From Mermis nigrescens (lineage: Eukaryota; Nematoda; Enoplea; Mermithida; Mermithidae): a DNA stretch of 64,000 nt. Location of the stretch: positions 2,117,259 to 2,181,258 of the forward strand of contig JAVLUZ010000142.1 in NCBI GenBank assembly GCA_036768485.1, written 5' to 3'. Positions 1 to 64,000 of the stretch are shown here, piece by piece; position 1 is the stretch's first letter, and the number at the start of each line of letters is the position of its first letter. The position numbers and the translations under genes are program-made. The notes under the pieces are model-generated. The model ran no database searches. It was not told the origin of the DNA and saw only the letters and a list, made by a program, of their open reading frames with translations.

Positions 1-121
1 CAGAATTACACGCGCTATTAGAGTCAACAGGCGCAGTAGGTAATTGGCGAGCTGAAACAGGTGGCGTAGAAGGTTTTTTCAATTTAGCGGGCGGTGTCCG
101 CAAAACCTTTTTTCCTGCCAT
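1..121 (-). CDS. gag: gag N-terminus, Ty3/gypsy copy C (partial, runs off the window)
   Basis: The minus-strand frame from the ATG at 121-119 opens MAGKKVLRTPPAKLKKPS, nearly the same as the start of gag in copy A (ATG at 42655). Only about 40 codons lie in the window. The stretch is basic and Pro/Ser-rich with no folded domain yet. The leader and LTR upstream of it (122-1763) align with those of copy A, so this is the 5' end of a separate element in the same orientation. Its body lies beyond the left edge. Confidence 0.8.
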   Translation of the reverse strand, partial: MAGKKVLRTPPAKLKKPSTPPVSARQLPTAPVDSNSACNS

Positions 122-710
122 TTTTAGGTTTCAAGAATGTCGAAAAATGTGCCTTTGGGTAAAATAAATTTCCGTACGTCGAAATTTTTCCCAAAATAAA
201 TGTTTCGAATTAGACCTTTGTCGATCCGAAAAACAGGTTTTTTCACGTGAATAGTACTTCCTCACGTGAAGTAAGATATACCTGACGTGAAATGATCGAA
301 AACAGATAGGACTAAGCCTAAAGCGCAAGAACGTGTATGTGGTTAGAAAAATAGGTAGGTAAGAACCTAAATGACGGAATTTCGTCGTCAGTTGAGGAGA
401 ATGATAAATCGTCGCCTGAGGGCTGACGTTTATAGAAAAATGAGTATGCGAGCGTGAGAGCTGCCTTCGTCGGTAGAGATCCGACGGAAATAGAAAAATA
501 ACGATGGCTTTACCACGATACACAAAATCTTTACCACGGACGCTTACTTAAATTGTGCACTGCCACGATCGCGGTCGATACAACAACAAAGGTGAACGAA
601 ACGTTACACATTTTTAGATGGCCAAAATGATGAATTTTGGATCGAAAAATAATTTTACGATGATTGATCAGCTCGGCTGTAGCTAGCAGCCTAAAGGAGG
701 GAACATCCAA
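122..710 (-). other. 5' leader and primer-binding site of copy C
   Basis: Non-coding leader between the LTR and gag ATG, clearly similar to 42656-43238 of copy A. The first minus-strand bases after the LTR read T then TGGATGTTCCCTCC. This begins TGG, as expected for a primer site pairing with a tRNA CCA end. The tRNA was not identified. Confidence 0.6.
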
Positions 711-1763
711 TGTAAATGTAGCCAGTTCGATCTGGGTCTACAGAATCATCACAGATACGAACCGCACTAACATTCACCTACGAGATTTACCTAGGTACGT
801 AGGTACTTAAGTCTGCGCTTAGTGCTGGCCCCGATCGCGCGGCTCTAAGGCTTTCGATCTTTGGACCCTTACAGACCTTACGGCTTCGATCCCCTCAGCC
901 CTAATATTGCTGGCTGCTTCTATGTCGGGTGATCTCAGCAGCTACGCCCTAAGACCTAAGGCTACCTACCTAGTCTCGGTATTTGCCGCGGAGGTCAGTT
1001 GACCTATCTCAAGCTCAAGTTGTTAATTAACTTATTTTCAATCAGTGCCTGATTCGAAATGTTTTGGTTCCTAATATGTGTAGCACGCTGAACTATGAAA
1101 ACAACAACAACGAGCTCTATGCTGATCAATCATCCTTAAAGATTAGATAATAATTTTGATCAATTTTTGGCTAGAGAGATAAATTAGGATTTTCGAATAG
1201 AATAGACTATCATACGAAATTTACCTATCAGTCCACTAGATGGGTGGAAGTCCTCGACGAAGGGATGATAGCCGACCAAACCCTCGGTATATCCGAAACC
1301 ACTGGGTTGGTTTTCTAAGATTTTATTCAACGAATAACACACGGCCTATAGCCGGGAAAACAAATACGCAAAAGAAAAATGACTATGTACAGTCGAGAAT
1401 AACCGACCAACGAAAAACAAAACAAGCCAAAAAAACTAACTCGACCTTCAATACGTTGGCCTCAATGACCATTACAGTAAATTAAAACAACGATCAATTT
1501 AACATAATACTGAATTGACTTTTATCTCAGATCGATTACACAAGCGGTATGGATGAAACAATTACTATTATCATACACTTAGCTCTACGATACCGGACAA
1601 GTATCTAAATGTTTTTTATTATTGAAAATTTGGGAAAATAATGGGAAGACCGAAGGCATAGCCCACAGTACACTATCATAGATAGCTACTAGTATTGGCT
1701 ATGTTATGGCTATTGCAAACTGCTAAGGCAGGTTCGCCTAAACGTGTAACTCTCGCAGTTACA
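711..1763 (-). repeat. LTR of copy C (5' LTR)
   Basis: A 1053-bp block starting tgtaaatgta and ending cgcagttaca (TG...CA). It aligns along its length with the LTRs at 43239-44294 and 28363-31000. It is visibly more diverged from those two than they are from each other, so it belongs to a different insertion. Confidence 0.8.
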
Positions 1764-1996
1764 TTCCTTAGTAGCTACAGTGATCTCTAAATAACCTACA
1801 GCAAATAGGAAAAATAGACTTACTGTAGTCTCGGAAAAGACTTGCTGAAAAAGCTCTCGGATCAATGAAACAGACTTTAGTGAGGCAGCACTTACATGCT
1901 CATCGAACTCAGGCGCTACTATTTTATATAGCTTTCCCCGTTCAAACTAGTTTTCGGTGTTCGGATGTTGCTATTTTTATAGTCCGTTTCATTCAG
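1764..1996. other. Unassigned flank of copy C
   Basis: AT-rich sequence with no supportable gene. It is the genomic flank 5' of copy C. Confidence 0.5.
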
Positions 1997-2159
1997 AGTC
2001 CGTTTCACATAACATCATGCATGAATTCTAAGAATTTTCATCGACAGTAGGCCGAGGGTTACGATAATTATATATCAGATCAATGCTATAATCGCAATCC
2101 GTCAGCTTATTGTCGGAGATAGTTTTAAAATTTATGACCGAAGTTGTGTGAAACGGACT
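1997..2159. mobile_element. Small MITE with about 17-bp TIRs, family also at 52954-53113
   Basis: The left end agtccgtttcacataac is the inverted complement of the right end gttgtgtgaaacggact. The interior (an ataattatatatcagatc stretch followed by an agatagttttaaaatttatga stretch) recurs at 52954-53113. It has no coding capacity. The superfamily is unclear because no firm TSD is visible. Confidence 0.65.
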
Positions 2160-2320
2160 ACAACTTTAGGGTGTTCAAAAAAACTTAAAGGGCCTAGAAA
2201 AGTGTTTTAAATTAGCAGTATAGGTATGATATTCTACAGTAAGTATATCGAGTTACGGTGAGCGCTTGCTATTGCCAAACCGCATTACTGCATCAAAATT
2301 TTAAATCATTTTCGCAGCCT

Positions 2321-2733
2321 GATTGATGCGGATTAAATTCAAAAGAAAACCGGAAAGTTAAATGAAATAGACTAGAGCTTTTGCACTGTAACCCGTCGAG
2401 ATGACGTTTCATCCCCGAGTTAAATTGCGCAATTTCGTTTTCGTAGTTGAGCGCTGGTTCGTCTTGTGAAATCAACCGAACACTGGCCAGTGGCGGGGTT
2501 TCGAACCTACCCAGTTTTTGTACTTCTCAATTGCACTATGATTAATGCGTTGATCCGGGTAATTATCTGACCTACATATATAATCTGTAGGTACCTATAT
2601 CAGAGCAGTTGTGTGCAACAACAGGAAAGTTTATTGTCAGAAAAATGTAGATAGTGCTTATAGTCTGTTTCAACTATGATTGATTTATTCAACTGCGGTT
2701 TTCTTTTGAATTTAATCCGCAAGAGGAATCAAT
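2321..2733. mobile_element. Short element bounded by about 30-bp TIRs
   Basis: gattgatgcggattaaattc plus the bases following it at 2321-2352 is repeated as an imperfect inverted complement at 2693-2733. The interior holds a tRNA-like stretch, described separately. No transposase ORF is present. Confidence 0.5.
2460..2560 (-). repeat. Possible tRNA-derived SINE head
   Basis: On the minus strand a B-box-like GGTTCGAAACC lies about 35 nt after an A-box-like ATAGTGCAATTGAGAAG and is followed by CCGCCACTGGCCAGTG. This resembles the pol III promoter of tRNA-derived SINEs. It does not fold into a full tRNA by eye, so it is called a SINE-like repeat and not a tRNA gene. Confidence 0.3.
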
Positions 2734-2959
2734 TAACCGCCCCATGATAGGACCGAGTATGCCGAAACTGAAAAATATGACAGTCCTACTTGTAATAGCA
2801 AAAAGAAAGGCCCAGTCATAGTGTCAGGAGGTACAAACTCGGCATTCGGCCCACCAGGCTCTTTTGGCCATCCAGAGTGCATGGGAGGAGCCAGATCTAC
2901 GTCTATGAGGTTTTGTGCCAGGCTCCTTTGGTTCTCTAAGTGGATGGGAGCCGAGAGCA

Positions 2960-3094
2960 GATGAGGTGGATTCGCCAATCCCAACGGACGAAGATTTGGA
3001 CAAGGGCGTCCAATTTGAAGAAGAGGAATGTCAGGATGGCCAAGGGACTGACAACAGCGATGACGCCGTTAGCTGCGCAAGCATCGAACATTAA
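2960..3094 (+). pseudogene. C-terminal coding remnant of an unidentified retroelement-like gene
   Basis: An open plus-strand frame of 44 codons rich in Asp/Glu (DEVDSPIPTDEDLDKG, then FEEEECQDGQGTDNSDD) ends at TAA 3092-3094. Sequence upstream (about 2760-2960) also looks coding but only with frame changes. An LTR-like block follows at once (3209-3560). The simplest reading is the decayed 3' end of a plus-strand LTR retrotransposon. The acidic tail alone does not identify the gene. Confidence 0.35.
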
Positions 3095-3208
3095 TGAATT
3101 GCGCAGTTAGGGGTGACATGCATTTGATGGCGGGAGACGAAATACGTGACTCGAGGCAGCCGTCAAAGAAGCCAGGCAAAAAGCGAAATACGTGAGGGAT
3201 CGACGAAA

Positions 3209-3560
3209 GTGATCTGAGTGAATTTCGCTTGTTGCCTAAATTAGCTCTTTTGTTTGTTGCCTGATGACACATAGCCCATCAAGTATTTAAGTCGCGTGTT
3301 TTATTCATTAGGGGGCTATGGTTCGTCTTTGGTCTTTGGTTCGGTTGGTTTTTTGAGTCGGTTTTGAGTTAGTCTTCTATTTGTGTTTTTGTGATTAATA
3401 AAACAGTGTGTTGGAATATTCTCGGTACTTACCACATAAGTCTTAACCTTAAGACCTCCGAACTAGCTGAAGTCCCCGACCCCAACTCAGTCCCCCACAT
3501 CTAAACCCTAAAACCACGACCGTAAAGAGGCACGACCTTAACACAGGCCCCTAACATTTA
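3209..3560 (+). repeat. Candidate LTR (3' LTR remnant, plus strand)
   Basis: The block begins tgatctgag and ends aacatttaca. It contains a TATA-like gtatttaagt (about 3278) followed about 120 bp later by attaataaaacag, a plausible poly(A) signal, in the order expected of U3-R-U5. No second copy lies in the window, so the boundaries are uncertain. Confidence 0.35.
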
Positions 3561-6500
3561 CAAATGTTACATACACAGCTCAATGTCCAATTATCGAATC
3601 AGTTGGTGCGAGAAGTGGGTACTTATAAACTGCTCTTTGCTGATTGGCTGAATTGTTAATACTTTCGGATCACCATACTGTAAAAAAAGTAAAGAATTTC
3701 GAAACAGACTTTGTCATAGATTCCTGTGCCCCCGTATGTTTTATCTGTACCCCCTTTATCTTTTCACGAGCAATGTGTGTTATTTATATTAGCCGCATAA
3801 TGTAAATATAGTAGGTTAATAACTGTAAACCCCATGAATATAAAGCAATCTTCATCGCGTACGGACGTCGTACAATAATCTAATAATATGCTTATAGCAT
3901 GCCGTCTTCGTAAATCGTTTCGCAGAGATTAATAATCGCTTTTAGTGCATAGCGTTTGATAAGACAGACAAGTTATTATCAGCTGCGGTGAAAGCGTTGA
4001 ACACAGAGCTCTCTTGATATCAAACAAATAGTTTGTGTGGAGTTATTATTCCTTATGTCTCAGGTAAGCAAGTTATTGCCTTTTGGTAAATTGATATTTG
4101 ACACATAATACTGTAGTTTTTGTATATAATGGGTAGGTAAGCAGTTAGCAGTGTTGCCAGGATGGTTGGTAGTTTTACTTCCATTTTGGTAATTTTAGAG
4201 GGCATTTGGTAGTTTGGGTATCTATGCTTAACCACAGTGTGGTAGTTTTCCTGAGCACCCAAAACAGTTTTTTTGGCGCTTTTGAATAGTCTTGGTAGTT
4301 TTTGAAATTTTGACCTGGCAACCCTGTAGGTAAGTCACAGGCAGAGAAAGCTGAAAAATCGGGGGCCTGACAACCCGACCCACAGGTCGGAGGACACCTC
4401 GGGCCATGGGTTGAGATTTTCCATTTGGGCTGAAAATTAGATTTTGAACCACGATTTTCAACCGTATGCATAAGTCCGGAAGATGTCTCAAAGTCAAGGA
4501 TTGCACCAAAAAATATGCTAAATATTCCAGCACAAACCTACGGCATTGGTGTAGCTGGTTCACATATGTATTAAGATAGCCACGTTATGAGTACATATAC
4601 AGCAAGTAGTATTCGGTGAAAGCTGCCACCTAACTTTTTTGAAATGAGTCAAGTCGAAAACAACATAGGTAAAGCAGTGCTCAGATTGAAAGAAAGAAAT
4701 AAAGAAAAGTGTTTATTGTCCAGAAAAATACACGAAATTTGATAAAACGCAAATACATGATAAAATATCTGGTTGACAGCGACTTTCTTCCGCTTCATCG
4801 GATGCTACGAAGTGCATACATACGCCTTTACAATATGACTATCTTTATACATATGTGAACCTGCTACGCGAATGCCAAACCTACTTATATAAATGCGTCT
4901 GCAACACGTTTTATTTTATCTCTTAATATTTTTTATTGGCACGTCGCGCAGATGAGCGTCAACGTATTTTACTTGTTTGTGTAGTATAGGTACGTTCTTC
5001 TGACAAAATATTTTCATCCATTAATTCATTCAAAGAATGTAAAACTTGATGTAAACTTGTGATAAATACTATTGCCAATATTTTTAGTCTAATCGCTTCC
5101 AATCTATCAGTTTTTTAAAAGTATAGAAAGCTGTGGTTGAAGTCCGAAGCGGCCGAAAATGGCAAGTTTAGCGTTAATGCCGTAGTTTACTTTACTTTTA
5201 TTCCTATGAAAAATTAAATCAGATTTTTGGGTTTAAATTGAAGAAAACTACTATTTTGACGCTTAAAAATACATAAATTTGAATTTCCTGGACGTTTACG
5301 ATTTTGCCTGGTCATTAAGGCTCAGTAAAAGGTACTCTGAATCCTCCGGTTCTTTCGGGGTTTGTCGGGCAGATCCCTGACATGTTCAAGTTTCCGGTTT
5401 AGACCCTGCGGGTTGGCTGGTCGTCTGACTCTTGCGGGTCAGGTGCGGGTCGGAAAATCGAACCCGATTTTCATTTCTAGTCAAGGGTAGCCACAACCAA
5501 CCGTGGGGCTTTACCTCAAATTTTGAGCATTCTTTCTCGTGTTTTAAGTTTTTTAGCTTCATACTTTTGAGGATTTTGCTTGAGGTTTTTCTGAAATTTT
5601 TTTGAGGCTTTTAAGAATTTTCGAGGTTTCGGTATTTTCATTAGGAAATGCGTTTTGGAAAGCTAAATTTTAAAAAGTTTCCGGCGCTTCCTGCTGGATG
5701 ATTTATGTTTTATACTTTTTTATCGATTTTTCTCAAGCGCCGTGTCAGTTACTGCACTTTTATTGACAGCTTACTGCTTGACCACAATGAAAAAGTCGCA
5801 CCGTTCGTTCCTATTCCCTTCACAGGTTTAGGTAGGTAGGTACTTAAATTTATCGATTTTCCTATTCCCTTCACTTCACATCACATTCGAGTTCAGATTT
5901 AATTTAGGTTAGTATGAATGAACATACCTATCGCTTGTGCGCATATATATTCTGCTAAAAATTTGCTAAGAACATGCTTAAACTTGAGTATTTTTTATCT
6001 CGCGATAAGTATGGATTAGTTATCTGAAAAGCAAGAATTCAAGCCAAAAATCGTAGAAATGTGGCAATTTTAGGCGCTTCGCATAGATGGGGTAGTCATG
6101 GTGGATATGGGCCCGCCCCTTTCTTCCGAAATTGAATCTTAAAGATTTTTTTTCGTTTTTAGAGAAAACTAGTCAAGAATTTTATGATCCTAATTACAAT
6201 CTACTAGTCACAAGCGCGCGGTTCAAACACTCGACATTTAGCCTTTAGCAATTTCCATCACATTTTGCCTATGTTTTTTCCTCTGTTTTTTTCAGATTTT
6301 GTACAGAACATAAGATCTTTGTGAACAATTTGACTTTCTTTTTTGTTATTTGAAAACAAGATTAACTTCATTGTGTTTATGTTTGTTTAGCAAGGTAATT
6401 AAATTTATTAGTGCAATAGCATCTGATATCAGATTGAATGAGCATTTGGCGACTATACATATATTATTTTCGGTTCTGTAATACAACCTTGTTCAGTTTT

Positions 6501-6780
6501 CTGACTCGATGTCTGGTGCCAGTTTCGCTGAAAAACATCGTGAAAATTTAGCACTTCGAGCGGGACTATAATTAATTATATTTATGACAGAATAGCACTG
6601 CTTAAATACATATCACACGGTCGTTAGATTGCACACTGGGTATTCGGCGGGTAGGGAGAATTATGAATTTTTGCGATGAACGTTAGCTTTAACTATTTTT
6701 AGGCTGAATTTAGAACAAATATTCGGCTGATTTTGTAAAATGTTTATGATACGACTCAATGTTAAAGTGCTCTTATTAAA
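3561..6780. other. AT-rich stretch without a recognised gene
   Basis: Only short open frames with no plausible protein composition. A segment at about 4700-4790 is similar to 55740-55818 (dispersed repeat). Around 5690 a 'ccggcgcttcctgctgg' phrase is a degraded relative of the GGCGCTTCGCGCC hairpin repeats seen at 48.5-48.8 kb. Confidence 0.5.
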
Positions 6781-7960
6781 AAATTTCTGGGATACTCTCC
6801 CTGAACGCCACTGGGAGGCGCTTGAACGCGCCATCAAAGTCCCTCATCCCTGAAAGAGAATGTATCTCTTGCATTTTCATCTTATCGAAGGTACCCGGGT
6901 GGCAAAATTTGCAAAGTCTGGAGCTCTAGTGGCTTTAAAAATATCTTGATGCATCTTTCCTTTGGTCCTGTCTTACGTTTTTACAAAAATTTAGTCGTAC
7001 TCGTGACCTCCCGAAAAAAATACTGGATAAGGGCCTGGGTGTATTCCCCTTTTTTAGCTAAAATTTTAATAAAGGCGCAGGTAGCTACATATATACTTAG
7101 GAAACAACCAGATGTTTCGAAGCTTTCCATCATACTCTATACATACCGGTGATTTTCTTCTTGTTTTCTCCGGAATAAGATGAAGTCGATAAGATTCTGC
7201 GAATTAAGTTTAATGTATTAACTGAGACATCCACTTGAATAACATTTGTGAAAAGTAGAACTCGATTGTCTCTACTGGTTAAAATTTTACAGCCATTCGC
7301 GCAAAAGTGATCAAAGTAGCCCCAAGTTACCTTATTGCTCAGTTCTTGAACATGTCAAAATTTACCTAGGGGAGGGGTAATTCCCCCTCCCCCTGGTTAC
7401 GCCAGTGAATGGAAACCATCCCTTTTAGGGCTGAAGGGGTCTGGGGTAGCGCGCTTAAGCGCGCTCTAGCAGGGTCGGGGCAGAGCCCGAAAAATTTTGT
7501 AAAAAGAGCACTTGAATTTTGAATCGTAACGTTACAATTTTTATAAAATCAGCCGAATCACGGTTCTGAAGTTACTCTAAAAATGGTCAAAGTTCTTCAA
7601 CAAATTCATAATCGTTGCCAAAAAATTGCTGTCATTCGTGCTTCTTGAATAAATCTCATCTCTACAGAAGACATAGATATGCAAAATACGCTTTAGATTG
7701 TATTGAAGTGTTTAAACCGCGCCATTGGGACTAAATACATTCAATTATAATTGTAAAATTCGGCGCGCAACGCCTGGAATTTTTCTCGGTTTTTGGCTAA
7801 AAATGCAAAGGGGAATAAAGGAAAAAATCATTCTTAAATTTTATTCCGGGAAGGCTCGTGCCATGCCCCCTAATCCACTCTGGATACGGACCTGGTTGTA
7901 TGTACTCACTTTCTAAATCAGTTTTCAGCAATGTTTAAGTTCACAGGCTGGCCCGTATCC
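6781..7960. repeat. Dispersed repeat with 'cggggcagagccc' phrases
   Basis: Phrases such as gggtcggggcagagcccg followed by aaaattttgtaaaaag recur at about 8150-8215, 17520-17590, 44560-44620 and 52430-52460. The ends (around 7026 and 7940-7957) carry 'gggcctgg' and 'ggcccgtatccagg', the TIR phrase of the element at 17372-17989. This is probably a decayed relative of that element. Confidence 0.4.
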
Positions 7961-8403
7961 AGGATTTTGTTTGGGGGCAGGGCACATCGCACTACCAAAA
8001 TTTTTTAAAAACATAGGTGACCAAAGGATGCATTTAAAAAAACGTTTTACGGTCATTAGAGTTGCACGTTTTGTAAATTTTGTGACGTATACACCTAAAA
8101 CATGTTAAGAATCTAAGGGAAACCTCTCTAATACGGCTGGGGGTCTGGGGTGGCGCGCTCAAGCAATCGCGATGGGGTCCGGGGCTGATCCGTTGAAAAT
8201 TTTGTGAAAAAACCACCACTTTAAGATTGAATTGGAATGGCTACTTAACCTTCTCCCCCACGAAATAGCTGCGCTGCGACCCCAGACTTGTCGGTTTCTA
8301 TAGGAAAAAATCGTTGAAAGCGCTCACAAGTTTCACTTTTTTGATGTTGTATTTATCCATATTCTGCTCTACTCATCTCTTTATGGATATATATGTAGGT
8401 ACC

Positions 8404-8778
8404 CAGGGCCATATTTAAGGGAGGACGAGGGCGGCCGCCCCTTCCCCTGGCCTGAAAAAAATTTTGAAGGGCAAGATAATGCCTGGAAAGATGGAAAAAT
8501 CGACTGTCTTTGACTTTTAATTCTTCGAATTTCGCGCCGGATTTGAAGTATTTTTTATCATTTTGGCCCAAGTGCGACCAGAAAATGGCATTTTTTATAA
8601 CTTTTTAGTATGAAAATTCTATTTCAAAAAAGTTCGAATTTTATGATCCTAATGGATAGAGCATGTCAAAAAACTTCGAAAAAATGCGATTTTGGCGAGC
8701 TATCCCGACGAATTTCCGAGGTATAGACCAATTTTTATTGGGTCCACCTCGCTTGTCCGAATCCTGGACACGGGTCTG
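8404..8778. mobile_element. hAT-like MITE (CAGGGCC... family) with 8-bp TSD
   Basis: The element starts cagggccatatttaagg and ends gacacgggtctg. It is flanked on both sides by the identical octamer taggtacc (8396-8403 and 8779-8786). CAGGG-type termini with an 8-bp TSD fit a non-autonomous hAT transposon. Related sequence lies at about 12545-12815 and 13850-14180. Confidence 0.75.
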
Positions 8779-10282
8779 TAGGTACCTACCTAAATGTGCT
8801 TTAGTTACTATGTACGTGCATGCATGTTCACGTGGGACCATACATGTAACGTTGGTTTTCGGAATCCCCACAAAAAGTCGGTCGTCTTCTCATCCCCCTA
8901 AATCAGAAAATTTTGAATCTTCCTTAAATAGCGAAAACTAGCGTTTTCAGCCATTTCTAGGTTTTTTGCCATCTTTGACCGAAAATTGGATGATTTATCC
9001 CCCCCTTAAAATGGCTAGGGACCCCACCGAAAATTTCGGGCCATTACATGCATGCATGGAACGAATGTTTGGGTATATGTTTCGCAATGCAAAAAGTTGC
9101 ACCTGTACCTGTATGCATGAAAAAATAAATTATGTATGCACAATAGATAGGTAATGGAAATCTGGCGAGTCAGTCGCAAAAATGTCTTCAAACGTGCCTT
9201 TTTTATCTTAAAACCGATGAGTAGGTAGGTACGCATCAAAATCATACATGGTCAAATGGTCAATACAGGGTCAAGTAACTTGACTCAGGTAGCTGAGCAA
9301 CCCATAACCCCATAGGGGAAATTGGATAAACCCCGCAAGTTTTGAAAATTTACTGGAGAAAATTAGGCAAAATTAAGGTTAAAAGTATATGAAGATTGAA
9401 AATTTTCTTCAAAAGTGCTTGACATTGACCAGGAACTGTGGAATAACGCAGTTTCAAAGTAATTTTAGCATTTATGTCAGTTTTTGAGGTCATTTTGTTC
9501 CAAAAAGCTCAAGTTTCCACCTTTTTCGAGATCTACTATGCTTTGCATCTACATATGGACATGATGACCAACCCCGCAGGTTCCTTGAAAGTCACTTGAC
9601 CCTGAAAATATGACCGTGCCCATGTATGGTTAAGATCATTTTTTTCTTGTGGAATTGCTAATTATGTATACTTTTTTCTAGAATATGTTAAGAAAGGAAA
9701 ATTAATGTATTACTCGAAATTGAATGATATAGTGAGTTTTACGTTGCAAGCCTAAATATAAGTTTTTGCGTCGTTCTGTTGTCGTTCATTCAAGCACTTC
9801 GCAACTGACTACTCAAGGTGAGTCACGTAAATATCCATAATGTTCTTCAACTACATCTTCGTCTATAATGCTTTAAACTCACTGAAAATTTGACCAGAGA
9901 TGAACTATCTAATAGCAAAGTAAGTTCCAAAGTTTTATCGAAAACAGGCAGGTTGATCATACACTACATCATTTCTACGGGATCACCATTCAACTCAATC
10001 CAGCAATGGATTCATTCGTGTTGCACAATATTATTTTTGATCTCATTTCAGTAGTGACTTCCCTGAAAGTCGGTCTTATGCGATTTGTGGTGTAAAGTTT
10101 ACACTTAAGGGTTCACAGAGCCCTTGCCGTAAAAAAATTGTCAGAAATATTGTTAAAATTAGAAAAATTTAAATATTCAGAAAAAATTGCCTTGTCAGCA
10201 ACCCTAACCCTCAAAATTACATCAAATTAGCTGATCGGAAAGTCACTGCCGAGGTGAGAATGAAAACGATGTTGTATACAAG
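8779..10282. other. Stretch with no confirmed gene; possible untranslated first exon at its centre
   Basis: Mostly AT-rich. At 9770-9817 the sequence cgttctgttgtcgttcattc, then caagcacttcgcaactgact actcaag, ends in a strong donor (gtgagt at 9818). It lies upstream of the ATAT exons on the same strand, so it could be a 5' untranslated exon. There is no direct proof. Confidence 0.25.
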
Positions 10283-10903
10283 CAGGGCCGGCCTTAGGGC
10301 TGGGCCAACTGGGCGATGGCCCAGGACCACCACCCTTATAGGGGCCACCACCTGGGTTAAATTTTTTTAAAAACTTTACGGTTAGTCAACGAAAACATTA
10401 AGCATAAAAACGCTAATAGGATATTACTTATATTAGACGCCATCAAAGAAAAGACTAAAAGCAATCGATAATTATATAACCTGTTTAAATTTTGATGATC
10501 TTTTTTTGTTTACATAAATGTTGATCATACTTTATGCTGCCGTTTACATTTTGAATGATTCTCAGGCTAGATTATAAATAGTCTTATCGATTGATTCTAG
10601 TCTCTTTAGTGGTGTGTATAAGCGTACATGGATTTTTTAGTAACAAATGGCCTGTAGCCTGCTATAGTTTCCCAAATTTTTGTGGAACTTGAAAGTTGTA
10701 AAGTTACAATTCCGTAAAATTGCTTTATTGCAATTTTTGATTGAAAACATAACATATGTAAAAATAAAGTAAGTGCTTACCATAATGTATGGGAGTGAAA
10801 TCTTGCAATTTTGAAGAATGTTACCTAAAATGACCAATAAATTTTTAGGGGCCACCATTTTTGCTTTTGGTTCAGGACCTCCAACTATCTAAGGCCGGGC
10901 CTG
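10283..10903. mobile_element. hAT-like MITE (CAGGGCCGGCCTTAGG TIR)
   Basis: The left end cagggccggccttagg pairs with the right end ctaaggccgggcctg. The direct repeat atacaag lies at 10276-10282 and 10904-10910. The interior has no transposase frame. CAGGGCCGGCC termini are characteristic of non-autonomous hAT elements in animals. Confidence 0.75.
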
Positions 10904-11057
10904 ATACAAGGAATGGCTTCAGCATCTAATTGAGTTGGATGGCAATCCCGTAGAAATAATGTAGTCTTTGAACAATCTGTTCGTTTCTAATGAAACTTTG
11001 AATTTTGTTTTGCTATTTAATAGTCCACCTCTGGCTGAATTTTCATAGAGTTTGGAC

Positions 11058-11468
11058 CATACATGCACAGCATGGGAATTCTGGGGGGGTGAAAACCTAA
11101 AGTGCCTTTTTTGGGCCCAAAAACTGCCGGTACGCGTTAAAAAACATCGTTTTTTGGCGTTTCTGACGATACTCTGTCCTTCTAGAGCATAAAATCATGC
11201 AAAAAATTTCGAAAAAATTCGAATAAATTGACCAATCGCTTAAAACATGAATATATGGCGCGAACCGCCGAAAATTTGGCGATTTTGAGCAAATAGATAG
11301 CCAAAAACCCTTAGAAAGACACTTTTTCTACCAATTTTCAGGTAAGTTTAGGAAACTTTTGAAAAATCGCCAATTCTGGGAGGGGGTGAAAAATTTTTTG
11401 CGGGGGGTGAAAAATGATTCTGCGGGGGGGGGGGTGAATTCCCCCCAAACCCCCCATGATCATGTATG
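11058..11468. mobile_element. MITE with CATACATG termini and TSD gtttggac
   Basis: The ends are catacatg and catgtatg, perfect 8-bp inverted termini. The flanks are identical octamers gtttggac (11050-11057 and 11469-11476). The interior has runs of G and 'gtgaaaaattttt' phrases shared with the MITE family at 19197-19427. No coding capacity. Confidence 0.75.
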
Positions 11469-11729
11469 GTTTGGACCAATATTAAGGAATCTATACTTGA
11501 AGAACATTATGGATATATATGTGACTCACCCTGTATATCTAAAAGCTCAGAAGTAAAAGTGTTTGTTTTTCCAAGTCACTTTTTTATTTGACGGCTTATT
11601 CTAACGCTGAGCGTGCCTTCAGCTTAAACTACTTTTTGCAATTGTTAGCATAGTACTATTTCTTGTGAAAATTCATTAAGGACTGAAAATGGAAACATCT
11701 GTTAACCTCTTAACGATTCAGCCATTTAG

Positions 11730-11782
11730 ATCCGCTCAATGTGTTCGACTATCTTTCAATATGCTAAGCTCACAAAGGTGGA
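11730..11782 (+). CDS. ATAT exon (weakly supported, upstream of the SARAQG exon)
   Basis: The acceptor is gccatttag/atc and the donor gga/gtaagt (strong). The open frame contains MCSTIFQYAKLTKV and ends with two bases of a codon completed by the first base of the next exon. The position and charge pattern fit the family segment just before the Met-Gly...Ser-Ala-x-Ala-Gln region. A short exon with a weak acceptor tract needs transcript evidence. Confidence 0.5.
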
Positions 11783-14700
11783 GTAAGTTTGGTGTATGAT
11801 GTATTTTATTCATAAATATGTACGATTGTCGGAAGACATGTCATTTAATAGAGATTTTAATAATATTAGCGATTTTTAAATTTAAAGTTTCACCCGTTTA
11901 TATTAAAATTTCACCCATTTATTTATCTAACGGGTTTCTTAATTTAAAATCCAAAAAATCTTATTTTAATCAGAAACTAATAAGGTTGTACGTTACTGAT
12001 GATGATGTGCGGAAACCCGCGGTAAGTAAATATTGCATTGTGAGATAAGGATGGCGAACTGTACGTTCGAGAGCTTCTAATCACGGATACACAGTGTGGT
12101 TGGTCTTGGAGGCACGGTTGTTTTGCGACATGTCCGGCCTTGCAAGTGATCTCTGACACTTGGTTGTATAACTTTCAATAATATTAAGCAAGTCAGGGCA
12201 AATCAGTAAAGAAATATTTATTTATTAATAGGGTCCTCGCACACGACTATCGTTCTGTGCGGAAATTCTCAAAAGTTTTCTGCACGCATAGTAAATTTTT
12301 CTGCTTCACTTTTTTGTACGGTGAAGGATTTTGAGGATTGTAGAAAGATTTTTGGAGTCATCTCTATACAATATACAAAGACTTTATGGGGCAGAGTGAT
12401 GGTAAATTCAAAATTTTTTGCCGAATATCGTAATTACAATGTATTTAGCTCCAGGTTCGGGCACTAAACGCTCCTAAATCTATCTTCGTGAATTTCGGGC
12501 ATCTTTGTGCAAACTTAAACATCTTTTACATCTACGTCTACCAGGCCTGTAGTGAAGGTTCGATCAAGGGGGGCGGACCCAACATAAATTGGTCAGCTCG
12601 AAAAAATCGCATTTTTCGACGTTTTTTGATATACTCTATCCATAAGGATTATTAAATTCGAATTTTTTCGAAAAAATTTTTTTTTCAATAAAAAGGCTAT
12701 AAAAAGTGTCGTTTTTCGGTCGCAGTTTAGCCCGATCTTCCCGTGCATTATCTAACCATTCAAAAAATTTTCGGCCAGAGGAGGGGCGGCCGCCTCCCCT
12801 CAAATACGGCCCTGATCTCTACTGTTTTGTAAAGATTTTATGCAGATAATAAGAACTATTTGACAACTTTGCACTGTTTTCTGCCGTTTGAAGATAACAT
12901 TGACTTTTTATCTCCGTTTTACGTTGAATTAATAAGCGGATAGGTGTCCATCATGAGATTCAGTCGGCATATTGCAATCACTGTATTATTTCTGATTGTG
13001 CAAGACGAATTATTTTAGCTCTCTGAGTCAAGTTTTATGTGTAAATTCAACCAAAAAATCATAAAAATTTTGGTGCTTTGCGCCAATCTAATATAATCCG
13101 TTGAATTTAAGACGAAGTAACATTTTTTAGGTGTGCGGGTTGCGCATAACAGACTGGCAGTATGTAAAACTGTGTATCTTTAAGAGTATATGTATATATT
13201 ATATGTACAAAAAATTTTTCGCTCGTGCAAAGACTTCCCGGGATCGTCGTACATGTACAAAAAGGCTGGTACAAAAACAATGCATATAGATATGTATTAC
13301 TCTTCATTTGCATACTTGTGTATCAAAAGCAAATAATCAGATACGCTAATTTCTCTGAAAATCAAAATACGACATATGTACATTTGTGATCTAAGTCTTA
13401 TTGTACAGTGCCATAGTGAGCAATAAAGTAAAACATGGGATAACACATATATCAATGTCCTACCTTTCTTGAAAATGTAGTAAGCGTAAATAACTATATA
13501 AATCTTCGACTTGGAGCCACTATTGTTTTATCATACAAGTTGCACGTTAATGCAAATTATTTGAAATAAGTGAGCGACAGTTGTAGGATGGTGTTTGTAT
13601 ACTAGTGCCGTAGTAAAAATAAGCAAGTCGTTGACTTCTTCAAGTATTCTCGCATAAAAAATTATGTTTGTTTAGCTTGGTTGATGTTCTGGGCCCAGTC
13701 GTTGATCGAATGGGGATACTTTCAGCCAGAGCACAAGGTCTTGGTCACACGTTAACCTCGTACGATAAGCTGTTGAAGGCACCCGAACAAATATTGTATA
13801 TTTTTTGGACTGAAGCTGACAATGGGTAATTGGTAAACATGCATGTACACAGGGCCGTATATAATGAGGGCGGGGGCGGCCGCTCCCCTCTTGGCCGGAA
13901 AAAATTTTTTGGAAGGTAAGATAATGCACAGAAAGATGGAAAAATCGGATGACTTTGTCGTAAAAATCTTCAAATTTTCGACGCTTCACGCTGGATGTAA
14001 GCTGTTTTCCATCATGCTAGCCCAAGCGCGATCAAAAAATGACACTTTTTATAGCCCTTTTTGGATAGAGCATGTCAAAAAACGTCAAAAAATGCGGTTT
14101 TTGCGAGCTATCCCGACGAATTTCCCGAGTTATAACCAATTTATGCTGGGTCCCCCTTGGCCGGATCCTAGATACAGGTCTGTATGTATGTACATAAATA
14201 TTTTAACTTTGATTATGTTATAGATAATCCGTCAAAGTGAGAATAATCATTCAATTAAATATGCCCTCTAATCAACTCGACCTTTTATAATTTTGTTCGT
14301 ATCATTTATTTACTTTAATTTTAGTTATATTTAATTTTTGCTGCGCTAAAAAATAATTTTGTAAAAAATGTCAAATTTTTGTCCATTTTTGGTTCTAATT
14401 TTGCCTTATTTTCCCTAGAAATTTCGCTTTTCTCCTTGTAGTCACCTACAAAATCTCGCGTTTATGTCTGATCGTATCCTACTTTTTGTTTAAAGCTCGT
14501 GTAATTAATTATATCTGGTTTACATCAAATTAGGCTAAATTTTAAAACTGTTACCATAGGTGGGCGGCACCAAAGCTTTGTGAGGTGCAAGATTTTTTCA
14601 AAGGTAAAAAAATGGCCTTAAAAATGGTGGTATGGCGAAAAAAGACAAAAATTTCAAAAATTGAATTCTGGGGGATGCATACTTCCAAACCCCCTCACGC

Positions 14701-17700
14701 CCAGGTTATTTATGTTTTACATTATCGTTATTTCTTGATGTTTTATCATAGGAGCGGAAGCCTCATAATCGGCTTTTTAAAATGTGTGCGGCGAGTGCTC
14801 TACTTGCACGACACAAAAAGCCAGATATTAGTTAAGCGCAATCCGATTTGCTTATTGGATTTTTACGTGTGCGATGGCTTGCAGCGAAAAGGGAACGGCA
14901 AAGTTTTATACGATGCCATGCTAAAGGTTAAGCAAATTTGTTGACTTTTTTTTGGCGTTTCTTATCGTGGAGCTGGATAAGTGTTGTTTAGGGGGTAAAC
15001 CATACACGTGGAAGGTAGAGATGGCTAGAGGGGTTGAAAATGATCATATAGTAAATAGTGATCATTTTTGTACAAGGTCACTTTTTATATGTACTACGGT
15101 CCCAAATGTCACTTTACATGCTGTTTATGAAATTTTTGTTTACTAGATACAGTAGTATGTACGTTATGTGCGATAACTGGATTTCTTGACCCTTATTGCT
15201 CAAGTAAGTCTAGCTAATTTATGGCTTCCTAGCGATAAAAAATACAATGTGTTATTTTATATGGTTCGAAATGTGGCCGAATTTTGACTGGCTCGAACAT
15301 TGTTAGTAGACTTCGCTCGAACATTGTTAGTAGACTTCAGGTGCAGATTCAATCGGAAACTCGGCGGGATTAATGCAAGAATCTTGAGAAAGAAAAGGAA
15401 AAGCAGTTTCGGTAAATTGAAAAAAAAAGTTCCTCTTCATGATTTAAACTGGCTTTGATTTATATATATTCCGAGCAATACAGAGAAAATTAAAGAAAAA
15501 TTGAAATGTTAAGTGGGTCAGTGATAGGTATTATTTGCACGTGTTACATATTTCATACGATTGGAAATCTGCTTAAATTACGACTGGCTCGTGCATTGGT
15601 AATATACTTCAGGGTCAGATTCGGTGGGTAACTGGGCGAGATAAAGAGCGGATATTTATTTTCTATAATGATTTTTACCTATCATTTGGCATAATTTTTT
15701 CGAATTTCGGGCACTCCGCACCGGATAGCTCTTTGATGGCATTTACCGAATTTCTTGGCTTGATGGCTCAAACATATGTACAGTTTTTAAAATATTGTTT
15801 TTTCACGCAATAAATACTGAGTGGGCTGTACAAAGAATTTTTTTAACAAAACGGAAATTTTAAAATTTTCATATTAAAATTTGTTCCATTTTTTAGCGAA
15901 AATTCTAAAAATTTCCGACACTTAGAGCCACGCTGAATGCTCGTGCATTTAGTGCATTCAATTTAATTTAGTGCTGAGCTGAGATAAATGCAAAAACAAA
16001 AATCATGATGAATGTTCAAAATCTCTAAAAATCAGGATGTTTTGCGAAATGAGAAATCAAATAGATTACTTGTTGTATTTAAATAAGATTCGTGGCAAAT
16101 AATTTTAAGAGTCGATCATTGATTCCCTAGATTTCTCATAGTCGAAATTTGCAGGGACGACATTCTACTTGAAAACTTGTCATATACTGTATTTATTCTT
16201 TGTATTTTTGTAACAATAATAAAGGTAGGTAAAAATACATGTAAGAGCTCGAAATTTTGGGGGTGTGGGGACGACCAGCTTTGTGTAAGGATCCCCACAT
16301 CACCCCCATTACATGTCTGTTCAGGAATCCCAGTAATATATCGACATACATAATATGCGTGCCAATGACTGGTGCTGTAAGCATTCTATTATGTGTCGCA
16401 TGACATTTTTTAGGACGAAAATGTCTTGCCAGAGATGGTTGCTATTGATAAACCGAGTGAAAGCTTATTGCGCTTCCTGCTCAAACATTACAAATTGAGT
16501 GCCCCATTTTGGCAGTCAAATAATTACGTCATATATCCAGGATTTTTTGATCACAGTGGTAAGCTTTCTTTACGATTGCCAAATTTTTCTCACGATTTTT
16601 TTACCGAAATGAGATATACATATTTAGATATATTGTATTAAAAAAGATTTGTAACAGTAAAAAAACAGACTATGCTGCGGTAATTTCTGGAGGAAATTTT
16701 CTTATTTTTATTTCTTAAAATGCCTAAACTAATCCATAGTGTAAAGTGCATAAATGCAGGCTTGTGAAATTTTGATGTACAAACGTATGAGTGTAAAGTA
16801 TCGTATATAGGTACCAGTTGTCCTTCTGGCACAGACAATGAAGTATTTTCTAAATTTAAAAAAATGCAACTTTGGCTGACGGTAGCACATGTATTATAGG
16901 TAGCATGTAAAATTATCGATTTCGTTCCTAGCGTAGAAAACTACCTTATATGGTGGATTCACATCGATAAACGAATTTCTTGGAAATCGCCCTCGTAAGT
17001 TTGGCAGAATTTGTTTCCTTCTACTTTTAAACGTGCATGATCTACAGGGGATGAGGGTGCTCAACCCACAGAAAAGTTTAACCCCATCGGAAAAGTTTTA
17101 GCCCACTAGAAATTTTTTCATCCCTCCGGAATTCGCAATTTTTAAAAGTTTCCAAAAAATTCGTAGAAAAATTGCTGTTTCGAACGTTTTTAGTTATGTT
17201 TTGCAAAAAGTGTCAAATTTTTGGCACATATCTTCTGATTATTCTGAATTTTTTTATTTTTCCTTTTTTCCTTTTCGCTGTAAAAAGATAGAGCATCATC
17301 AGAATCGCCAAAAACAATGTTTTTTTGACGCGTATCCACCATTTTTGAGCCGAAAAATATGCAATTATATTCAGGCCCGTATCCAGGATTTTATTTCGGA
17401 GGGTAGCGCGACCAAAATTGTTTTAGAACATAAGGGGAACCAAAGGATAAATTTTAGTTTGCAAGTTTCTGGATACATTTAATACGTTGAGAATCCAATA
17501 GAAATTATCTCTTTTAGGGCTGGGAGGCGCGTTCAAACCTCCCCTCTTCAGCGGGCTCCGGGGCGGAGCCTAAAAATTTCTTAAAAAGGGTCCTACAATT
17601 TTGTGTCGTATTGTTAACATTTTTACAAAATTGAATGAACTTTCTTAATTCACCCTAAAAATGGTCAAAGTTCATCAGCAAATTCATAATTATCGTCGAG

Positions 17701-20700
17701 AAATCGCTGTCATTCTTGCTTCTCGAATAAATCTCATTTTCTGCATAAAACCAGTGAAGAAGAGAATAAATAGATGCAAAATATGCGTTAGGTTGTATAA
17801 AGTCTAAGAAATGGAGTGCTTTATCGCGCGCTTGGGAGTAAATAGACCTGATTATAATTGTGAAATTCGGCGCAAAATTTTTTAACGATTTTTGGCTAAA
17901 AAACAAAATGGAGTGTAAAGTAAAAAATCATTCTCCCATTCCTATTCGGGGGGGGGTCACTTGCCCCTATCCCCCTGGATACGGGCCTGGCTATATTATG
18001 TATATGCTTTTTTGCGCATATTTTTCATGATGGTTCAAAAGCAAATGCTCGGTTAAATTTTTAAATGGAAACGCCATTTCAAGCATTTCATTTTTATGGA
18101 ATATTTTTATCGGAAGAACAAGTAGAAAAAACGATTGACCGATTTTGTTTCTTCGTTCTAGCTGCAACATATTGCACTACAACTACATACATATTAGCTT
18201 ACGTTTCATTAATCAATCAAATTGACAACTTACTGCCAGTTTTGCCATCGCCTACTTATATTTGTTTTCAAGATTTTCTGGAGACGCGGGCGTTCAATGG
18301 CGATTCACCATTAGTGGATCGATCACTTTTTACTTTGCATCTTAATTCACTTGCGCTAGATTCAAAAGATGATATGCAAACGGCCAAAAATTTGACTCAG
18401 CCGCAATTTCGTTCACCTGCTGCTTCACCAAGCTCCCATTCAATGGTTGAATGTGTACAACGAGCAGATTGTAGTAATCACACAGTTGTGTGGCTTGCTG
18501 GCATAACTGGGCGTGGGGGGTTTGGGGGTATGCAATGCACCCCCCAGAAACCAAAATACCCCCAGAATTCATATTTTGAAAATTTGTTTTGTTTTTTCTC
18601 TCAAGTTTTTGATGCCAATGGATAGTGCTCGATGAGAAACGTTGAAAAATGGTGTTTTTTCCCCATACCACCATTTTTAAGGCAATTTTTTCCCCTTTGA
18701 AAAATCTTGCACCCCTTCCCCCAGAATTTTGCTGCCGCCCACCTATGCTTGGTGGGATTTAACGGTTCGAATTCCTGCTAACCATACATGGGTATATATG
18801 AGGTTCTGGAGGTTCGGACTATACGTGATTTGGGGTGGTTTCATCCCCCAGAAAATGTTTCATTCCTCCATCAGAAATTTTTTCAAATACTCCCCCAGAA
18901 TTCGTCATTTTTCAAAAATTTTCAAAAAATTCGTAGAAAAGTTGCGTTTTTAAGGCATCTATTTATTCGCTCAAAAATGTCAGATTTCAGGCGCCATATG
19001 CTCATATCTTGACCATAATTTGGTCATTTCAAAATTTTTCTTTGTTTTTATGCTCTGTTTTTGTGCTCCAGAAGGACAGAGCATCGTCAGAAACGCTGAA
19101 AAACGATGTTTCAGACGCGTATCCGCGATTTTTTAGCCCAAAAAAGGCACTTGAAAATTTCACCCCATCTCTCGCTGTGTATGGCTGGTTTGGACCATAG
19201 GTGGGCAGCACCGAAATTGTGGGCAGGGATGAAAAAATTTTTAAGGGTCAAAAAATGGTCATAAAAGTGGTCGTATGGCGAAAAAACACCATTTTTCGAC
19301 GTTTCTCATCAAGCACTATCCAACGGCATCAAAAATCGCTAAAAAAACAAAAAGATTCAAAATTTGAATTCTGGGGGGTATTTCAACTTCTGGGGGTGCA
19401 TACCCCCAACCCCCACGCCCACGTGTGGTTTGGACCCGTCTTTTTGTGTTACGCCCCTTTGTACATGTGCAAAAACAGTTGCACCTTAGCCTACAGTCTC
19501 TGGGCAAAGATTTTTTGGATGGACAAAAACTTTTCGGAAGCGTGTTTGTACATAAATACGAAAAAAGATTTTTGCATGACAAAAACTGTAAAATTGCTGA
19601 AAATTTCCAAAAGTCAGTAATAGCATGATTTTTTCTGCATAAAACTTTATACCCTTTTCTTTGGCTTATTAAATTACAGAACGATTATTTTCATTTTACC
19701 AAATAATATGCGTGTAAATGATTGATCATTTATAAAAAAGTAAATACATAAACATATTTGTATATTTTGTAAATTATTGCGTTATTGATTAAGGTACTTT
19801 TCATTTTGTTTATTTTGTATATCTATTTTGCATATGTACATAAACACTCTTCGATCCTTATTTTTAACAGACGTGAAGTGTTTCAAGTTTTATTCTGTAG
19901 CCTAATGAATTTCTCGTCTTGAAAGTCGCATTCACATGTTTTGCGGAAGTACGCTCATTGCGAATCATTTAACTGAATTGGATTTTGTTGTAGAAACTCA
20001 AAATTTTCTGTGGATTGCTTTACGTAATGTATAACTCCCTAATTTTCGCAATTCTTTCTTTATAGTCTTAATTTGTTATGTGATTTTAGTTTTCTAGATT
20101 TTTTAAACTGCTGTATAGTTATAATATCGCATGTACTCTAAAATTTCTATGCAGTCGGTTCTTTATCTATCCTCAACGCATAAGAGTCTTTGATTTTCAC
20201 AATCCTCATCCTATATGCCCATGTTTCTGCTATAAAGTTGACCGATGAGCATCCATGTAACAAGGGAAAATTCCCCTCACTGAAAGTTGGTCGTCCCGCA
20301 TCCTCCTAAAGTCTGAAATTTCTTGACTCCCCCTATTTTCGGAAGAGATCCATTCTTCGGTCATTTTTAGGTGTTTTATGGCCGTTTTTGGCTAAAAACT
20401 TGAGGTCATTCACCACCCCCCCCCCTAAAAATGGCCGGGGACCATCAACGATACGTGGGCAGCACCAAAATCCAAAATTCTGGGGAGAGGTTGCTAGATT
20501 TTTCAAAGGTCAAAAAATGGCCTTAAAAATAATGATAGGGCGAAAAAACACCATTTTTCAACGTTTCTCATCGAGCACTATCCATTGGCATCAAAAATTG
20601 CGAAAATAGCAAAAAATTCAAAAATAGAATTCTTGGGGGGGGAATATTTTGGGTTCTCTGGAGGGGGTGCATAGCCCCAAACCCCCCACGCCTAGGTGTG

Positions 20701-21030
20701 CTCCCAACCAAAATTATGTAAGACCTTTTACACGTATGCCGATGAGGATTTAAAATTTTTTGGCGATTTCGGCAAGGTAAACAAGTAGGATTTTCTTTTG
20801 AAAGGGCTTTATTCTCCTTAGCTTGCTTTTCAGAATCTTTAAATGGGAGCCTTGCGGCGTTGTCCACTACGACCGATTTGCATCTCGATCATCCTGACTC
20901 ATTTTTCGCTATGGAGAAATCAATGCCACATGAAATAGCGGCGCATGTTGAATCTATCGCCTCGAGCCCAATCGGCAACTTGGCGAAAGAACGTAAATTG
21001 CTGTCGATGGGGCATCACAAGTTATGGTAG
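11730..21030 (+). CDS. ATAT (mec-17 homologue): Alpha-tubulin N-acetyltransferase (Mec-17/ATAT1 family), six exons recognised, N-terminus not found
   Basis: This enzyme transfers acetyl from acetyl-CoA to the luminal Lys40 of alpha-tubulin in stable microtubules (family knowledge). Proposed exons are 11730-11782, 13676-13825, 14752-14926, 16414-16558, 18273-18470 and 20834-21030 (or 20822). Their intron phases join correctly at every junction (2, 2, 0, 1, 1). Signature pieces occur in family order: RMGILSARAQG; GFLK; LDFYV; the acetyl-CoA loop QRKGNGK; AIDKPSESLLRFL with the conserved Asp; NNYVIYPGFF. The tail is low-complexity and ends MGHHKLW. About 287 residues are accounted for. The first strands and the start codon were not located and should lie upstream of 11730. 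At least four MITEs lie in its introns. I am sure of the family and less sure of the first, fifth and sixth exon boundaries. Confidence 0.85.
13676..13825 (+). CDS. ATAT exon carrying RMGILSARAQG
   Basis: The acceptor is tttgtttag/c and the donor aatgg/gtaatt. The reading frame gives LVDVLGPVVDRMGILSARAQ, then a Thr/Ser segment, then EQILYIFWTEADN. This follows the family pattern of Ile-Asp-x-Met-Gly, Ser-Ala-x-Ala-Gln and hydrophobic Leu-Tyr. At 150 nt (1 + 49 codons + 2) its phases fit both neighbours. The following intron contains a CAGGGCC-type MITE (about 13850-14180). Confidence 0.85.
14555..14704 (+). mobile_element. M1 MITE copy (internally deleted), in an ATAT intron
   Basis: Starts cataggtgggcggcacc and ends cctcacgcccag. 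The interior carries the family phrases aaaaatggccttaaaaatgg and tggtatggcgaaaaaa. It is shorter than the usual 230-280 bp. Confidence 0.65.
14752..14926 (+). CDS. ATAT exon with acetyl-CoA binding loop
   Basis: The acceptor is gttttatcatag/g and the donor ctaaag/gttaag. The frame encodes GSLIIGFLK, then ICLLDFYV, then LQRKGNGKVLYDAML. QRKGNGK is the Gln/Arg-x-x-Gly-x-Gly/Ala acetyl-CoA loop of GNAT-fold acetyltransferases. LLDFYV matches the conserved beta-4 strand of Mec-17 proteins. A MITE (14555-14704) ends only about 48 bp upstream of the exon. Confidence 0.92.
16414..16558 (+). CDS. ATAT exon with catalytic-core Asp and C-terminal strand
   Basis: The acceptor is tgacattttttag/gac and the donor cacagtg/gtaagc. 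The frame reads DENVLPEMVAIDKPSESLL, then RFLLKHYKLS, then NNYVIYPGFFDHS. Ala-Ile-Asp-Lys-Pro-Ser and Asn-Asn-x-Val-x-Tyr-x-Gly-Phe-Phe are diagnostic of the family. The Asp is one of the residues implicated in catalysis in family members. Confidence 0.93.
16559..17371. other. ATAT intron sequence without other features
   Basis: AT-rich. A few 'aaatttttt' and 'cagaaaagttt' phrases around 17040-17170 resemble the interiors of nearby MITEs. No exon signal is visible. Confidence 0.5.
17372..17989. mobile_element. hAT-like MITE (CAGGCCCGTATCCAGG TIR)
   Basis: The left terminus caggcccgtatccagg is complementary to the right terminus cctggatacgggcctg. The flanking octamers attatatt and gctatatt agree at 6 of 8 positions. 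The interior includes the 'cggggcggagcc' phrase shared with 6.8-8.2 kb. It lies in an ATAT intron. Confidence 0.7.
18273..18470 (+). CDS. ATAT C-terminal tail exon (3' boundary uncertain)
   Basis: The acceptor is atttgttttcaag/at. With the single base left by the previous exon the frame reads D FLETRAFNGDSPLVD, then a Ser/Thr-rich tail containing RSPAASPSSHSM. The best phase-1 donor is cagatt/gtagta at 18471. The open frame goes on to a MITE at 18502-18747. Deleting the MITE would put a TAA directly after the codons for WLAG, so a version using this as the terminal exon is also possible. Confidence 0.55.
18502..18747 (-). mobile_element. M1 MITE copy next to the ATAT tail exon
   Basis: Begins cataactgggcgtgggggg and ends gccgcccacctatg. 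The flanking octamers cttgctgg and cttggtgg agree at 7 of 8. The insertion is 31 bp beyond the proposed donor of the fifth ATAT exon. Confidence 0.75.
18780..19188. repeat. Degraded CATACATG-type MITE
   Basis: Contains catacatggg at 18784 and 'cgctgtgtatgg' at 19176, with interior phrases (ttcatcccccagaaaatg, aaaatttttcaaaaaattcg) like the MITE at 11058-11468. The ends are not cleanly defined. Confidence 0.4.
19197..19427 (+). mobile_element. M1 MITE, reference copy with perfect TSD
   Basis: Starts cataggtgggcagcacc and ends cccacgcccacgtgtg. It is flanked by identical octamers gtttggac (19189-19196 and 19428-19435). The termini CAyAssTGGGC are imperfect inverted repeats. 231 bp with no ORF. 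It serves as the reference for this family in the window. Confidence 0.85.
19436..20449. other. ATAT intron, no recognised feature
   Basis: AT-rich. It carries a short open frame without plausible composition. A homopolymer-rich piece near 20280-20450 (runs of C, 'ggaccatcaacg') resembles MITE edges. Confidence 0.5.
20450..20700 (+). mobile_element. M1 MITE copy
   Basis: Starts gatacgtgggcagcacc and ends cacgcctaggtgtg, with the standard interior phrases (ggtcaaaaaatggccttaaa; catcgagcactatccattgg). Flanks are too diverged for a confident TSD. Confidence 0.7.
20834..21030 (+). CDS. ATAT terminal exon
   Basis: A plus-strand frame opens after cttgcttttcag (20833) or after attctccttag (20821); both acceptors give the same phase 1. 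It runs about 65 codons through SLNGSLAALSTTTDLHLDH and then ESIASSPIGNLAKERKLL to MGHHKLW and TAG 21028-21030. Composition and codon use look coding, unlike the MITE-rich flanks. Assignment to ATAT rests on phase, strand and position, since C-terminal tails of this family are poorly conserved. Confidence 0.6.
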
Positions 21031-21213
21031 ATGATCGATCGGTTGTTTCAAATACATATCATTTTGTTAATTAATTTTGCTCCGCTGTACGAGTCGTCTT
21101 GATCTTCGTTTTACGAGATTAATTTTTATGTATCAATCTTTTTTAAGCGGATGATATTTTTACATCAGGTCGCTGATGACAGCTTTTTTACGTAAAATAA
21201 CACAGGTTACCAT
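21031..21213. other. Presumed 3' flank of ATAT
   Basis: Follows the TAG stop at 21030. It is AT-rich with no clear AATAAA, so the transcript end cannot be placed. Confidence 0.35.
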
Positions 21214-21469
21214 CATAGGCGGGCGGCACCGAAATTCTGGGGGTGCAATATTTTCAAAGGTCAAGAAATAGCATTAAAAATGGTGCTATGGTGAAAAAAC
21301 ACTATTTTTCAACGTTCCTCATCGAGCACTATCCATTGGCATCAAAAAATTGCGAAAAAATTAAAAAAATTTCAAAAATTAAATTGGGGGGGATATTTTA
21401 GTTTCTAAAGAGTATTTTGGTTTCTCGGGGGGGGGTAGCATACCCCGAAACCCTCCACGCCCAGGTGTG
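21214..21469 (+). mobile_element. M1 MITE copy with 8-bp TSD (one mismatch)
   Basis: Starts cataggcgggcggcacc and ends cacgcccaggtgtg. The flanks gttaccat and gtgaccat match at 7 of 8. Confidence 0.75.
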
Positions 21470-21477
21470 GTGACCAT

Positions 21478-22227
21478 AACAACCATAAACAGATATAACG
21501 TTATTTTCTATTATATGTATTAATGTACATATCGGGTGGTGTGGTGTGGTGATCATATGCAGGTGCATAGCATGGTCGATCTGGGGGATCAGCTATTTAA
21601 TCGAGGGAGGTCGAAAATTGAGCTCTCTTGAGCCAAAATGACCTCTTAAACTGGTATACATGCTAAAATAGCGTTAAAACGACGTTATTCCACAGGCTTC
21701 TAATCATTTTCCAGCATTTTAAAGAAAATTTATTTTAATCTTAATGTGTACATGCTCTGTCTGAGAGCCATTTTTCACGGATCAATGAATGGATAGTGAA
21801 ATTCTGCGAGTTTAAATGGCTACCATCGAATTTTTTGAAACCTTATACTTAACATTTTATGGAGTATATTTGACATCCACCAAGATCTTATGATGCAATG
21901 AAAAGTAACTCTTGGAACCAATTCACTTATAAAATGTTTAACACTAAAAGATTTATTGTTGTCCTGATGAACGAAAAAACAATTTATTCACTAAGCTTAC
22001 ATTAGGCTAATATTGCCATTTTAACCAACCTCAATCAAATTACACGAGAGAGCAACCAAATTTCACACATACACTCCCAACATATGCCACAGTTGCCTAC
22101 CTTACTTGGATTTGCAAATCACTTCACTTGTTTGCAAAATAGAATTGGACAAACTTTGTTTCAAATTTTTGTCGTCATATTTGATTGAATTGTCCTTTTG
22201 TCCTCTCTGTATTTCTGATAGGCACAT
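21478..22227. other. No gene recognised
   Basis: AT-rich intergenic sequence. A 'gtggtgtggtgatcat' microsatellite-like bit lies near 21537. Confidence 0.5.
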
Positions 22228-22235
22228 ATCAAGTT

Positions 22236-22487
22236 CACACGTGGGCATGGGGGAGTTATGCACCCATCCCAGAAGGCCGAATACCCCTCCCCCAAATCGA
22301 AATACCTCGCAGAATTCAATTTTTGATTTTTTGTTTTTTTCGCGATGTTTTGATGCCAATGAATTGTGCTCGATGAGGAACGATGAAAAATAGTGTTTTT
22401 TACCATACCACAATTTTTAAGACCATTTTTTACCTTTAAAAAATCTCGCACCCCTACAGAATTTTGGTGCTGCGCTGCCCACCTATG
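22236..22487 (-). mobile_element. M1 MITE copy
   Basis: Starts cacacgtgggcatggggg and ends gctgcccacctatg. The flanks atcaagtt and atcaagca match at 6 of 8. Confidence 0.7.
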
Positions 22488-22671
22488 ATCAAGCACCTTG
22501 ACTTTATTATACATATGCCCAAAAAGTCATCTGTACTTACTATATGTATATTTACCTATTTTAACTCGCTTTATTGTTGCATAAAATCGGCGTCCTATAA
22601 TTGTTTCCGTCTTATTTGATACGAAGTAAAGAAGTGTCGTTTTATTTTAAGCAAAAACCAAGCATTGCTAT

Positions 22672-23384
22672 CACACATAGGGTTGGGGGTATGCACCCCC
22701 GCCAGAAATCAAGATACCCTCTAGAATTCAATTCTTGAATTTTTTTGTTTTTTTTTCTCGCAATTTTTTGATACCAATGGATAGTGCTGGACGAGAAACG
22801 TTGGAAAATGGTGTTTTCCTCGCCATACCACCACACATGGGCGTCGGGGGATATGCACCCCCTCAGAAGTTGAAATACCCCCCCCAGAAATCAAAATACC
22901 CCCCAGAAAAAAATTTTTTTGCTTTTCTAGCAATTTTTTGATGCCATTGGATAGAGCTTGATGAGAAACGTCGAAAAATGGTGTTTTTTCGCCATACCAC
23001 CATTTTTAAGGCCATTTTTGACCTTTAAAAATTTTTTCACCCCCCCCCCCCCAGAAATTTTTTCACCCCCCCCCCCCCTCCCTTGGTGCTGCCCACCTAT
23101 GCATACCACCATTTTTAAGGCCATTTTTTGACTTGAAAAATCTTCCATCCCCCCTACAGAATTTTGGTGCTGCCCACGTATGGTATGCACCCCCCCCCGA
23201 GAAATCAAAATACCCCCCCCCAGAATTCAATTTTTGCAAATTTTTTTTGTTTTCTTTCGCAATTTTTTGATGCGCTCGATGAGAAACGTTATAAAATTGT
23301 GTTTTCGCCATCCTACCATTTTAAGGCCATTTTTTACCTTTAAAAAATCAACACCCCCCGGAATTTCGGTGGCGCCCACCTATG
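22672..23384 (-). mobile_element. Nested cluster of M1 MITEs
   Basis: The outer block starts cacacatagggttggggg and ends ggcgcccacctatg, with perfect flanking octamers attgctat (22664-22671 and 23385-23392). Inside, another copy (22832-23101, cacacatgggcg to gcccacctatg) is itself flanked by the perfect octamer cataccac (22824-22831 and 23102-23109), a sequence belonging to the MITE interior. A third right end (cccacgtatg near 23179) shows a further copy in the stack. Confidence 0.75.
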
Positions 23385-23468
23385 ATTGCTATTGCTATTC
23401 ACTGCATAGATTGTAGTGCGTACAGATTTTTGGATCGCAAGATAATTTCAGGGATATGGGTCCACCAG

Positions 23469-23717
23469 CATACGTGGGCAGCAAGAAAATTCTCGGGAGG
23501 GGTGCATGATTTTTCAAAGGTCAAAAAAATTGCCTTAAAAACGGTGATATGGCGAAAAAACACCATTTTTCGACGTTTCTCATCGAGCACTATCCATTGG
23601 CATCAAAAAAATTGTGAAAAAAACAAAAATTTGAAATTGAATTCTGGGGGTATTTTGGTTTCTCGGGGGGGGGGTGCATACCCCCTCTCCAACCCCCATC
23701 TCCCACGCCCAGATGTG
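23469..23717 (+). mobile_element. M1 MITE copy
   Basis: Starts catacgtgggcagc and ends cacgcccagatgtg. The flanks tccaccag and gtcaccag match at 6 of 8. Confidence 0.7.
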
Positions 23718-23782
23718 GTCACCAGGGTTGACAAAAATCCAAAATCAAAACTTTAAATTTAGGTTTTTGATACTTACACTAA

Positions 23783-23965
23783 AGGCCCTGTTATACATAC
23801 TTCCCGCCGCGCCGCGTTGACAAAATGTGCTGCTATACTTCCAAACGCGGTGCGCGGCGCGGAAGTATAGCAGCACATCGCCACGCGGCGCCGCGTGGCA
23901 GATAAATTGCAGTTTGAACACTGTTCAAACTTTTGCCACGCGGTGGGACGCGGCGGCCTATATTT
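23783..23965. repeat. GC-rich palindromic repeat (cgcggcgcc family)
   Basis: A sharp GC island in AT-rich DNA built from gccgcgccgcgttg, gcggcgccgcgtgg and 'agtatagcagcac' phrases in both orientations. The same vocabulary recurs at 49297-49485, including 'aagtatagcagggc'. It looks like a small mobile element with complex terminal repeats. Long open frames across it are by-products of composition. Confidence 0.55.
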
Positions 23966-24626
23966 ATCATGTATTTATGAGGGAAAGCTTGATTTTAGCA
24001 TTTTTTATGATGTACCTACTGATGTTTACGCATACGTGAAAGCGTGAAAATTGAATATATAATCCATTTTTAAGATGTCTGTGTGCGAAAATGTGTGTCT
24101 CTATGCCTTTCAAAACTTGTTTTCATGATGCTGAAACCATAGGCGTAGCCAGGGGGCATTGGGGCACATGCCTCCCCCCGAAAATTTTTCAGAAATATTG
24201 TTGATTTTTCTGTTGCAATAATATGTGTACAGAAGACTGAGTTCAAAAAGGCAAAAACGTCAAAATTTTCCGGTGCTTCGGGCCGAGTCATTATTAATTA
24301 TTGTTATATAGATCTAGTGAATTAAAATGCTTGAATCAGTTGAAATACTCCAGCACTTTACATCACTTTAGTAATTTAATGCACTATTTGTTCGTTGATT
24401 GAAACTTCGCATGCTTGTTGAGCATAATAATAGTAAAAATACAAAAATGATTAAGTACCTACCAGTTTGTCTATTCTCTGCTTTGTTTGTCTTTTGTGTA
24501 CCAGTTTGTCTATTCTTTGATTTGTTTGTCTTTTTTTACAAGGACACATAATCCTATTTTAAATGAAAGGAATGGCCAAATTTTCTTATGTTTACGCGCA
24601 TTTCCTGTTTTCTGAACTGCATCTTG
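23966..24626. other. No gene recognised
   Basis: AT-rich with a degraded 'ggcgtagccagggggcattg' MITE-end phrase at about 24145 and an imperfect duplication of ccagtttgtctattctctgc at 24463-24520. Confidence 0.45.
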
Positions 24627-25699
24627 TTAATCTTAGGTAGCGCGTTAGCGCTGTACCTATAATATACTTGGGTACCCCCAACACCTGTGCACCCCCCTAC
24701 AGCTATAACGGGACACTTCTGGAAGGTGCGGTTTTTTTAAAAGAAAGATAATAAAAAAATTCGCTGCCCGTGTTTATTTGTTTTTCTTGAAACTCAAAAT
24801 TGACTGTGTAAAGAAGGTGTAAAGTTTTTGTGTAACGTTATAACATAGGACAAATTTTGGGACCTTTTTACTGCGGCATGTGGACAACTGAGTATTGATG
24901 ACTCGAAGGATTGAACAGGATAGGATAATAGAGGGATGAATTCTTCAGATGATATTTTTTTTTGTTTTTTGAAATTCGCATTAGTTATCGAATGGCAGTG
25001 TAAAGAGTGCGAAAATCTGGGGGTGAAAAAGCACTTTTTGGTCGAGTTTTCAACCTGCCTATGTCCGATACTAACTCCGGTTATGAGTTTTTTAAAATGT
25101 TTTCCGACAGAAATGTAGAGCGGATCATAGGGCTAATTCTGCATATAAGCAAAGTCTTCTATGCTCTATGGTGAGTTAGATCCTGGGGTTTAAAGTTTAC
25201 ACTCTGGTGGATGGTGTAAAAAAACGGATTTTAACTAAGATTTCTCTGCCAAATTTTTCCGCTTATGAGTCAGTGTAAATCGAAGACAGCACTAATAAAG
25301 TGCCTCTCAGGGGCTAAACATCGCAGCAAACCGCATTTAAAAAACGCAATATTGAGTTATTTATGGGGGTGTAAAGTTCGAAATCAGAGGTAAAAAATGG
25401 GCGAAAAAACACGTTTTTTACGAAGTTTGATTGATAAATCATACCAAATAATTTTTGCAACAGAATTTTGGCACACAGGAATGTACTACGATTTAAAAGC
25501 TACAAATTGTACCAAACCGAATTTCTTTAAACTCAATGGGGAGTTCGGTACGGAATTTTAAAGTTTACAGTGTTCTAAATGATGGAAAATACGTTTTTGT
25601 TGCGTTTTTTGTTCGCCACTTTCTCCGTCCAGAAGTCGGGATAAGTCTAATAGAATAAAAATAAAGTGCTTTATATCGGATGCATGTCAAAGCAAATTG

Positions 25700-26745
25700 T
25701 CTATACATTAATATTTAGCGAGTGTAAAGTCAAAAATTTGGAGTTAAAAATGCGTTTCTGTCTAGTTTTTCTGCCTGCTTCTCCGGTTACGAGTCAGGGA
25801 CACGTTTAACAAGTCTAGAAATGGACCAGGAACCAAATTTGATATGCCAGTCTGGCACATATGTTTACACTCTACGGTGTTTTAAAGTAGTTTACACCAA
25901 TTGTTAGTTTGCCCATAGAACATTATGTAGACTTAATTTTTTCATAAATATTAATCGTAATATCGGAACAATATCAAAATTACGAATCTGACTAAAATCT
26001 TCTTTACACTAGGTGTTTACATGAAGTTTACACTACATATGTATTTATCTTCGTTTTTGAGCATTCCAGAAACCTAATTTTTTCCTGGAGTCTAGAAGTT
26101 TTCAAAGGATCAAATGTGAGACGTCACGTAGGTGCGTTTGTTTACATCCAACAGTGATGTAATGTAGTTTACACTCATTGTTTATATGTCCTCAGACCAT
26201 TGTAGAGACATAATTTTTTCATGAATGTTGATCATAATATCCGAGTAACTTTTTACACTGCATGTTAGCTAGCCTTTGTTCTAGAGCATTGCAAAAACCG
26301 AAATTTTTTCCTGATATAAAAATTTACAGGGAATAAAATATATACGTCAGTTGGGCGCGCTTGCTTACACTCAGCAGTATTGCAAAGTGGTTTAAACCTA
26401 ATGTTTATTGTCTTTAAAACATTATGGACTAATTTTTAAATAAATGTTGAAAGTAATATGGGAGCAATATCAAAATTACGAATCCGACTAAAATATTCTT
26501 TACGCTATGTGTTTGTGTAAAGTTTACATTACGTGTTAACCTTAATTCGATAGACTTGCAGAGACTTTGTAACTGAAGTCAAGAAATTTTCAAGGATTCA
26601 TATGTGAGACATCAATTAAGTGAGTTTGTTTACCCTCAAAAGTAATCTGAAGTGATTTAAAAATTATGTTCAAGTGTCCTTAGATCATTGAACAGATGTA
26701 ATTTTGTCTTAAATGGGTTGCATTAAAGTTAAATCTTTCTTAGCC
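25700..26745. repeat. Tandem repeat array rich in GTGTAAA/TTTACAC
   Basis: Roughly 265-280-bp units repeat three to four times. Each carries 'agtttacac', 'cattatgtagacttaatttt', 'ttcataaatattaatcgtaa', 'caaaattacgaatctgacta' and 'cttctttacactaggtgttt'. The opposite arm has matching units (about 45950-47050). Such arrays inside long TIRs are known from foldback-type elements. Confidence 0.65.
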
Positions 26746-26904
26746 GTGTTTATAATATGTTTCACAAAATCTTGCACATGGAGAGCTATCGTTTAATTGA
26801 TGTAAATTGCCTGCAAAAGTGGTTTAAAATGAACCAGCAATCACACTACTGTGCACAGAAATCGACAAAGATATGCAGCTTTATTCTAATTTACCAACAT
26901 CCCG

Positions 26905-27030
26905 CCTTTTCCATTTTCTTAAAGTTTAAAATCTTTTATAAGTCTCTTAATAATTTAATGGTAGGTTTTAACTTTAAGTTTCTTTTGTTTTACAACTCTC
27001 GCTTAGCAAGCTCATTTTTCAAAACTTTTT
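26905..27030 (+). mobile_element. Penelope-like element 3' end fragment
   Basis: ttttacaactctcgcttagc followed by aagctcatttttca, plus the preceding 100 bp, matches the 3' end of the PLE copies at 30626-30728 and 29146-29250. It lies only in the left arm, so it was inserted after the arms formed. Confidence 0.7.
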
Positions 27031-27164
27031 CATAGTGATCAGATTAGTCGCGTTTAGTTTGGAATTGGTGGACGGTCGTCATTTTATTACTCGGCTTAAA
27101 TAAACCAAGTGACTATCTTTTTGATTATTTTCTTTATCGCAAATTCAAACAACCAATTTTCAAT

Positions 27165-27285
27165 TTGAAAATTGACCCAATTTTCAATTTGAAAATTGAC
27201 CCAATTTTCAATTTGAAAATTGACCCAATTTTTCAATTTGAAAATTGATCCAATTTTCAATTTGAAAATTGAAAATTGGGTGTTT
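27165..27285. repeat. Minisatellite of a 24-bp palindromic unit
   Basis: About five copies of caattttcaatttgaaaatt gacc. Each unit holds its own inverted repeat (AATTTTCAA/TTGAAAATT). It is absent from the matching part of the right arm. Confidence 0.8.
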
Positions 27286-27596
27286 TCAATTTCAAAAGTC
27301 ACAACACATTGTGCTTGTGTATTGATTGAGTGAGGATTTGCAATGTGAATTCGTTGGTTAAATATTTGTGCTTGATTATAAGTTAACTGCACATTAAGAA
27401 GAAATAACTTAATGGAGTTTTAATTTGAAAATGGATGGTGTCGTCAATAAGGTTGTCTTGTTTAAAAAGGATAATGCTGATGTTAAGAACAATATTGTTT
27501 TCCGCGTTCTTGGACTGTTGTCATTATTGTGGCATATTACTGATTGTGTTTACTGACTGATGTACTGAAATCACGCTAATTAAAAGTAGTGTACTA

Positions 27597-28360
27597 GCAA
27601 AGAAAAATGCTCCGATAGAACAAAAAAGATGAATATACTTGGAATTGTGGATTATTATGGATGTAAAAGGAGGGGACTAGGAAAAATCTATCTAAAGTCG
27701 GAAAATCTGCTAAAAATCACACTTTCTCTAAGCAACGCAAAAAAATCGATGTATATTCTGCGGCCTCTAAAAAAGTGTCTTTTTTAAATAATGTTCGAAG
27801 TTTCAGATAAGAGTGTATAAACGTAATCTATCAAGGTTACTTTTTTAAATTGCTGGCACCTGATTGATAGAAAACTAAGAGGTATTGTATTTAAAGTTGT
27901 TTTATTCTGTTATGAGCATTATAGCAAGCAAAGCAGGAGCCGATTGATTAGTGCACACAATCGTTTCGGGCATGCTAGTGTATCTACATTTAGTCTGTTT
28001 CAAGTCAACTTACGCGTTTCCTACTGTTTTAAACCAACCATGTCTTCAATTGTCTTCGATGTTTGCTATTTCATTCAATTGGCTTGGAAGACTGTTAGTT
28101 TACTTAATATCATTTCCCATAGCTACTGCATAGCTAAGGTGCTGCTGTTTCAATCATTGTTATGGTTGAATATTTATTTTAATCTGTTGGCCGCAGAATA
28201 TACATCGATTTTTTGCGTTGCTTAGAGAAAGTGTGATTTTTAGCAGATTTTCCGACTTTATGTAGATTTTTCCTAGTCCCCTCCTTTTACATCCATAATA
28301 ATCCACAATTCCAAGTATATTCATCTTTTTTGTTCCATCGGAGCATTTTTCTTTGCTAGT
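27597..28360. repeat. Inner foldback unit of the left arm
   Basis: gcaaagaaaaatgctccgat at 27598 and about 180 bp after it reappear inverted at 28190-28360 (atcggagcatttttctttgc). The same unit, with the same spacer homology, forms the inner end of the right arm (44886-45741). Confidence 0.8.
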
Positions 28361-28362
28361 AA

Positions 28363-29145
28363 TGTAAATACATGAGTGCCCTATGTATACGGGATCAACA
28401 TAGGACACGGATGTATTTGCCTTCGAGAGTTACTTACGTACGTAGGTACTTAAGTCTACGCTTAGCGCTGGTCCAGATCGCGCAGCCTGGGATCGCTTTC
28501 GATCTTTGGACCCTTACAGACCCTACGGCTTCGATCCCCTCAGCCCTAATATTGCTGGCTGCTTCTGGTCGGGTGATCTCAGCAGCTACGCCCTAGGACC
28601 TAAGGCTACTTACCTAGTCTCGAATTTGCCGCGGAGGTCAGTTGACCTATCTCAAAGCTCAAGTTGAATATTTAACTTCTTTTCAAGGTTCGATTCTAAC
28701 ATAAATGTTTTTGGTTCCTAATACGTGTAGCACAATAAACTTTGGAAACAACAACATTGAGCTCTACACTGATCAATCATCCCTAAGATTAAATAATATT
28801 TTTGATTAATTTTAGGTTTGAGGAAAGAATTAAGACTTTCAAATAAAAATAGCAATCATACGGAAATTACCTATCCTTCCACTCTGATGAGCTGAAATCC
28901 TCGACATGGGCAATTACCGACCTCGGTATATCCAAAGACTCCTGGGTAGGTTTTTCTCTAATTTATTTCGAACGAAGAATCCACGGCCTGTAGCCGGACA
29001 ACCAAATAAAGCAAAAGAAAAACGAAAACGTACGGACTATACACACGTACGGGTGGCCAACAAGACTGCCAACAACACTAACTACATTGGCCTCAAGAGA
29101 CCATTACAGTGAAATAAACAAAGATCAAATTAACGTAATACTGAT
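28363..29145 (-). repeat. 3' LTR of copy A, first part
   Basis: Begins tgtaaatacatg. It is co-linear with 43239-44030 and interrupted after taacgtaatactgat (29131-29145) by the PLE pair. Confidence 0.88.
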
Positions 29146-29284
29146 CATGAAGGAATAGTTTTGAAAAATGAGCTTGCTAAGCGAGAGTTGTAAACTAAGA
29201 GGAACTTAAAGTTTAAACCTACCATTAAATTATAAAGATAATAATGAAAGATTTAAAGCTTTAAGAAAAGAAAAATGTGGTAAA

Positions 29285-29702
29285 TCAAAACAAATTTAAA
29301 GGATATGATGAAACATTATTGTTGAGAATAGGACGATCACATGCTATATATAATGACTCCTTGATTAAAAGATCAAAAGAGTTGGATGCTAGACTGATAA
29401 CCTTTAAGCAATCTGATGTAATTGGATGATTGCTATTTGAGATATGTTTGTGAATAGCAGATAAACTATCACCCTGAATTGGCTTTCCTGTAGCAAATGA
29501 GATGCCAGTATGCTCTGCCATTCCACTCCCAAAATGTCGGCGAGTTTCACCGATGTAACTAGCCATACAGCTAGAACACGTATACTTATATACTAAATTT
29601 GAGAGTAGCTTAGCAGGTACAGCATCCTGGTTCTTGAAAAACCGGCTGATACACATAACAGGTTTGTAAACAAACCTTACTCTAATCTGAGGGTAAAATG
29701 CA
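29285..29702 (-). pseudogene. PLE GIY-YIG endonuclease domain, left arm
   Basis: The minus-strand frame carries KLLSNLVYKYTCSSC, then ASYIGETRRHFGS, then MAEHTG, ending SSYPLNLF and stop. The Tyr-Lys-Tyr...Cys-x-x-Cys...Tyr-Ile-Gly-Glu-Thr...His pattern is the C-terminal GIY-YIG-type nuclease of Penelope elements, which nicks the target for priming. The frame is open here, but everything upstream is missing and the MITE interrupts it, so it cannot act alone. One residue differs from the right arm (Gly for Arg before MAEH). Confidence 0.75.
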
Positions 29703-29710
29703 GATATAAC

Positions 29711-29989
29711 CATAGGTGGGCAGCACCGAAATTCTGGGGGGGGGTGAAAAAATTTCTGGGGGGGGGGTGAAAAATTTTTAAAGGTCAAAAAATGGTCTTA
29801 AAAGTGGTCGTATGTCAAAAAACACCATTTTTCGACGTTTCTCATCAAGCTCTATCCAATGGCATCAAAAAATTGCTGAAAAAGCAAAAAAAAAATTTTT
29901 CTGGGGGGGGGGGGTATTTTGATTTCTGGGGGGGTATTTCAACTTCTGGGGGGTGTATACCCCCCAAACCCCCCCCACGCCCATGTGTG
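29711..29989 (+). mobile_element. M1 MITE inside the left PLE arm
   Basis: Starts cataggtgggcagcacc and ends cacgcccatgtgtg. The octamer gatataac lies on both sides (29703-29710 and 29990-29997) but occurs once in the uninterrupted right arm, so the empty site is visible in the same window. Confidence 0.88.
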
Positions 29990-30103
29990 GATATAACCTT
30001 TAGAATTCTGCTGCGTACATTGTAGCCATGCACACCAGTGTAAGGCAAAACAAGAGAATAGCATAGTTTATCACACACAAATTTTATGTCAAATTTGGGT
30101 GTG

Positions 30104-30604
30104 ATAAACTATGCTATTCTCTTTGTTTTGCCTTACACTGGTGTGCATGGCTACAATGTACGCAGCAGAATTCTAAAGGTTATATCTGCATTTTACCCTC
30201 AGATTAGAGTAAGGTTTGTTTACAAACCTGTTATGTGTATCAGCCGGTTTTTCAAGAACAAGGATGCTGTACCTGCTAAGCTACTCTCAAATTTAGTATA
30301 TAAGTATACGTGTTCTAGCTGTATGGCTAGTTACATCGGTGAAACTCGCCGACATTTTGGGAGTAGAATGGCAGAGCATACTGGCATCTCATTTGCTACA
30401 GGAAAGCCAATTCAGGGTGATAGTTTATCTGCTATTCACAAACATATCTGAAATAGCAATCATCCAATTACATCAGATTGCTTCAAGGTTATCAGTCGAG
30501 CATCCAACTCTTTTGATCTTTTAATCAAGGAGTCATTATACATAGCATGTGATCGTCCTATTCTCAACAATAATGTTTCATCATATCCTTTAAATTTGTT
30601 TTAA
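30104..30604 (+). pseudogene. PLE GIY-YIG endonuclease domain, right arm
   Basis: The plus-strand counterpart of the left-arm gene: KLLSNLVYKYTCSSC and ASYIGETRRHFGSRMAEHTG. An in-frame TGA at 30449-30451 (after AIHKHI) cuts the frame at a point where the left arm reads through. The upstream part, starting near the palindrome centre, retains residues such as PYTGVHGYNVRSRILKVI, part of the linker before the nuclease. No reverse transcriptase is present. Confidence 0.75.
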
Positions 30605-30743
30605 TTTACCACATTTTTCTTTTTCTTAAAGCTTAAAATCTTTTATTATTATCTTTATAATTTAATGGTAGGTTTAAACTTTAAGTTCCTCTTAGTTTAC
30701 AACTCTCGCTTAGCAAGCTCATTTTTCATAACGTAATACTGAT

Positions 30744-31000
30744 ACACTTTTATCTCAGATCGAATATTCTCGATTACTACAAGCGGTATGCATTAAACAA
30801 TTACTATTATCATACACTTGACTCTATGTTACCGGACAAGTATCTTATTGTTTTTTATTATTGAAAATTGGGGAAAAGTGGGAAGACCGAAGGCATAGCC
30901 CACAGTACAATATCGTAGATAGCTACTAGTATTGGCTATGTGATGGCTACCGCGAACTGCTAAGGCAAGTTCGCCTATATGTGTAACTCTCGCAGTTACA
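30744..31000 (-). repeat. 3' LTR of copy A, second part
   Basis: Continues the LTR after the PLE insertion and ends cgcagttaca. Co-linear with 44031-44294. Confidence 0.88.
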
Positions 31001-31012
31001 CTCCCCCACGTA
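31001..31012 (-). other. Polypurine tract of copy A
   Basis: On the minus strand ACGTGGGGGAG immediately precedes the LTR start TGTAACTGCG, the position expected for the plus-strand primer. Confidence 0.65.
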
Positions 31013-31680
31013 TGAAAAAAATTAGAAACGAAGTGAAGAATTTTTCGGGGTTAAACCGACGCCAATAGCGTCTGCCACGCTTCTACAACTCGGCACTCCG
31101 GCGTTCGCAAGGCCTCTACTCTGGCGTTCGCAATGCCTCATCCTGAGCGAACGTGAAAAACAAAAAAATAACAAATAGCAATAACAAATAACGGTCAACG
31201 CATGACCTCGTTCGCACTCAGGAAACTCTCGAGCAACACTCTCAATGGCGCTAGGTATAACTATATTGTTGCCCGAGTAATGATGGGCTCCAGTCTTGGA
31301 CAGCATTGCATAATATTCGATCTCACTGACCAAATTAGCCTCCTTCAGTCCCCGGGTAATGAGAAAAATTTTGAATTGAAAAAGTTTTAAGATTGGGTAT
31401 GAATTAACCCCTTGTCCATTAAAGAGTTAAGATACCATAATAGTAACACCGCTATTTGAGCAAAAATTTAAGACACGGAATGATAAGGTAAAATTATGCT
31501 GAGCAAAATTAAAGACACTGACGAATTAAAACAAGAGGTAACGATAAAACGAAAAATGGCAAATTATGCAAGATAACTGGGAAAAATAAGAGCACCGTCA
31601 AAGATAAATTTACAGCAAGAAAAAATGACAAGAGAAAAATACACAGAAAATAAATGATACATGATGTCCTGGAATCCACA
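31013..31680 (-). other. 3' non-coding region of copy A
   Basis: Between the end of ORF5 and the purine tract. Only a short, compositionally unremarkable frame is open. Copy B has a comparable stretch (58376-58896). Confidence 0.5.
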
Positions 31681-33489
31681 TCAGGACGAAAAACGAAAAA
31701 TGGTGAAAAAGCTGCTGGTCGAATTTGACGCCGTTCGCGGAGTTCCAAAAAAGTTCTGTACATTGAACTTGTGAATTAATATTGATCCTGATAATAGGCC
31801 TTTGAGCCACGCTGGTTTTCCGCGACGTCGTTGACATTGAAAATAATCACGATCCGATTCAGGTTCGCGACGCGTATTCGAACGCTCGCGATACTGGTAT
31901 GGCAATTGCCTACGCCCGTACATATGTTGGCGTAAGCGTTGATGTGGATCAACTGGACGATTGTCGTCCTCAAAGTCATCGTTGTCCTCGTAGTTGTCCA
32001 CGTAACGACGCGGTATAGATTGCGCTGGAGTGAATAATTGCTCCGGAGTAAAACCAAAAGTTTGTTCACGTGAAGTTTTGCGTGGACGCTGTTGTGATTG
32101 CGTAACAGGCCACAGTTTTGGCAATACTGGACCTGGTCAAGGTTGTGGTTGGTAGACCCGGTGGTGATTGATCTTGTTCCAATGTGAACAATACGATTGA
32201 TCCCATTGTTGTTGTTGGCGGGATTGTGACCGGTCCTGATGAGTTCCGCGGTTCAAGTGTGGCAGTCGGCAATATTCATAAGGCTGCTGCTGTCGCGGGC
32301 GCAACAGATGACCAGCATTGGCCTGTGAATATGCCTCGGAACGCTGACGCGATTCTGTAAATTGCTATTGCGGCGGTTGGGTCTGCGGTCGTGTATGTTG
32401 CTGTATATGTGGTTTTACTGGTGCCTGTGATTGTACTTGTGATTGTGAGCGATGATGCATTTGAGCATAATGTTGCCGGTATGATTGTGGTTCTTGCCGC
32501 TTAGATCCTCTTTGGCTTAAACGTGCTCGTAATTTAGCTGTGACTTCAGCTTGAACAAGTCTTCTGACTCGTTGCTTTTCTAAATTCTTTAACCGACGCA
32601 AGGTATGCTCGGATTTTGTATCATAAAATCGATTCAATTTAGCCTTATGTTCATCTTCCGACATATGATGAACTTCTGAGCTTTCAGCAAGAGAACCGGT
32701 GGCGCGTAATTTTGTCGCACGCCTTGGCATCTCTGAAGCCAGATTTTCACAATCGCGTTGTTCAATTGTCATGCGTGCTCTGCGCATTTCGATTTGTGCC
32801 TCCAGAGATAGATCGACTTTGGGCATATCAAGGCTTGCTAAGGATCCACTTGGGTCCTGCAAGGATGCCTGCCGTCTCTCTTTTTGAACTTTCTCTAACT
32901 CGCCTTGAATTCGGTGTTTAAGGTAAAACACAGATTTTTGGCGACCTCGGAAGTCAAATTGAACCGGAACTTCAAGTGGCGGATTGGTTGCTAACCAAAT
33001 TTGACGAATCATGTTAAGTAAAACGTTTGGACTTTTGATTCGCCTCGTTAACTCCGGGAATCCCGGGAAGGCCTCTCTTGGCAAAGGTGTGTAAGATTTG
33101 CCAAGGAAAACTACGCGCAACATACGACGTAGCTGCTCCACCATGCGCCAGCCTATCGCGGCATTGCCGTAGGCATACGCATAAAAGTGGAACTTTCTGT
33201 CCAAAAATTCCAATAGCACTCTAGCGTGCATGACGTCTATTGTGGAGAAGATTGTCATGAGTTGATACTCCGAATCATATAACGATTGAAACTCTCGGAA
33301 GGTATCAAAAATATCAACCATTTGACGCGTCGATATTAAGACTGGCGCTAATTGATCTGGCGCTGGTGACATTCTGTGCGGTAAAAATTCTGGAAGAATC
33401 TGGTGCGCAACGCCATCAGTCACCACACTCGGTGCGTCGAGGTGTGGATGGACTACCAGGTACTGTAAAGGAACTTCGTACAGCATCAT
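31681..33489 (-). pseudogene. ORF5 of copy A: conserved retrotransposon accessory protein of unknown function
   Basis: Starts at tandem ATGs (33489-33484), the first overlapping the ORF4 stop as ATGA. About 600 codons in one frame, broken by TAG 32367-32365 and TGA 32139-32137. The first 220 residues look globular (QMVDIFDTFREF; GWRMVEQLRRMLR; SYTPLPREAFPGFPEL). A coiled-coil-like acidic/basic helix region follows (LSLEAQIEMRRARM), then a long Arg/Gln/His-rich tail. The same blocks recur in copy B (QMVDIF/LMVDIF; GWRMVEQ/AWRMCEQ; PREAFPGFPEL/PREAFVEFPEL; LSLEAQIEMRRARM/LSLQAQIDLRQARM). There is no signal peptide or membrane segment, so it is not envelope-like. No family is recognised. The basic tail suggests nucleic-acid binding (inference). 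Confidence 0.7.
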
Positions 33490-33815
33490 TCCGGTTGTAA
33501 TGAAAAACCGGGTGTGCACAAAAATTGGTCAGGGTAAAATAATCGGTTAAAAACGCTCATTTTGCTGATAAATTGAGGTGCCGGCGCACGATCGACATCA
33601 GCTAAAGGTTGTGCGATTGTAGACCAAACTAAAGGACGCAAGGGTGTGTCAGTCGTAGCCGCGTAATGCAGATGTGCTGCGTACACCCGGTCAAAGTGCA
33701 CTTGGGCGCACTCGACCAACTGGTCGTACAGACGCGTTCCTGCGACTTCACCCAGATAAGAGCGTAACTCGTGCAATACGTCAGGCGCAATATAGCACGG
33801 TGCTTCACGCGTCAT
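33486..33815 (-). CDS. ORF4 of copy A: about 110-residue conserved segment
   Basis: Starts ATG 33815, three bases after the TAG ending ORF3 and in the same frame; ends TGA 33488-33486. Key pieces are LYDQLVECAQVHFDRVYAA, TPLRPLVWS and APQFISKMSVFN, matched in copy B by LYTDLRTDIQLCYNSMYA, PERPIIPL and APRFIMQPSVFH. No known fold is recognised. Because it shares ORF3's frame here, it may be the last domain of ORF3 cut off by one stop, or a separate reinitiated ORF. Copy B also shows a frame change at this border. Confidence 0.6.
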   Translation of the reverse strand: MTREAPCYIAPDVLHELRSYLGEVAGTRLYDQLVECAQVHFDRVYAAHLHYAATTDTPLRPLVWSTIAQPLADVDRAPAPQFISKMSVFNRLFYPDQFLCTPGFSLQPE

Positions 33816-33818
33816 TTT

Positions 33819-35926
33819 CTACATCATGTTGAAAAAATGTTGCACATAACGCGAGCAATTTTGAACTCTCGCGTTCTCTTCTGCGGATACGCGTTCGCAT
33901 ATGGCTTGAATATGCGCAGGTACTGCGACTTCTAAATTCGACGGTGGATTTTGAATAACCTGTGGTTGAATATTCGCCACGGTATTTGACACTCCCGTCA
34001 TGGCCATAGGAGCCGTAAAATGAGTAGTAGGTGCCACTGAAGTCGACACGCCTTGTGGCGCGGAGTGGGACGCGATTTGCGTGGACAACGCTGCTTGCTG
34101 TACTTCCTGTGCAGGTAGAGAGCGTTGAGGTGGCGGTGGGAAGCCTATAATTTCTGTCATGATAACGTCGGGTTCAGGTTGACGCTCTACCCAATCCAAC
34201 TGAGAAGTCGGTAAAAGTAGGAGCGAACTGAAGCCCAAGGGTGCCTGCTGGTCTGCCACAAGCGATTGTGAAACAATCGGTTGCGAAACGGTAGTAGCCC
34301 CTTTTCGAGCCATTGCCGCGCGTGTGGTACGCGGTGGCAACAAGTTTGCTTGCCTTTTGGCCTCAGCGTCGGATAACACCATGACTAAATGTTTAGGAGA
34401 CAAATCGTCGTGTTCTGCGGACACAGATTGTTCAATTCCAACCATAGGAGAATTGTAAGGAATATCAGTTTGTGAAGAAATCACAGAAGCTGGGGTACTT
34501 GAGCTGGTTGGTTTGGACTTAGGTTCGGTATCAGGCGCATGAACCGGGCCCAAAACTGAGTCGGCAACGGCCTGCAATCCCTGAACTTTTAGATCAGGAT
34601 TATCAAAAACATTAGTATGAGCCAACACTTCCATTACAGAGGCAATGGTGGTGGCTGCAGCTATGGCCGCTGGTGGTTGCGGAGCTGGTCCGTAAAAGTC
34701 CTCTACTGTGACTAACGCTCCGCCATCAGAATCAATGGAGACATCAGTCGCCGTACTGGTTGACTGGCCCCGTGATGGCTTGCGAGATGACAATGGTATA
34801 CGCTGTCTGGTTTTCGGTTCGCTAGCTTTAACGTGTGATTCGTTGCCTTTAAATGAAATTGGCATAGGTTTTCTATCCTCGGTAATGCGATTATTTTGCG
34901 AGCAGCCTTCTATCAATATGAAAACATTGATAATTATCAGGGCATTCATCGCTAAATAATGTTGCATATCCCGAGTTAGTGGTAAACTCCACGCCTGTCC
35001 AAAATTATCAGGCGCGTTGGGATCAATAGCCATGTCAAAGAAAAATTCAGCCAAGCGCTTTAAAGTATGTGAATGCGCTGTAATATGGAGATGGCGAGTG
35101 AACAATCTCGCCAAAGGCTGAATATTGATAAAATTTGCACTAAACGGATCTTTCCAATGCCGTTGATTTCGAATCTCGGCATCAGGAATTGCCGAAATTT
35201 CTTCAAAAGTTGAGCCGTAAACATGAAAATACGCAAGTTTGTCTTGCGTAGGGTCGTAACAGACCATATATACGTTTGGTAGACGCGTTTCAAGCAGCTG
35301 ATGAAGCCCAAACGGAGGTTTTGGGAACTTAGCAATGTCCCAGCAGAACACATGACTGTTCGCGCTAGCAATTTGGACATAGCGAACAAATGGGCCATGG
35401 AGGTCCTCATAGGTGGGACATAGCTGCTTAAAACGCAAATCCCAGGTCTTATAAGTTCTGCCTTTTCTGTCATTCACAAATTCCGAATCGTAGCCTAAGA
35501 ATAAGGTGCCATTTGTCATGTTTGATGGCTGGATCAAAGCCAAAACAGCCTCAAAAGACTCCTGGTCATTGGTGATTAAAACAGTGGATAGATAGTCTCT
35601 TCTTTGGCACACGTAGGGCAGCCAAAGGGAATCTATCAAACCTGTTCTCCCACCAGAGCTCTTGGTCATTTATACGTTTACTGTGATTTGTGGCTACATG
35701 TGATGTTTTATGCTCTATCATTTTTGCAGTAAGTGCTTCTAGACCGCCAACACGACTGTCATCATTTTGTGGCAGCGGGTCTGGAAGAACCAACCCCCGC
35801 TCCAAAGCCATATTAGTCAAAGCCGAACAAAACTCATCTAGGGACGCGGGATCACGCCCTCAAATTTGAATCGGCGACCAGCTGCTTCCAGCAATGCCTC
35901 CTCGTTGGGGTACCTTCAGCAGCCAT
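33819..35926 (-). pseudogene. ORF3 of copy A: DEDDy-type 3'-5' exonuclease plus disordered tail
   Basis: Proposed start ATG 35926-35924 overlaps the end of pol in another frame, as in copy B. Frameshifts at about 35860-35690 interrupt the first 80 codons. From 35669 the frame is open for 616 codons. Exonuclease features, numbered from 35669: Exo I GYDSEF (Asp61, Glu63); VFCWDIAKFPKPPFG; Exo II CYDPTQD (Asp143); Exo III region LKRLAEFFF, then WSLPLTRDMQHYLAMNAL, where the usual Tyr-x3-Asp reads Tyr238-x3-Asn242. This order matches RNase D/WRN-like exonucleases. Residues 270-590 are Pro/Ser/Thr/Gln-rich. Loss of the last acidic residue suggests copy A's enzyme would be crippled. Cellular role unknown. 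Confidence 0.78.
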
Positions 35927-36343
35927 GGGTCTGCAAAAGGGAAAACATTAGATAATGGTACGGCATGTGCTGTTTTAGAGCCATTTAATAAACGTATAGG
36001 CGCGCAGTCCTTAGCTTTTTGTTCCCTGCCCGGTAAATCCTCAAAACTTATGACTACTGCCGGGGCGAGAGGGCGATGTGGTAATTTTACCAAAACAAAA
36101 TCGCCAGGGACATACACATGCTTTTCTACAATTAAATCTGAGTACGGTAATTTGGGCTCAGGCAGAAGTCTATTCCGGTGAACGAGATGAGTGATCAGAG
36201 GATTATAGACATATGCGATTTTCGCAGTTTCAGGAGTAGGTAAATCAATAATTCTATATGGACCAACACGTTTGGGTGATAGTTTACCGATTTCAGGTTG
36301 AATTACTGAGGTATTATTAAGGTAAACTATATCCGAGAGAGAA
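35860..36343 (-). CDS. Pol C-terminus of copy A: integrase GPY/F module and PWWP-like domain
   Basis: One frame from about 36343 to TGA 35860. It carries IGKLSPKRVGPYRI (GPY/F module, typical of Ty3/gypsy integrase tails), NPLITHLVHRNRLLP, then VYVPGDFVLVKLPHRPLAPA, ...APIRLLNGSKTAHAVPLSN, VFPFADP. Gly-Asp-x-Val-x-x-Lys, a Pro-x-x-Pro pair before Ala-Val-Val, and a closing Val-Pro-Leu-Ser-x-x-x-Pro-Phe follow the PWWP beta-barrel pattern. Copy B has the same module. Chromoviral integrases carry chromodomains here to steer insertion, so a chromatin-reader role is the natural inference. A one-base frame change near 36350 separates it from the integrase core. Confidence 0.7.
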
Positions 36344-38513
36344 AAATTTGTTTGATTACTGACTTATTATATTGAGATTTTTGCTGCTTACGCGCTTGAG
36401 CTAAGTTTTGAGACGCGATTTCGTGTAGATCTTGTAAAGTCAGCTTTAAGTCAATGACATATTTTTCCGCAACAGATGGTAAATTTGGATTCATCACAAA
36501 GTCATTTATGAGTAGAGTGTCAAGGGGAAATGCTGGTTCGCGACCATAAAGCATTTCAAAAGGAGATATATTAATTGATGATTGTGGAGTCGCGCGGTAT
36601 GCAAATAAAGCAAAAGGTAGAAATTGCTCCCAATCATACTTAGATCGCGCACTCAGCTTAGACAAACCATCAATCAAAGTGCGATTATAACGTTCCACCA
36701 ACCCATCACACTGGGGGTGAAATGGGGTTGTAAATATTTTTTGAACGTTTAATAGTTTACAAACTTCAGAAATAAGGGTAGATGTAAAGTTTGACCCCTG
36801 ATCTGTCAAAATTTTCTTGGGAACTCCATAACATGGTATAATTTCTCTTAGTAATAAATTTGCGATTGTTGTTGCTTTTATGTCAGAAACAGCGAAAGCT
36901 TCCACGTATTTGGTAAAATAATCCATAAAAACTAGAATTTGGTCATTTCCGGAGGGAGATCGCGGCATATGCAAACAATCACACGCAATAAGTTCAATGG
37001 GCGTGGATACTTCAATTGGTTGCAGTGGAACGGATGTGGAATTTAATGCGACCTTACGTTGTAAGCACACATCACAATTCCTACACCACGCGATCACATC
37101 ATTTTCCATGCGCGGCCACCAATAACGCATTTGTATGGCGGGCAAGATTTTGCGCGATGAAAAATGAGCTCCGAAAATAGAGTCATGAAATTCGGTTAAT
37201 ATAAAGCGACGCAAAGATTTGGGTATGACTATTTGATGTACGACAGTTGGTGAACGTTTAGGTTGGAATCTACAAAAAAGAACATCGTTTACGAGAAAAA
37301 ATTCGTCACAATATTTTTTCGTTGTTAAATCATTTAATGCGATGCGAATTTTATGTAATTTGTCATCTGCACGTTGCTCAGTGAGTAAACGCGCAGGTGT
37401 TAGCATTTCAGCTTTTTCAGCATCGGTAAGTAATAGGCGTTCACAAAATGTAGGTGGTTTTGTATTGGTAGGATCGATTTGCGCAGTAGGATTATTATTT
37501 TGCGCATTTGGATGATTAATTGGTGCAGTAGGCGCATTATCGCGCAATCGGTCAGGTGGAACCGATTCATCATCTGACTCAGAATCTTCCGATTCTAAAT
37601 TTGCGATGTTAACGACATTTTTGCGTTCAAGTTTATATTTTCGTTCTGCATGATTGTATTTAGGGTGTCGTGAAAGAAGATCAGCTGCGCAGTTATATGC
37701 ACCAGGAACATAAACGATATCATATTCATATTCTTGTAATTTGAGACCCCAACGGCGTAAACGACTCGATGGGTCTTTAACGTTTACAAGCCACGTTAAT
37801 GCTTGATGATCAGTTTTGACGATGAATTTTTTACCGTAAAGATAATGTCGATAATGCTTGATGGCCCACACTACCGCTAACGCTTCTTTTTCCGAAGTAG
37901 CATAGTTACATTTGGCAGAATTTAGCACGCGACTAGCGTAGCTAAGAATAAAACGATTTTTGGATGGTAAATGTTTTTGTGTCAAAATAGCACCTAACGC
38001 GTAATTACTCGCGTCAGTTGTTAAAATAAATTGGTGCTCATCGTCAAATTTTGGTAATTGCAAAATAGGTGGGGATGTAAATGCTTTCTTCAGAAGCTCA
38101 AAGGCGGTTTGGTGTTCAGCCTTCCAGCAAAATTCGACATCTTTACAAAGAAGATGGAATAACGTTTTAGCGATTTTAGCAAGATCTTTAACTAATTTTT
38201 TAAACCATTGGACTAAGCCAAGGAATTTTTGCAAAGATTTAACGGTTTTTGGTACGGGAAACGAGATTAAATCTGCGACTTTGGACATATCAGGAGCGAT
38301 GCCCATTGCACTTATGTTGTGGCCAAGAAATTTTACCTCTGCATGCGCAAGATGGCATTTATCAGGCTTTACACGTAAGTTTGCTTTTTTAAGAGCAAGA
38401 AAGACATTCTCAAGATCTTTTAAATGTTCTTTGAAAGTGCGTGAAAAAATAATTATGTCATCGATGTAAACGAGACAAGATTTCCAATTTAGACCTGCGA
38501 GCACGAGCTCCAT
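36327..38513 (-). CDS. pol: Pol of copy A: RT C-terminal half, RNase H and integrase
   Basis: A 728-codon open frame. The RT active site YIDDI is at residues 16-20. RNase H: TTDASNYALGA (Asp167), SEKEAL (Glu210), KTDHQA (Asp235), AADLLSR (Asp278). An acidic/Asn-rich linker spans about 300-350. Integrase zinc finger: His443, His450, Cys480, Cys483. Integrase core: ACDCLH (Asp512), LTDQGSNF (Asp571), GLVERYNR (Glu607), the D,D35E triad. All catalytic residues are present. The N-terminal part of RT lies in the preceding frame, separated by one extra A near 38505. Ty3/gypsy assignment follows from the RT-RNase H-integrase order. Confidence 0.93.
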   Translation of the reverse strand: MELVLAGLNWKSCLVYIDDIIIFSRTFKEHLKDLENVFLALKKANLRVKPDKCHLAHAEVKFLGHNISAMGIAPDMSKVADLISFPVPKTVKSLQKFLGLVQWFKKLVKDLAKIAKTLFHLLCKDVEFCWKAEHQTAFELLKKAFTSPPILQLPKFDDEHQFILTTDASNYALGAILTQKHLPSKNRFILSYASRVLNSAKCNYATSEKEALAVVWAIKHYRHYLYGKKFIVKTDHQALTWLVNVKDPSSRLRRWGLKLQEYEYDIVYVPGAYNCAADLLSRHPKYNHAERKYKLERKNVVNIANLESEDSESDDESVPPDRLRDNAPTAPINHPNAQNNNPTAQIDPTNTKPPTFCERLLLTDAEKAEMLTPARLLTEQRADDKLHKIRIALNDLTTKKYCDEFFLVNDVLFCRFQPKRSPTVVHQIVIPKSLRRFILTEFHDSIFGAHFSSRKILPAIQMRYWWPRMENDVIAWCRNCDVCLQRKVALNSTSVPLQPIEVSTPIELIACDCLHMPRSPSGNDQILVFMDYFTKYVEAFAVSDIKATTIANLLLREIIPCYGVPKKILTDQGSNFTSTLISEVCKLLNVQKIFTTPFHPQCDGLVERYNRTLIDGLSKLSARSKYDWEQFLPFALFAYRATPQSSINISPFEMLYGREPAFPLDTLLINDFVMNPNLPSVAEKYVIDLKLTLQDLHEIASQNLAQARKQQKSQYNKSVIKQIFLSRI

Positions 38514-40350
38514 TTAGTCTTTGAAAATCTGCGGGCGCATTTTTTAAACCAAAAGGTAAAACTTCAAATTCGTAATGACCAACAGGACATATGAATGCAG
38601 TTTTTTCGCGAGATTTATTATCGAGTGGAATTTGCCAGTATCCAGATTTTAAATCTAGTGTGCTAAAATATGCGGCATTGCCTAAGGTATCAAAATAATT
38701 GTCTAATTGTGGAAGAGGATAAACTTGCGTTTTAGTAACGTCATTTAACCGTCGATAATCGACGACCGGCCTAAGGGAACCGTCCTTTTTTCCAATGAGA
38801 AATAATGGACTTGCCCATGGGCTGGTTGTAGGTCGAATAATTTTATCCGCTAGCATTTCATTTATAATTTTCTGCATAGATTCTCTTCTAGAATGTTCAA
38901 CACGATAAGTTTTTCCAACAATGGGCGGATTATCCCCTGTGTCAATATGATGTTTCATCAAGGGGGTACGTCCGAGAGGTTCGTTTTTTAATGCAAAAAT
39001 TGAGTCGTATTTTAAACATAGTTCACGAATTTGTTGCTGTTGTCTAGAATCAACGGCGGAGCCGTTTAAAGCTTTATTTATTGATGCAAAAAGTTCTGGT
39101 GTCCTATCATCAAAAGATGAAACATGTGACACAACTTCGGCATCAGAGGTTAAAGAACCTATTATTTCACCAGAGTCAATGCGAATTGGCGCTTTAGAGA
39201 TGTTACAAACGCGAACAGGTATTAAAGGTTGTGAAGCATCGACTATAGACAGAGCAACAAAAAGTGAAGTTCTTTCCATAAAATCGGGATTTGGTTCAAA
39301 TAATGCGAAATCAAAATTGCAAGAACCGTGACTTATATAGCCAGGTGTAATTAATTCATGCCTAGGTTGTATAATAACAGGCTCAGGTAACGAAACATGC
39401 ACACACACAACACCAGAGGTAGTTGTGTTGGGTTTTGTGCGAAATTGCAATTTTTCATGAGATGAGAGTAAATTAACCTTTATGCCGTTTATAAAAGCAC
39501 AGCGCTCAATAGGATTAACCCACATGAGTGCGGATTCGCAAAAATCATATCCTAAGAGCATGTCTTCCGGCAAATGATCAATTATAGCTACTGAGGTAGA
39601 AATAGATTGTTCCGCGATAGTTAAAGTCATATTTACTTTATAACGAACTACAGCGGTGATTTCGCCTACACCATGTACGACTTGTGAGACTTGTTTAGGT
39701 GGTAAATTAAAACCAAGACGTAAGAATGCAGACGTGGTCATCATGGTGACCTGTGAACCCGTATCTATGAGAGCAGGTACATCAACGCCGTGAACTTTAA
39801 CAAGAATGGTGGGTAAATTTGTCCCAGCATGGCTTACAATAGGAATATTAGGATCTAAAGTCTTAGATGGAGGTAGATTGATTTTTTCATAAGTTGCGAG
39901 ACGACGTTGTAAACGTTCGTACTCTTCGAGAAATTCTTGCGACGCGAATAGATTGGGACGCACGCTAGATTCTGGCCCTTTCGCAGTAACCGTGTTTACA
40001 TCATGAGGAGATGTAAGGGTTGGCTGCGGTGGGGGCACATTCATGGTGGGTTGGTTATCCGCAGTGTATGTGACATAAGGGCGATTAAAATTGTTGTCGC
40101 TGCGGTAATTTGAATTATAGTATGTACCACGCTGTTCATTTGGGAATTGCACAAAAGGTGTATTTTGTCGCAATTGATTATTATAACGATTATTGTAACG
40201 CGAATTTTGATAATTAGCACGCGAATTTTGGTAATAATCATTACGATTTTGCCTAAAATTTGATCGTGTTTGCTTAGAATCAAAACGATTATCATTATTT
40301 GCATAGTTAGATGAACGATGTTGACTAGAGTTACGATATCGTGATTGAGA
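38458..40350 (-). CDS. pol: Gag-pol of copy A: protease and N-terminal half of RT
   Basis: Same frame as gag, open from just after TGA 40353-40351 (a methionine at 40173 is internal, not a real start). An Asn/Arg/Tyr-rich linker leads to aspartic protease PALIDTGSQVTMM with MLLGYDF downstream, then RT motifs: WASPLFLIGKKDGSLRPVVD, YRRLND, YFSTLDLKSGYWQIPL, FEVLPFGLKNAPADFQRL. The frame leaves RT at about 38505 and stops at 38458. Correct RT continues in the next frame, so this is one broken polyprotein. Confidence 0.92.
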   Translation of the reverse strand, partial: SQSRYRNSSQHRSSNYANNDNRFDSKQTRSNFRQNRNDYYQNSRANYQNSRYNNRYNNQLRQNTPFVQFPNEQRGTYYNSNYRSDNNFNRPYVTYTADNQPTMNVPPPQPTLTSPHDVNTVTAKGPESSVRPNLFASQEFLEEYERLQRRLATYEKINLPPSKTLDPNIPIVSHAGTNLPTILVKVHGVDVPALIDTGSQVTMMTTSAFLRLGFNLPPKQVSQVVHGVGEITAVVRYKVNMTLTIAEQSISTSVAIIDHLPEDMLLGYDFCESALMWVNPIERCAFINGIKVNLLSSHEKLQFRTKPNTTTSGVVCVHVSLPEPVIIQPRHELITPGYISHGSCNFDFALFEPNPDFMERTSLFVALSIVDASQPLIPVRVCNISKAPIRIDSGEIIGSLTSDAEVVSHVSSFDDRTPELFASINKALNGSAVDSRQQQQIRELCLKYDSIFALKNEPLGRTPLMKHHIDTGDNPPIVGKTYRVEHSRRESMQKIINEMLADKIIRPTTSPWASPLFLIGKKDGSLRPVVDYRRLNDVTKTQVYPLPQLDNYFDTLGNAAYFSTLDLKSGYWQIPLDNKSREKTAFICPVGHYEFEVLPFGLKNAPADFQRLNGARARRSKLEILSRLHR

Positions 40351-40446
40351 TCAATGTCTACTTTGCGAATTCGAACGCGATGGCGAACGATTTTGACACG
40401 AAAAAGAACGCAACTGGCTGCAATTGCGAGCCATAGAATTATTACT

Positions 40447-42655
40447 TCAATCAGGTTGGGTATTATGATTAGCATTATTAGACGCTTCTTGTCTCTGATG
40501 CATGAAACATTCCTCATAGATATGACCTATGCGCTTGCAAAAGGTACAATATTTACGAGAGGAACTTTCTGGTTTCTCAGCACGCGACGAGCGATGAAAC
40601 GTTCTATGACGCGAACGATTTGAATCATTTTGGTTAGATGCGTGAGGAGTATCTTTAGGTACTGCGCTGCCTACGGGAGCAGCTGTTACCGATACATAAG
40701 GTGTTACTGCCTTTTTATCCTCAAATTCTTTATTAGCAAATTCAGCGCTTAGCGCATTGTCCAAAAATTCAGCCAATGATGCTCTAGGCTTTTTATGATA
40801 TGCCTCTTTCGAAATGTGTGGTAATAAACCTTCTTTTAATTGATGTCGCATCAAATTATTGAAATGATGCGAGTCAACTTCTAGATAAGGATCAGATTTA
40901 ATTAGCTCTTCGCGAAGCGAGAGATAATAAGCTTTAACCGATTTGTTAGGCTGCTGTTTATGATTCAAAAAACGATTAAAGAGCGCACCGGTGTCCATTG
41001 GACAAAATTCGGTTATTAGCGCTTGTTTCATTTTCGAATAAGATTGTTGTATATCAGCAGGTAACGAACGGTATAAACGCATAGCATAGGGATCAAGAAA
41101 TCCAGTTGCGAATTTTAAACGATCAGCTTTGTCGATATCATAGGTATCGGCAAGCGATTCAAATTCTGCAAAATATGCTTTTATATCCGTTTTATCTCCA
41201 TCAAAAAATTTTTTGTTAGCAATTGCAATTTGCATTTGTGTTAAAAATGGTCCGCAATTCAAGGAATCAGCGAGACGCGATCCACCACGCGAGCCTTCAG
41301 ATGAAGAATCTGAACTATAGCGGTGACGTCGTCTGCGCGATCTACTTTTGCGACGCGAGCGACGACTGCGCGGGCGATCATAGCTATTAGATGAGCTTTC
41401 ATCAGAAAATTTAACATGTCTTCTCCTACTAGATGATTCAGGTAGAGGTGCAGATTCATTTTGCAAATTTGCAGATTCATTGTTAATACCAGATAGATTT
41501 ATCTCAACAGGTTGCATCTCGATATTAGAAGAATGCAAAATAGGATTATTAGGTGGTATTTCCACATTCACAGGATTAGGTACATAATTATTTGGAAAAA
41601 TTTCGCCTTGAGGTGGAAAATATTGCAGCGGTGGTGGATTTAACTGCTGCTGCGAGTTCGCATTCAAAGAATTAGGTACGAAGGAAGGCGCATTACGATT
41701 TAAAGACAGCGGCGGCTGAGATCGCGACGTCTGCAAAATCGGTACCGACGGCTGCGAAATCGTAGGTATATTTTCCGAAAAACCCGAGTTTTGCACTGGT
41801 TGCAAACCCGTGTTTAAAGGATTCTGTGACAAATTAGATATCTCAGGCGCGCGATTTGTACAATTTTGAGACGATATTTTCAGGAATAGTTTCCGAAGGT
41901 GAGCGTGAATTTGATACGCTGTTGCCAGTGGACAACAGTGAAGATGCACGATGCGTACTTTGCGCACGATTCACACTTTGCGCATTAAATTCAGAAAAAT
42001 TTGCGCTATCGATTGAGTGGTTAACACGCTCAGATGGATTACTCTCTATGCGATTCGAAACTGGTTGGGGTTTAAGCATAGTGCTTAGCTCCAAACGCAG
42101 TTTACGCATTTCATCCGCATTTTCCTTTTTATCTTGATCAACGCGCGTAGAAAGGTCCAAAAATTGCAAATGAATAGCTTGTAGCGCTTTTAAAATAAGA
42201 TCATTAGTCACATTAGCATTAGCACGCTCTTCGTCGGCATTTATGCTATGACTATGATTACTTTCTACATCAGAATCGGGATTTTCGCGCTCCGAACTGG
42301 TTTCAGGATTATTTGCCGTGTTAAGAGTAGTCGTATTATCAATCATTGTATGATTAGATGAATTGTCAATGTTAGGGTCCGATCTAGTTATCGAAGTTTG
42401 ATTAATGCGCGATCACATGGTACTCAATAACAGTTCATCTTCAGACTGTGTATTGCTCGCGGCATTTAGTGACGCGGGTAATTTATCATTACTCGCCTTA
42501 CTAGTTACGTCTTTCGTATTTGTGTCATTACTCGCAGAATTACTCGCGCTATTAGAGTCAACAGGCGCGGTGGGTAATTGGCGAGATGAAGTAGGTGGCA
42601 TAGAAGGTTTTTTCAATTTAGCGGGCGGTGTCCGCAAAACCTTTTTTCCTGCCAT
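40447..42655 (-). pseudogene. gag: Gag of copy A (capsid and zinc knuckle), broken
   Basis: ATG at 42655 (MAGKKVLRTPPAK). An in-frame TGA at 42415-42413 and a one-base frame change near 41870 interrupt it; it ends at TGA 40449-40447 in the same frame as pol. The C-terminal 506-codon part (from 41967) has an Arg/Ser-rich stretch (SRRSRRKSRSRRRRHR), a capsid-like region (FFDGDKTDIKAYFAEFESL; LPADIQQSYSKMKQALITEF) and a CCHC knuckle YCTFCKRIGHIYEEC. A second Arg/Ser-rich run follows past the stop, with another TGA at 40353-40351. Gag assembles the virus-like particle and binds element RNA. Confidence 0.88.
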
Positions 42656-43238
42656 TTTTAGGTATCAAAAATGTCAAAAAATATGACCTTGGGTAAAATA
42701 AATTTCAGTGCGTCGAAATTTTGCCCAAAATAAATGTTTCGAATTTGGCCTTTGTCGATCCGAAAAACAGGTTTTTTCACGTGAATAGTATTTGCTTACG
42801 TGAAGTAAGATATACGTGACGTGAAATGATCAAAAACAGGTAGGACTAAGCCTAAAGCGCAAGAAAGTGTACGTGGTTAGAAAAACAGGTAGGTAAAGAC
42901 TTTTGTCACCTAGGTCTTTACCAAGAGAGAAAAATGATAAATCGTTGCCTGCGGGTCGACGTTTATAGAAAAATGCAAGCGTGAGAGCTGCCTTCGTTGA
43001 TAAAGATTCGACGGAAATAGAAAAATAACGATGACTTTACCACGATACACAAAATCTTTACCACGGACGCTTACTTAAATTGCGCACTGCCACAATCGCG
43101 GTCGATACAACAACAAAGGTGAACGAAATGTTACACATTCTTAGATGGCCAAAATGATAATTTTTGGATCGAAAAATAATTTTACGATGATTGATCAGTT
43201 TGGCTGTAGCTAGCAGCCTAGAAGAGGGAACTATCCAG
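42656..43238 (-). other. 5' leader and primer-binding site of copy A
   Basis: Similar to 122-710. On the minus strand the LTR end is followed by C then TGGATAGTTCCCTC, beginning with the TGG that pairs with tRNA CCA. The equivalent in copy C is TGGATGTTCCCTCC. tRNA identity not determined. Confidence 0.65.
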
Positions 43239-44294
43239 TGTAAATACATGGGCTGCCCTATGTATACAGGAATCAACATAGGACAGGGATGTATTTGCCT
43301 TCGAGAGTTACTTAGGTACGTAGGTACTTAAGTCTACGCTTAGCGCTGGTCCCGATCGCGCAGCCTGGGATCGCTTTCGATCTTTGGACCCTTACAGACC
43401 CTACGGCTTTGATCCCCTCAGCCCTAATATTGCTGGCTGCTTCTGGTCGGGTGATCTCAGCAGCTATGCCCTAAGACCTAAGGCTACTTACCTAATCTCG
43501 GAATTTGCCGCAGAGGTCAGTTGACCTATCTCAAAGCTCAAGTTGAATATTTAACTTCTTTTCTAAGGTTCGATGTCTGATCATGAAATGTTTTTGGTTC
43601 CTAATACGTGTAGCACAATAAACTTTGAAAACAACAACATTGAGCTCTACACTGATCAATCATCCCTAAAGATTAAATAATATTTTTGATCAATTTTAGG
43701 TTTGAGGAAAGAATTAAGACTTTCAAATAAAACTAAGCAATCATACGGAAATTACCTATCCTTCCACTCTGATGAGTTGAAATCCTCGACGTGGGCAATT
43801 ACCGACCTAACCCTCGGTATATCCAAAAACCCCTGGGTAGGTTTTTCTCTAATTTATTTCGAACGAAGAATCCACGGCCTGTAGCCGGACAACCAAATAA
43901 AGCAAAAAGAAAAACGAAAACGTACGGACTATACACACGTACGGTGGCCAACAAGACTGCCAACAACACTAACTACACTGGCCTCAAGAGACCATTACAG
44001 TAAAATAAACAAAGATCAAATTAACGTAATACTGATACACTTTTATCTCAGATCGAATATTCTCGATTACTACAAGCGGTATGCATTAAACAATTACTAT
44101 TATCATACACTTAACTCTATGTTACCGGACAAGTATCTTATTGTTTTTTATTATTGAAAATTGGGGAAAAAGTGGGAAGACCGAAGGCATAGCCCACAGT
44201 ACACTATCGTAGATAGCTACGAGTATTGGCTATGTGATGGCTACCGCGAACTGCTAAGGCAAGTTCGCCTATACGTGTAACTCTCGCAGTTACA
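43239..44294 (-). repeat. 5' LTR of copy A
   Basis: 1056 bp, tgtaaatacatg to cgcagttaca. On the minus strand AATAATAAAAAAC (about 44145) could supply a poly(A) signal. Uninterrupted, so it is the reference for the other LTRs. Confidence 0.9.
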
Positions 44295-44885
44295 ATAAGA
44301 AGGCCACGAATGGGCCTGAAAACGGTAAGAATAAAATTTTCATTCATATATTTTTCTATATCTTATTGGCAGCGAAGCGACCCGTTGCTGCGCTATGTAA
44401 TTAGCAGAGGTCAAAAAAGGCATTTAGTTCAGAAGTTTTGTGCAATGTAGAAGTTCATCAATTTCAAGTGTTTTTGGGCTTGCTTAATTCAGGACCAAGA
44501 TTTGGCCGATTTTGCGAAAATTTTAACGTTACTATTTAACATTAAAATGCTTTTTTACAAAATTTTCCGGGACTCTGCCCCGGACCCCGTTGGAAACGCG
44601 TGAGCGCGCCATCCCAGACCCAAGAACCGTAAAATCTCGTTTTACATGTGCAACGAGATTTCAGGGAGAACAAGCCAGATAAAAGAGTTAGGAATTTCTA
44701 AAAATTTCCGCCGTTTCGCGCCGGCATTAATTTGTCTTTTTTGTATAATTTACGCGGTGTAAATTGAGTTTAAAGTGCAAAAACGTCAAAATTTTGCGGC
44801 GCATAGCGCCGCCAGTTACTGTTCTTTCTTTTTTGTAAAGCTCCAGCATTGAGTTTAAAAGCCTGAATCACTCAAAATATCTTCA
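44295..44885. other. Spacer between copy A and the right palindrome arm
   Basis: No gene. Contains 'gggactctgccccggacccc' (the repeat family seen at 6.8-8.2 kb) and hairpin phrases 'gccgtttcgcgccggc' and 'gcggcgcatagcgccgc'. Confidence 0.5.
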
Positions 44886-47800
44886 GACTAGCAAAGAAAA
44901 ATGCTCCGATGGAACAAAAAGGGGAATATACTTGGGATTGTGAATTATCGAGGATGTAAAAGGAGGGGACTAGGAATCTCCTATGTTATATGCCAAAAAT
45001 CGCAAAATATGTTAAAAATCAGACTTTTTCTAAACAATGCAAAAAATCGTAGTATATTCTGCAGTCTCTGAAAAAACGTATTATTTAAAAAAAAATTATC
45101 GAGGATGTAAAAAAAACGTATTATTATTATTATTATTATTACTCTGATTGACATAATATCTTAAAAGCATATTACGTAATGCAACTTTTTGCAGACTTCA
45201 TTCAATTTTGAGTTGCTTAATAATGTGACTGAAAGTGAAATGCTGTTGACAAATCATAATTAAGTTGTCGTATTTCATTATTACTAAGCATGTCACTTAG
45301 CAGATACAGCCATTTTAAGTGTCAAAGTGCAAGCAATATTCAAATTACCAAAAAATTGATTGAAAAAAGCAGCGAATTACCAATGCAGTAGCTAAGCGAA
45401 TTGAATGAAATAGTACATATCGATGCATTCAAGACAATCGATGATATTGTTGGTTCAAAGCAGTAGGAAACACGGAAGCTGACGTGCAACAGACCTTATG
45501 TAGATACTCTTTTACACATGTCTACAACCATTGTTTACTAAACTTTCACATTTTTCAAAGGCCGCCGAATATACTTCGATTTTTTGCATTGTTTGGAGAA
45601 AGTCTGATTTTTAACATATTTTGCGATTTTTGGCATATAACATAGGGAGATTCCTAGTTCCCTCCTTTTACATCCTCGATAATTCACAATCCCAAGTATA
45701 TTCCCCTTTTTGTTCCATCGGAGCATTTTTCTTTGCTAGTACCCTACTTTTAATTAGCAAGATTTGGAAATACAATACTAGATTCCATTTACTGTGCGGT
45801 TCTTCTAATAATTGAATGGTTTAAACTTTGCAAAGCTACTAGTTGTAGAAGAAACAAACATTCTGATTAGTAATTCTTATGTTACGTAGAACATCCTGTA
45901 AAGGAATATGCTTCCAAAACTTTCTAGAGCTAAACTTAATTTACATTTTAAACTTTACACAAGAGTGCTGAAGAATTTTAGTGGGATTAATAATTTCGAT
46001 ATTGCTCTGATATAACGATCAGCATTTATTAAGAAATGAAACCTCTATAATGTTCTAAGAACAAATTAACATTAGGTGTTAATCACTTTACACTACTCTT
46101 CATGCGCCCTAGCAGACGTATCACATCTGTTTCCATATATATTTTACGACTTTAGGGAAAAAATAAGTTACCGTGAGGCTCTAGAATGAAGCTTATTATA
46201 TAGTGATAAACTTTACACTAGCAACGAGTGTAAAGAAGATTTTAGTCGGATTTGTAAATTCGATATTACTCGGATATTACGATCAACATTCATGAAAAAA
46301 TTATGTCTCCATAACGATTTATTGACAAATAGACACAGATGTTAACCACTTTACATCACTGTTGAGTGTAAACAAACGCGCCCAGCTGACGTCCACTTAT
46401 TTGATTCCATGTAAATTTTCAGATTTCGGCAAAAAATTTAGGTTTTTGCAAAGCTCTAGAACGAAGATTAACCACTTTACATCACTGTTCAGTGTAAACA
46501 AACGAGACCCAGCTGACGTCCCTTATTTGATTCCATGTAAATTTTCAGATTTCGGCAAAAAATTCAACGAAGATTAATCAGCAGTGTAAACTTTACACAA
46601 CCGCCTAGTGTAAAGAGGACTTTGTTCCGATTTGTAAATCTGATATTACTCGGATATTATTATCAACATTTATGAAAAAATTGCATGTCTACAATGGTCT
46701 GAGGACAAATAAACAATGAGTGTAAACTACTTTACATCACTGTCGGATGTAAACAAACGCGCCTACGTGACGTCTCACATTTGATTCTTTGAAAATTTCT
46801 AGACTCCAGGAAAAAATTAGGTTTCTGGAATGCTCAAAACGAAGATAAATACATTTGTAGTGTAAACTTCATGTAAATACCTAGTGTAAAGACGATTTTG
46901 GTCAGATTCGTAATTTTGATATTGTTCCGATATTACGATTAATATTTATGAAAAAAATTAAGTCTCCATAATGTTCTATGGGCAAACTAACAATAGGTGT
47001 AAACCACTGTACAACACTGTAGAGTGTAAACATACGCGCCAGACTGGCATATCAAATTTGGTTCCTGGTCCATTTCTAGACTTGATAATCGTGTCCCTGA
47101 CTCATAACCGGAGAAGCAGGCAGAAAAAAACAAGACAAAAACGCATTTTAAACACCAAAGTTTTGACTTTACACTCGCCAAATATTAATGTATACACAAT
47201 TTGCTTTGACATGCACCCGATATAAAGCACTTTATTTTTATTCTATTGGACTTATCCCGACTTCTGGACGGAGAAAGTGGCGAACAAAAAAGCAACAAAA
47301 ACGTATTTTCCATCATTTAGAACACTGTAAACTTTAAAATTCCGTACCGAACTCCCCATTGAGTTTAAAGAAATTCGGTTTGGTACAATTTGTAGCTTTT
47401 AAATCGTAGTACATTCCTGTGTGCCAAAATTCTCTTGCAAAAATTATTTGGTATGATTTATTGATCAAAATTCGAAAAAAACGTGTTTTTTCGCCCATTT
47501 TTTACCTCTGATTTCGAACTTTACACCCCCATAAATAACTCAATATTGCGTTTTTAAATGCGGTTTGCTGCGATGTGTAGCCCCTGAGAGGCACTTTATT
47601 ACTGCTGTATTCAATTCACCCTGACTCATAAGCGCGAAAATTTGGCAGAGAAATCTTAGTTAAAATCCGTTTTTTTACACCATCCACTAGAGTGTAAACT
47701 TTAAACCCCAGGATCTAACTCACCATAGAGCATATAAGACTTTGCTTATATGCAGAATGTAACTCCTATGATCCGCTCTACATTTCTGTCAGAAAACATT

Positions 47801-48268
47801 TTAAAAAACTAAAATCCGGGGTTAGTATCGGACATAAGCAGGTTGAAAACTCGACCGAAAAGTGCTTTTTCACCCCCAGATTTTCGCACTCTTTACACTG
47901 CCATTCGATAACTAATGCGAATTTCAAAAAACAAAAAAAGTGCCATCTGTACAATTCATCCCTCTATTATCCTATGCTGTTCAATTCTTCAAGTCATCAA
48001 TACTCAGTTGTCCACATGCCGCAGTAAAAAGGTCCCAAAATTTGTCCTATGTTATAACGTTACACAAAAACTTTACACCTTCTTTACACAGTCAGTTTTG
48101 AGTTTCAAGAAAAACAAAAAAACACATGCAGCGAATTTTTTTATTATCTTTCTTTAAAAAAAAACCGCACCTTCCAGACATGTCCCGTTATAGCTGTAGG
48201 GGGGTGCACAGGTGTTAGGGGTACCCAAGTATATTATAGGTACGCGCTAACGCGCTACCTAAGATTAA
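44886..48268. repeat. Right arm of the giant inverted repeat
   Basis: Inverted complement of 24627-28360, ending cgcgctacctaagattaa. Includes an inner foldback unit (44886-45741) and a GTGTAAA-rich tandem array (about 45950-47050). A short (att)n run lies near 45120. No coding gene. Confidence 0.85.
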
Positions 48269-49296
48269 GTTAGTAATTCGTAGTTTTCTTGTTAAAAGCT
48301 TGAAGTGTCAAAATTGTTTTGTACAAATTTGATAATTTTCTGCTCTGTCAGACTATTAATATTCACAGAGCTACAAAATGTTAAGGGCGGTGAAAAATGA
48401 CTAAATTTCTTGGCACTTTGCGCCAGCTATAATTTCCGAAATGTTTGTCAATAGAAAGGCCGTAAATTCTTCATGAAAACGGTAGGAATTCCAAAAATTT
48501 TCGGCACTTCGAGTCGCTTTACACTTTTTTGTATTTTTGATCGTCAGAAACCCATAAATTAGCTAGGATACATCAGTGTTTTTTTGTATTCAGCAAAGAT
48601 TTTTCCCGATGTACACAGACTTTTCGGGACCGTCTTTGTACAGGTACAAAGATTTTTGGGAAGACAAAAATTGCAAAAAAAGCTCTAAAATTCGCAAAAA
48701 TTTTCGGCGCTTCGCGCCGAAATGAGTAATTGTGTATTCTATATATCTTTATACTGGCAGAAATTGCATTTCAAAAGGAAAATTGTCAAATTTTTCGGCG
48801 CTTCGCGCCGTTTTAAGACGATTATTAGTGATTTTTGCCCTTAAAGACCCAAATATTAGCTAAAATATACTACCAAAAGTCGAACAGCTGTTTTTATCAC
48901 CCTAAGATCGCTACCGTACCATATTATAGTACTCAAAAATTTGTATCTACAAAATGTACAAAGACTTTTGGGGACCATCTACGTACATGTACAAACGAAC
49001 TTTGTGCAAAAAAAACACTGGGCTACACTACTAAAGGTCAAAAAACTCAGTTTTACTATACATAACATTACTGGCATTCAATGCAAAAGTAAACTTAAAA
49101 AATTTTTGTTTATGCCCCCCGAACCAAAATCCTGGCAACGCCTCTGCCTGAAATCGAAAATGAGTGCAGTTTTTAATGTGCACAATCGTTGACCTATACC
49201 CTTTTCACTTGTTTTCTTGACACAAAATACAGTATACAATTTATACATGTTTTGCTTTTTTGCTGTTTTACTGCAGTTACAGCATCAATAAATTTT
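48269..49296. repeat. Region of GGCGCTTCGCGCC hairpin repeats
   Basis: ttttcggcgcttcgcgccga occurs at about 48700-48722 and again at 48797-48815; degraded forms lie near 48500. Between them are self-complementary 'gtacatgtacaaa' phrases. It appears to be a stack of related dispersed repeats with no gene. Confidence 0.5.
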
Positions 49297-49485
49297 TTCT
49301 GCCGCGCGGCGCCGCATGGGAGTATAGCAGCACAACCCATGTCACGCGGCGCCACGCGGCACCATGCGGCGCCACGCGGCACCATGCGGCGCCACGCGGC
49401 ACCATGCGGCACCGCGTGGCGCCGCGTTGGAAAGTATAGCAGCTACTTCGCCACGCGGCGAAGTATAGCAGGGCATTAAGCAGCA
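49297..49485. repeat. GC-rich cgcggcgcc/cgcggcacc tandem repeat
   Basis: About 18-19-bp units (gccacgcggcaccatgcgg) repeat in tandem at 49350-49430, flanked by agtatagcagcac and aagtatagcagggc. Same family as 23783-23965. Confidence 0.65.
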
Positions 49486-49793
49486 TGAGACAACATAAAA
49501 AAATTTAGCAGTGACTTATTGGGCAAGATATGCCTCAATTTCATTGACAAAAAGCAGTAAACCCTTAGAAGTCAAAGAAATCAACAGGGAAAAGTAGTGC
49601 CATGTTAAGCATTATATCCCGAACTTCGAGGCCCAAATATGAATAAAACTGAAGGACTCGTCTCAGAAAAAGTCGGCTATTCTCGAAATATTGATAAGAT
49701 GAACATTCTGTACCCAAAGACACCCTGATGGAACATTGAAAATTTTTCCTAAGATACTTTAAAAACGGACCCAGAAAAATTTAAAGACTTGAC
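49486..49793. other. No gene recognised
   Basis: AT-rich spacer before the M1 MITE. Confidence 0.5.
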
Positions 49794-50024
49794 CACACTG
49801 GGCGTGGGGGGTATGCACCCCCGAGAAACCAAAATACCCCCCCCCCAGAATTCAATTTTTGGAAATTTTTTTCGTTTTTCCGCAATTTTTTGATGCCAAT
49901 GGATAGTGCTCGATGAGAAACGTCGAAAACTGGTGTTTTTTCGTCATACCACCATTTTTAATGCCATTTTTGACCTTAAAAAAATCTTGCACCCACCCCA
50001 GAATTTTCTTGCTGCCCACGTATG
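49794..50024 (-). mobile_element. M1 MITE with perfect TSD gacttgac
   Basis: Starts cacactgggcgtgggggg and ends gctgcccacgtatg. Octamer gacttgac lies on both sides (49786-49793 and 50025-50032). Confidence 0.87.
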
Positions 50025-50114
50025 GACTTGACTCAGAAAAATTACTTGCAGACCCTATAAAATAGTAATTTAACGAACATTCTGAATCGAAAAGCCTGAC
50101 TACTAGTGATGTAA

Positions 50115-50280
50115 AAGATCATCTGGATCTGATCTTTTATCCAGATTCAGATCCAGATCCAGATCATCTGGATCTGGATCTGGTTATTTTATGATCTGGT
50201 TATCTGATCTGGATCTGGATCTGCCAGAAAATCAGAACCCGATCTTTATCTGGATCTGGATCTGTTTAGTCAACTTATAT
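50115..50280. repeat. (GATCTG)n array, left
   Basis: gatctggatctggatctg runs in both orientations just inside the left terminus. The counterpart is at 52570-52712. Confidence 0.85.
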
Positions 50281-50394
50281 CTGGTTAAACAGATCAGAAA
50301 GTTATTTTTGCACGATGGTATTCTTTCTGTTTTACGATTTACTCTAGGTAGGTTATCTAATTAGTTGTAGCCTTACATTCACGGATTGTGTGAC

Positions 50395-50760
50395 AACAGC
50401 CCCACTAGTCCCAACAGCCACACCATCCCAACAGCCCCACCATCCTATGAGCCCCACCAAAATCCCAACAGTCCCACCCGTCCCAACAGTCCCAGCCAGT
50501 CCCAACAGCCCCACCGTCCCACCAGCCCCACCAATAATCCCAATAGCCACACCAATCCCAACAGCTTCACCAATCCCAACAGCCCTACCAATCCCAACAG
50601 CCCTACCCATCCCAACAGTCCCACCGTTCCAACAGCCCAACCGTCTTAACAACCCCAACAATAATCATAACAGCCCCACCAGTCCCAAGAGCCCCACCAA
50701 TTCCCAGCAGTTCCACCGTTCCAGCAGTCCTACCTTTCCAACAGTCGAACTGTTCTAAGC
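50395..50760. repeat. CCCAACAGCCCCACC minisatellite
   Basis: About 15-bp units (agtcccaacagccccacc and variants) repeat more than 20 times. The same unit is inverted at 51370-51595. Repetitive open frames across it are artefacts of the repeat. Confidence 0.85.
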
Positions 50761-51369
50761 ACACGAGTTTAACCCCCAACCCGAAATTCTGGAAATCCCC
50801 CTAATTATGTTAGACCCCAGAATTCTATTTTTAGCACATTTCTCGGTCACTTCAATCCACCAGACCCACAGAATTTGTTCGCTGTTATAATCATAGATGC
50901 ACAGAACGACCGGTCTGGAGAACAAGTTTTAAGACAAAAATTGACCTCAAAACTGGTATGAATGTTAAAATAGCATAAAAACTGCGCTAATCAACATTTC
51001 CGGGCTATTTTAAAGCAGATTAGCGTGAAAGTTTTGATTTTCATTCAATTTTAACACTTGTCTTTCCATTTTTTTCACTAGAACATTTTTCATTTTTTTC
51101 TGGCATTGTAGAGTAGACCATAATGAGCAGGGATCCAATCTTTCGAGATGACTCGAATGAGGCAAAATCCTGGATTGTGCACAAATGCTGAAGCTTCAAT
51201 TCTGACAGGTCTACCAGTTTCATAGGTAGACTTATTCTGAAAATTTAAACCTGCACACTCGTTTATGGTCTTCATGAAATATACGAATTCGGAAAATAGT
51301 CAAAAAATATATTTCATAAAAAATTAATATTGCCCGATTTTATTATATCGTATAACAGCGATTGCAGTA

Positions 51370-51595
51370 ATGGTGAGGCTGCTGGGATTACTGGTGGGGC
51401 TGCTGGGACGGTGGGGCTATTGGAACGATTGGGCTGTTGGGATTGGTGGGTCTGTTGGGATTCATGGGGCTGTTGGGATTATTGGTGGGGCTGTTGGAAC
51501 GGTGGGGCTGTTGGGATGGTGGGGCTGTTGAAACGGTGGGGCTGTTGGGACGGTGGGGCTGTTGGGACTGGTGGGGCTGTTGAGACATTACCCAT
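51370..51595. repeat. GGTGGGGCTGTTGGGA minisatellite (inverted partner)
   Basis: Inverted version of 50395-50760, about 15 units. The two could pair as a large stem. Confidence 0.85.
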
Positions 51596-51995
51596 GCACA
51601 TGGGGCTGAGGGAGGGGTCTGCTGGGAGTTTTGACCCCCCAGATCTGTGCTGACCCCCCAGAATGGCCAAAAAGTGCCGCTGACCCCCCATAAATTTCTT
51701 TGTTTCAAAAAATTTTTTGAAGCTCTGCAGAAAAGTAACTTAAATGATAAAAATGTATTGAAGGTTGTTTTTTTCACATAAATCATCATCAGAATTGACC
51801 TTTGAGAGACTTTTTGCCTAGAAGTGGGAAAATTTTGAATTTATTCGAAAAATTTTTGTTGAAAAAGTGTTTCAATGGATGCGCGACATCGAGAAACGTC
51901 TAAAATTAATGTTTTCAGTGCCCATGGGCCATTTTTATCGCTTTTTTGATGTTTGAGAGAAAAATTTGATTTTGACCCCCCCAGAATTTCTACGC

Positions 51996-52569
51996 TGTAC
52001 ATGTATAGTTTTAATTGGTGCACCTGTCATTTTTCATGAATTTTAATAGCGTTTTTCTTTGTTGAATTGAAATTAAGCAGGTTTCTTCATAGTGTTGCAT
52101 TTTGTGTTGTTAGGTAATGTATCGTTTGTGTTTTTGACAGAGATATCCCTCTGAAATAATACACATTTTTCTTTCTTACAAGCGATCAAAAGAAGCATTT
52201 GTTTCTCCTGTTTAACCACAATGTTGCCAAATTCCAGACATCTCACGTTCCTGTGAATATTTAATGCCCTCTTGTTTACAAAGTTGTCAATTAAATCTGT
52301 TGTAATAATTTGTACATTTTCATGCCTCAATTTCAAGCCGATTGGTAAAAATCTAAACTTGTGAGTTTTTCCTTTTTAGACAATTTTTACTGATATCATT
52401 TTTATGTAAAAGCTCTAAAATGCAAATTTTCCTCGGCTCTGCCCCAGACCCCTCTGGGGGGCTGTTATATTAGTCCTGCCATCAAAGACCCCCCAATCCA
52501 TGTGGGCTTGGGCGCTTTACGCCCTCCTTTTTAGCAATACAAATTGCTGCACAGAAAATATTTTTATAT
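51996..52569. other. Interior of the hAT-type element, no gene
   Basis: AT-rich. Near 52430-52460 'cggctctgccccagacccc' belongs to the dispersed repeat also seen at 6.8-8.2 kb and 44.56 kb. Confidence 0.45.
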
Positions 52570-52712
52570 CGATCTGGATCTGTATCTGGATCTTTTTAAA
52601 TTTTGATCTGGCAAAACAATCTGGATCTGGATCTGGTTATTTTCTGATCTGGATCTGCCAGAAAATCTGAACCCGATCTTGATCTGGATCTGGGTAAAAA
52701 TCTGGATCTTTT
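52570..52712. repeat. (GATCTG)n array, right
   Basis: gatctggatctg runs next to the right terminus of the hAT-type element. Confidence 0.85.
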
Positions 52713-52953
52713 ACATCACTACTGACTACTAAAGGAAAACAGGCAAAGATAACGACTGTGATGTTTTATAACAACTCGAGCATGTTAGCATTATAGGACT
52801 CGGCAAACAACAATAAATTCAGTCAAAGCGCCGTTAGGTTGTAGATAAAAGAACGATAAATTTGTGCGTCAAAAACCCAAAGTTTCGGTTATTTTGCACC
52901 CACAAAAGCCCCGAAAACTCAGCACTTGCCAACACTGTAGGTAACCTACTTAT

Positions 52954-53113
52954 AGTCTGTTTCACGTAACTTCGTGCATAAATTTCGAGAATTTTCATCG
53001 ACAGTAAGCCGAGTGTTACGATAATTATATATCAGATCAAGCTATAATCGCTATCTGTCAGCTTATGGTCGAAGATAGTTTTAAAATTTATGAACGACGT
53101 TCTGTGAAATAGT
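52954..53113. mobile_element. Small MITE, second copy of the 1997-2159 family
   Basis: Starts agtctgtttcacgtaac and ends gttctgtgaaatagt. The interior matches 1997-2159 (cgttacgataattatatatc-like core, agatagttttaaaatttatga). Confidence 0.65.
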
Positions 53114-54360
53114 GTAGTATTTGAATTATTAAAACATGCAGGGAAACAAATAGAGCGCACGCTGGCCGTGAAGGTTTGGACCCACAGATGGTTTCGCTCT
53201 TGAGAATATCTAACTTTCATGATTGCTACTAATTCGCAGAATGATATAGTCTATATTTTTGCACAGTGAAACTTCATATGCTTATCAATCGCTACGCACA
53301 GTATCGTGATTGTTGCTTCAGTTTAAACCGCATTTGTAATCGATACCATGAGGTTCCATGAAACAGACTAAAAGAGCAACTGCCGTTAAGATTCGCACGG
53401 TTTGTACACACAGACGGTCCCGATGACATGTCGCAAAAACAAATGAAATTTTGCCCATCGGTAGGCCTTGGCATCAGATGAAAACATGTAAAGTAAAACT
53501 TTACAAAAATGCTCCTGGGCTTTTATAGCAAGCATCAAAGTTCCGGGTTTTGAATTTTTGCGAAAAATGTCTGTTTCCGAATATTTCTAATAACTCCGTC
53601 AATACTTGTTCGTTTTTCATGAAGTTTCGACTACTTTATAGAAGAATGGACGTTCTACTTTCTGATGGGAGTTATTTTGTAGTAGTCTCCATTTCAACAC
53701 GTGATATTGAGGCTTATTTAAAAAATTTTGTTGTCAAACTTCAGTCGCATTTTTAGACATGTAAACGGGTCGTTACAACAACGAGAATGAATTTTTAGAT
53801 AGAGAAAATCCTACTGATTTTAAAACATGTTTCAAATTTTATGCCCGGTTCACGGTTCTTTTTTAATGCTAATTTTTTCAAAGTGTCATGGACAACAGGC
53901 TTGGTACCTACGTACTCATATGTGCAGATCGAGTAATGAACTGCATAATAATTTTATTCAAAGTGGCAGTGTATTTTAGTTTAAGCTGATCGCAAAATTT
54001 TTATGTAAACCAACTTTAAAACTTTGCTGGGCCAATTTTTTGATCAACACCAAAAACTGGCTAGGATTTGGATCGACCTAGTTTTAGTCAAGCAGGACTA
54101 AGAAAAGCTACACATGCACATATAATTTTAATTGCAAATTACTTTTCACGAATTATTATCGTCTACGAGTATTTCGCAAAATCCTGAGCGTGGAAAATAA
54201 TTTCCAGTGCTTAATCGAGCAGCCACAAAAAGCTGTTCTAGTCAGTTTACTGTAATAAGGTTTTGCGTAATAAAACTTCACGTGACATAATTATCAATTG
54301 TTATGATTGTTTTGTGATTGTTGCTTCAACTCTGTAATTGAATGAAAAAATGGTAGCTAC

Positions 54361-54627
54361 CATAGCTGGGCAGACCGAAATTCTGGGCGGGAATGCAAAA
54401 TTTTTCAAAGTCCGAAAAATGGTCCTAAAAATGGTGGTATGGCGATGAGAACACCATTTTCAACGTTGTTCATCGAGTACTATCCATTGGGATCAAAAAT
54501 TTCGAAAAAAGCGGAAAAAAATTTTAAAAAATTTAATTCTGGGGGTACATATTTTGGTTTCTGGGGGGAAGGGGTATTCGAACTTTTAGGGGATGCTGCA
54601 TACCCCAACTCCCCACTCCCACATGTG
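54361..54627 (+). mobile_element. M1 MITE inside the long-TIR element
   Basis: Starts catagctgggcag and ends cactcccacatgtg. The flanks gtagctac and aaaggtac agree only at 5 of 8, so this is an old copy. Confidence 0.6.
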
Positions 54628-55929
54628 AAAGGTACCTATGTATGTATTTATGCATAAGGCTTTCTAAAAAAGACCAGCATTTCTAAATAAAGACGAACAC
54701 AAGAAATAGGCAGTATAATAGATAACAGAATCAAGTTATCGTAATTAAATAATCAGTCTTCATTAGTTGTAGTTCGGTTCGTTCATTTTTCGCTTCGATC
54801 CTTAGAAGAGATGAAAAAATACTTAAGCCAGTGACGCGTACCTATGTATATACATATACCACAATAAATATCGCCAAAGTGGACAAAAAATCAAATAGTA
54901 TAACTACAATGTCATGTAACGGGAGGTTTGAAGAAAACCCAAAGTTGGCTGTCCCTTCCATCCCCCCAAAAGCCCAGATAATTTTTGCCCCGTCCCCGGA
55001 TTTCAGGAAAAAATCGAATTATTGGCCCTTTTTATCTGTTTTTTGGCTGTTTTTGGCCAAAAATCGGAAAATCTATATCAGCCACGCCTATATACAGTGG
55101 CGGATCCAGGATTATCTGACACGAGCGGAATCTTAAAAGTTTTTATAAAACACCTTTTTTGGGCTAAAAAAATTTCTGATTCATTACCTTTCTGACAATG
55201 CCAGTTCTTTCTGGAACATAAACGTAAAAAAATTTAAAAGGTTGAATAAATTTTAGCAAATTAAACCAAATACTCAGAAAACGTATGAACGTGAATACGA
55301 ACGTGAACGTCGCAGACGTTTTTCAGTCACAAATCAGCTAAAAATCTCAAAACAACATAGTTTTATGATTTTTAACAAATTGACAATCCTGGGGGATCAG
55401 CGCCATTCTGCACGGAGTTAAGACAAACAATGGGCGTGAGGGGCTATGGACCCCGAAATTCGGATCCCTTAAAATCAATAGACCCCAAGAATTAAATTGT
55501 TCGGTGCTATTTTTAGCAATTTTGCCTTATCGGACCCTCCAGAATTCGGACGCTGCCCACTGCCCATGTATGGGTCAATCCCTCCCCAATATCGCACGTT
55601 GTATGATTTCAAAGCGTACAGGCAGTCATCAAACATTGCAATTAAAGTCATCAAACGCAATTATTAAAGTCTGCTTAAAATTGTTTAGCCCCTTGCAAAA
55701 AAATCTTTGTAAATCGGCCCGAGTTGATCCATTCGACAAGAAAGAAAATGTTTTTTAATTGTCCGGAAAAATACACGAAATTTGATAAAACACAAATACA
55801 TGATAAACAGCGACTGAACAAAAGGACATACAGATCACGGCAGTGATACGACTAGGTAATACATTCAATCTTCACCCATAAACTTTTTTACGCACCGTAA
55901 CACAGCTATGTCAATTTTCGTGCCAGCTG
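54628..55929. other. Interior of the long-TIR element without a recognised gene
   Basis: Includes 'gtggcggatccaggattat' (about 55090), a hAT-MITE-like end phrase. The 55740-55818 segment is shared with 4700-4790. Confidence 0.45.
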
Positions 55930-56289
55930 GTGGTCAGTTATGCCATAATAGCACTAATCTTGTTCTCCTATGTCACTGACTTTCAGGAAAACATCGTAGA
56001 TAAGCTATTTTCTGTCCAACTTTATTTATTAGTTTATGACACGGTCTTACTGACTGCGCATCTGCTAAAAAATTTTATATTAGCGTGTGGTTTTTATTCA
56101 CAGAAGGAATTATCACAAATATGGATGCCAATCTTTGCTCAAATAAGAGACGAACAGTCCTTGAAGTACCTCCTAATGTTTATGTGCAACGCATTCTCGA
56201 CATATTCAAAAATTAACATAAAAAAGAACGGTAAACCGGGCATAAAATTTGAAACATGTTTTAAAATCAGTAAGATTTTCTCTATCTAA
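55930..56289 (+). CDS. Hypothetical membrane-protein-like fragment inside the long-TIR element
   Basis: An open frame of 119 codons. About 100 residues lie between the TIRs and look protein-like: hydrophobic YAIIALILFSYV, FSVQLYLLVYDTVLLTAHLL, FILACGFYSQKELSQIWMP, LKYLLMFMCNAFSTYSKI. The last 20 codons fall in the TIR. Two or three possible membrane helices with Tyr/Phe/Leu bias recall insect chemoreceptor (gustatory receptor) segments, but no signature motif is present. It may be a captured host exon. Upstream cgtgccag (55917-55926) could serve as an acceptor. Confidence 0.3.
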   Translation: MVSYAIIALILFSYVTDFQENIVDKLFSVQLYLLVYDTVLLTAHLLKNFILACGFYSQKELSQIWMPIFAQIRDEQSLKYLLMFMCNAFSTYSKINIKKNGKPGIKFETCFKISKIFSI

Positions 56290-56698
56290 AAAATCTATTC
56301 TCGTTGTTGTAACGACCCGTTAACAGGTCTAAAAATGCGACTGAAGTTGGACAACAAAATTTTTTATATGAGCCTGAATATCATGTGTTAAAATGGAGAC
56401 TACTACAAAATAACTTCCATCAGTAAGTAGATTGTCCATTTTTCTATTAAGTAATTATAATTTCATGAAAAACGAAGAAGTATTGATGGAGTTATTAAAA
56501 ATATTCGAAAACAGACATTTTTCGCAAAAATTCAAAACCCGGAACTTTGATGCTTGGTATAAAAGCCCAGGAGCATTTTTGTAAAGTTTTACTTTACACG
56601 TTTTCATCTGGTACCAAGACCTACCGATGGACGAAATTTCATTTGTTTCTGCGACAGGTCATCGGGACCGAATGTGCGAATCTTACCGGCAGTTGCTC

Positions 56699-57131
56699 AT
56701 AATCTATTTCACGAAACCTTGTGCATGAAAATCAATTTTCAGCGTTCAAACAAGTAGCTACAAAATGGCTTCTAAGCAGGTTACTGTAACACAATTCGGC
56801 ATAATTGAACTTAATGTGCTCATCAGTTGCTGTGCACAGTATTGTGATTGTTACATCAGTTTAAACTATTATTATAATCGATTTAGATCAATTCAAAAAT
56901 TGTAATCCATGCACTCATTGCAAAAGGTTACGTGAAATAGACTAGTCTATTTCATATAAGTTTCGGCGAAAATTTTGTTCTAAGCTGAAAGTACAAGTTA
57001 ATGTGAAATGGACTATATGCAACTTATTCCATGAAAATCAAACAAATGCCTACACAATCCCAACTAACACATGTAAAATAACTTCACGGAACCTCGTGCA
57101 TGGGTCACAAGAGTACAATTTCGCTTCATTA
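56699..57131. other. Flank 3' of copy B, no gene
   Basis: Contains diverged 'atttcacgaaaccttgtgca'/'aaggttacgtgaaatagact' phrases in inverted orientation (56707-56945), probably a relative of the MITE at 52954-53113. Confidence 0.4.
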
Positions 57132-58361
57132 TGTAACTCAGGTGGGTTCCGTCCGCCTTCGAGTTATTGGAGTATCTTAGCGCGCGCAAACGAGTTGGCT
57201 GATTCAGCACTTGAAGTATGTACGGATAAATAAACTGACAGCACGCCGTCAGAGAAGATACCCAACACACAACAACTACGAAAGCAGCGAACCCTCGTAA
57301 GTACCTTCGGGATTTACCTAAGTACCTATGCTACACCTAGCGCTGGTCAAGAAGCTGCGGTAAAAACCTGCACTCTTCCAAGCTGACCCTGAATACAAAC
57401 TACCTAAAATCTCCACGGACGTAATTGGTCCGGTACCTATGGAGAAAAAGGGAAGGAGATGCCGACCGCAGATCTTAACCAGGGGTAATTAGATAATCCC
57501 GGTATTCGCCCTAGGTCCTTAGACCTTTTTAGACCAAAAGAGTAATTTTTCGCGAAAAGAATTGAAAGGGTTTCGCACTAGATTACCTATGGCGAAACTA
57601 CTTACGATTTCTGGTTCCAACAGCACTCTGTACTTAAAACACAACAACAAAGAGCTCTATTCCGGGCTGTCATCTACTATAAAAATTATGTAATAATTTT
57701 TATAGATTTTTGGATTGAAAAAGGAATTATGAATTTTGCACAAAACGATAAATAAAAACTTTACCCAACGAAATCCGGCAAGAAATAAAGCTATGGCCGG
57801 CCTGATCCCAATTCCTGACTGCTTGCGATATAATGCACCCCTAAGCAGTGGATTTTTGTGCTTTTACCGAATTAAAACAATGAACAACAAATGGCGCTAA
57901 TATAGTCGAAGATGACACGCCGCAAAAGCAAAAGCCAAACTGGCACCAACTAACTAATAATCCTAAGGGGGATTGGCCCACAGTAATAGAAGAAGAAATT
58001 ATTGTAAAATGTGTTTATGACAAAAATTGTGTGCTACTTGCACATAGATTTTCCAGGTCTCCGCACAGGCTCAACGTGAATAGCGGTCATGTCGCCTATG
58101 TTTTAAATGTGAAAAGTGATAGGGGACTTGTGGGGTGTTCCACAGTAAAAAGGTCGCATCATAGTATCCCTCGCGACACCTAGCGACAAGAGTCCAACCA
58201 ATTGACACTGCGTGGTCGGAATGCCTCCGCATGTCATATCGTCGATCTGAAAATATGGCTGGGTCGCCAAAGTGGAAACACACGACCGGATGGTCTGAAT
58301 TGGCGCACTAAGGTGCGCAAAGGCCGTACATGTAACGGCTCGTGTAGATACACTATCTACA
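57132..58361 (-). repeat. 3' LTR of copy B
   Basis: 1230 bp, tgtaactcaggtggg to cactatctaca. Segments such as cgccttcgagttattgg, aagtacct, cctagcgctggtc and the 'acaacaacaaagagctcta' block are recognisable relatives of the copy A LTR, though overall similarity is low. Its left boundary is inferred from alignment with LTR A. Confidence 0.7.
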
Positions 58362-58375
58362 CTCCTCCCCTCACC
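58362..58375 (-). other. Polypurine tract of copy B
   Basis: On the minus strand GGTGAGGGGAGGAG abuts the LTR start TGTAGATAGTG, the same layout as in copy A. Confidence 0.75.
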
Positions 58376-58896
58376 GGGAAAAAATTCGGAACACGGGCCA
58401 AATTTTTGTTTTAATTGGAATGAAAATTATTGAAATATAAGAAAAATTTGTTGGGGATCCAACAAATGGAAAAGTTTGAGTAATTTATCGAAATTTTGGT
58501 TGGGCCCCCTGTGGATGGGGAAAAAAATTTGAGTTAAAAAGTATGGCGGCTGAATCCATGACCGAGCCTCTATCAAGTAGTGCGGAAACCTGAAAAATAA
58601 ATTTGGATAAAAGGAAATTAAGTAGATTTTAGATAAAGTTAAGATAAAATAAGGCCACACTTGCTCTGAGCAAGTTCAGGAATCAACAAGCTTAAAATGA
58701 CGAGATTATGCAAAAGTTAAAGACAAAAATTTTAAAGATACAGGCAATAACGGACCGCGAACTAGTAGTTTTATAATAAAGACGCTTTACACAAGACGCG
58801 AAAAAGACAACGTTGATCCAAACAAATAAAATGCTGCTGGCCATCGGCACGATTGCAGAGTCCAAATAAATGTGGTAAGCGAGCCAAACGTGGCTA
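58376..58896 (-). other. 3' non-coding region of copy B
   Basis: AT-rich, between ORF5 and the purine tract. No open frame of interest. Confidence 0.5.
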
Positions 58897-60702
58897 TCAA
58901 CGGCGTTTATGGTCGGGTTTCGACGTCGGAAAGAAACCAGACGATCGAATCGAGCAACGCAACGAGTCACTCGAGTCCGTAGAGCGACGATTTGACGGGC
59001 GATCCTCATCCAATAAATTTATGCACGGTTGCATGCGTTCGCGCAAGCTACGATGTTCGTCGTACGAAACGGCATCGGGCGATGGTGCTTCGAATCCATA
59101 ATAAACTCGTGGTTGACTAGACGGAGTAGCCGGACGGCGGAACTCCTCGAACCTTTGATCACGGCGCGGTGGAGAAGGAAAGCGCCCAAAACTGCCGGAT
59201 TCATGCGAAGGAGAGCGCGAATGGTATGGTTGTGGTTGTGGTTGACCCCAAAACTCATTTGACCGGGAGATTGAACGGCGTTCGTGTTGCGGCCGATCGA
59301 GACTAACGGTTGACTGCGGCGACCAACGCGTTGGTGATGGGCGACGCCCAACGCCTTCGCGTTGACGCTGTGGCGAACGCTGCTGCGACGATTCAAATTG
59401 CCGCTGTTGATAACCGCCAACGTTGTCAGCCGACCGCTGCAACCAATGCGTCGGTAATGAGCCACGCCCAAAACCTTCGTGTTGATGCAACAGCGACCTT
59501 TGGCGCTGCACTGCTCGCGGCGGCGGGGTTGAACGCGGCCGGTGTTGCTGCGTTGGCCGCTGCTGCAATTGCTCACGCGGCGTTGACGCTGCCGGTAACT
59601 GGGGCAAATTCTGTCTGAAACGAGACAAAGAAGAGGGTCCGGGTTCGTTTTCAGATGGCTTCGATAATAACGCCACTTGGCGATAGATCATCACTTGCCT
59701 TTCGCGTCGCTCTCGTCGTTTTTGATTGGCACGCATAGCTCGTTGAGTATGTTCATATTTATTCCGGATGTATCAGCTGGCCTTTAATAAAGGAATGGCT
59801 TCGTGATAGGATCGTAAGCGTTCCATGTACGCGTTCTCATCCTCACGTCTTATTTCAGAGGCCACGGCTAAAGAGCCTGGCTTACGTGCAACAGTAACGC
59901 GTGGCAATGGCGGCATCGGTTGAGTTTCACGATCGGCTTTCTCAATTATCATTCGGGCCTGGCGTAAGTCGATCTGAGCCTGTAAGGAAAGATCTGAAAC
60001 GTTTTGTCGTTTCTTCGCTTGGGGGCCACTTGGGTCCTCCGCATCAGCGAGTCATTTGTGCGATTGGTGTCTCTGCTGGTTTTGACAAATATTGTTCAAT
60101 TCGTCAGGCAGTTTTTTCAGAAGATAATGCGTAGAGTGTTGGCGCGATTTGTGACGACCAAATTGAGCAGGCACCGTTAAGTCAGGATCTGTGGCTTTGC
60201 GAATTAGCTGAATATCGCAATGTAGCACAACCGGATCCTCAATTTCTTCCGCTAACTCAGGAAATTCTACAAAGGCTTCCCTCGGAAATTGAGTATACGT
60301 CGGACCAAAGAAGGCGGCACGAAGCATCCGTTGAATCTGTTCACACATTCGCCAGGCAATTCCAGGATCGCCATACAACGTCGCGAAAATGAAGAAACGT
60401 TGATCTAAATAGTGCAACAGTGATGTAGCTTGCAACACGTGCGCAGTAGCGAACACCGGTTCGCGGCTGAAAGTGGTTTCGTATCCTCTCTCGAATTCAC
60501 GGAACGCTTTGAAAATATCAACCATTAGCCGCATCGTCAAACACAACGGCGCCATATGATCAGGCTGAGGCTGGATACGATGGGGAAAGAACTCAGGCCG
60601 AATTGTGACACCGAGTCAAATGTTCATTTGCGGCAGCGTCGGCTGAAAAGAATGGTTTGCGACGTATTGGATGTTTACTTCGTAGACCATATAACCAGTC
60701 AT
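58897..60702 (-). pseudogene. ORF5 of copy B: accessory protein homologous to copy A ORF5
   Basis: ATG at 60702-60700 overlaps the ORF4 stop (TGA 60701-60699) as ATGA. One frame of about 600 codons, interrupted by TGAs at 60618-60616, 60054-60052 and 59775-59773. N-terminal blocks are MVYEVNIQYV, FFPHRIQPQPDHMAP, LMVDIFKAFREFE, AWRMCEQIQRMLR and PREAFVEFPEL. A middle block is DLSLQAQIDLRQARMIIEK. The last 270 codons are Arg/Gln/Ser/Pro-rich. Block order, length and tail type equal copy A despite strong divergence, so the protein is a real conserved product. No transmembrane segment; function unknown. Confidence 0.72.
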
Positions 60703-61037
60703 GATAAAATGCGATTTTGCGTAAACAACGGATCTAGATAGAACTGGCAGTGAAAGACAGAGGGCTGCATAATAAAACGCGGCGCAACCCAATTCCTAAA
60801 TGCCTCTTCTGGATCCGGATCCGTGGGCAAGCATAGCGGAATGATTGGCCTCTCCGGCGGATTAGAGATTCGACAATACTGCAAATAACGGGCGTACATC
60901 GAGTTGTAACACAGTTGAATGTCAGTACGCAAATCTGTGTACAGTTCCAAACCTGCTTCTGGTCCAAGCCAATCGCCAAAATTGAGAAAATTATGGATAG
61001 ACAGGCAAGGTTGACCTGTTTCCTGCAATTCTTGCAT
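60699..61037 (-). CDS. ORF4 of copy B
   Basis: 112 codons from ATG 61037 to TGA 60699. LGPEAGLELYTDL, NSMYARYLQYCRISNPPERP, NWVAPRFIMQPSVFHCQFYL align with copy A ORF4. ORF3's frame continues to TAA at about 60990, overlapping this start by some 48 bases. Whether this is a separate cistron or the displaced C-terminal domain of ORF3 is unresolved. The ATGA junction to ORF5 is preserved. Confidence 0.62.
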   Translation of the reverse strand: MQELQETGQPCLSIHNFLNFGDWLGPEAGLELYTDLRTDIQLCYNSMYARYLQYCRISNPPERPIIPLCLPTDPDPEEAFRNWVAPRFIMQPSVFHCQFYLDPLFTQNRILS

Positions 61038-63059
61038 GGTTTCCTGAAAATAATTCTGCGTAAGCGGTTGTTTGCCGTTGTTCCTCGTTATCCTGCACCT
61101 GAATTGGCTGTTCAGCCGGAGTTAGGACAACTGGTTCCGTCGGTTGTGGCTGCGTAATTCAAGGAATACGCGTCAACGGCAAAGGCTCGGCGGCAAAAGG
61201 CAACGTCATTGAGGCCATGATATTTTGGATATCCGTCGGCGCCGAGTAAGCAGGCGGAGGAGGAGCCACTGAAGCTGGAACAGCTTGTAAGGGCTCAAAA
61301 CGCGATTTTCGAGTACGTGCCGGTTGAGAGACCAAAGGCAAATTTTCGACATCCAGGGGCCGACCTAACGGGGCGCTGGTTGCGGCCACAACTGGAACCC
61401 TATCTAAAACGTTTGTATCCATTGGTTCAGGCACATTACGCGATGTGGAAGGCAAATTAGCAATAATACCATTGAGAACTTGTTGCTGCATCGGCGATGG
61501 CGAACGCTGCGACGGCGGCGGAAATGGCGGCCTACCCTGGTCATCTAACTCATAGCCATCTAAAATAATCATCGTCGGATCCTCGCCGTCCGAATCAGCT
61601 GTCAATGATCTGCGGAAATGTCATCGTATGGCTTTTCGCCTTTGTTTCATATTGGGCGGTAATTTCGACAGCTTGATGTATAACAGCTCCGGCGGCGGCG
61701 CCGCCTGGACGGAACGTTCGTCACCCTCAAAAGTAAAACCTGGCGGAACACGATGAGGAGAAATTCGACTCATGTTTGGCGAATACATATCGATAAGAAT
61801 GTAGACATCGAGTGAGAAAATCGGGTCTAAAACGAGATACCGTAACATAGGACCCGTCAAAGGCATGTTCCATGCCTGGCCAATCCACGTGACCACACCT
61901 GGGCGTGGGGGGGGGTTTGGGGGTATGCACCCCCAGAAACCAAAATACCCCCCAGAAATCAAAATACCCCCCAGAATTCAATTTTTGAAAATTTTTTTCG
62001 TTTTTTTCGCAATTTTTTGATGCCAATGGATAGTGCTTGACGAGAAACGTCGAAAAATGGTGTTTTTATCGCCATACCACCATTTTTAAGGCCATTTTTC
62101 GACCTTCAAAAAAATCTTGCACCTCCCCCCAGAATTTTCTTGCTGCCCACGTATGCACGTGACTGCCGAAGAATCCGGCTGCATATCGAAGAAGAAAGCT
62201 GCCAACGTTTTTAGGCGATGATTTCTGGCATCGATACGATGTTTGACCATGAAAAAGCGGCTCATCACCAGCGTATCTAAAATATTGGCCCTGAAAACCA
62301 AACGCGGTGGAGGAAAGCTATCACGATTTTGTAAATAGGCCACTACATCTGCGCAATGTGGGCCGTAGACGTGAAAATAGGCAATCTTATCATTACTAGG
62401 ATTGTGGCAGGCTAGAAAAACATCTCGCAGCTGTGTCTCAAGCAACTCCGCCAGCCCAAACGGGGGCTGTGGAAACCTAGAAATATCCCAAACAAAAACA
62501 TGGCCACGAACATCGGCGATCTGAATGTATCAAACAAAAGGACCGTTGGCCTGCATGTAGTTGGGATCGAGTTGTTGCCAATATCGTTCCCAAACGCGGT
62601 AGGGCATGAACAAACGGTCGTTAACATTCTCGGAGTCAAAGCCAAAAAAGTACTGGCTGTTCAGACGATTAGACGACCTGAAAAGTGTTCGTATCGCGTT
62701 ATAAGACTGTTCGTGTGTTTTGACCATTACGGTATGTCGAATGGCGTTTTTGGGCACATATGGCGCTGACAACGGGATACGGTCCATTGTTGCCAGCCAC
62801 CACTTATGTTGGGCATAGATACAATCGTAGTGGTGTGGCGTTTTGTGGTGTGATGGTTTGCAAAGATTGGGAGTCACGTGTTCGTCGTTTTGCAGTAAAG
62901 CATCTGTAAAGGGACTACGTCTGCGCGATACTGCTTTGCAGCAGCCGCAGCTTCGAGCGCTATGAGGAAATGGGCGGCATCGTTGTCGTTCCCGAGGCTA
63001 AACGTCGGACAAACTCGGTCCACGACGTCCTCTTCTGTTGGGGCACGCTGCTCAGCCAT
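60990..63059 (-). pseudogene. ORF3 of copy B: DEDDy-type 3'-5' exonuclease with intact acidic residues, MITE-interrupted
   Basis: ATG 63059 (MAEQRAPTEEDVVDRV) overlaps the pol end by about 100 bases in the same relative frame as in copy A. A frame change lies near 62890. From 62877: Exo I FFGFDSEN (Asp at 62637, Glu two codons on); Exo II CHNPSNDK (Asp at about 62391); Exo III WNMPLTGPMLRYLVLD, keeping Tyr-x3-Asp (Asp at about 61827). Between Exo II and Exo III an M1 MITE (61894-62155) interrupts the gene. Stops: TGA 62532-62530 (copy A has Arg), 61623-61621, 61161-61159. The tail is Pro/Ala/Gln-rich as in copy A. The four acidic residues plus Tyr of the DEDDy class are all readable. Confidence 0.78.
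61894..62155 (-). mobile_element. M1 MITE in the copy B exonuclease gene, TSD cacgtgac
   Basis: Starts cacacctgggcgtggggggg and ends gctgcccacgtatg. Octamer cacgtgac lies on both sides (61886-61893 and 62156-62163). Insert plus TSD is a multiple of three, so the exonuclease frame resumes in phase after it, although the MITE contains stops. Confidence 0.9.
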
Positions 63060-64000
63060 GGCTCTGCAAAAGGTGTAACGTTAGTTAAGGGCACGGCATG
63101 TGCCGATTTAGCACCAATTAACAAACGAACAGGCGCACACTCCCTCCTATTCCTTTCCCGGCCCGCTAATTCCTCAAAAGTTATAACTAGTGCCGGACAC
63201 ACAGGTCGACGCGGTAGCTTAACTAAAACAAAATCACCGGGTACATATGCGTACTTTTCGGCAATGAGATCGGAATAGGGCTACTTTGGGGCAGGTAAGA
63301 GGCGATTACGGTGCACTACATGTTTGATTAAAGGATTATGCAAATAGATGATGCGCGCAGTTTCAGGCGTTGGCAAGGCTTTGATGCGATATGGACCTAA
63401 TTGTTTAGGTGAAAGTTTTCCAATTTCAGGCTGAATTACTGCTTTATAGTTGAGATATACAATATTGTCAACTGCAAATTTACTTTCAGCGCGTTGTTTC
63501 GTCATACTGCTTTTTCTGATGGTTACGCGCTTTAGCAAGATTTTTGCTAGTGATGTCATGTAGGTTAAGAAGCGTAAGTTTCAGATCAGCAAGATATTTT
63601 TCAGCGATGTTAGGCAGATTAGGATTCAACGCGAGATCGCTTAAAAGCTGTATATCGAGTGGAAAAGAAGGTTCACGACCGTACAGCATCTCAAATGGCG
63701 AAATATTTGTAGATGACTGCGGCGTTGCGCGATACGCGAATAAAGCAAAAGGCAAAAATTGTTCCCAATCGTATTGATTTCTCGCGCTTAGTTTAGAAAG
63801 TCCATCGATGAGTGTTCGATTATACCGTTCAACTAACCCATCACACTGAGGATGATAAGGGGTTGTGAAAACTTTTTGAACGCTTAGTAATTTGCAAACT
63901 TCGGAAATTAGCGCTGATGTGAAATTTGAGCCTTGATCAGTTAAAAATTGCTTTGGAACGCCGTGTCTAGGAATTACTTCGCGCAATAATAGGTTTGCTA
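62960..64000 (-). pseudogene. pol: Pol of copy B (integrase core to PWWP-like domain; 5' part beyond the window)
   Basis: From the window edge: FLTDQGSNF and GLVERYNRTLIDGLSKL (second Asp and Glu of the integrase triad), EMLYGREPSFPLD; about 80% identical to copy A by eye. A one-base frame change near 63495 leads to IGKLSPKQLGPYRI (GPY/F module) and HVVHRNRLLPAPK, then TAG 63283-63281. In the same frame YVPGDFVLVKLPRRPVCPA, APVRLLIGAKSAHAVPLTN and TPFAEPW form the PWWP-like domain, ending at 62960. Confidence 0.88.

Follow-up and report, generated by a model that had tools for sequence, protein, structure and literature searches.

A predicted DEDDy exonuclease domain heads the accessory gene of a large Ty3-type retrotransposon lineage in Mermis nigrescens

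Here, we describe a large Ty3-type retrotransposon lineage of the nematode Mermis nigrescens whose accessory gene, ORF3, carries an N-terminal domain that we assign, with roughly 90% probability, to the predicted WRN/RNase D/MUT-7-type DEDDy exonucleases. From sequence, the family membership, the conservation, and the position of the domain are established. The decisive evidence for its putative exonuclease identity comes from intermediate Ty3 families; plain alignment to RNase D is weak. Exonuclease capture by LTR retrotransposons is already known; what looks new is the lineage itself, together with its gene layout and its integrase tail. Our analysis starts from one 64,000-nucleotide stretch of DNA, called the window, that contains two distantly related copies, A and B. 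Coordinates are those of the window, and the element features described lie on its minus strand.

Architecture of element A

Element A is arranged in the order gag, pol (protease, RT, RNase H, integrase), exonuclease frame, and further ORFs. The 5' LTR (43239..44294; TG...CA) forms a direct repeat with the 3' LTR (28363..31000), with boundaries taken from the sequence, and the latter is interrupted at about 29146-30731 by an inverted-repeat insertion of ~1.58 kb. An alignment of the two LTRs, 1,069 columns long, shows 94.9% identity, 24 mismatches, and 30 gaps. The LTRs are ~1,056 bp long, and without the later insertion the element measures about 14.3 kb. No clear target-site duplication is seen at the ends of A. 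The gag ORFs occupy 40447..42412; Pfam's Retrotrans_gag model matches 41970-40447 (E=5e-6), and no hit stands behind frame 42412-41843. Pfam hits identify protease, RT, RNase H, and integrase in pol (36327..40350), the frame of which is broken in this copy. A dUTPase gives no Pfam match at E<=10 in the pol stretch 38458-40350. We place A among Ty3/gypsy elements from its LTRs, gag, the protease-RT-RNase H-integrase order, and a motif read from the integrase sequence that we take to be GPY/F.

Other features accompany A in the window. The insertion in the 3' LTR contains twin ORFs that, by eye and with no Pfam hit, resemble a Penelope-like GIY-YIG endonuclease. A further related element runs past the window edge; its 5' end, at 1-1763, shares 84% identity with 42535-44294. 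A dispersed repeat of ~200-260 bp with G/C runs occurs at 18500-23700, 29700-29990, 49790-50040, 54360-54570, and 61890-62160. Rfam at gathering thresholds gives no match, and a tRNA search finds none.

The exonuclease domain in copies A and B

Between pol and the 3' LTR of A lies a 616-codon open frame (33819..35669) that comprises the predicted DEDDy 3'-5' exonuclease domain (residues 50-255; 34905..35522) and a low-complexity tail. Its blocks read DSE for Exo I, CYDPTQDKLAYF for Exo II, and QAWSLPLTRDMQHYLAMN for Exo III. The Exo III Asp is replaced by Asn, so copy A is probably inactive as an exonuclease. Among the loci that we read, this Asn occurs only in A and in a 100% identical twin, L006; 41 of 43 unique copies carry Asp. 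We considered G-to-A decay as the source of the lost Asp and dropped it, because the private changes of A are mixed.

Copy B is cut by the window edge and shows the same gene order, namely, integrase, exonuclease, and ORF4/ORF5. Its domain, likewise behind pol, lies in the pieces 62787-62533, 62529-62164, and 61881-61717 (overall 61717..62787). B lacks a single exonuclease ORF because one stop and a ~270-bp repeat insertion break the frame; the interrupter is a copy of the dispersed repeat. The A and B exonucleases share 42% amino-acid identity in the main matched stretch and 34% in a second, and the integrases share 78% over 170 codons. The earlier note on this DNA proposed that A and B both carry, behind pol, an ORF with the Exo I, Exo II, and Exo III blocks of a DEDDy enzyme. 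The blocks are present in both copies, but B has no single ORF and the last catalytic residue of A is Asn.

Copies across the genome and selection

Relatives of both copies are numerous in the 524-Mb assembly that contains the window. The A frame has at least 72 matches (71 of 2,625 first-look candidates scored), and the B piece has at least 150, A-family copies included (150 of 1,220 candidates scored). At 64 loci (L005-L068), the full exonuclease domain is contained in one open frame in 51 cases, 43 of them unique, and 13 loci are without it. An integrase lies upstream of the exonuclease at all eight loci tested (L005-L012). Catalytic residues are largely retained in the 43 unique domains: the Exo I Asp in 42, the Exo I Glu in 43, the Exo II Asp in 34, the Exo III Tyr in 42, and the Exo III Asp in 41. 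The Exo II Asp is Asn in the nine other unique copies, all of the B family (9 of its 21 unique copies), and three of these, L059, L060, and L062, form a close cluster. Such losses suggest that, in those B-family copies, catalysis is dispensable or supplied in trans, or that the copies are passengers.

Contig C48, in which the window lies, and contig C64 both carry matches that are 100% protein-identical to A and to the B piece (L005/L006 and L033/L034) with the same 28,342-base spacing. Thus, the window region is either duplicated or assembled twice.

The substitution pattern indicates purifying selection on the putative exonuclease domain. The comparison of A with B gives saturated synonymous sites (pS 0.83) and a pN of 0.37. 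Within the A family, dN/dS is 0.05-0.12 in eight of the 11 pairs and 0.13-0.39 in the other three, which are the pairs that include L005 or L031. Across nine B-family pairs, dN/dS is 0.07-0.35 in eight and undefined in one. The claim that the ORF is conserved within the element and is no isolated host insertion is borne out by these ratios, by the upstream integrases, and by the other Ty3 families described below.

Relation to known exonucleases

Taken alone, A and B yield nothing significant in Pfam, in PDB sequences, or among 5.8 billion proteins. Specifically, neither the A exonuclease nor the A+B exonuclease finds a relative among the 5.8 billion proteins; PDB sequences searched with A, with A+B, and with the family alignment A5 return a few unrelated weak matches only; and IMG/VR searched with the A exonuclease, the A pol, and the exonuclease of L074 (described below) returns no relative. 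Structure prediction for the A and B exonuclease pieces gives models too poor for use. Among A- and B-family members, PF01612 is the only repeated Pfam match, always under the cut-off: it appears in eight of 16 members of alignment A5 (best E 0.008) and in four of 19 members of alignment A6 (best E 0.0042), the first of which, a B-family copy, has no match. The two alignments overlap by seven A-family loci. NCBIfam returns a DEDD exonuclease model for one of 16 members (E 0.0073).

An ordered-block test, in which six family blocks are scored against an RNase D/NrnC profile, gives a clearer signal. All six blocks of A+B (DxE, IQ strand, H-x4-D, IDT, helix, and PLT-x5-Y-x3-D) fall in register, and the A+B score is reached by none of 500 column shuffles. 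The scores of A alone and of B alone are each reached by none of 300 shuffles, and no window among 302 overlapping ones cut from 70 reading frames of E. coli reaches that of A. Placement in single copies is imperfect: A misplaces the first two blocks, and B the first and fourth. PolA of E. coli, which is a DEDDy enzyme but not part of the RNase D/NrnC profile, served as a control and scores -3.9, with only its first block placed, versus 7.5 for A, -2.5 for B, and 1.2 for A+B. Plain profile-profile alignment (hhalign) of A/B to RNase D is weak. Five of 150 shuffles reach the score, and a reversed control attains 18.4 versus the real 18.6. With 43 copies the result is still weak, as two of 100 and four of 100 shuffles reach the score and the reversed control is close. 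The best alignment to RNase D/NrnC always takes one C-terminal register.

The link to known enzymes is provided by other Ty3 families in the same genome. A PF01612 search of the assembly gives 22 matches over the curated cut-off, twelve of which we took as loci; the same search gives matches in seven of 14 control genomes. Six of the twelve loci have an integrase upstream, four of them distinct: L071/L072 (identical), L077, L078, and L079/L080 (identical). The integrase match upstream of L079 is short and weak (E 2.5e-5). No integrase match lies within the flank retrieved for L070 and L074-L076, even though a 2.1-kb stretch of L070 has 99.7% identity to L071. The remaining two loci, L069 and L073, resemble host-type genes in their own right. 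The ORF3s of L071, L074, L079, and L078, homologous to the sub-threshold A/B domain, stand above the PF01612 cut-off (E 3.5e-10, 1.3e-8, 2.9e-7, and 2.9e-7, respectively), and a broken piece of L077 gives 0.031; the matching Pfam stretches begin past Exo I. Aligned by hhalign, the A/B profile matches a profile of L071, L074, L079, and L078 over 232 columns (probability 98.4, E 1.1e-14), and the motifs fall in register. In that alignment, every motif residue is kept in L071, L074, and L079; in L078, Lys stands in place of the Exo I Glu. Searched against PDB sequences, the four-member profile finds the WRN exonuclease 2fbt first (E 7.4e-12), followed by NrnC, a mut-7 homologue, and EXD2.

The proposal of an RNase D/WRN-type (PF01612) exonuclease in the env slot is therefore supported by way of the L071-type families, which match PF01612 and align to A/B. 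PF01612/RNase D as the top match had been anticipated for A and B themselves, for which nothing is significant; it is the profile of related Ty3 ORF3s that finds WRN. The A/B domain shares, in register, the Exo I, Exo II, and Exo III blocks of the WRN/MUT-7/EXD2/NrnC/RNase D group (PF01612). It differs in being retrotransposon-encoded and in that the A/B branch falls under Pfam's cut-off. Finally, the piece of a host-type gene present in L073 matches the element ORFs better (best E 1.6e-6) than it matches RNase D, which weakly hints that the domain may have been captured from a eukaryotic gene.

ORF3 layout and predicted expression

In intact copies, such as L014-L018, ORF3 is one frame of ~1,390 codons that comprises the exonuclease domain, the low-complexity tail, and the regions called ORF4 and ORF5. 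The exonuclease is the first recognized domain of this frame. In A, ORF4 and ORF5 (32365..33815; 32% and 38% identity to B, respectively) correspond to regions continuous with the exonuclease frame in intact copies; the B equivalents (58897..61121) are interrupted. Neither ORF4 nor ORF5 of copy A has a meaningful Pfam match. The part of ORF3 that lies 3' of the exonuclease (33815-32365 in A; the C-terminal part in L014) consists of a conserved region and an Arg/Gln-rich tail. In A and B, the ORF4 stop overlaps the ORF5 ATG; coupled re-initiation at this overlap was considered and dropped, as intact copies have one continuous frame.

The start of ORF3 follows a 3' splice-acceptor-like site. In A, this site, TTTTCCCTTTTGCAG (35931..35945), lies within the end of pol, and the ORF3 ATG (35924..35926) stands 4 bases behind it; the frame of this ATG does not continue into the exonuclease frame. 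In intact copies, the ATG comes 4 bases after TTTTTCCTTTTGCAG, and in B the ATG (63057..63059) lies behind the like site CACCTTTTGCAG. The earlier note had taken 35669 as the gene start; the ATG of intact copies corresponds instead to 35926, the far end of the interval 33819..35926 that it had described. Both the acceptor-like site and the ATG occur at 28 of 28 A-family loci, one of which is copy A. In the divergent L071, TTTCCTAG ends exactly at the ATG; in L074, an acceptor-like site lies 50-odd bases upstream; and L079 and L078 have none at the first ATG. We propose that ORF3 would be read from a spliced, env-like mRNA with its acceptor in the last pol codons. Acceptor-like sites are not rare, numbering five to eight per locus, and so splicing of ORF3 is something that we only infer.

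What the domain may do

In copies that possess all of the acidic residues, the domain would remove nucleotides from 3' ends by two-metal catalysis. As its likeliest role, we tentatively suggest 3'-end trimming of RNA, either that of the element itself or the silencing RNAs of the host. Trimming of cDNA or of primer ends is our next guess.

Rather less likely is that the DEDD fold is kept and that its main work is RNA binding, not cutting, as proposed for Maelstrom and EXD1. The nine unique copies with Asn at Exo II, with their close cluster, fit such a function, and pairs with Asn-bearing members mostly show low dN/dS (L060-L057 0.09, L041-L059 0.11, L043-L059 0.12), with L053-L058 (0.35) and L041-L057 (0.30) as exceptions. 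L078, from another Ty3 family, is without the Exo I Glu, and inactive DEDD relatives occur in piRNA biogenesis (PMC5408684). However, the Exo II Asp is kept in 34 of 43 copies and the other acidic residues in 41 to 43, and, among the four ORFs of other Ty3 families, L071, L074, and L079 retain every motif residue, all of which argues for cutting.

We regard it as improbable that ORF3 is a virion or entry component that replaces env, with the exonuclease fold a mere ancestral scaffold. Its env slot and env-like layout behind an acceptor-like site agree with this idea, as does the fact that most of the ~1,390 codons lie outside the exonuclease, in part in a conserved region. When A and B pieces are scanned crudely for hydropathy, with 1.6 as the usual threshold, one 19-residue stretch of A reaches 1.96, but it is the Exo III helix, and the other seven pieces peak at <=1.32; the conserved catalytic residues likewise argue against an entry function. 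That the ORF is a host gene which happened to land in a single copy, or that its motifs match by chance, would fit the failure of A and B alone to find anything significant in Pfam, among PDB sequences, or among 5.8 billion proteins, but this reading is refuted by the at least 72 and at least 150 genome matches, the integrase upstream at eight of eight loci, the purifying selection, and the homologous ORFs behind integrase in other Ty3 families.

A PWWP-like integrase tail

At the integrase C-terminus, after GPY/F, A carries a PWWP-like domain (35932..36105; PF00855, sub-threshold E=0.0047), as does B (63062..63238; sub-threshold E 0.025). The scores are 17.8 bits for A and 15.5 for B, versus a cut-off of 25.6; related elements exceed it, with 52.2 for L078 and 34.9 for L077. 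In these related Ty3 elements, the PWWP match is clear, with GYPFWPAKV (L078:3-971, E 8.9e-14; L077:192-1043, E 2.3e-8). An AlphaFold model of the A integrase tail has a pLDDT of 36, too poor for use.

Chromoviruses are Ty3 elements with an integrase chromodomain. The A lineage is like them in having a putative chromatin-reader-type domain at the integrase C-terminus, and differs in that its match is to PWWP (PF00855). HIV borrows a PWWP reader from its host; should the integrase PWWP be confirmed, the element would carry its own equivalent of that reader. Among the papers listed by a search of open-licence PMC literature, none reports, by title and abstract start, a PWWP-bearing Ty3 integrase. 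A more ambitious and doubtful notion is that these elements form a distinct giant Ty3 clade in which the integrase PWWP steers insertion to marked chromatin without an LEDGF-like host tether, and a spliced WRN/MUT-7-like exonuclease polyprotein trims host small RNAs, thereby shielding the element from silencing.

Relation to known retroelements

The earlier note's statement that no described Ty3/gypsy group has such a domain does not hold. Rodriguez, Kenefick, and Arkhipova (2017, PMC5408684) had already described ORF3s of the DEDDy type in bdelloid LTR retrotransposons, namely, Juno1/2 and Vesta2/5, as well as in Athena/Terminon retroelements, and later papers (PMC6431247, PMC6338049, PMC5718144) mention those of LTR retrotransposons. 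According to PMC5408684, a dUTPase separates protease from RT in the bdelloid DEDDy groups, the LTRs measure 159-551 bp, the ORF3 messages are stated to be spliced, and 3'-end processing and a silencing role are raised as possible ORF3 functions. Like Juno and Vesta, the A lineage has an RNase D-like DEDDy ORF3 behind the pol of an LTR retrotransposon. Unlike them, it has no dUTPase Pfam hit, LTRs of ~1,056 bp, and an exonuclease first in a ~1,390-codon ORF3, a distinction drawn from published descriptions. The A lineage also has the PWWP-like integrase tail, of which the portions of PMC5408684 that we covered make no mention. The Terminon/Athena Penelope-like elements of rotifers are, like the A lineage, large retroelements with DEDDy exonuclease ORFs, but they are not LTR elements and are telomere-associated (PMC6431247). 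The absence of a detectable dUTPase, the long ORF3, and the PWWP-like integrase tail set the present lineage apart from the published LTR retrotransposons with DEDDy ORF3s.

These findings extend exonuclease capture beyond the bdelloid groups of 2017 to multi-copy Ty3 families of a 524-Mb genome. The domain is kept by selection, and dozens of natural copies, some with the Exo II Asp and some lacking it, are available in the genome. Thus, the role of such a predicted enzyme for a retroelement should be directly testable.
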